NCBI RefSeq assembly: GCF_027858935.1
Contig: NZ_JAQIBU010000208.1
Coordinates: 1 to 39,689, forward strand
DNA: 39,689 nucleotides
Origin: Oleiagrimonas sp.
GTDB lineage: Bacteria; Pseudomonadota; Gammaproteobacteria; Xanthomonadales; Rhodanobacteraceae
Direction of reading: 5' to 3'
Shown here: piece after piece, positions 1-39,689 of the stretch
Position numbering within the stretch: the stretch's first letter is position 1
How the letters are laid out: the number at the start of each line of letters is the position of its first letter
Made by a program: the position numbers and the translations under genes
Notes under the pieces: generated by a model
What the model saw: the letters and a program-made list of their open reading frames with translations, nothing else
What the model was told of the DNA's origin: nothing
Databases searched by the model: none

Positions 1-710
1 ATGATCAGGCGCAGGTACTTGGAAGGCTTGACCGCGGTGTGGCCGAACATCTCGCGTATGTTGAGGACGCCCAGGCCACGAACCTCGAGCAGGTCGCGGA
101 TCAACGACGGGCAGGTGCCGTCGATCACGTCGGGCGCGATCTGGGTGAATTCGGTGGCATCGTCGGCCACCAGGCGATGGCCACGGGTGACCAGTTCCAG
201 CGCCAGCTCGCTCTTGCCCGAGCCGGGGGCGCCGGTGATCAGCACGCCAATCGAGTAGACCTCCATGAACACGCCGTGCAGCGTCACCTGGCGTGCCAGG
301 CTGCGTGCCAGGTGATATTGCAGCCAGGTCAGCAGCTCATGCCCGCGCTTGGTGCTGACCCACAGGGGGGTGTCCGATTCCTCGGCCGCTTCGCGCAGGT
401 CAGAGGGCACGCTCTGGTCCTTGCTGATGACCAGCGCAATGGGGTCGTTGGAGGTGATCTTCTGCACGGTTTCCCAGCGCTGGCGCGATTCCAGGGCGTC
501 GAGGTAGCGCAGCTCCTCGGTGCCGATGATCTGCACCTTGTTGGGATAGATGATGTTGAGATAGCCGACCAGCGAAGGACGCCGCGACTGGGTCCTGCGG
601 GTCTCGAGCGCGCGCGATTCTCCACGCAGGCCCGCGACCCAGCGCAGGGCCATGCGATCCTTCACATCGTCGAAAAGTTGTCGAGCAGTCAGCTGTTCCA
701 CGCGCGGCAC
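1..710 (-). CDS. hprK: HPr kinase/phosphorylase, C-terminus cut by the window edge
   Basis: Manual minus-strand reading gives ...[21 protein letters not shown]...[79 protein letters not shown] with Walker [12 protein letters not shown] start at 710 or 701. Absent from the supplied ORF track because the stop lies outside the window. Confidence 0.93.
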
Positions 711-779
711 TCGGGCCAGGAGCCTGACTTCATTGTGCCAGTTTGCGCGGAGCGCGTCGCGCGGTTCGTGGGGGGGCGA

Positions 780-817
780 GCGTCGCCCCGGACCATTGTC
801 GCGGCCCGGGGCGACGC
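780..817 (-). other. Strong intergenic hairpin between hpf and hprK
   Basis: Perfect 12-bp inverted repeat GCGTCGCCCCGG (780-791) / CCGGGGCGACGC (806-817), 14-nt loop; no T-tract on the transcribed minus strand. Confidence 0.7.
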
Positions 818-822
818 GATTT

Positions 823-1143
823 TCAGCTTGCGCGCATCTGGCGCACTTCGGCGCGGTGATGGTCGGTCAGCTTTTCCTTGTGTTTGCGCAGCTGGGCGAC
901 GAGCTTGTCGATCAGCACGTCGATGGACGCATACATGTCGGCGTCCGCGGCTTCGGCATGAACGGTGGCTCCGGCGGCATTGACCGTGCCTTCGGCGCGT
1001 TGTTCGAGCTTCTCCACGCTCAAGACCACGGTGAGCGAGGTGATGTTGTCGAAATGGCGCGTGAGGCGGTCGAGTTTGGCATGCAGATGATCTCGCAATG
1101 CCGGGGTGACTTCGATCTGGTGGCCGCTGAGTTGAACATGCAT
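823..1143 (-). CDS. hpf: Ribosome hibernation promoting factor, short form (106 aa)
   Basis: [45 protein letters not shown]...; adjacent to rpoN. The tracked ORF 823-1569 is over-extended. Confidence 0.92.
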
Positions 1144-1369
1144 GGTCGCCTCCTGTTCTGGGACATGAGCCACCGGTCGTGGTGGCGTTGGGCCGGTTGA
1201 TTCCGGCACCGGGTTTTGGCTTGTGATGGTCAACGCCATGCATCCCCTGAATGGAACCGCCAGGCGGTTGCCGGGGTGGATGGCATGCGTTGTCGTCGTG
1301 TTCTTGATCGCGTTTGCTGTACTCCTGTAGTTGTGACGTTTCCCTCGGCAGCAGGTTCCCGTCAGTGGG

Positions 1370-2830
1370 TCATCCGGCTCGCTGGCGTTCAGTCGAGCTG
1401 GGGATTCGCAACAGTTCCCGATATTTGGCCACGGTGCGGCGCGCCACCTGGATACCGCGCTCATGCAGATGATCGGCCAGCGCCTTGTCCGACAGCGGGT
1501 GGCTGGCATCCTCCTCGTCCACCAGTTTGCGCAACATGGCCTGGATCGCGGTGGCCGAAGCGCTGCCACCGGACTCGGTGGACACGCCGGAAGAAAAGAA
1601 ATACTTGAACTCGTAGGTGCCGCGCGGCGTGTGCAGGTACTTGCGGGTGGTCACGCGGGAGATGGTCGACTCGTGCATGTCGACCTGCTCGGCGACTTCA
1701 CGCAGCACCAGCGGTCGCATGGCTTCGGGGCCGTAATTGAGAAACGCGCTCTGGCGGCGGACGATGGCCTCGGCCACTTTCAGGATGGTCTCGGCGCGCG
1801 ACTGCAGGCTTTTCAGCAGCCAGCGGGCCTCCTGCATGCGTCCGCGCAGGTAGGCGGCATCCTCGCGGCTGGCCTTCTGGATCAGGCCGCAGTAGTGCTG
1901 GTTCAGGCTCAGCCTGGGCTGGGTTTCGCTGCTCAGGGAGACGCGCCAGCGGGCACCGTCTTTCCAGGTATAGGCATCCGGGGTGACGAATTCGACGGGC
2001 GTGGGGTCGAGCGCGGCGCCTGGTTTGGGGTCGAGGTTGCGGATCAGGGCGCTGGCCTGGGACACGTCCTCGATTTCAGCCTTGAGCTTGGAAGCCAGTC
2101 GCTTGAAGTCGTTGCGTGCCAGCAGGTCCAGGCCCACTTCGACGATGCCGCAGGCAAGATCCAGCAGCGGCGTATCCTGCTCCAGTTGCAGCAATTGGCT
2201 GAGCAGGCAATCACGCAGGTCCAGGCTGGCCACGCCCGTGGGGTCGAAACGCTGAATGCGTTTGCGCACGGCTTCGACCTCGGCCTCGTCGAAATGCAGT
2301 TCGCGGGGCAGGGCGGCCAGGACCGGGGTGATGCCCTCGTGCAGATATCCGTCGTCGTCGAGCGAGTCGATCAGGGCCAGCGCGATGGCGTGTTCGCGCG
2401 GGTTGAAAGGTTCCAGGTTGAGTTGCCAGGACAGGTGTTCGCGAAGTCCCTCGGGCGCGGCGTTCTGGGGCTCGAAATCCTCGTCCTCGCCTGTGCCGGC
2501 CCCGCTGCCCGATCCGCTGCTGCGAGTGTAGCTTTCGGCGATGCGGGCCGGATCGTTTTCCCAATCGGTCTCCAGGCTCGTGCTCTCTGACCCGGCTTCC
2601 TGTTCGGCGACCGGAGCGGCCTCGACCTCGCCGGAAGCGCTCTCGGCATCGACTTCTTGGGTGGCGTCCTCGGACTCTTCGGCAAATTCCAGCAGTGGAT
2701 TGCTCTCGGTCAGCACCCTGAGTTCTGTTTCCAGCTCAAGCTGGGACAACTGCAACAGCCGGATGGCCTGCTGTAGTTGCGGCGTCAGCGCAAGTTGCTG
2801 GTTGAGACGGAGGTGGAGACCGGGTTTCAT
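1370..2830 (-). CDS. rpoN: RNA polymerase sigma-54 factor
   Basis: N-terminal MKPGLHLRLNQQLALTPQLQQAIRLLQLSQLEL and RpoN box ARRTVAKYRELLRIPSS. Confidence 0.97.
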   Translation of the reverse strand: MKPGLHLRLNQQLALTPQLQQAIRLLQLSQLELETELRVLTESNPLLEFAEESEDATQEVDAESASGEVEAAPVAEQEAGSESTSLETDWENDPARIAESYTRSSGSGSGAGTGEDEDFEPQNAAPEGLREHLSWQLNLEPFNPREHAIALALIDSLDDDGYLHEGITPVLAALPRELHFDEAEVEAVRKRIQRFDPTGVASLDLRDCLLSQLLQLEQDTPLLDLACGIVEVGLDLLARNDFKRLASKLKAEIEDVSQASALIRNLDPKPGAALDPTPVEFVTPDAYTWKDGARWRVSLSSETQPRLSLNQHYCGLIQKASREDAAYLRGRMQEARWLLKSLQSRAETILKVAEAIVRRQSAFLNYGPEAMRPLVLREVAEQVDMHESTISRVTTRKYLHTPRGTYEFKYFFSSGVSTESGGSASATAIQAMLRKLVDEEDASHPLSDKALADHLHERGIQVARRTVAKYRELLRIPSSTERQRAG

Positions 2831-2928
2831 CCGTCACCGTGGTGAATGAGTCATGCTCATCCTAACCCCAAGGCGCGCAACCGACCAGCATGGCGTGGCG
2901 CACGCCGGGATAAGGCTCGCAGAGCGGC

Positions 2929-3648
2929 TCACAAACGGAATTCGTGGCCCAGGTAGACTTCGCGCACCTTGCTGTCGGCCAGGATATGTGCAGGATTGCC
3001 GCGCGCCAGGACCTCGCCCTCATTGAGGATGTAGGCGCGGTCGCAGATGCCCAGGGTTTCGCGCACGTTGTGGTCGGTGATCAGCACGCCGATACCGCGG
3101 TCCTTGAGGTGGCGCACGATGCGCTGGATCTCGCCGACGGAGATCGGGTCGACACCGGCAAATGGCTCGTCCAGGAGCATGTAGCGGGGCCTGCCGGCCA
3201 GGGCGCGTGCAATTTCCACGCGACGGCGTTCACCGCCGGACAGGCTGATGCCCTTCTGGCTGGCGATATGGCTGATCTTCAGTTCATCCAGCAGCGACTC
3301 CAGTTCCCTGGAGCGGTCGCCGGCATCCAGGTCCTGGCGCAACTCGAGCACGGCCAGGATGTTGTCGGCCACCGTCAAGCTGCGGAATACCGAAGGCTCC
3401 TGGGGCAGGTAGCCGATCCCGCGGCGGGCGCGCTCATGCATGGGCAGGCCGGTGATGTCGTGCTTGTCCAGGCGGATGCTCCCCGCGTCCGCCGGGATCA
3501 GGCCCACCACCATGTAGAAGCAGGTGGTCTTGCCGGCGCCGTTGGGCCCCAGCAGGCCCACCACCTCGCCCTCGCGGATCGAGAAGCCGAAGTTGCGTAC
3601 CACCTGGCGCTGGCGAAAGCGTTTTTGCAGGCCTTGTGCCGAGAGCAT
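2929..3648 (-). CDS. lptB: LPS export ABC transporter ATP-binding protein
   Basis: Walker [10 protein letters not shown], signature [25 protein letters not shown]; adjacent to lptA and rpoN. Confidence 0.97.
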
Positions 3649-3655
3649 ATGCGAT

Positions 3656-4246
3656 TCAATTTCCGCTGGTGGCGGTGTGTGCCGGTTTTGTGCCGGGTGT
3701 GGCCGGCGTCGAGCGCGCCTTGAAGATCAGGTGGACCCGGTTGTCGCCCGAGCTCTGCGCAGTCATGGTGCTGTTGCGGGTGTCATAGACCAGCTTGTCG
3801 CCACTGGCGCTGCCACGACCGGCCTGTTTGACGCGGGCATGTCCGGTCAGGATCGCAATGCCCTTGGCCACGTCATAGCTGATGGAATCGGCATCACCGG
3901 TCATCAGGTTGCCATTGTCGTCGACCTGCTGGATGTGCGCCTTGCCAGTCAGCACCACGCGCTTGACCTGGGATTGACTGTCGAAATGGATGGTGCCGTT
4001 GTCTCCCGTGGCTTTCAAGCTGCCCTGGGTGATCACGACGTCGCCCTTGAGGTGGCTGATGCCGTTGGGACTCGCCGTGGCGTCGGCCGACTGCGCGGAC
4101 ACGTTGACCGGCTGCGAGCGGTCGCTCTGCTTTGCATGCGCAGACACACTCAGCAGGCCGGCGGCCAGTACTAGGCAACAGGCCAGCGTCACGCATGGCC
4201 GGCTAGGGCTGCGTGCCACTCGGAAGGAACGTGCCATGGAAGTCAT
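3656..4246 (-). CDS. lptA: LPS transport periplasmic protein LptA (start could be 4237)
   Basis: Signal peptide followed by OstA-like repeats ([41 protein letters not shown]). Confidence 0.92.
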
Positions 4247-4790
4247 GCAATAGCTCCATATGCTGGTTGTTGAAATCGGCCCGCATGCCGGTCCCGGTCA
4301 TGCGGGTGGTGCCCTGCACGATCGCCACATGCTGATCGGTCTCAAGGCGGTTCTGATGCGGCCAGGCGGTCACGTCCGAGGTGTCGATCTGCGCACTGGC
4401 CTGGCCATCGAAGGCGGGGCGCTGCATGTGCACCTCACCCTGCAGCTTGATCAGGTTGCCGTTGGCGCTGATCCATCCATACGCGGCATGGCCGGTCCAG
4501 GGCTTGCCCGGCGAGCCGTTCTTGGGTGGAAGCACAAACCGGGGCTGGTTGATGTACATCGATGCATCGCCCTCACGTCGTTCCAGTTGCGGTGCGCTGA
4601 GCTGGTAGGCCATGTGGCCCTTGGGCCCGTACCCGTCCAGGGTGAACTCGTGCAGGGTATAGCTGGAACGTGGCGGTCCGACCATCTGTTGCGGTTTGGA
4701 CGCCGGTTCGAGCCACCACAGCAGCCCCTGGACCACGCCGATGGCCAGCGCCAGGGCGAACAGGCTGGTCAGGAGACGCCTCGTGGTCAC
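4203..4790 (-). CDS. lptC: LPS export protein LptC
   Basis: GTG start at 4790 (VTTRRLLTSLFALALAIGVVQGLLWWLEP...), LptC-like body, overlaps kdsC stop and lptA start. Tracked ORF 4203-5228 is over-extended through kdsC in another frame. Confidence 0.9.
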   Translation of the reverse strand: MTTRRLLTSLFALALAIGVVQGLLWWLEPASKPQQMVGPPRSSYTLHEFTLDGYGPKGHMAYQLSAPQLERREGDASMYINQPRFVLPPKNGSPGKPWTGHAAYGWISANGNLIKLQGEVHMQRPAFDGQASAQIDTSDVTAWPHQNRLETDQHVAIVQGTTRMTGTGMRADFNNQHMELLHDFHGTFLPSGTQP

Positions 4791-5368
4791 AGCCAGTGCT
4801 CGCGTTCGGTATCGGACTTGTCCTGTATCGCCAGGATCAGGTCGCAGACCTCGCGCGCGGCGCCTTCGCCACCACGTCGCCGGGTCTGCCAGTGTGCATG
4901 TTCGACGATCCACGGATGCGCATTGGCCACGGCGACGGCCAGTCCGGCCATGCGCATCGGCGCAAGATCGGGCAGATCGTCGCCGACAAAGGCCGCCTGC
5001 TCGGCCTTGAGCCCGAGCGCGTCGAGCAGTTCGGTCAAGCTCGCGCGCTTGTTGTCCTGGCCCTGGTACACATGCGTGATGCCCAGGTCGCGTGCACGCT
5101 CGGAAAGCGCATGACTGACGCGCGCGGTAATGAAGGCGACCTCGATCCCATGCGCATGCAGCCGCTTGATGCCGAGCCCGTCGTGGGCATGGAACAGCTT
5201 GATTTCGCGGCCACCCTCGCCGTACCACAGGCGGCCATCGGTGAGTGTGCCGTCCACGTCGAAAGCGACCAGGCGCACCCGCCCGGCGCGTTCACGCACG
5301 TCGTCGGGGACATCGGTCAGGTAATCGTGGGGCATGGCGAGGGACGGTGCCGGAAGCGCTGACGGCAT
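4787..5368 (-). CDS. kdsC: 3-deoxy-D-manno-octulosonate 8-phosphate phosphatase
   Basis: HAD motif LVAFDVDGTLTDGRLWYGEGGREIKLFHAHDGLGIKRL and VGDDLPDLAPM. Confidence 0.95.
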   Translation of the reverse strand: MPSALPAPSLAMPHDYLTDVPDDVRERAGRVRLVAFDVDGTLTDGRLWYGEGGREIKLFHAHDGLGIKRLHAHGIEVAFITARVSHALSERARDLGITHVYQGQDNKRASLTELLDALGLKAEQAAFVGDDLPDLAPMRMAGLAVAVANAHPWIVEHAHWQTRRRGGEGAAREVCDLILAIQDKSDTEREHWL

Positions 5369-5409
5369 GCTACCAGAGGCCGGTCAGGCCGGCTTGCCGC
5401 AGCAGGCCT

Positions 5410-6426
5410 TCAGACCACGCGGGCGCGCAGCAGGTCGTGGATGTTCAGCGCGCCGACCACGCGGTTCTCGTCGTCGACCACAAGCAGCGCATGAATCTGG
5501 TGATTTTCCATCACCTGTGCCGCTTCCACGGCCAGCTTGTCGGCGCTCAATGTCTTGGGCTTGCGCGTCATCAGGTCCTCGACCTTGACGTGGCGCAGGT
5601 CCACGTTGTGGTCGTCCACCGCGCGGCGCAGGTCACCGTCGGTGAACACGCCCAGCAGGCGTTGCTCGCCATCCACCACGGCGGTCATGCCCAGTCGCTT
5701 GCGGGTCATTTCCATCAGTGCCGCGGTCAGGCTGGACCCCGGGCCCACGCTCGGGATGCCCTCGCCGTGATGCATGATGTCGCCGATGTGCAGCAGCAGG
5801 CGCCGGCCCAGGCTGCCGGCCGGGTGCGAGCGTGCAAAGTCGTCGGAAGTGAAGCCACGGGCCTCCAGGAGCGCAACCGACAGCGCGTCGCCCATCACCA
5901 GCGCGGCGGTGGTGCTCGCGGTCGGCGCGAGGCCCAGCGGGCAGGCTTCTGCGGGCACGCTGACGTCCAGATGCGTGTCCGCCTGATGGGCCAGCGAGGA
6001 GCGCGGGTTTCCGGTCATGGCGATCAGCGGGATGCCCTGGCGCTTGATCACCGGAAGGATGAACAGTACCTCGTCGGTCTCGCCCGAGTTGGACAGGGCC
6101 AGCACCACGTCCTCGGGCAGGATCATGCCCAGGTCGCCATGGCTGGCTTCGCCGGGATGCACGAAGAACGACGGCGTGCCGGTCGAAGCCAGGGTGGCGG
6201 CGATCTTGCGCGCAATGTGCCCGGACTTGCCCATGCCGATCACCACCACACGACCGCGACAGGCCAGGATGATGCGGCAGGCGGCACTGAATTGGCCGTC
6301 AATACGGGGTTCCAGCGAACGGATTGCCGCAGCTTCGGTGGCGATCACCGTGCGGGCACTGCGTGCCAGGCTGTCGGAAGAGACAGCCGTCTGGGCCAGG
6401 GGAGCCGGTGCGGTTCGCGTATTCAT
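5410..6426 (-). CDS. kdsD: Arabinose-5-phosphate isomerase (KpsF/GutQ family)
   Basis: SIS domain (VVVIGMGKSGHIARKIAATLASTGTPSFFVHPGEASHGDLGM) plus two CBS domains. Confidence 0.95.
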   Translation of the reverse strand: MNTRTAPAPLAQTAVSSDSLARSARTVIATEAAAIRSLEPRIDGQFSAACRIILACRGRVVVIGMGKSGHIARKIAATLASTGTPSFFVHPGEASHGDLGMILPEDVVLALSNSGETDEVLFILPVIKRQGIPLIAMTGNPRSSLAHQADTHLDVSVPAEACPLGLAPTASTTAALVMGDALSVALLEARGFTSDDFARSHPAGSLGRRLLLHIGDIMHHGEGIPSVGPGSSLTAALMEMTRKRLGMTAVVDGEQRLLGVFTDGDLRRAVDDHNVDLRHVKVEDLMTRKPKTLSADKLAVEAAQVMENHQIHALLVVDDENRVVGALNIHDLLRARVV

Positions 6427-6640
6427 GTGCCTCTCTGGATAGGCGTCGTAAGATCCGGATGGCCTGAACGAGGAGCTGCGAGCGACGGTCCTTGTCGTTC
6501 CTGTGCCACAGGTTTTCCATTACCATGCCATGATCGCATTTTACATTTGTTTGACGGTTTGCCTACGTGCACTGCGTTCAGCTTGTGTATTGCATTGCAA
6601 AAGTGCCCCTACCGCCCGCAGAGCCCAACGAAGATTTGCC

Positions 6641-6904
6641 ATGATGGATCCCGCACGCATCAAAGACCTGATCGAAAACGGCCTGGTGGAAGCCCGTGCC
6701 GATGTACGCGGAGCCGATGGCGTGCATTTCGAGGCTGATGTGATCTGCGGTGCCTTTGCCGGCAAGCTCCCTCTTGCGCGTCACCGCATGGTCTACGCCA
6801 CTCTGGGGGAGCTGATGGGTGGCGAGATTCATGCGTTGAGCCTGAAGACCCTGACCCCCGAGGAAGCCCGCGAGCGCGGTGTTGCCGTCGCCGGACAGCC
6901 TTGA
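6641..6904 (+). CDS. ibaG: BolA/IbaG family protein
   Basis: MMDPARIKDLIENGLVEARADVRGADGVHFEADVICGAFAGKLPLARHRMVYATLGELMGGEIHALSLKTLTPEE; directly upstream of murA. Confidence 0.88.
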   Translation: MMDPARIKDLIENGLVEARADVRGADGVHFEADVICGAFAGKLPLARHRMVYATLGELMGGEIHALSLKTLTPEEARERGVAVAGQP

Positions 6905-6924
6905 GGCGCCGGGTCTCCCAGTAA

Positions 6925-8250
<1,326 letters not shown>

Positions 8251-8340
8251 TTTGCTGGGTAAACCCCCTGCAACCAAGCGCGGAGCAGGTGCCTGCAGAG
8301 CCGATGCGACGAGCCGCCAGCGGCATCTTCGCCAGCACGG

Positions 8341-8375
8341 CACGCGCCCGCAGCATTGCGCCGCAGGGGCGCGTG
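8341..8375. terminator. Candidate bidirectional hairpin between convergent murA and the DUF3108 gene
   Basis: Inverted repeat CACGCGCCC (8341-8349) / GGGCGCGTG (8367-8375), abutting the DUF3108 stop at 8376. Confidence 0.5.
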
Positions 8376-9086
8376 TCAATTGCGCGTGAAGCGTTGCAGC
8401 AGCAGTGAAAGCTTGTCCTTGCCGTCCTTCCTGAGTTTCACCGGAATGGGGTAACGGCCGGGGACGTACCAGGCGGAAAACGCCTTGTCCTTGTCGATTC
8501 GGTCCACGCGATCGGCCCGGTAACGACCCACCGGGACGTCGAGCACGCGGTCACCGGTCACGCGGTAGTGCTGCATTTCAACGCGATCCTTGACCGCCAC
8601 CGGCAGCGTGATGTCGTGCGCGCCCCCCGCCAGCGCGAGTCCCAGGGCAAGCGGTATCGCGTGCTGGTCGACAAGGCCGTCGTGGACGGGGTACTGATGC
8701 ATCTTGCCGTCCTGGGTCACATGCACCGTGCCCGTGCTCCAGTCGACGTGGACGTGCCGCTTGCGATCCTTGAAGGCGACGTTCATGTGATAGCGGTAGT
8801 CCACCGTCTCGGGTCGACCGTTGCGCCAGCGCAGCAGCGAATTCTCGTCAAGGCTCGCGCCCAGCAGCCCGGCCAGGCCGGAAGTGCCGCGCATCTTCGA
8901 GATATAGCGCCAGGTGCCGTCGGACTGGGCTCGCAGGGTCATGCTCACCGTACCGATGGTGTTGCCATTGCGCAGTACCTGATAGCGCGCCGTGAATGCA
9001 TGCGGCGTGGTGCCGGCAAACACGTTTCCCGCGACCAGCAGGGCCAGGCCGGCCAGAAAAATGCCGATTGGATGTCGTGTATGCAT
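8376..9086 (-). CDS. DUF3108 domain-containing exported protein
   Basis: Signal peptide, then FTARYQVLRNGNTIGTVSMTLRAQSDGTWRYISKMRGTSGLAG...FSAWYVPGRYPIPVKLRK. Confidence 0.8.
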   Translation of the reverse strand: MHTRHPIGIFLAGLALLVAGNVFAGTTPHAFTARYQVLRNGNTIGTVSMTLRAQSDGTWRYISKMRGTSGLAGLLGASLDENSLLRWRNGRPETVDYRYHMNVAFKDRKRHVHVDWSTGTVHVTQDGKMHQYPVHDGLVDQHAIPLALGLALAGGAHDITLPVAVKDRVEMQHYRVTGDRVLDVPVGRYRADRVDRIDKDKAFSAWYVPGRYPIPVKLRKDGKDKLSLLLQRFTRN

Positions 9087-9134
9087 GCGGACAGTCTGCG
9101 TGTACGAATCTGAATCGTGGCCGACAAAAACGAC

Positions 9135-9821
9135 TCAGGCTCGCTGCAGCGCCTGATCCACAAGGCGCAGCGGCTGTTCGAGCGGGATCGTGTCCAGCGT
9201 CACGACAGCATCGTGCAGGCCAAGCCGTTCCTCGGCGATCAGCTTGACCACGGCGGGCAGCAGGCGGTGCTCGAAGGGCAGCAGGCGTGCGGCAAGCGTG
9301 GTTTCGGTATCGTCAGCGCGCACGTCGATGTGCGCCTGGGCAATGACCGGGCCACCGTCCAGTTCAGCGCTGACGAAGTGCACGCTGGCGCCGTGCTCGT
9401 GGTCACCCGCTTCAAGCGCACGACGGTGCGTGTGCAGGCCGCGGTAGCGCGGCAGCAGGGACGGGTGCACGTTGATCATGCGGCCCGTCCAGGGCGCGAT
9501 GGCCTCGGCGTCAAGGATCCGCATGAATCCTGCCAACACCACCAGTTCGGCGCCGCTGGCGGCCACTCGCGCGAACAGGTCGAGGTCGAAATCGCGTCGC
9601 GTGCGGTAGCCGGAAGGGTCCAGCGCCACGGTGGGTATTGCTGCCGATTCCGCGCGCCTCAGGGCAGCGGCTTCGGCGTGGTCGCTTGCGACCAGCCGGA
9701 ATTCAAGCGGCAACTGGCCTGTGTTGCAGGCATGCATCAGCGCTTCGAGGTTGCTGCCGCGGCCGGAGGCCAGCACGGCGATGGGCAACGGCTTGTGCTC
9801 GGTCACGGGATGCGGGTCCAC
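9135..9821 (-). CDS. purN: Phosphoribosylglycinamide formyltransferase
   Basis: IAVLASGRGSNLEALMHAC...MINVHPSLLPRYRGLHTHRRALEAGDHEHGASVHFVSAELDGGPVIAQA. Confidence 0.96.
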   Translation of the reverse strand: MDPHPVTEHKPLPIAVLASGRGSNLEALMHACNTGQLPLEFRLVASDHAEAAALRRAESAAIPTVALDPSGYRTRRDFDLDLFARVAASGAELVVLAGFMRILDAEAIAPWTGRMINVHPSLLPRYRGLHTHRRALEAGDHEHGASVHFVSAELDGGPVIAQAHIDVRADDTETTLAARLLPFEHRLLPAVVKLIAEERLGLHDAVVTLDTIPLEQPLRLVDQALQRA

Positions 9822-9825
9822 CGGT

Positions 9826-10863
9826 TCAGTGCATGTGCACGCGACGATCGTCCGTCACGCGCTCGACCTGGCCGATCACCTGTGCACCGAGGCCGTGTTC
9901 GCCCAGCAAGCGGATGGCTGCGTCGGCCTGGTCGGGAGTCAGGATCACGGTGAAGCCGATGCCGCAATTGAAGGTGCGCCACATTTCCTCTCGCGCCAGC
10001 CTGCCTTCGCGTTGCAGCCAGTCGAACACCGCAGGGAGTGTCCAGCGGCTGGTGTCCAGCTCGATGCCGAGACCGTCCGGGACCACGCGGATGATGTTTT
10101 CAAGCAGGCCGCCGCCCGTGATATGTGCCATGCCGTGTACCGGCAAGGTCTTGAGCAGCTCCAGCACGGGCTTCACATACAACGTGGTGGGCGCCATCAA
10201 GGCGTCGGCCAGCGGACGACCGTCGAGGTCCATGTCCAGAGGATTTCCGGCTCGTTCCAGCACGCGGCGGATCAACGAATAGCCGTTGGAGTGCGGTCCG
10301 GATGCGTCCACGCCCACGATCAAGTCGCCGGCCACGATGGCGCTGCCATCGAGCAGAGCGGATTTTTCCACCGCGCCGACGGTGAAGCCGGCCAGATCGT
10401 ATTCGCCGGGCGGGTACATGTCCGGCATTTCCGCCGTCTCTCCGCCGATCAGAGCGCAGCCGGCCAGTTCGCAACCGCGCGCGATACCGCCGACCACGGC
10501 CACCGCGATTTCCACGTCCAGTTTGCCGGTCGCGAAATAGTCCAGGAAGAACAGGGGCTCGGCGCCCTGCACCAGTACGTCGTTGACGCACATGCCGACC
10601 AGGTCGATACCGATGGTGTCGTGGCGGTTCAATTGCTGGGCCAGCTTGAGCTTGGTGCCGACGCCATCGGTACCCGACACCAGGACCGGTTCACGATAGC
10701 TGTTGGAGAGGTCGAACAGCGCACCGAATCCGCCGAGTCCACCCATCACTTCCGGGCGCATGCTGCGCTTGACCATGGGCTTGATGCGCTCGACCAGCGC
10801 ATTTCCGGCATCGATGTCCACGCCGGCAGCGCGGTAGGTAAGGGCGTCGTTGTCGGCGGCCAT
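9826..10863 (-). CDS. purM: Phosphoribosylformylglycinamidine cyclo-ligase
   Basis: [45 protein letters not shown]...[15 protein letters not shown]...[23 protein letters not shown]. Confidence 0.97.
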
Positions 10864-11023
10864 GCGTGCAACCCGGGTCGTCGTGAGGCGGAAGGGCGGG
10901 GTCGCTGTTGCGACTGCGCTGCCCGTTAAAGAGGCCCATGATAGACGTTGCGGCCCCGATTGGGCAGACTTTCAGGCCTGAGTTGCGCCGTTTTGCCTTG
11001 TTTTCAAACGTGTGAGTGTCCCG

Positions 11024-11677
11024 ATGCGTATCCGTACCCTGCTTTTCATCCTCGTTGCAGCCCTGTGTGCCGCGCTTCCGATGCACCCGGCACGGGCCCA
11101 GAGCGCAGGCTACAAGGTCACCATTCCGGTCACTGATACCACTGCTGCGCAACGCAACCATGCCTTCGCCGTCGGTCTCGGCATGGTGCTCACGCGCCAG
11201 GTTGGAAATACCATCACCGGCGCGCAGGGATATTCCGATGCCCTGGGCAAGGCGGCCAACCTCGTGCAGAACTACCAGTACCAGCGTGCGCCCGCGGGCA
11301 GCGCAAGCCCTTTCGTGCTTCAGGTGAGCTTCGATACCGCCGCGGTGCAACAACTGGCCCAGACCCTGCAAAAGCAGCTGCAGTCGGCCGCGGACGAGGT
11401 TCCCGGTGCCATCGTGACGCAGGGTGGCAAGGGTACGCTGTGGGTTTCCCACATGGATTCGGCGATGGATCTTGCGCATCTGCTTGCCTTGCTGCGCAGC
11501 GATAACCGGGTGAAATCGGTCGAGCCGATTGCTGCCGACGGACACGGGGTCATGCTCCAGATCAGCACTTCCGCCCCGCTGCAGGTGGTGCTCGGCAGCC
11601 TGAAATCGAAAGGTCATCTGCAACCGGATGCCATTGCGCATTCAGGTGCGAACGCCAGCATGAACTGGCTGCGGTGA
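11024..11677 (+). CDS. DUF2066-like exported protein
   Basis: Signal peptide MRIRTLLFILVAALCAALPMHPARAQ; synteny divergent to purM and upstream of a permease and hda. Confidence 0.65.
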   Translation: MRIRTLLFILVAALCAALPMHPARAQSAGYKVTIPVTDTTAAQRNHAFAVGLGMVLTRQVGNTITGAQGYSDALGKAANLVQNYQYQRAPAGSASPFVLQVSFDTAAVQQLAQTLQKQLQSAADEVPGAIVTQGGKGTLWVSHMDSAMDLAHLLALLRSDNRVKSVEPIAADGHGVMLQISTSAPLQVVLGSLKSKGHLQPDAIAHSGANASMNWLR

Positions 11678-11701
11678 GGCACACGGGAGCGGCGGGAAGC
11701 G

Positions 11702-12301
11702 ATGAAATCCGGCAAGGAAACGGCCTGGCGACACCTGCCCAATTTCATTTCGTTGGTACGCATTGCATTGGTATTGCCGGTCGCAGTGCTGATCACGCGC
11801 GAGCACTACAGCATGGCGCTATGGCTGGCGCTGGCGGCGGGTCTTTCGGACGCCTTCGATGGCTGGCTGGCAAGGCATTTCGGTTGGCGCAGCCGGTTGG
11901 GCGCGTTGCTCGACCCGGCGGCCGACAAGCTCCTGCTGATGACGTGCTACCTGGTGCTGGCGCTGATGCAGGTATTGCCATTGTGGCTGGCCCTGCTGGT
12001 GCTGGGTCGCGACCTGGTGATCCTCGGTGGCGCGCTGGGCTATCGCCTGTGGATCGGTCCGTTCAAGGCGCAGCCCCGGCGACTGGCCAAGTTGAGTACC
12101 ATGCTGCAGATCCTGTTCGTATTGCTGGTGCTGCTGCGCAACAGCGCGTTTGCGTCCATGCAGGTGCAGCCGCTGGGATGGCTGGTGGCTGTCCTGACAG
12201 TGGCCAGCGGCGTGGACTACGTGATCCACTGGTTGGCCCGCGCTCGTCGCCAGCGAGTCGCTTTCCGACCCTGTTCCCGGAGCGTGCCTCATGACGCCTG
12301 A
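11702..12301 (+). CDS. CDP-alcohol phosphatidyltransferase family protein (PgsA-like)
   Basis: Motif DAFDGWLARHFGWRSRLGALLDPAADK matches DG-x2-AR-x8-G-x3-D-x3-D; multiple TM segments. Confidence 0.9.
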   Translation: MKSGKETAWRHLPNFISLVRIALVLPVAVLITREHYSMALWLALAAGLSDAFDGWLARHFGWRSRLGALLDPAADKLLLMTCYLVLALMQVLPLWLALLVLGRDLVILGGALGYRLWIGPFKAQPRRLAKLSTMLQILFVLLVLLRNSAFASMQVQPLGWLVAVLTVASGVDYVIHWLARARRQRVAFRPCSRSVPHDA

Positions 12302-13448
12302 CCTCACGCGCCGCTGGCAGGGCATGGCCCTGCTGTTTGCCGTCCTCGTATTGCTGTGGTTGTTGGCCCCGGTGGTGATGCCGTTCGCGATCGCCGCCGG
12401 CTTTGCCTATCTGGGCGACCCGCTGGCCGATCGCCTGGAACGCCTGCACATGAGCCGCACCCTGGCAGTCAGCGTGGTGTTCACCTGCATGACGCTGGTG
12501 CTGGTCGGCATGCTGGTGCTGTTGATTCCCCTGTTGCAGCACCAAGTGACCAACCTCATCAACAACATACCCGGCTATGTGCAATGGCTGCGTACCACGC
12601 TGCTGCCCTGGCTTCGGGAGCACCTGCACCTGAATGCCTCCGCGTTTGACAGCAAGCGCATCGTCGCCGCCCTGAAGGCGCATATCGGCTCGGTCAGCGG
12701 CACGGCAGCGAGCGTGCTCGGCCAGGTTTCGCGCTCCGGGCTGGGGCTGATCGAAAGCATCACCAACCTGGTCCTGATTCCGGTGGTCACGTTCTATCTG
12801 CTGCGCGACTGGGACGTGATGCTGGCGCGCATCGACAGCATGCTCCCGCGTCGCAAGCAGGCGATCATCCGCCGTCTGGCGCACGAGTCGGATCAGGTGC
12901 TGGGGTCGTTCGTGCGCGGTCAGTTGCTGGTGATGCTGGCGCTGGGCGTGTTCTACGGTCTGGGCCTGACGGTGATCGGTATTTCGGTCGGCCCCCTGAT
13001 CGGCATGATCGCTGGGTTGCTGAGTTTCGTGCCCTACCTCGGGTTCATCATCGGCCTCGTGATCAGCCTGATTGCAGCATTGGTCCAGTTCGGAGACTGG
13101 CTGCATGTGCTGCTGGTGCTGCTGGTGTTTGCCATCGGACAGATGCTGGAAGGCTATGTACTGGTGCCGCGCCTGGTCGGCAACAAGATCGGCCTGCATC
13201 CCGTGGCGGTGATCTTCGCCGTGATGGCGGGTGGGCAATTGTTCGGCTTTCTTGGTGTGTTGCTGGCCCTGCCGGCGACCTCGGTGATCATGGTGCTGCT
13301 GCGCTATGGCTACCAGCGCTATCGTGACAGTGACCTGTACGGTGAGCTTCCGCGGCGCATTGATCCGGATCCGGTCGAGACGCCTGCCGAAGCGCGCTCC
13401 GGCACGCACGCCGCGGATCTGGACGACACGGACGAACTGCAATTGTGA
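12291..13448 (+). CDS. AI-2E family transporter (PerM-like)
   Basis: Multi-TM protein with VTFYLLRDWDVMLARIDSMLPRR and GLLSFVPYLGFIIGLVISLIAAL motifs. Confidence 0.9.
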   Translation: MTPDLTRRWQGMALLFAVLVLLWLLAPVVMPFAIAAGFAYLGDPLADRLERLHMSRTLAVSVVFTCMTLVLVGMLVLLIPLLQHQVTNLINNIPGYVQWLRTTLLPWLREHLHLNASAFDSKRIVAALKAHIGSVSGTAASVLGQVSRSGLGLIESITNLVLIPVVTFYLLRDWDVMLARIDSMLPRRKQAIIRRLAHESDQVLGSFVRGQLLVMLALGVFYGLGLTVIGISVGPLIGMIAGLLSFVPYLGFIIGLVISLIAALVQFGDWLHVLLVLLVFAIGQMLEGYVLVPRLVGNKIGLHPVAVIFAVMAGGQLFGFLGVLLALPATSVIMVLLRYGYQRYRDSDLYGELPRRIDPDPVETPAEARSGTHAADLDDTDELQL

Positions 13449-14164
13449 CCCAGCTTCCCCTGGCCCTGCGCTGGCCCCGGCGCCAGCGCTTCGAACATTT
13501 CCATGCAGGCGAAAGCGCCGTGGCCGTGGCCGCGGTGCAGCGTGCCGCGACCGAAGCCGACGCGCCCTGGGTGTTCCTGGCCGGCCCGGCCGCAAGCGGC
13601 AAGACCCATCTGCTGGCTGCTGCTTGCCAGGAGGCCAGCGATGGCGGACGCCGTGTGCAATACCTGCCGCTGGACGCGCTGCGCGGACCGGCGGCCTCGG
13701 CTATCCGCGGCAGCGGTGGCTGCGCCCTTCTGGCGCTGGATGCAGTGGACGCGATATGCGGTGAACTGGAGGCCGAGCATGCGCTTTTCGACCTCTACAA
13801 CCGTAGCCGTGCGGAAGGCATGACGCTGCTTTTTGCTGCGCGCCAGCCACCGGCGCAACTGGCGCTGGCCCTGCCGGACCTGCGCTCAAGGCTGGGTGCA
13901 TGCACCCTGGCGAAGCTGCATCCACTGGGCGAGGCGCAGCGCCGGCATGTGTTGCGCACGCGCGCCCGTGCCCGCGGCATTGAACTGGATGATGCGGTGA
14001 TGGACTGGCTGTTCCTGCATCATGCGCGTGACCTGGGGACCCTGGGCGCATTGCTCGACGATATCGACCGCGCCTCGCTGGCGGCCAAACGCCGCGTCAC
14101 GCTGCCGTTTCTGCGTGAATTGCTGAAACGCGATGAGCCGGATCAGGCGGACGGGCCCGGGTAA
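13445..14164 (+). CDS. hda: DnaA regulatory inactivator Hda
   Basis: N-terminal clamp-binding-like QLPLALRW; Walker A GPAASGKTHLL; DnaA-like AAA fold; after the permease gene. Confidence 0.88.
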   Translation: MTQLPLALRWPRRQRFEHFHAGESAVAVAAVQRAATEADAPWVFLAGPAASGKTHLLAAACQEASDGGRRVQYLPLDALRGPAASAIRGSGGCALLALDAVDAICGELEAEHALFDLYNRSRAEGMTLLFAARQPPAQLALALPDLRSRLGACTLAKLHPLGEAQRRHVLRTRARARGIELDDAVMDWLFLHHARDLGTLGALLDDIDRASLAAKRRVTLPFLRELLKRDEPDQADGPG

Positions 14165-14205
14165 GGCCTGCGGCCGCATCCAGGTTGCGCGGGTGTTGTG
14201 CGAGC

Positions 14206-15009
14206 TCAGGCCTTGAGCAGTATTGGCGGCAGTGTCTCGCCAGCCACGCGCACCATGGCCGGTACCAGGTGGTGATTGGCGGCGATCAGGTTGCCACTTT
14301 CGGGCAGGCCGTCGCGGCCGGAGAAATCGGTGAACGTACCTCCCGCCTCGCGCACCAGCAGGCAGCCGGCCGCCAGGTCCCAGGGCTTGAGGCCGATCTC
14401 GAAGTAGCCATCAAAGCGGCCGGCGGCCGTGTAGGCCAGGTCCAGCGCGGCCGAGCCGGTGCGGCGGATGTCCTCGGCCTGGGTCAGCAGCTTGCGGGTC
14501 ATGTCCAGCTGCGCATCCAGGTGGGCGCGCTGGCGATACGGAAAGCCGGTGGCCAGCATCGCGCCGTCCAGGCTTTCGCGCTTGCCCACGCGCAGGCGGC
14601 GGTCGTTGAGATAGGCGCCGTCGCCCTTGCTGCTGGTGAACAGCTCGTCGCGCAACGGATCGTAGATCACGGCGTACATCGGTTCGCCGTGATCAAGCAT
14701 GGCAATGGAGACGCAAAAGTGCGGGATGCCACGCAGGTAGTTGTGGGTGCCGTCCAGCGGGTCGATGACCCACATCAGTGGCCCCTTGCCGGTCTGCCCG
14801 GATTCCTCGCCGAGGAAGGCATGGCGCGGATAGGCGCGCTTGAGTTCGCGGATGATCTCGGCCTCGGCCGCGCGGTCGACCTCGGAGACGAAATCCATGC
14901 GCTGCTTTTCGACGACATTGACGCTGTCGAGGCGATTCATGTAGCGAAGAATCACGCTACCAGCGGCGCGCGCGGCGCGTACCGCGACATTGACTGCAGG
15001 TCTGGGCAT
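14206..15009 (-). CDS. suhB: Inositol monophosphatase family protein (SuhB-like)
   Basis: DFVSEVDRAAEAEII...FLGEESG...MWVIDPLDGTHNYLRGIPHFCVSIAM...; start at 15009 trimmed from tracked ORF 14206-15264. Confidence 0.93.
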   Translation of the reverse strand: MPRPAVNVAVRAARAAGSVILRYMNRLDSVNVVEKQRMDFVSEVDRAAEAEIIRELKRAYPRHAFLGEESGQTGKGPLMWVIDPLDGTHNYLRGIPHFCVSIAMLDHGEPMYAVIYDPLRDELFTSSKGDGAYLNDRRLRVGKRESLDGAMLATGFPYRQRAHLDAQLDMTRKLLTQAEDIRRTGSAALDLAYTAAGRFDGYFEIGLKPWDLAAGCLLVREAGGTFTDFSGRDGLPESGNLIAANHHLVPAMVRVAGETLPPILLKA

Positions 15010-15139
15010 GGTCGTCCGGGCTGTAAAGAACGGGGGTCGCGACACTGCCGCGAAGGCGGGCAAGCTTAGCAGAGCGGCAGGGGCGCCCCCAAATGTCTGT
15101 AAACTCCGACGTTTCGATCCATGCCACCGAACGATTGCC

Positions 15140-15904
15140 ATGACCGACGACCAAGCCCGCCACCATGTCCGTTTTGTCCTGGTGCGCACCTCGCACCCCG
15201 GCAACATCGGCAGCGCCGCCCGCGCCATTTGCACCATGGGATTCGAGCGCCTGGACCTGGTCACGCCGCAGCGCTTTCCCGATCCGGAGGCCGATGCGCT
15301 GGCGGCCGGTGCCCCGGGCGTGCTGGACGGCGCAGGGGTTCACGGCGACTTGCCGCAGGCGCTGACCGGATGTTCCCTGGCGCTGGGGCTGAGCGCGCGT
15401 CGGCGTGGCGTCACGCTGCCGGAATTGACGCCGCAGGAAGGCGCCCGGCAGGCCTGGCAGGCTGCCAGCGAGGGGCGCGAGGTGGCGTTGGTGTTCGGCA
15501 ACGAGCAGAGCGGCCTGGCCAACGACGAGCTGGCGCATTGCCACGCCATGGTGCGCATTCCCAGCGTCGAGGACTACAGCTCACTGAACCTGGCCCAGGC
15601 GGTGCAGGTGGTGGCTTACGAGCTGCGCCTGGCCATGCTCCATGGGGTCGATGTCGAGATGCCGAAGCCGGGCGATCCGCCCGCAAATCTGGATCAGATG
15701 GAGCAGTTCTTCATGCACCTGACCCAGGCGCTGGAGGATATCCAGTTCCACAAGGGGCGTTCGCCGCGCACGATCGAGTTGCGACTGCGCAAGCTTTTCC
15801 TGCGCGCCCGTCCCGATCAGCGCGAGCTGCGCATCCTGCACGGCATCCTGGCCGAGGCGCAGCGCGTGCAGCGGAAACTGGAAAAGGCATTGGCCGGCGA
15901 CTGA
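15140..15904 (+). CDS. trmJ: tRNA (cytidine/uridine-2'-O-)-methyltransferase TrmJ
   Basis: VRFVLVRTSHPGNIGSAARAICTMGFERLDLV...VALVFGNEQSGLANDELAHCHAMVRIPS...YSSLNLAQAVQVVAYELR (SPOUT family). Start trimmed to 15140. Confidence 0.94.
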   Translation: MTDDQARHHVRFVLVRTSHPGNIGSAARAICTMGFERLDLVTPQRFPDPEADALAAGAPGVLDGAGVHGDLPQALTGCSLALGLSARRRGVTLPELTPQEGARQAWQAASEGREVALVFGNEQSGLANDELAHCHAMVRIPSVEDYSSLNLAQAVQVVAYELRLAMLHGVDVEMPKPGDPPANLDQMEQFFMHLTQALEDIQFHKGRSPRTIELRLRKLFLRARPDQRELRILHGILAEAQRVQRKLEKALAGD

Positions 15905-15913
15905 GGCGCCGGT

Positions 15914-16507
15914 TCAGAACAACTGCATCAAGGCGCTCAGTACGCTCTTGCTCAATACCACCGTGAGCACGATGGTGGCCAACGATACCAGCCACAGGCC
16001 CAGGAGCAGGGCGCCGTCCTGTTCGATCAGGGCCATCGCATAGGCCAGCATCAACATGCCGAACAGATAGTTGGTGAACGGAATCGGCAGGGCCAGCAAG
16101 AATCCCATCAAGGTCAGCAGCAGCCCGGTGAAAAGGCTGGCGCAGCCGCGGGTGAGCACGCGCATGCGTGGACGGCACAGGTGTTCCAGGCGGCGCAGAA
16201 GCGGCAGGGTACGCTCCAGGAAGCGCTGGACCGACGTGCGTCGCAGCGGTCGATGGCGCAGCCGTGCAGGCACCCAGGGATAGCGCATGCCGATCAGCAT
16301 CTGCAGCCCGAGCACGATGATCATGCTGCCCATGATGCCGCCAATGCCGATCGGTGCAGGAATGAAATTCGGAATCGCCAGCAACAGCAGCACGCAGCCG
16401 AAGGCGCGACCCTGCAACGGAACGAGCAGGGTCTCCAGGGTCAGAAAGGGGCTGTTCCCGGCCGCAAGAGTATCGGTCAGGATCTGCGTCGTGTGTTGTC
16501 TGCGCAT
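15914..16507 (-). CDS. Exopolysaccharide biosynthesis ExoD-like membrane protein
   Basis: LETLLVPLQGRAFGCVLLLLAIPNFIPAPIGIGGIMGSMIIVLGLQMLIG plus TM helices. Confidence 0.82.
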   Translation of the reverse strand: MRRQHTTQILTDTLAAGNSPFLTLETLLVPLQGRAFGCVLLLLAIPNFIPAPIGIGGIMGSMIIVLGLQMLIGMRYPWVPARLRHRPLRRTSVQRFLERTLPLLRRLEHLCRPRMRVLTRGCASLFTGLLLTLMGFLLALPIPFTNYLFGMLMLAYAMALIEQDGALLLGLWLVSLATIVLTVVLSKSVLSALMQLF

Positions 16508-16514
16508 GGGCAGC

Positions 16515-17828
16515 TCAGGCCTTGGCCTCGCTGGTCGTGCCCGGGTCGGTGCTGACCCGTACGCGGTCGATGCGGGCGCCATCGATGTTGGCGACCTCGA
16601 AACGCCAGCCCCGCCAGCTGAAGGCGTCACCGATTTGCGGGATACGCGCGAACGCGGCCATGACCATGCCGGCCACGGTGTTGAAGTCGTGTTCCTCCTC
16701 GTTGGGCAGGTGTTCCAGGTGCAGCAGTTCGCGCAGGTCCTCGGTGGCCAGGCTGCCCTCGACCACCCAGCTGCCGTCGGGGTGGCGCATGATCGGAGAC
16801 TGCTCGGTACCCTCGCCTGTCTGGTTCTGCCCGACCACGGCCGAAAGAAGATCGTTGAGTGTGACCAGGCCCTCGATGTCGCCGTACTCGTCAACCACCA
16901 GCGCGACCTGGGTCTCGGCGTCGCGGAACTGCTCGAGCAGATCCAGCGCACGTGCGGTCTCCGGCACGTACAGGGGCTTGACGATGTTGCGGAAAAGGTT
17001 GGTCTGGCCCTGCAGCATGCCGTCCAGGATGCGCTTGACCTCGACGACACCGATGACCTCGCTCTCGTCGCCGCGATAGACCGGAAAGCGTGAAAAGGCA
17101 TGTTGCTGAAGGACCTCCAGGTTCTCCTCGCGCGGTGCCGCGGCGTCCAGCCAGGCGATACGCGTGCGCGGGGTCATCACGCTGTCCACCGGGCGGTCGC
17201 CCAGGCGCAACACGCGGTTGACCATGTTGTGCTCGTCGGCGTCGAGCACGCCCTGTTCGGCGCCTTCAGCCACCAGCATGCGGATTTCCTCCTCGGTGAC
17301 CGACGATTGCCGCGCGCGATTCAGCCGCAGGGACTTCAGGATCAAGCTGCTGGCGCCGTTCAGGGTCCACACGAACGGCGAGCTCAGGCGCGAGAGCACC
17401 AGCATCGGGATGGCAATGGCCGTTGCCAGTCGTTCGGGTGCGACCAGTGCCACGCGCTTGGGCACCAGTTCACCAATCACGATCTGCGCCACCGTGACCA
17501 CCAGGAAACCGGCCAGCCATCCCAGGACCGTGGCGTAGGGGGTCAGCCAGACCAGATCCATCGCATCCACCAGCGCGGTAAAGCGCGCTCCCAGTGAAGC
17601 GCCGGTCACAGCACCGGTGATCAACATCACCAGGGTGATGCCGACCTGCACGGTGGACAGGAAGCGGTCCGGATGTTCGGCCAGTTGCAGCGCTACGCGT
17701 GCGCGCGCGCTCTGCCTCGCCATCTGCTTCAGGCGGCTCTTGCGCGAGGCGATAATGGCCATTTCGGAAAGGGCAAAGAAGCCGTTGAAAATGGCCAGCA
17801 ACAGGATCAGTCCCAGTTCGGTCAGCAT
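16515..17828 (-). CDS. Hemolysin/CorC-family protein (CNNM-CBS-CorC_HlyC)
   Basis: N-terminal CNNM TM domain, CBS region (MTPRTRIAWLDAAAPREENLE...), VALVVDEYGDIEGLVTLNDLLSAVVG, C-terminal transporter-associated domain. Confidence 0.93.
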   Translation of the reverse strand: MLTELGLILLLAIFNGFFALSEMAIIASRKSRLKQMARQSARARVALQLAEHPDRFLSTVQVGITLVMLITGAVTGASLGARFTALVDAMDLVWLTPYATVLGWLAGFLVVTVAQIVIGELVPKRVALVAPERLATAIAIPMLVLSRLSSPFVWTLNGASSLILKSLRLNRARQSSVTEEEIRMLVAEGAEQGVLDADEHNMVNRVLRLGDRPVDSVMTPRTRIAWLDAAAPREENLEVLQQHAFSRFPVYRGDESEVIGVVEVKRILDGMLQGQTNLFRNIVKPLYVPETARALDLLEQFRDAETQVALVVDEYGDIEGLVTLNDLLSAVVGQNQTGEGTEQSPIMRHPDGSWVVEGSLATEDLRELLHLEHLPNEEEHDFNTVAGMVMAAFARIPQIGDAFSWRGWRFEVANIDGARIDRVRVSTDPGTTSEAKA

Positions 17829-17916
17829 GCGGTAGCGGAGTTGCCTTGGGAGCGTATACGGCAGTGTACCTGTCTTTGGTGGTCACACGCCGGGGCGGAA
17901 GGATGGGGCATGGGCT

Positions 17917-18612
17917 TCAGTTCGCGGGGGCATAGACCTTGGCTTCGAGCATGCGACCGCGTGCGCCACGTGTTGCCAGATGCAGGGCGCTAGCGGCCAG
18001 TTCGCGCGGATCGATCCAGGTCTGTGGGTCGACATCCGGCATGGCGTGGCGGTTGCCCGGTGTGTCGACGGCTGCCATGGGATACAGGATGGCCACGTCG
18101 ACGCCCTGCGGTGCCACTTCGGCATGCACGGACTTGAGCCAGGTGATGAGCGCCGCCTTGGAGGCGGCGTAGGGCCCCATCGAAGCACCACCATCAATGG
18201 CCGCGGCTGCACCCACGCCGAGGATCAGGCCATGTCCGTTCTCGAGCATGCCCGGCAAGACGGCGCGGGTGGCGTTGAAGGCAGTACGCAGGTTGATGTC
18301 CATCTGCGCCTCAAGCTGCGCCATGGACGTGTCCGTGGCACTGCTCATGTCGAAACCGCCGGCGATGTTGAGCAGGGCATCGGCATGGCCCAGTTGTTTC
18401 TCCAGGTCGCCGATAGCCGTGCGCGCCGCGTCCTCGTTGGCCAGGTTCGCCACGGCTACGGCGGCATCCGCGCAGGTCTGCTTCGCGCGCTGGCTCTCAT
18501 TCTCGCTGTAGGCGATCAGGCCGAGCTTCCAGCCAGCCTCGGCGAAGGCCTCGATGATATAGCCGGCGATGGCGCCTCCGGCGCCGGTGATGATCGCGGT
18601 GGGCTGGGACAT
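17917..18612 (-). CDS. Short-chain dehydrogenase/reductase
   Basis: AIITGAGGAIAGYIIEAF...LLNIAGGF...GPYAASKAALITWLKSVHAEV. Confidence 0.92.
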   Translation of the reverse strand: MSQPTAIITGAGGAIAGYIIEAFAEAGWKLGLIAYSENESQRAKQTCADAAVAVANLANEDAARTAIGDLEKQLGHADALLNIAGGFDMSSATDTSMAQLEAQMDINLRTAFNATRAVLPGMLENGHGLILGVGAAAAIDGGASMGPYAASKAALITWLKSVHAEVAPQGVDVAILYPMAAVDTPGNRHAMPDVDPQTWIDPRELAASALHLATRGARGRMLEAKVYAPAN

Positions 18613-18836
18613 CTTCTGCTCCGTGTATGTACAGACCGTCGATTATCCCATACGTGTCGGGGCGGACTCGAACCGGTCAGGAATACGCCGCCGGCAGGGT
18701 CCATTTGCGCGCGACATGTAGCCGCGTAGCCCGGATAAGCAAAGCGCACCCGGGACACACCTTGCCACCAGCATGCGTTGATTTCCCGACCACGCATGAC
18801 CGTGTTCTCATCTGCAGAAAAGAACGGCCAACAGGC

Positions 18837-19241
18837 TTACAACGCATCCCCTTCCTGGTTGATCAGCTGCTCGAGGCGGTCGCCGAGTCCCGCCAGATCG
18901 GTGATCAGGCTCTCCAGTTCCTCGGCGGTCAGCAGCTCGTACGGGCGGTTTTCGCACAGCTGCAGATAGGGCGAGCCGTCCAGATCGCTGACGGCCAGGT
19001 AGCCGACGCGCTGCTCCCAGTTGAAGCGCAGGCAGCGGCGGGCATCGACGCCAGTCAGCGGGCCGACCGGGGTGGAGATGCGCAGGTACTTGCGCTCGAC
19101 CTCGTCCTCGAGTTCGGCCAGGTACATGCCCTGTGAACGTCCGTCGGGCAGGTCGACATCGAAACTGATCAGATAGGGATCGTTGTGCCGCAGCGCATGG
19201 CTTGTGGCGAGATGGGAGCGGATGGCTTCGAAATGCTGCAT
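18837..19241 (-). CDS. Conserved hypothetical protein (134 aa), divergent from the ATL gene
   Basis: Intact acidic ORF with plausible codon usage; no family recognised. Confidence 0.65.
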   Translation of the reverse strand: MQHFEAIRSHLATSHALRHNDPYLISFDVDLPDGRSQGMYLAELEDEVERKYLRISTPVGPLTGVDARRCLRFNWEQRVGYLAVSDLDGSPYLQLCENRPYELLTAEELESLITDLAGLGDRLEQLINQEGDAL

Positions 19242-19290
19242 GATTCGGGTTCCAAGTCTGGCCCGTACACTGTGGATAGCGTAGCAGCGG

Positions 19291-19629
19291 ATGAAGGAGT
19301 CCTACCTGAACATCTTCCATGCCGTGGCCGCCATCCCCGCCGGGCGCGTGGCCAGCTATGGCCAGATTGCCGCCCGCGCGGGATTGCCCGGGCGGGCGCG
19401 CATGGTGGGTCATGTGCTGGGACAACACGCCGGGGGCGCGCCGCTGCCCTGGCATCGGGTATTGTGCGCCGACGGGAGGATCGCCTTTGCATCCGGCAGC
19501 CGTGGCTATCGTGAGCAGGTCCGCCGCTTGAAGGCTGAAGGCGTGGACGTGCGCAATGGTCGCATCCGGATGCAGGATTTCGGCATGGACCACGACCTCG
19601 ACCGCGAGTTGTGGGGCATGCCCGACTGA
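19291..19629 (+). CDS. Alkyltransferase-like (ATL) protein, MGMT DNA-binding fold without catalytic Cys
   Basis: IPAGRVASYGQIAARAGLPGRARMVGHVL and LPWHRVL, with Trp where MGMT has the PCHR cysteine. Confidence 0.9.
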   Translation: MKESYLNIFHAVAAIPAGRVASYGQIAARAGLPGRARMVGHVLGQHAGGAPLPWHRVLCADGRIAFASGSRGYREQVRRLKAEGVDVRNGRIRMQDFGMDHDLDRELWGMPD

Positions 19630-19705
19630 AACTCGAACCCTTGACCTACACGTGCGGCGGGCATGCGCCATTCGCAGGCTTCGGGCGGTTTGCTAGCATC
19701 GTGCG

Positions 19706-21517
<1,812 letters not shown>

Positions 21518-21576
21518 GCATTGCACGTCACCGGTAACATCCAGAGCGGTGCTTCACTCAACGCGCAGGCCTTGGT

Positions 21577-21609
21577 CACTGGCCGAAAGCATGGCGGCGT
21601 CGGCCAGTG
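21577..21609. terminator. Candidate hairpin between convergent recQ and the small membrane protein gene
   Basis: Perfect 10-bp inverted repeat CACTGGCCGA / TCGGCCAGTG with 13-nt loop; weak T content (CCCCCTTT). Confidence 0.5.
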
Positions 21610-21651
21610 CCCCCTTTCGGCGCCCGACGCTTGGTCGATGCACCGACGGGT

Positions 21652-22110
21652 TCATCCCCGAGCGCCCTCACGTGGCGTGAGTGCCGCATAGCTCAGGCCC
21701 AGGACAGCGCCCCAGATCAGGTGCAGGACCAAGGTCATCACGGGGGCCATGATTCCCAGTTTCAGGCCGAACAGGCCAGCGCCGGCCATCGGCATGGGCA
21801 ACAGCATCATCAGCAACCAGGCCAGCACGCTGAACGCAAGGCCCTTGGCAAGGGCCGTCTTGCCGGGCAGGACTTGGTACAGCAGGGCAAACGCAATGCC
21901 CCAGACCACGGTCCCGATGAAGAAATGGCCCAGCCAACCGACCACGGGACTGGCCGCAAGACCCATCTGCTTGTGCGCCATTCCGGCCAGCATGTGGATC
22001 ACGTTCAGCTGAGGCATCATGCCCATGATCCCCTTGAGGATCATCAGGATGGACAGGGCCACTGTCGCAATGAAGCCGGCGAGAATCGATCGAATGTAGT
22101 TGTTGTTCAT
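21652..22110 (-). CDS. Small polytopic membrane protein (DUF6789-like)
   Basis: MNNNYIRSILAGFIATVALSILMILKGIMGMMPQLNVIHMLAGMAHKQMGL...HLIWGAVLGLSYAAL; 26 nt downstream of an ECF sigma gene. Confidence 0.75.
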   Translation of the reverse strand: MNNNYIRSILAGFIATVALSILMILKGIMGMMPQLNVIHMLAGMAHKQMGLAASPVVGWLGHFFIGTVVWGIAFALLYQVLPGKTALAKGLAFSVLAWLLMMLLPMPMAGAGLFGLKLGIMAPVMTLVLHLIWGAVLGLSYAALTPREGARG

Positions 22111-22136
22111 GGCACACAAGCTCCTTGTCTGGATGA

Positions 22137-22652
22137 TTATTCGGACAGATATTCCCGAACCATCGATCGTCCCCGATGAATCCGGCTTTTGACAGCGGCG
22201 CGTGTCAGTTGCAGTTTTTGGGCGATTTCCTGGACGGAAAGCTCCTGAACATCGCGCAACACGATGGCCTCGCGGTAGGTATCCGGCAGGGATTGAATTG
22301 CATCGATCAGGTCGGATCGGATGTCCGGGTGCATTTGTTGAGCGAAGATGGCGTCGTCGGGTCCCGGCAGTGCGATCCATCCGCGCGTTGCGCGGTACAG
22401 ACGAAAGCATTCGCGCTTGATGATCGAAAAGACCCAGCTTGGAAATGCAGCGATGGTGCGCAAGGCGCCAATGCGCTGGCAGACCAGCCACAGGCTTTCC
22501 TGTACGGCATCTTCGGCATCGCTGGCAGAAGCACACTGTGAACCTGCTATCCGCCGCATGTCCGGTCGGTAGGCGGTCAACAACGTCTCCAGCGCCCGTC
22601 GATCACCGTCCCGCGCGGAATGGACCAAATCGTGATCAAGTGCCATCTGCAT
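22137..22652 (-). CDS. ECF-type RNA polymerase sigma factor
   Basis: Region 2 (DAEDAVQESLWLVCQRI...FPSWVFSIIKRECFRLYR) and region 4 (LPDTYREAIVLRDVQELSVQEIAQKLQLTRAAVKSRIHRGR). Confidence 0.92.
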   Translation of the reverse strand: MQMALDHDLVHSARDGDRRALETLLTAYRPDMRRIAGSQCASASDAEDAVQESLWLVCQRIGALRTIAAFPSWVFSIIKRECFRLYRATRGWIALPGPDDAIFAQQMHPDIRSDLIDAIQSLPDTYREAIVLRDVQELSVQEIAQKLQLTRAAVKSRIHRGRSMVREYLSE

Positions 22653-22724
22653 TGCCCTCGCTGGTTGTCCTGCGCCTGGCGTGCATCGCGTCCTTGGGCA
22701 CGATCAAGCCAGGATCCTCACCTC

Positions 22725-22741
22725 ACCTCGTGACACGAGGT
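22725..22741. promoter_or_regulatory. Perfect palindrome upstream of the ECF sigma gene, candidate operator
   Basis: ACCTCGTG-A-CACGAGGT: 8-bp arms with single-base centre, 73 bp before the sigma start at 22652. Confidence 0.5.
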
Positions 22742-22946
22742 TTGATGGGTTGGTCGCGACGCGGCCTGCTTTCTTACATGTGGATGTGAGTGGCCAGGCC
22801 TCACGGCCAAGGCCATGGCGTGCACCGATCGTCCTTCCGCTGCTGGACAAAGCGAAGTGATTGGGACAAGGCGCTGGCCCAGCGCATCGCCAGCCTGGAG
22901 CTTTCAGCCGGGTGCATGGGTATGGCGAGCGGGCGACGCCGGACAG

Positions 22947-23228
22947 TCAGGGGGTGACGCGAACACCCTTCCAGAAGGCGACATGTCCCCGGATCGCGGC
23001 GGCCTTGGGCTTGGGGTCGGGATACTGCCAGGCCGCGGCCCGGTTGATGCTGTCGCCCACGATAATGTCGAGATAATGGGCTTCGCCTTTCCAGCCACAC
23101 ACGCTGCGCTGCGGGTTGTCCTGGAAGTGCTTCTCGACCAGCGACTCACGGGGAAAGTAGTGATTGCTTTCGACCACTACGGTGTCCGCGCTCTCGGCAA
23201 GTACCGTTCCGTTCCAGATCGCTTTCAT
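22947..23228 (-). CDS. DUF427 family protein
   Basis: MKAIWNGTVLAESADTVVVESNHYFPRESL...CGWKGEAHYLDIIVGD...AAWQYPDPKPKAAAIRGHVAFWKGVRV. Confidence 0.9.
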   Translation of the reverse strand: MKAIWNGTVLAESADTVVVESNHYFPRESLVEKHFQDNPQRSVCGWKGEAHYLDIIVGDSINRAAAWQYPDPKPKAAAIRGHVAFWKGVRVTP

Positions 23229-23283
23229 GTGTCAGTTTCCTCTTCGATGATGTCGTCAATGTCCGATCCGGGGGCGGCAAGGG

Positions 23284-24504
23284 TCACGGACCATCCTCCA
23301 TCGTGGTACGAATCTTCACTTCGCCGGTGATCGCGCGATGGATGGGGCAACGATCGGCGATCTCCATCAGCCGTGTCCGCTGATCCTCATCCAGCGTGCC
23401 CGAAAGCCGTATCCGGCGCGTGATTTCCAGGACGTGACCATCCTCGCTCACACAGTCCTCGCAGTCCCTGGCATGCAGTGCGCGCTGCTCGAGGGTGACC
23501 TCGACCTGATCCAGCGGCCACTTTTTCCTGCGTGCGTACATGCGCAAGGTCATTGAAGTGCAGGCGCCGAGGGACGCCAGAAGCAGGTCATAGGGGCTCG
23601 GGCCTGCATCATCACCACCGGCATGTTCAGGCTCATCGGCGACCAATCGATGCGGGCCGACAGTTATTTCATTGGTGAATGGTCTCCCGGAAACGGTGTG
23701 CACGCGCGCAACACCTGCGGCGGGCTCCCCGTCGTCGTGGGTCGCGTGCGGCAGATAGCGGTCGGCCCAGGCGGCGATGACCCGGGCCACGTACTCGGCG
23801 TCCGCGCGCGAGGTCAGCAGGTGATCGGCACCATCCAGCGAGACAAAGCTCTTGGGGTGGCGCGCAGCCTGGAAAATGCGTCGTGCGTGTTCAATGGGCA
23901 CCACGCTGTCCTGGGGCGAGTGCATGACCAGCAGCGCACGGTCGAGATTTTTTACCTGCTCCTGCTGGTTCTGGGCACGCAGATCCTCGACGAACTGTCG
24001 GGTGATGGTGAACGAGCGTCCCGCCAGCGAAACGTCGACCCTGTCGGTATCCGTATCCTCACGGATGTCCTCGGGCAACTGGTGCTCGATGTGCGTTGGA
24101 TCGGAAGGCGCAGCCAGCGTGACCACCGCGCGTGCCTCGGAAATGCTGCGGGCTGCCGACAGCACCGCCGCGCCGCCCAGGCTGTGGCCTATCAGGAGCG
24201 TCGGCGCCTGTTCGTGCTGGCGCAGGAAATCGGCGGCCTGGACCAGGTCGGCAACGTTCGAGCTGAAGTTGGTGTTCGCAAACTCGCCTTCGCTCATCCC
24301 GATCCCGGTGAAATCGAATCGCAGCACGGCAATGCCGAGTTCGGTCAAGGCCCTGCTGATGCGCGAGGCCGCAAGGATGTCCTTGCCGCAGGTGAAGCAG
24401 TGGGCAAACAGGGCACAGGCCCGCAGCTGCCCATGGGGACGATCCAGCCGTGCCGCCAAAAGGCTGCCGTCAGCACCACTGAATTGAACTTTATCCGAAA
24501 TCAA
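23284..24504 (-). CDS. Bifunctional alpha/beta hydrolase-OsmC family protein
   Basis: Hydrolase half with GHSLGGAA nucleophile elbow; OsmC half with both cysteines (LGACTSMTLRMYARRK, DRCPIHRAI). Confidence 0.93.
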   Translation of the reverse strand: MISDKVQFSGADGSLLAARLDRPHGQLRACALFAHCFTCGKDILAASRISRALTELGIAVLRFDFTGIGMSEGEFANTNFSSNVADLVQAADFLRQHEQAPTLLIGHSLGGAAVLSAARSISEARAVVTLAAPSDPTHIEHQLPEDIREDTDTDRVDVSLAGRSFTITRQFVEDLRAQNQQEQVKNLDRALLVMHSPQDSVVPIEHARRIFQAARHPKSFVSLDGADHLLTSRADAEYVARVIAAWADRYLPHATHDDGEPAAGVARVHTVSGRPFTNEITVGPHRLVADEPEHAGGDDAGPSPYDLLLASLGACTSMTLRMYARRKKWPLDQVEVTLEQRALHARDCEDCVSEDGHVLEITRRIRLSGTLDEDQRTRLMEIADRCPIHRAITGEVKIRTTMEDGP

Positions 24505-24698
24505 GACAGGCTCCTTCTGGTCAGGTCTTGCTTGATGAATACGTGTTTTCCGTTCACAAGGTTCGCCTCATGTCATCTTATTGATAGAGGCGCCTGGCAA
24601 GCAAAACGATTCATCCTCGCAAGCATGCATTGCCTTGGGTTTGAGGCCGACAACCCGGATTCACTTGCGCGCGCTGCAGGATCGGCATGGTCATCCGG

Positions 24699-25409
24699 TT
24701 ATATCGACAGGTAGCGGAGAACGCGGTTTTCGGCCCCGAACATGTCGTGCAAAAGATCTCTCGGGGTGCGTGGGGACCGTTGCACCACCCAGCCGACGGT
24801 GGACCCGTAGGCGATGTGCGCGAGGTAGACCGTGACCGGGAAAAGGACCGGAGCAAAATCCTGTCCGAACGTGCCAGCGCCGATGATGTCCATGACCGGA
24901 CTCAGCATGAAGATGGTGGCAATGCCAAGCGCGTAGATGGTACCGACCCACCAGCGCATGCGACCGAACAAGGTGATGTAGATGAACGCGAAGCCGATTC
25001 CGTTCCAGGCGTGATCCGCCCATCCGATGAGATTGGACATCAGGTTCGGGCCATCCATGAAACGGTCGGTCAGTTGCACGCCGATCAGCATCGGCAATGA
25101 TCCCGGCATGGCCTGGAATTCACGGAACCCAATCACCCGGACCACCTCCATGGCCATCGTGCCAAGGACGCCGGCGGCAAGCGCGATGCCCCCGGACCAG
25201 GCCAGCCGTTTCCAGCCCATCAGTGCGGCCAGCGCGAGGATGGCCAGCCACAGCAACGCGGCCGGTGCGATGGCGATGATTCCCAGCCGATGCATCGTGA
25301 TGGCGCCTGTCGCCGACCAGGTGAACGCAAGCGGCGAGACCGATGCCGCCGCAAGGGCGAGCAGGGTGCTTCCGGCCTCACCCGGCGTGATGTGTTTGAA
25401 CATGTACAT
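24699..25409 (-). CDS. Polytopic membrane protein of unknown function
   Basis: 236 aa, several TM segments, motifs GWADHAWNGIGFAFIY and AHIAYGSTVGWVVQR. Confidence 0.75.
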   Translation of the reverse strand: MYMFKHITPGEAGSTLLALAAASVSPLAFTWSATGAITMHRLGIIAIAPAALLWLAILALAALMGWKRLAWSGGIALAAGVLGTMAMEVVRVIGFREFQAMPGSLPMLIGVQLTDRFMDGPNLMSNLIGWADHAWNGIGFAFIYITLFGRMRWWVGTIYALGIATIFMLSPVMDIIGAGTFGQDFAPVLFPVTVYLAHIAYGSTVGWVVQRSPRTPRDLLHDMFGAENRVLRYLSI

Positions 25410-25467
25410 GGGGTACTCCTGTCCGAGATGGCGGCGCGGAGGAGCGAGTCCACCGCGCCGCAGCCCT

Positions 25468-25938
25468 TTACCTGGCGGCCTGTTCGGTGAGCATGTGGAA
25501 CTTCTTGTCCAGCATGCCGCCCATCATCGCGAAGCCGGGCGAGATTGCGGACAGCTGCGCAGAAGGCTTGAAATAGCCGATGTACGCCTTGCCGTGATCG
25601 GACCACACATAGATACGGGCCGGCAGCACGGCACCCGCGGCCGGGTTCATGCCAAAGGCCTTTTTGCCCATGTTCGGGTTTCCGACCAGAAAGCTTTGCG
25701 CGCCTTCCAGGTGCAGGCCGGTCATCGAGAGCACCTTGGCCTGGTCGATATGGCCCATGACCATCAGGTGATTGCTGGCCACGGCCTGCTTGAGTTGACT
25801 GACCGTGGCGGTGAATCCCTCGTGTGAGCTCACTTTCACGAAGGCGGACGAGGCATCTTGTGCGCTCGCCGTGGCGACGCCTGCGAACGCGGCTGTGGCA
25901 ACAAGAGCGGCAAGCATGAAGTTTCGGTGGATACGCAT
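25468..25938 (-). CDS. Exported DUF302-domain protein
   Basis: Signal peptide MRIHRNFMLAALVATAAFAGVATASA; VSSHEGFTATVSQLKQAVASNHLMVMGHIDQAKVL; PARIYVWSDHGKAYIGYFKPS. Start trimmed to 25938. Confidence 0.85.
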   Translation of the reverse strand: MRIHRNFMLAALVATAAFAGVATASAQDASSAFVKVSSHEGFTATVSQLKQAVASNHLMVMGHIDQAKVLSMTGLHLEGAQSFLVGNPNMGKKAFGMNPAAGAVLPARIYVWSDHGKAYIGYFKPSAQLSAISPGFAMMGGMLDKKFHMLTEQAAR

Positions 25939-26096
25939 GACGATTTCTCTCTCTATGTGGTTGGGGAAAACAGTGTTCAGGCGCAGTGTTGGCCTGCCCA
26001 TGGGAGGCGCTGGCCGGGTCGATGGATTCGTCGGCAGGCAAAATCATTCAGGGTCTGTTTATCCCGCAGGTCGCCGGCCCGACCCGCAAGGGTCTG

Positions 26097-26126
26097 GCCT
26101 GTTCTGTGCCATGCGGCAGGACAGGC
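26097..26126. other. Imperfect hairpin in the intergenic region upstream of both divergent genes
   Basis: GCCTGTTCTGT (26097-26107) / GCAGGACAGGC (26116-26126): 11 pairs including two G-U, 8-nt loop. Confidence 0.45.
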
Positions 26127-26350
26127 ACGTGGCCGCTACCGCAGCGTCGCGCTTTGCCATGCGCCGGGGAAACGGGTTGCGCTGCAGCGGCCGGTGCCGG
26201 ACGGTGTAAGGTTCGGCCTTCTTCGCACGACCGTGTGGACATGCATGCCATACCCAAACCCCTGAAGCGCAGCCCATCACCGAGCGACGAGCGCCTCCTG
26301 AATCCCTCCGCCTTGCGGGGCGGCATGCCTGCGCTCCACGATCCACGCGC

Positions 26351-27472
26351 ATGAGGCGCCTGATTCTTGCGGGGGGCGGGCATGCGCATCTGCAGGTCAT
26401 GCAATACCTCGGCAGGGCCTCGCTTCCTGGATGGGAAATCGTGTTGCTGTCACCGGATCCGGAGCAGGTCTATTCGGGCATGGTGCCCGGCTGGATGGCC
26501 GGCGAGCACGAGCTTGATGCATGCACGGTGCCGCTGCGACCCCTGGCACAGGCATGCGGCGTGCGTTGGGCCGGTCAGGCGCTGAGCGGCATGGATGCCG
26601 ATCAGCGCTGCGTGTGGCTCGCCAATGGCCGGCGTGTCGGATACGACCTGTTGTCACTCAATACCGGCGCGGCCACCGATGCGGGGGCCCTTCGCGCAAG
26701 TGGCGATCGCCTGTTGCCGATCAAGCCCCTCGGGGCGTTCAGCCGCCGCTGGACGGATTTTTGTCAAACCCTGTCCAAGCAAACCCGGGCTCCACGCCTG
26801 GTGCTGGTCGGCGGTGGTGCCGGAGGCGTGGAGCTGGCGCTGGCCGCGCGCGAGCGCCTCGGGCCGGCCGCCCGCATCCAGCTGGTGTGCGGACTGGACG
26901 GCGCGGTACCCGGATCTGCACCCAAGGTCCTGCAACGGGTGCGACGCCGGTTGCGCCAGGCCGGCATCGAGGAACTGGACGAAAATGCCGTGGGTGCACC
27001 AGGCGGCATTGCGTTGGACAGCGGCAAGCATCTGGCCGCCGATCTTGTGCTTGCCGCCACCGGCGGCGTGGCCCCGGACTGGCTGGCTGGCTCGCAACTG
27101 GCGCTGGGCGAGGGCGGCTATGCGGCGGTGGATGCGTATCACCGCAGCCTCTCGCATACCGAGGTATGGGCGGTGGGCGATGTCTGTTCGCGGGTCGACA
27201 GGTCGCTGGCCCATTCGGGCGTGCACGCGGTACGGGCGGGTGCCGTGCTTGCCCGCAACCTCCACGCCGCCATGACCGAGGGCCGCTTGCGGCCCTACCG
27301 GCCCCGCGCGTGGTCGCTGTACCTGCTGCGTACGCGCAGCGACCATGCGATCGCGTCCTTTGGCCCGCTGAGCGCCGAAGGCGCCTGGGTGGCCGCCATC
27401 AAGCGCCGCATCGACCGAGGCTTCGTGGCGCGCTTCCAGGTGCCCGATGCCGGGGCTGAAAGCGCATCATGA
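26351..27472 (+). CDS. FAD-dependent pyridine nucleotide-disulphide oxidoreductase-like protein (SelD N-terminal-extension/NDH-2-like)
   Basis: MRRLILAGGGHAHLQVMQYLGRASLPGWEIVLLSPDPEQVYSGMVPGWMAG; second Rossmann VLVGGGAGGVELALAARERLG; VWAVGDVCS FAD motif. Confidence 0.88.
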   Translation: MRRLILAGGGHAHLQVMQYLGRASLPGWEIVLLSPDPEQVYSGMVPGWMAGEHELDACTVPLRPLAQACGVRWAGQALSGMDADQRCVWLANGRRVGYDLLSLNTGAATDAGALRASGDRLLPIKPLGAFSRRWTDFCQTLSKQTRAPRLVLVGGGAGGVELALAARERLGPAARIQLVCGLDGAVPGSAPKVLQRVRRRLRQAGIEELDENAVGAPGGIALDSGKHLAADLVLAATGGVAPDWLAGSQLALGEGGYAAVDAYHRSLSHTEVWAVGDVCSRVDRSLAHSGVHAVRAGAVLARNLHAAMTEGRLRPYRPRAWSLYLLRTRSDHAIASFGPLSAEGAWVAAIKRRIDRGFVARFQVPDAGAESAS

Positions 27473-27630
27473 GGGCGCCCTGCGCAACGCCTTGCGTAGG
27501 CCCGGTGGGTCGCCCCTGGACAGGGATATCCGTCACGCGGCATTTCCGGCGCGCCGCCGGCCGCGGACGTGCCGTGGCATACTCGCCGACGCCTGTTCAT
27601 CCTGGCGCATCCGGGAAATCACGCCTAGTC

Positions 27631-28248
27631 ATGCCTGATCACGCGAATGCGGAAGCCGTTGATGCCCTTTTCCGGAACGATGCATTCGTCGTCGACATCC
27701 GGCGGCAGATGCTGCGTTTTGCCACGTTGCAACTGGGGAATGCGGATCTGGCCGAGGACGCCGTGCAGGAGGCACTGATCGGGGCCATGAAGAATGCCCG
27801 GTCCTTCGCGCGGCGCGCGGCATTCAAGACCTGGGTGTTCGCCATTCTCAAGCACAAGATCGCCGATCAACTGCGCGCCCGCCAACGCCTGGTGCCGGTG
27901 CATCGCCTGCTCGACGACGAGCAGGCGTCGGACGATGAAATCATGGACAGCCTGTTCAAGCGAGGGGGGCCATGGCGACGCGAGCAGCGTCCACAGCACT
28001 GGCGTGAACCCGACGAGGCGATGCAGGACCAGCATTTCTGGGAGACGTTCGAATCGTGTCTCGAGCATTTGCCCGGACGCCAGGCGCGCGCCTTCATGAT
28101 GCGCGAGTTCGTGGGCCTGGAGACGGCTGAAATCTGCCGCGAATTGTCCATCACCGTGACCAACCTCAACGTCACGCTGCATCGCGCGCGACTGCGCCTG
28201 CGCGAATGTCTGGAAAACCACTGGTTTGCCGGGGATCGTCGCTCATGA
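27631..28248 (+). CDS. Sigma-70 family RNA polymerase sigma factor
   Basis: LGNADLAEDAVQEALIGAMKNARSFARRAAFKTWVFAILKHKIADQLRAR; LPGRQARAFMMREFVGLETAEICRELSITVTNLNVTLHRARLRLRECLE. Start trimmed from 27469. Confidence 0.93.
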   Translation: MPDHANAEAVDALFRNDAFVVDIRRQMLRFATLQLGNADLAEDAVQEALIGAMKNARSFARRAAFKTWVFAILKHKIADQLRARQRLVPVHRLLDDEQASDDEIMDSLFKRGGPWRREQRPQHWREPDEAMQDQHFWETFESCLEHLPGRQARAFMMREFVGLETAEICRELSITVTNLNVTLHRARLRLRECLENHWFAGDRRS

Positions 28249-28463
28249 TGAGCTGCAGTAAAGCCACGCGACTGATCTCCGAAGGGCAGGACCGGGACCT
28301 GACCGCTACCGAACGTGCCCGGCTGTCCCTGCATACGATGATGTGCCGCAGTTGTCGCCGGTTCGAGTCGCAGATGAACGTGCTGCGCACCTTGGCCCGC
28401 ACCTTTGCAGGCACGGATCAGGGCGCGGACGGGAACGACCCGGAGGATGCCGATCGCCCTTGA
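28245..28463 (+). CDS. Small zf-HC2-like protein, probable anti-sigma partner
   Basis: MMSCSKATRLISEGQDRDLTATERARLSLHTMMCRSCRRFESQ contains HxxxCxxC; ATGA overlap with the sigma gene. Confidence 0.82.
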   Translation: MMSCSKATRLISEGQDRDLTATERARLSLHTMMCRSCRRFESQMNVLRTLARTFAGTDQGADGNDPEDADRP

Positions 28464-28582
28464 GCCGTCGCCACGGCCATCGAGCACGCAGTGTAATCTG
28501 CCCAGGCACTGCCGCGACGAAGGTGTTCCACCTGCCCAGGCCCTGTCCATGTCCCAGCTCCCCCGTTGTTCCCGAACACCCC

Positions 28583-28650
28583 GCCCAGCACCTGCAGCGC
28601 ACGTGCTGGGCCGCGAGGACCGTGTCGGCGCATCTTGCACCGGATGCGCC
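28583..28650 (+). promoter_or_regulatory. Tandem hairpins in the leader of the VTT-FAD fusion gene
   Basis: GCCCAGCAC (28583-28591)/GTGCTGGGC (28603-28611), then GGCGCATC (28627-28634)/GATGCGCC (28643-28650), the latter covering the ATG at 28644. Confidence 0.5.
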
Positions 28651-30806
28651 GCATGAGGCGCTGGCTGGTTCTCGCGTTGCTGGTGGCTGCAGTGATCGCC
28701 TTCTATGCGCTGCATCTGGGCGACCTGTTCAGCCTTTCCGGCGTCCAGCAGGGTCTGGCCCACTGGCGGGCCCTGCAAGCGCAGGCGCCGTACATGAGCG
28801 CGCTGGTGTTCATGGCCGCCTACGTGGTGATGGCCGCGCTGTCGCTGCCGGGTGCCGCCCTGCTGACGCTGGTGGCGGGCGCGCTGTTCGGACTGTGGGA
28901 AGGCACGCTGCTGGTCTCGTTTGCCTCCAGCATCGGGGCCTTGCTGGCCATGCTGACGGCGCGCTATGTCTTGCGCCAACCGGTGCAAAAGCGCTGGGGA
29001 GCACGGCTTGAGCGCATCAACCAGGGCGTGCGCAAGGATGGAGCGTTCTACCTGTTCTCGCTTCGACTGGTGCCGGTGGTGCCCTTCTTTGTGGTCAACC
29101 TGGCCTTCGGGCTCACCCCACTGCGTGCATGGACTTTCTACTGGGTCAGCCAGGTCGGCATGCTTGCGGGGACGTTCGTGTATGTAAATGCCGGCCGTGC
29201 GCTTGGCGACCTGCATAGTCTCTCGGGCATCCTGTCGCTGCCGCTGATCGGCTCATTTGCATTGCTCGCGCTGTTTCCCTGGGGCGCGCGGTGGCTGGTC
29301 GCGCGCCTGCGACTGCGGCGCGTCTACGCCGGTTACCGGCGTCCAGGACGTTTCGACCGGAACCTGATCGTCATTGGTGCCGGCTCGGCTGGCCTGGTGT
29401 CGACCTTCATCGCCCGCACCGTCAAGGCCAAAGTCACCCTGATCGAATCGCACAAGATGGGCGGCGACTGCCTCAACTATGGCTGTGTGCCCAGCAAGGC
29501 ACTGATCCGCAGTGCCCGGCTGGCGCACCAGATGCGGCATGCCGAACGCTACGGGTTGCCCGCCGTCGAGCCGCAGGCCGCTTATCCACAGGTCCTGGCT
29601 CGCGTTCAGCGCGTGATCGGGACGGTGGCGCCGCATGACAGCGTGGAACGCTATACCCAGATGGGCGCCGAGGTCCTGCTGGGTCACGCGCGGGTGGTCG
29701 ATCCATGGACGGTGGAGGTCCGTCTCGAGGACGGACAAACGCGCAGGCTGACCACGCGTGCCATCGTGCTGGCGACCGGCGCCGAACCGGTCGTACCGGA
29801 GATTCCCGGTATCGCCGACAGCGGTTATGTCACCAGCGACACGCTCTGGGAACGACTGGCCGGACTGGACACGCCGCCACGCAGGATCATCGTCCTGGGT
29901 GGCGGTCCGATCGGCTCGGAGCTGTCCCAGGCGCTGGCGCGTCTGGGGTCCGAAGTGACCCAGATCGAACGCGGCACTCGTCTTTTGCAGCGGGAGGATG
30001 AGGAGGTGTCGGCGGCAGCGCGGGCGTTCCTGGAAACGGATGGCGTCCGGGTCCTGACGTCGGCCGAGGCCGTGGCGTGCCACAGCGACACGGTCGGCCA
30101 GCGCCATCTGCGCGTCCACCAGGGGGAACAGGTGCTGGATCTGCCGTTTGACCTGCTGGTTTGCGCCACGGGTCGCAAGGCCCGCCTTGCGGGCTACGGG
30201 CTGGAGGAGCTGGGCATCGAAACCGAGCGCAGCATCGTGACCGACGCGTATCTGCAGACCCGGTTCCCGAATATCCTGGCTGCGGGTGATGCCGCCGGAC
30301 CCTACCAATTTACCCATGTGGCCGCGCATCAGGCCTGGTATGCCACCGTCAACGCCCTGTTTGGCTCCTTCAAGCGTTTTCGCCCCGATTACCGGGTGAT
30401 TCCGTGGACCACGTTCATCGATCCGGAAGTGGCGCGGGTGGGCCTGAACGAGCAGCAGGCACGCGCGCAGGGCGTGGACTACGAGGTGACCCGCTACGAC
30501 CTGGACGACCTGGACCGGGCCATCGCCGATGAGGCCGCACACGGGTTCATCAAGATCCTGACGCCTCCGGGCAAGGACCGGATCCTTGGCGTGACCATCG
30601 TCGGGGCGCACGGCGCGGAGCTGCTGGCCGAATTCGTGCTCGCCATGCGCTGGAAACTGGGTCTGGGCAAGATCCTTTCGACCATCCACACCTATCCGAC
30701 CTTTGCCGAGGCCAACAAGTACGCCGCGGGCGTCTGGCGCAAGGCGCACGCGCCAGAACGGGTCCTGCCGTGGCTGGAACGCTTCCACGCCTGGCGTCGC
30801 CGATAG
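28644..30806 (+). CDS. Fusion of TVP38/TMEM64 (DedA/VTT) membrane domain and FAD-dependent pyridine nucleotide-disulphide oxidoreductase
   Basis: VTT-like N-terminus (SLPGAALLTLVAGALFGLWEGTLLVSFASSIGALLAMLTARYVLR) then LIVIGAGSAGLVSTFIA, GGDCLNYGCVPSKALI redox disulphide, NILAAGDAAGPYQFTHVA and dimerisation domain. Start 28644 or 28653. Confidence 0.93.
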   Translation: MRRMRRWLVLALLVAAVIAFYALHLGDLFSLSGVQQGLAHWRALQAQAPYMSALVFMAAYVVMAALSLPGAALLTLVAGALFGLWEGTLLVSFASSIGALLAMLTARYVLRQPVQKRWGARLERINQGVRKDGAFYLFSLRLVPVVPFFVVNLAFGLTPLRAWTFYWVSQVGMLAGTFVYVNAGRALGDLHSLSGILSLPLIGSFALLALFPWGARWLVARLRLRRVYAGYRRPGRFDRNLIVIGAGSAGLVSTFIARTVKAKVTLIESHKMGGDCLNYGCVPSKALIRSARLAHQMRHAERYGLPAVEPQAAYPQVLARVQRVIGTVAPHDSVERYTQMGAEVLLGHARVVDPWTVEVRLEDGQTRRLTTRAIVLATGAEPVVPEIPGIADSGYVTSDTLWERLAGLDTPPRRIIVLGGGPIGSELSQALARLGSEVTQIERGTRLLQREDEEVSAAARAFLETDGVRVLTSAEAVACHSDTVGQRHLRVHQGEQVLDLPFDLLVCATGRKARLAGYGLEELGIETERSIVTDAYLQTRFPNILAAGDAAGPYQFTHVAAHQAWYATVNALFGSFKRFRPDYRVIPWTTFIDPEVARVGLNEQQARAQGVDYEVTRYDLDDLDRAIADEAAHGFIKILTPPGKDRILGVTIVGAHGAELLAEFVLAMRWKLGLGKILSTIHTYPTFAEANKYAAGVWRKAHAPERVLPWLERFHAWRRR

Positions 30807-30931
30807 CCTGCCGGGATGTCCATCGCACGGCATGCTTGGTTCAGGCGAGTCCGGGCATGGCGTGCCGCTGGTGGAAGCTGCGTGTAACAAAAGCGTGCAA
30901 CCGACGACCAAGGACCTGCATCCAATTGAGG

Positions 30932-31043
30932 GGACGCCATGGGGATCCAGAAGCACGATCACCTCGTCGAGGGCTGGGTCTGCATCGGCCCGCTGCATCT
31001 GCCGACCCCCGCCTGCCGTAGGACAGGGTGGGCAATGGCGTCC
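30932..31043 (+). promoter_or_regulatory. Candidate structured 5' leader of the TonB-receptor operon
   Basis: 9-bp long-range repeat GGACGCCAT (30932-30940) / ATGGCGTCC (31035-31043) enclosing a local hairpin TCGGC...GCCGA flanked by GGG/CCC. Confidence 0.35.
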
Positions 31044-31061
31044 ATCCCCACCCACCCATGA
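30939..31061 (+). CDS. Possible 40-aa leader ORF coupled to the TonB receptor start
   Basis: ATG preceded by GAGGGG at 5-nt spacing; MGIQKHDHLVEGWVCIGPLHLPTPACRRTGWAMASIPTHP; TGA overlaps ATG at 31058 (ATGA). Confidence 0.3.
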   Translation: MGIQKHDHLVEGWVCIGPLHLPTPACRRTGWAMASIPTHP

Positions 31062-33529
31062 CCGGTACCTGCATGCCTGACTTCAATCTTCCCATCCATC
31101 GCCTGGCACTGGCGCTGGCCATGAGCATCGTGCCCGCTGCAACGGTCATGGCGAGCGCCACGCATGCGGCAGCGGTGCACGGCGCCGATGGTTCCCGTCA
31201 GGACCCCAAGACGGCCAAGTCGCCGGCGCCGGCAAAGGCGCAGGCCCTGAACGCCATTCGCGTCAACGCGCGAGCCATCGACCAGGATGTGCTGCCTACC
31301 AATGCGCAGGTCACAGGGCCGTTCGGGACCGCCCGAAGCGTGCTTGAAACGCCACGATCGGTGACGCCGATCACCCCCGCCTTGATGCGCGCAGTCGGTT
31401 TCACCAACCTGCGTGACATCATGCGCATCGCCCCGGACACCTACACCTCGACCGACTTCGGCGCACCGAGCCTGCCGGCGATACGCGGTCAGCTGGGCGA
31501 GATCTACGTGGACGGCCTGCGCCAGATCTCGGGCAACAACGGCTTTGGCATCCCGCTGTCGCTCAACGCCATCGAAACCATCAATGTCATCAAGGGCCCG
31601 CCGCCGGTGGTGCTGGGCACCTCGCAGCGCGTGGGCGGGTTCGTCAATCTTCATCTCAAGCGGCCTGATCTTGCGGCCGCGCATGGCAGTGCGCTGCTCG
31701 AGTCCGGCACCTGGCGGCGGCATGACGCACAGCTCGATTATTCGACGCCGATCGTGAAGGGACGCTCAGCCATCCGGGTCAGTGTCAAGGTCAAGCATGA
31801 CGGCAGCTATTACGACTACGCCCACTATCGCAGCCAGGATGCCTACCTGGCCTATCGTCTCAAGCCCGATGCCAGGAGCCTGTTCGACGCCAGTCTCGAG
31901 TACGACCACGTCGACTTCAAGGACATCGCGGGCATCAACCGCCCCACCCAGAACCTGATCGACCACGGACTGTATGTCACGGGACAGGGCGTGCAGCCGA
32001 ATGGATCGAGCGTGCCGGGGCCCTTTGCCCTGGTCGATCCGACCGGCTTGGTGAAGATACCGCGCCACCGTGTACTGACCGATCCGCGCGACGTGGATAC
32101 TGTCCGGACATGGATTGCCCATGCCGATTACCGCCGGCAGCTCGGCGACAACCTGCTGCTGACCAGCACCAACGGCTACCAGCACCTGACCCGCAACGAA
32201 GTGGCCAACAACAGCTTCGTCGAAATCATCAAGGGCGACGACACGGCCGAAAGCCGCACTTCGCTCAGTCGCACGACTTCCGCGGAATGGCTCGGCAAAC
32301 AGGCCACCCAGCAGACCCAGGCCGGCATCGACATCCGCTATGTGCATGTCCTGGGTTTCAGCCAATTTGATACCGAGGCGGACCTGCCCACCGGTCTGAC
32401 CGGCCCGCTCAGCAACCGCCGGATTCCCCTGACGCCCGCACAGAAGGCGCAACTGGTGATGCTGCGTCCCGGTGTGTACGTGTCTCCGGGCGCGCAATAC
32501 CCCCGCGCGGGCCAGCCCAATGGGTACATGATCTCGGACACCACGGACTCGACCAGCTACCAGACCGGTGTGTTTGTGCAGGAAGACCTGCATCCGGATG
32601 CGCGCTGGGACATTCTGCTGGGCGTGCGGAGCGACTGGTACGCCGTATCCGCGCGCGATCCGATCCCCCCCGCCGGCCAGGTTGCGGCGCACGACAGCGC
32701 CCACCACATGCTCAACGATTTCAATGCCAGCGTGACCTATCACCCCACGCCGGCGACGTCGGTGTATCTGGCCGCCAGCACGAGTGGCGCGACCTCCAAC
32801 AGTCTGGGCGGGGGCACTCCACTGGGGGCAGGCAACCGCATTAGTCCGGCCGATTTCGCCAGCAGGAGCCGCTTTGCCGAGATCGGATTCAAGGCCGCAC
32901 CGACCCAGGCCAACTGGTATGCCGATGTTTCACTGTTTTCACAGACCCGCAGCCTGCGCAACCGCAATGGCTCGCTGACCGGCATTCGCAGCCGCGGTCT
33001 GGACGGGCAATGGTTCTACCACGCTGAAAACGGATTTTTTGCCAATGCCGGCTTCAGCGTGCTGGACGCCCGCTATGATCATTCGATCAGCTATCAGGAT
33101 ACGCGACAGGTGCTCGACGCCTTTACCGGCAACCACCCCGGCATCGTGGCCGGAACCGGGGTGGGCGCACCCAATTTCGCGGCCTTTGGCCCCAGCACGC
33201 GGCGGGTGCAGGGGCTGCCCAGCCTGATGGCGTCGTTGCTGACGGGATACCGCTGGAACAGCGGGGTCGGCGCCACCTTTTCGGGCACCTGGACCAACGC
33301 CTTTCCGCTCGATTACCTGGGCACGGTCTGGATCCGCGCGCAGTACCGTCTTGACGCCTCGCTGTCGTACCAGTTCGACGGCGGCCATACCGAAATGCGC
33401 CTGGCGGTGGACAACCTGACCAACCGGAAAAACTGGGCGCCGGTATTCGATGGCGGCTATTTTGGTTCAACCGATGTCTTTCCCACGCTTCCAATCAATC
33501 TGATGGCAAGCTTGCGTTACCGCTTTTGA
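31058..33529 (+). CDS. TonB-dependent outer-membrane receptor
   Basis: Signal peptide, plug domain (VLETPRSVTPITPALMRAVGFTNLRDIMRIAPDTYT...IRGQLGEIYVDGLRQ...INVIKGPPPVVLGTSQRVGGFVNLHLKRP), beta-barrel, C-terminal LMASLRYRF. Alternative starts GTG 31028 or ATG 31073. Confidence 0.93.
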   Translation: MTGTCMPDFNLPIHRLALALAMSIVPAATVMASATHAAAVHGADGSRQDPKTAKSPAPAKAQALNAIRVNARAIDQDVLPTNAQVTGPFGTARSVLETPRSVTPITPALMRAVGFTNLRDIMRIAPDTYTSTDFGAPSLPAIRGQLGEIYVDGLRQISGNNGFGIPLSLNAIETINVIKGPPPVVLGTSQRVGGFVNLHLKRPDLAAAHGSALLESGTWRRHDAQLDYSTPIVKGRSAIRVSVKVKHDGSYYDYAHYRSQDAYLAYRLKPDARSLFDASLEYDHVDFKDIAGINRPTQNLIDHGLYVTGQGVQPNGSSVPGPFALVDPTGLVKIPRHRVLTDPRDVDTVRTWIAHADYRRQLGDNLLLTSTNGYQHLTRNEVANNSFVEIIKGDDTAESRTSLSRTTSAEWLGKQATQQTQAGIDIRYVHVLGFSQFDTEADLPTGLTGPLSNRRIPLTPAQKAQLVMLRPGVYVSPGAQYPRAGQPNGYMISDTTDSTSYQTGVFVQEDLHPDARWDILLGVRSDWYAVSARDPIPPAGQVAAHDSAHHMLNDFNASVTYHPTPATSVYLAASTSGATSNSLGGGTPLGAGNRISPADFASRSRFAEIGFKAAPTQANWYADVSLFSQTRSLRNRNGSLTGIRSRGLDGQWFYHAENGFFANAGFSVLDARYDHSISYQDTRQVLDAFTGNHPGIVAGTGVGAPNFAAFGPSTRRVQGLPSLMASLLTGYRWNSGVGATFSGTWTNAFPLDYLGTVWIRAQYRLDASLSYQFDGGHTEMRLAVDNLTNRKNWAPVFDGGYFGSTDVFPTLPINLMASLRYRF

Positions 33530-33533
33530 TGGC

Positions 33534-34757
33534 ATGAAAACATTCATCACCACTGTGCTGGCCATCAGCGTATTCGCGCTGTTCGGGTGCAGCCATCCAG
33601 CCGCGACCGATGCCGGGCCGGACCCGCGACATGTGCCCTGGGCGCAGGTCGTGGCTCGTGCGCGCGGCCAGACGGTGACGATGCAGATGTGGCAGGGTGA
33701 TCCGGCGATCAATGCCTACATGAACGCCTACGTTGCGCCGAAGCTCAAGCATGATTTCGACATCACGCTCGCGTTGGTGCCCGGGCAGGGCGATGCCATC
33801 GTCAACCGGCTGATGACAGAGAAGGAAGCCGGACGTGCCCACAGCGCGGTCGACCTGGTCTGGATCAATGGGCAGACGTTCTATCAGTTGCGGCAGATCC
33901 ACGCCCTGTGGGGGCCGTTCACGCAGGCGCTGCCGAACAACCGCTTGATCGACTGGAGCGACCCGTTCATCGCCTACGACTTCCAGCAGCCCGTGGAGGG
34001 CCGCGAATGTCCGTGGGGCAAGGTGCAGCTTTTGCTGATCACCAACCGCAAGCGCGTGCCCGTCCCGCCGCGCAATCCGGCGCAGCTGGCCCGCTGGATT
34101 CATGCCCATCCGGGGCGCTTCACGTTCGATACCGGCTTCACCGGCATGAGTTTCCTGAAGTCGCTGATGTATGCATTCGCCGACTCGCCCAAGGCGCTGG
34201 ACGGCCCATACAACGCGGCCACGTATGTCCGTCTGCGCCATCGCGTGTTCGACTGGATCCGCTCCGTGCGCAGCGATCTGTGGCGACACGGCAGGACATT
34301 TCCCACCAGCACGGCGCAGATGTACCAGCTGTTCGCCAACGGTGAGATCGACTTTGCCATGAGCTACAACGACGGCGAAGTGGACAACAAGATCGACAGC
34401 GGCCTTTTTCCGGCCAGCGCTTATGCCTTCGTGCTGCACTCGGGCACCTTGCGCAACAGCCATTACATCGGCATCACGGCGGGGTCCGCACACAAGGCGG
34501 CCTCGATGGTGGTCGCCAACTTCCTGATCTCGCCCGCAGCGCAGCTGGAAAAGCTCAAGCCCTCGGTCTGGGGAGATGGAACCGTACTCGACATCGCGCG
34601 CCTGCCGGCAGCCTGGCAGAGCCGTTTCCGCGCGGCCGAACAACGCCGTCACTCGCCGACCAAGGCTTCCATACGTTCCTATGCCCTGCGCGAACCGGCC
34701 CCGGAAGTCATGATCAGGCTGTCGCATGATTTTCGCAGGAGGATCGTGGATGACTAG
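33534..34757 (+). CDS. ABC transporter substrate-binding protein, YnjB family, putative lipoprotein
   Basis: VFALFGCSHP lipobox-like; TVTMQMWQGDPAINAYMNAYVAPKLKHDFDITLALVPGQGDAIVNRLMTEKEAGR...DLVWINGQTFYQLRQ...LWGPFTQALPN. Confidence 0.85.
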   Translation: MKTFITTVLAISVFALFGCSHPAATDAGPDPRHVPWAQVVARARGQTVTMQMWQGDPAINAYMNAYVAPKLKHDFDITLALVPGQGDAIVNRLMTEKEAGRAHSAVDLVWINGQTFYQLRQIHALWGPFTQALPNNRLIDWSDPFIAYDFQQPVEGRECPWGKVQLLLITNRKRVPVPPRNPAQLARWIHAHPGRFTFDTGFTGMSFLKSLMYAFADSPKALDGPYNAATYVRLRHRVFDWIRSVRSDLWRHGRTFPTSTAQMYQLFANGEIDFAMSYNDGEVDNKIDSGLFPASAYAFVLHSGTLRNSHYIGITAGSAHKAASMVVANFLISPAAQLEKLKPSVWGDGTVLDIARLPAAWQSRFRAAEQRRHSPTKASIRSYALREPAPEVMIRLSHDFRRRIVDD

Positions 34758-35616
34758 CGTGCGTCGCCGGCAGCCATGGATCGCGGTTTTCGTGCTGGTC
34801 ACGGTGGTTCCGATCGTGGCCGGACTGGTATTCATGGCGACCTATGCCTCGGGCGGCATCGGCCTGCTCTCGCATGGCTGGACCGACGCCTACTGGCTGC
34901 GCGTGCTGGGCGATGCACGCACCTGGTCCTCGCTGGGATACAGCTTTGCGGTAGGCCTCGTCAGTCTGCTGGTATCGATCCTGGTGGCCTTGGGCGCGCT
35001 CGCGGCGCTGGGGCCGTGGGCCATGCGCCGCCCCTTGTCGTCGTTGTGGTTCGTGCCGCTCACGGCGCCGCCCCTGGTCGCGGCCATCATCAGCGTGGAA
35101 ATGTTCGGCAATGCAGGATGGCTCGCGCGGGTGGCGCATGCCCTGGGCTGGATCCAGAGTCCGGTGGATTTTCCCGACGTGCTGTTCACGGCGTCGGGCC
35201 TGGGCATCATCGTGACCCATGTGGCCCTGGTGGCGCCGTTCCTGGTGCTGCTGTTCGGGCGCCTGGAGCGTCACCTGCGGCTGGATGCGCTGGCCCGCGT
35301 GGCACACACCCTTGGTGCCAGCCGCATGCAGGTGTGGACCCGCGTGCGCATACCGGCCCTGCTGCGCACAGCCGAACCGACCTTGACGGTCTACGGCCTG
35401 GTGCTGGTCGGTGCGTTCGAGATTCCGCTGCTGGTCGGTGCGCAGTCCCCGAGCATGATCTCGGTGTTGATCGAAAGACAGTTCGCGCACTTCGACATCA
35501 CCACCAAACCGGAGGCCTACGCGCTTGCCACGCTGTATGCACTGATCGCGATGAGCCTGCTGCTGGCCTGGTTCGGCTGGCGCGGGACGCGGCGCATGCA
35601 AGGCCACGGCGCATGA
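34750..35616 (+). CDS. ABC transporter permease (YnjC-like, first subunit)
   Basis: TM protein with permease EAA-like segment LDALARVAHTLGASRMQVWTRVRIPALLRT. Confidence 0.88.
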   Translation: MTSVRRRQPWIAVFVLVTVVPIVAGLVFMATYASGGIGLLSHGWTDAYWLRVLGDARTWSSLGYSFAVGLVSLLVSILVALGALAALGPWAMRRPLSSLWFVPLTAPPLVAAIISVEMFGNAGWLARVAHALGWIQSPVDFPDVLFTASGLGIIVTHVALVAPFLVLLFGRLERHLRLDALARVAHTLGASRMQVWTRVRIPALLRTAEPTLTVYGLVLVGAFEIPLLVGAQSPSMISVLIERQFAHFDITTKPEAYALATLYALIAMSLLLAWFGWRGTRRMQGHGA

Positions 35617-36401
35617 CCAGACGCGCGCTCATGCTGGCTGTATCGGTGCTGCTGGTCCTGCCGGTGGTGCTGCTGGCGCTGCTGTCGGTCAGTCGGCACT
35701 GGTCCTGGCCGGTCCTGTTGCCGCATGCATGGCAATGGACCCAATGGCGCGAACTGCTTGCTGGGCAGGCCGATCTTTGCGCGGTGCTGCTGCGTTCGCT
35801 GGGCATTTCGGTCAGCGTGGGCCTGCTGGCCACCGGCCTGGCTTTTCCGACCAGCCGGGCGGTGGCGCGGCATCGTCAGCGCGGCCGGCTCCTGGCCCTG
35901 AGCCATATCCCCTTCGCGCTGTCCCCCGTGGTGCTCGGTGTCGCGCTGTTGTACGGCTTCATGCAGCTGGGGCTTGCCGGGCACATCATCGGCGTGGTCG
36001 CCGCACAACTCATCTTCGCCTATGCCTACGCCGTGATCCTGCTGAGCGGCTTCTGGAACGAGCGCGTGCACGCGCTGGCAGCGCTGGCGGGGACCCTGCA
36101 TGCCAATCGTTGGCAGGTCTGGCGGCACGTCCTGTTCCCGGTGGCGCGACCGATGCTCGGCGTGTGTTTTTTCCAGACCTTCCTGGTGTCGTGGTTCGAC
36201 TATGCGCTGGTGCTCTTGATCGGCGGCGGCCAGGTCACGACGCTGACCATGCGGCTGTATGGCTATTTCGGCTCCGGTGACCTGCGACTGGCTGCGACCT
36301 GCGCGCTGCTGCTGCTGCTGCCACCGCTGGTGGCCCTTGTTGTCCATCATCGGTTGCCGGCCACGGCCGTGGCCGTCCATTTCGAGGTTTCCCGTGAATG
36401 A
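35613..36401 (+). CDS. ABC transporter permease (YnjC-like, second subunit)
   Basis: EAA-like segment VHALAALAGTLHANRWQVWRHVLFPVARPML; ATGA overlap with previous gene. Start trimmed from tracked ORF 34776-36401. Confidence 0.88.
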   Translation: MTRRALMLAVSVLLVLPVVLLALLSVSRHWSWPVLLPHAWQWTQWRELLAGQADLCAVLLRSLGISVSVGLLATGLAFPTSRAVARHRQRGRLLALSHIPFALSPVVLGVALLYGFMQLGLAGHIIGVVAAQLIFAYAYAVILLSGFWNERVHALAALAGTLHANRWQVWRHVLFPVARPMLGVCFFQTFLVSWFDYALVLLIGGGQVTTLTMRLYGYFGSGDLRLAATCALLLLLPPLVALVVHHRLPATAVAVHFEVSRE

Positions 36402-37179
36402 CCTTGTGAACAGTGCGCTGCACGTCGAGGGCCTGTCGGTCGAACTGGGCGGCGCGCGCATCCTCGACGACATCAGCTTCGGCGTCGATCCGGGCACCAC
36501 GCTGGCGATCATTGGAGCCTCCGGTTGCGGCAAGACCACGTTGCTCAAGACGCTGGCGGGCTTGATCGAGCCGATCAGCGGTCGTATCCGCCTTGGGGCC
36601 GCGCAGGTCGAGCACGTGCCCCCGCATCGCCGCGGGATTGTCTACCTGAACCAGGAGCCGCTGCTTTTCCCCCACCTGGACGTGTTCGAGAACGTGGCCT
36701 TTGGCCTGCGTATGCAGCATCTGCCCGAGGCGCAGGTTCGTGCGCGCGTCACCCACATGCTGGTCCAACTGGAGCTGGACGGTCTCGAGCAGCGCTCGCC
36801 ACACGCGCTTTCCGGTGGTCAGCGGCAGCGCGCCGCCTTTGGCCGTGCCTTGATCATCGAGCCGGCGCTGCTGCTGCTGGATGAGCCATTCAGCAGCCTG
36901 GATCCGGCGACCCGGCGGGCCATGCAGGCGCTGTTTCGCCGGATCGCCTCGGGGTTGAACAGCACGGCCTTGTTCGTGACCCACGATCTTCGTGAAACCC
37001 TGACCATGGGCGACCAGGTGGCCATGATGCGTGCCGGTCGGCTGCATACCTATGCCGACCGGGAGGCGTTCTGCCTGGATCCGGCCACCGGCGTCATGCG
37101 CGAAGCGACGTTCTGGCAGGACCTGGCCGTGGGCGCCACCCGCGACGCGCGCCACGACACCGACACCGCGGGGTCCTGA
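36394..37179 (+). CDS. ABC transporter ATP-binding protein (YnjD-like)
   Basis: GTG start at 36394; Walker A IIGASGCGKTTLLKTLAG; LSGGQRQRAAFGRALIIEPALLLLDEPFSSLD; VTHDLRE. Confidence 0.93.
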   Translation: MNDLVNSALHVEGLSVELGGARILDDISFGVDPGTTLAIIGASGCGKTTLLKTLAGLIEPISGRIRLGAAQVEHVPPHRRGIVYLNQEPLLFPHLDVFENVAFGLRMQHLPEAQVRARVTHMLVQLELDGLEQRSPHALSGGQRQRAAFGRALIIEPALLLLDEPFSSLDPATRRAMQALFRRIASGLNSTALFVTHDLRETLTMGDQVAMMRAGRLHTYADREAFCLDPATGVMREATFWQDLAVGATRDARHDTDTAGS

Positions 37180-37183
37180 AACC

Positions 37184-37810
37184 ATGTCCCAACTGCAGGC
37201 CGCCGTGGTCGACAATGGCATCACCGGGCTTGGCGACCACTTCGCCGAGAATCCTGACGTGCACTACCGCTTCGAGCGCGTCGTGCCCGGCTGGCAACCG
37301 ACGTTCGACGAGGACCTGGTGATCGTTCCGAACGGTGCCGATCACGTCGCGCTGCTGCAGGCACGCGATGCCATCCGCGTGGTGCTGGATCGCGGTGGCG
37401 TGGTGATGAACTTCTGTGGCTGTTTCACACCCTGGCTGCCCGGGACCACCTGGGTGCATGACAGCGCGCATCCCAATCGCGAGATGCGCTATCACGTGGT
37501 CGACGACCCCCTGGGCCTGATGCACGGTGTGGACCCCGCGCGCTTGAGCACCGAATCGCACGGCATCCGTGGATGGTGGGCTTGCGGCGGCCTGGTGACC
37601 CGGTATCCGGACCAGGTGGTGCTGGCAGATCCGTGGCAGCGTGCGGTACTGGTGGCCGACCGCCGTTCCACGCCGGGACTGATCATGGCCACGGCCAGTG
37701 GACCGCTCGTACATCCGGACCCCGATGCTGCCGAGGATCAGGGGCCACGCACGCTGTACCGGAACATGCTGCGGGTCGCCGCGCGGCAGCTGGAGTCAGG
37801 TCATGCATGA
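37184..37810 (+). CDS. Uncharacterised protein, possible ThuA/class-I-amidotransferase-like fold (protein 1)
   Basis: LVIVPNGADHVALLQARDAIRVVLDRGGVVMNFCGCFTPWLPGTTWVHDSAHPN; 4-bp gap from ATPase. Fold assignment tentative. Confidence 0.75.
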   Translation: MSQLQAAVVDNGITGLGDHFAENPDVHYRFERVVPGWQPTFDEDLVIVPNGADHVALLQARDAIRVVLDRGGVVMNFCGCFTPWLPGTTWVHDSAHPNREMRYHVVDDPLGLMHGVDPARLSTESHGIRGWWACGGLVTRYPDQVVLADPWQRAVLVADRRSTPGLIMATASGPLVHPDPDAAEDQGPRTLYRNMLRVAARQLESGHA

Positions 37811-38531
37811 ATCCCGGCACGCCCCCGTCGCACTGCTCTTCAACGGGGTGTGGTCGCAGTATGCCGTGGCCACGTCGGCCAAGTACCGGCCCCACCTGGA
37901 CCTGCTGCATGTGCACGACCTGGGCGTCGAGCGCCTGCGTCCCTACCGGGCGCTGATCATTCCCTTCCAGAGCAATCATCACCTGATCGAACCGCAGCGC
38001 GAGGCCCTTCTGGGGTTCCTCGCGCGCGGCCTGCGGGTGGCGGTGTTCGGGGACGCCTCCGCATGGATCGGTGCGAACTGGGCCGATCGACCGGTGGACA
38101 ATTACTGGTGGGCCGAACGGCCGCACGATCCACCGGTGGCCTGGACCGACTTCAGCCATCCGCTGTTTGACGGACTCGGCGCGCGCCAGGCCGGCTGGCA
38201 CCATCACGGCGTGTATCTGGACATCCCGAATCGGGCCCGCGTCCTGCAGCGCAGTCGCGACGGCGAGGTCGTCACCTGGGTGACCCGGGAACATGGCGGA
38301 CACCTGCTCGCCGCGACCTCGGACCCGATCGTCGAACACGGGATCCAGCAGATCCGCCATCTGGATCATTTCGTCGACCGGCTGATCGAGTGGCTGGGTG
38401 GCGGCCGGCCCCATCCGGAGCCGATGGTGCTTGTGCCGGACCAATTTCAGCACCAGGCCATCGCGCCATCCATTGCATCGTCCGCCCGTAGCTTCGCCGC
38501 AACATCCAGGCCCACCGGAGATATCGCATGA
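37803..38531 (+). CDS. Uncharacterised protein, possible ThuA-like fold (protein 2)
   Basis: YRALIIPFQSNHHLIEPQREALLGFLARGLRVAVFGDASAWIGANWADRPVDNYWW; overlaps upstream gene by 8 bp. Confidence 0.75.
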   Translation: MHESRHAPVALLFNGVWSQYAVATSAKYRPHLDLLHVHDLGVERLRPYRALIIPFQSNHHLIEPQREALLGFLARGLRVAVFGDASAWIGANWADRPVDNYWWAERPHDPPVAWTDFSHPLFDGLGARQAGWHHHGVYLDIPNRARVLQRSRDGEVVTWVTREHGGHLLAATSDPIVEHGIQQIRHLDHFVDRLIEWLGGGRPHPEPMVLVPDQFQHQAIAPSIASSARSFAATSRPTGDIA

Positions 38532-39256
38532 GTACGCCCGCCAACAACATCGATCCCGATTTCAGTGACCTCAAGGCCGTCTTTCTCAACTGCACCCTGA
38601 AGCCGACCCCCGAACTTTCGCACACCGAAGGCCTGATCGGCATCGCCCGCAACATCATGCAAAAACATGGCGTGGAAACCCAGCTCATTCGCCCGGTCGA
38701 TCATGACCTGGCCCCGGGGGTGTATCCGGACATGACCGAGCATGGTGCCAAGCACGACGACTGGCCGCCGCTGCTGGAAAAGGTCATGGCCGCCGACATC
38801 CTGGTGCTCGGCACGCCGATCTGGCTGGGCGACAAGTCCTCGGTCTGCTCGCGGGTGATCGAACGTCTATATGCCGCTTCAGGACTGCTCAACGACGCCG
38901 GGCAATATGCCTATTACGGACGCGTGGGCGGTTGCCTGGTCACCGGCAATGAGGATGGGGCCAAACATTGCGCCATGAACATCCTGTATTCGCTGCAGCA
39001 TCTGGGCTACGTGATCCCGCCGCAGGCCGATGCCTGCTGGCTGGGCGAGGCCGGCCCCGGGCCGTCCTATCTGGACCCCGATTCAGGCGGCCCGGAAAAC
39101 GACTTCACCAACCGCAACACCACGTTCATGACCTGGAACCTGATGCACCTGGCGCGCATGCTCAAGCGTGCCGGCGGCATCCCGGCGCACGGCAACCAGC
39201 GCAGTGCCTGGGATGCGGGTGCGCGTTTCGACTTCGAGAATCCGGAATACCGCTAG
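38528..39256 (+). CDS. Flavodoxin-like NAD(P)H-dependent oxidoreductase
   Basis: AVFLNCTLKPTPELSHTEGLIGIARNIMQKHGVETQLIRPVDHDLAPGV...MAADILVLGTPIWLGDKSSVCSRVIERL; ATGA overlap with upstream gene. Confidence 0.87.
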   Translation: MSTPANNIDPDFSDLKAVFLNCTLKPTPELSHTEGLIGIARNIMQKHGVETQLIRPVDHDLAPGVYPDMTEHGAKHDDWPPLLEKVMAADILVLGTPIWLGDKSSVCSRVIERLYAASGLLNDAGQYAYYGRVGGCLVTGNEDGAKHCAMNILYSLQHLGYVIPPQADACWLGEAGPGPSYLDPDSGGPENDFTNRNTTFMTWNLMHLARMLKRAGGIPAHGNQRSAWDAGARFDFENPEYR

Positions 39257-39258
39257 GG

Positions 39259-39689
39259 TCACTGTGTCTGCAGCGCACGGGTCGCGTGCCGCAGGCGCTG
39301 GACCATGGTGTAGACCATCACCGCGATGAACAATCCGGTCCACAGCACCAGGTGGGCGGCGCCCACGATCATCAGGCTCAGGCAGATGAAGGCCTCGGTC
39401 CGCTCGCCCAGGCCCGGCGCGTAATGGAACGATTTGGCCGAGCTGTTGCGCAGCGCCGCGGCGATCGACAGGAACAGCGACATGGCAACGGCGATGGTGC
39501 CGGCCAGGATCACCAGCCACAGGCGGGCCTCGGGATAGCGCAGTGCCAGCGCCACGATCACCGACAGCTCGACCACGCGATCAAAGGTGATGTCCATGAT
39601 CGCTCCGATCGGGCTGGGCTGCGTCATCCGGGCCAGGGTGCCGTCGGCAGCGTCCAGCAACCCGGACAGCCACAGCAGGATCACCCCCG
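39259..39689 (-). CDS. CDP-alcohol phosphatidyltransferase family protein, YnjF-like (N-terminus cut by window edge)
   Basis: DAADGTLARMTQPSPIGAIMDITFD catalytic motif with a 7-residue AR-to-G spacing; KSFHYAPGLGERTEAFI segment. Confidence 0.87.
   Translation of the reverse strand, partial: GVILLWLSGLLDAADGTLARMTQPSPIGAIMDITFDRVVELSVIVALALRYPEARLWLVILAGTIAVAMSLFLSIAAALRNSSAKSFHYAPGLGERTEAFICLSLMIVGAAHLVLWTGLFIAVMVYTMVQRLRHATRALQTQ

Follow-up and report, generated by a model that had tools for sequence, protein, structure and literature searches.

A 39,689-nucleotide stretch of DNA from Oleiagrimonas sp. (the window) carries two short reading frames directly behind the genes of a YnjBCD-type ABC importer, which raises the question of what their products, here called P1 and P2, are and what they might do for the transporter. 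An earlier note, made from the letters of the window, had described them as a tandem pair of ThuA/GATase-like proteins tied to the importer and overlapping by 8 bp. The overlap is real (common stretch 37803-37810), and both motifs that the note quoted are found in the P1 and P2 sequences. The 4-bp gap between P1 and the stop codon of the ABC ATPase gene (37179), together with the 4-bp overlap between P2 and the following FMN_red gene (38528-39256), gives the region an operon-like packing (Table 1). Neither window protein matches a Pfam or NCBIfam model, and none of the relatives inspected reaches the cut-off of any model in these collections. That P1 and P2 are true genes rather than chance frames is indicated by their homologues, which are adjacent and in the same order across distant taxa.

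Table 1. Predicted genes around P1 and P2 in the window
Feature	Position	Strand	Remarks
ECF-type sigma factor (Sigma70 r2, r4)	27469-28248		Shortly upstream of the TonB receptor
VTT (DedA/YdjX-Z-like) + pyridine-nucleotide-disulphide oxidoreductase fusion	28566-30806	+	Counterpart of E. coli ydjXYZ
TonB-dependent outer-membrane receptor	31028-33529	+	Among solved structures weakly closest to ferripyoverdine-type receptors
YnjB-family substrate-binding protein	33534-34757	+	NF008633, 388 bits against a cut-off of 203; 38% identity to E. coli YnjB
First half-size permease	34726-35616	+	Counterpart of the YnjC N-half, from synteny with E. coli
Second half-size permease	35613-36401	+	BPD_transp_1 detected C-terminally in frame 34776-36401; its start is approximate
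ABC transporter ATPase, YnjD-like	36259-37179	+	37% identity to E. coli YnjD
P1, N-terminal partner	37184-37810	+	208 aa, ATG start; class I GATase-like fold
P2, C-terminal partner	37803-38531	+	242 aa, ATG at 37803; paralogue of P1
FMN_red, flavodoxin-like NADPH-dependent FMN reductase family	38528-39256	+	Overlaps P2 by 4 bp
YnjF-like CDP-alcohol phosphatidyltransferase	39259-39687	-	28% identity; frame leaves the window end

Within the window's own order the module is rare and patchy: of 399 genomes, just two had P2, G054 and that of the window itself. P1 turned up in none of 60 relatives searched. As a query against genome contigs the window P1 returned zero relatives, which we ascribe to the window lineage being too divergent, and the family was reached from the window by way of P2 and a plasmid collection. 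In the plasmid records, tblastn detected P1 directly next to P2 in the haloarchaeon Natribaculum, P2 relatives in Rhizobium, Methylosinus, Paracoccaceae and Paenibacillus whose adjacent hypothetical gene is P1, and a single protein comprising P1 and P2 in Labrenzia. A scan with the Methylosinus P2 gave a set of 77 independent loci from Alpha-, Beta- and Gammaproteobacteria, Paenibacillus, Caryophanon, Pseudonocardia, Rubrobacter and Chloroflexaceae, and homologues overall are distributed over these three proteobacterial classes, Bacillales, Actinomycetota, Chloroflexota and the one haloarchaeon; phages gave no match. At every one of the 77 loci P1 is adjacent or fused to P2, counting one (L087) with just a P1 fragment in frame, and fusions in the order P1 then P2 occur at 16 of them, or 17 cases with that of Labrenzia (L004). 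On a tree built from 88 P1-P2 pairs, in which Natribaculum forms a long branch of unsure placement, the state changes between fused and split at least three times. By these comparisons the window proteins belong to a conserved gene pair that has no name, and lie at its divergent end; we found no description of such a pair in the literature on FmdE with siderophores or TonB, on YnjBCD or on ThuA-like proteins with ABC transporters.

Individual loci show further arrangements. Besides a normal P1-P2 pair, Rhizobium etli (L003) has a reverse-order fusion, P2-like then P1-like, next to a FecBCD importer (3765-5048, minus strand), and Paenibacillus agricola (L060) has three tandem P1-P2 pairs with one Dpp importer (3551-8603). 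On contig C12 of genome G144 (L100) P1 and P2 are separated by an insertion (6204-15944) that comprises YgjP and all parts of a type I restriction-modification system (SWI2/SNF2-HsdR, Fic and a fused HsdM-S), and a second copy of the P1 tail precedes P2, as if the island had entered by recombination at this gene. On contig C91 of the same genome (L101) the C-terminal third of P1 is apparently frameshifted (2669-3382), through either a pseudogene or an assembly error, and P2 is intact.

Aligned as profiles with hhalign, P1 and P2 gave a probability of 99.6 and an E-value of 7.7e-25 over 196 columns, which indicates that the pair arose by duplication and that, at the level of profiles, the two are ancient paralogues. 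The natural fusion of Martelella (L033) was modeled with a pLDDT of 92.7 and a pTM of 0.91, and among solved structures it comes nearest to class I GATase-like proteins (E 1.8e-5 against PDB entry 3fij) and to a related domain of GH42/GH164 enzymes. The window P1 alone gave a weaker model (77.0, compared with 92.7 for the fusion) with a poor N-terminus, and this matched the same fold (2a9v, E 3.1e-5, TM 0.6). Hence the relatedness and the GATase-like fold that the earlier note had seen in the two proteins are borne out, and the predictions did not give them unrelated folds, the outcome that it had named as contrary. Its suggestion of a heteromer has become likely in the light of the 17 natural fusions and the invariable adjacency. 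The high pTM of a model with both domains in one chain fits a fixed placement of one against the other and lends indirect support to a heterodimer in the split forms; from the fusions, the adjacency and this one fusion model we infer that P1 and P2 would associate in this way.

The conserved residues suggest where a functional site might lie. In 94 P2 sequences H133, H135, D174, P175 and G180 are invariant and H119, W102, W103 and W132 nearly so; in P1, D53, Q54, H110, R134 and G135 are nearly invariant and H79 and H170 are frequent. The window P2 keeps H119, W132, H133, H135, D174, P175 and G180, with H178 replaced by Glu, and the P1 of the window lineage keeps D53, with Q54, H79, H110, R134 and D174 replaced. 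The only near relatives of the window pair, two copies in genome G144 that are 53-57% identical to it, show the same retention in P2, including Glu for H178, and the same replacements in P1. Since the P1 of this lineage has lost family residues that P2 has retained, P2 would be the more likely carrier of the main site, if one subunit carries it.

This runs against the division of labor first proposed for the window, in which the Cys-rich motif made P1 the catalytic and P2 the non-catalytic subunit. A Cys-dependent GATase-type P1 draws support from the position of C78, directly after the strand that bears the nucleophile in GATases, and from the presence of C78 and C134 in the G144 copies as well. 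Among 91 other P1 sequences, however, 90 have Gly for C78 and 89 have Arg for C134, and just 4 of 91 P1 relatives have a Cys at or one column away from C78; the equivalent place in P2 is Gly, and C80 occurs in the window alone, being Phe even in the nearest relative, G144. The motif is indeed restricted to the first protein in the window, but it does not hold as a feature of the family: with C78 and C134 limited to three sequences and C80 to one, it is best regarded as a lineage mark and not as the family active site. A GATase Cys nucleophile at the strand-helix elbow was found in neither the P1 nor the P2 family, and in a register set by eye the invariant D174-P175 of P2 appears to coincide with the H-P-E (His-x-Glu) that follows the last core strand in GATases. 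Cys-based catalysis was dropped because the cysteines are not conserved in the family, and we regard it as extremely improbable.

The tie to the transporter, claimed from the window, is seen there as operon linkage and recurs across the family. At least two ABC importer genes lie within 6 kb of the pair, mostly at 0-110 bp, at 65 of the 77 loci, the remaining 12 including some at contig ends or without one component in the search. These importers are of the Fec/Btu (30 loci), Dpp/Nik (30) and Tau (5) types, and a YnjBCD/Pot-type importer accompanies P1-P2 in the window, G144 and Natribaculum. Judged by gene neighborhood, the ABC importers linked to P1-P2 thus belong to four or more unrelated classes, and importer class changes at least eight times on the 88-pair tree. 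To our knowledge, no metal cargo is established for importers of the Tau and YnjBCD types, a point against the metal cargo considered below. A pair that stays constant while unrelated importers are swapped implies that these have a cargo or a chemical step in common. Taken together, the family, the P1-P2 pairing and the importer link appear very nearly secure.

Other companions are fewer. An FmdE-like neighbor is present at 43 of the 77 loci. Its absence from the window and ∼40% of loci weighs against the metal cargo considered below, as does the observation, by inspection, that the FmdE-like proteins of the relatives have few of the metal ligands of FmdE. FmdE relatives mostly adjoin metal-ion transporters (PMC2954224). 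TonB receptors occur in 10 of the 77 loci, HupE (the HupE/UreJ family of Ni/Co permeases) in four, between the importer and P1, and ExbB adjoins one (L063); besides the importer, FmdE, TonB and HupE no other operon gene was recurrent. FMN_red is in no P1-P2 locus other than that of the window, and was dropped as a core part of the module for this reason.

Upstream of the operon, TGATAATNATTATCA Fur boxes with 0-1 mismatches are present at 10 of 10 Bacillales loci (L005, L060, L064, L066, L068, L074, L078, L086, L088 and L089). Weaker, Fur-like boxes were found ahead of TonB in Cupriavidus (L090), G660 (L102) and L075, ahead of Dpp in Devosia (L024), and before L062, and one mononucleotide shuffle of all loci yielded 0 boxes. 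Iron control is therefore often predicted at the relatives' loci, in Bacillales and some proteobacteria, and the promoter of the window operon has no Fur box above background. It is the constancy of the pair together with its metal-related companions (TonB, FecBCD, Nik/Dpp, HupE, FmdE and Fur) that leads to a metal complex as the imported cargo. A metal complex of any kind we consider probable; that the metal is iron and that P1-P2 processes its complex has about even odds.

The companions would also fit a complex of nickel or of cobalt, or else a corrinoid, the iron control in Bacillales then being a metallophore-type co-regulation. Use for Ni/Co is known for ABC importers of the Fec and Dpp/Nik types as well as for HupE and for TonB receptors (PMC7689651, PMC11247825), and the four HupE/UreJ genes between importer and P1 point the same way. 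Rfam models detected no riboswitch on the P1-P2 operons themselves and cobalamin riboswitches by two loci, both on neighboring transcripts: before a divergent TonB receptor gene at L040 (4172-4387) and before a neighboring Dpp-type operon at L079 (11570-11784). The receptor and the importer behind these riboswitches are candidates for cobalt or corrinoid uptake, and HupE together with the riboswitches points to Ni/Co instead of Fe in a subset of loci. Such a cargo for P1-P2 in general is nevertheless unlikely given that most loci have no riboswitch or NikR-like site, that the riboswitches belong to adjacent operons and that the Fur boxes of all 10 Bacillales loci are perfect or near-perfect.

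The Fur boxes also weigh against a cargo related to molybdenum or tungsten, which would account for the FmdE neighbor, named after the Mo/W formylmethanofuran dehydrogenase operon, and for the E. coli slot matching P1-P2, which is filled by ynjE, encoding a molybdopterin-synthase sulfurtransferase. A Fec-type binding protein also matches HI_1472 (3psa), which has a molybdate role, at 50 bits; the match to 4ovk, which is unassigned, is better (183 bits), and TonB receptors are not the usual route of entry for molybdate. We judge a molybdenum or tungsten cargo very unlikely.

A further alternative is that P1 and P2 are a ThuA-like enzyme pair acting on carbohydrates or organic nutrients, such as a sugar derivative or a peptide brought in by the importer, whose class would vary with the organic cargo. 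Dpp- and Tau-type importers do carry many organic compounds, GH42/GH164 domains have the same fold, and a few members show weak ThuA/DUF4159 similarity, with 5 of 123 reaching an E-value of 0.01 against ThuA. The relatives viewed in detail, however, score 15-17 bits against a curated ThuA cut-off of 33.4, which, with the failure of the window proteins to match any Pfam model, does not sustain the ThuA membership that had been proposed for them. A FecBCD importer beside a sugar enzyme would be unexpected, and the Fur boxes, TonB receptors, ExbB and HupE likewise argue for another cargo, making the enzyme pair quite unlikely.

The reading that we favor, at a probability of roughly 0.55, is that P1-P2 is a cytoplasmic heterodimer that handles an imported metal complex, probably of iron, the cargo and the chemistry being what we infer. 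P1 and P2 would be its two paralogous halves, united in a single chain in some species, with a GATase-like fold that appears to have lost the Cys-His-Glu site. Cargo would enter through a TonB receptor and an ABC transporter, or through the ABC transporter alone, and the metal complex, most probably an iron chelate, would be received in the cytoplasm by P1-P2. There a His/Asp/Trp cluster, mainly of P2 (H119, W132-H133-x-H135-G and D174-P175-x-x-H178-H179-G), may bind the complex or its ligand and help in metal release or chelator cleavage, aided in many cases by an FmdE-like protein. In the window, P1-P2 would serve the YnjBCD-type importer, possibly partnered by the adjacent FMN reductase. 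The broader proposal that P1-P2 is an undescribed, general cytoplasmic receiver of metal chelates, with its own non-GATase active site and re-used behind at least four unrelated classes of importer in bacteria and one or more archaea, is tentative and on balance doubtful; if true, it would mark the cargo of orphan importers, YnjBCD included, as metal complexes. The pair offers a handle on the substrates of many such importers, YnjBCD still being putative in the E. coli annotation, and proteins annotated as hypothetical become a family worth naming, with candidate residues and with putatively Fur-controlled examples in culturable Paenibacillus.

Compared with known systems, P1 and P2 resemble the class I GATase superfamily (2a9v, 3fij lin1909 and 2gk3 STM3548) in fold, strand order and a domain of ∼200 residues, but differ in the missing elbow Cys nucleophile, in apparently having D-P for H-P-E (by eye) and in forming an apparently obligate pair of two paralogous domains. 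ThuA (PF06283), DUF4159 (PF13709) and DUF4350 (PF14258), which have weak profile similarity to a few relatives, share with P1-P2 a similar HPL...W..H...G...DP layout (by eye), although ThuA has a sugar-dehydrogenase context that the P1-P2 loci lack. The FmdE-like neighbors fall just or well under the Pfam cut-off of the FmdE family (PF02663). The closest parallel in gene order is the E. coli ydjXYZ-ynjABCD operon, which is activated by FNR and whose function is not known (PMC3688515). In E. coli K-12 the order is ydjX-ydjY-ydjZ-ynjA-B-C-D-E with ynjF reversed, and in the window it is the VTT fusion, TonB, YnjB, two YnjC-like permeases, YnjD-like, P1, P2, FMN_red and YnjF reversed. The two clusters thus agree in the succession of VTT, YnjB, YnjC, YnjD and reversed YnjF, whereas the window has an extra TonB receptor, YnjC as two permeases, and P1-P2-FMN_red where E. 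coli has ynjE, the matching gene order indicating that P1-P2 holds the place of ynjE.
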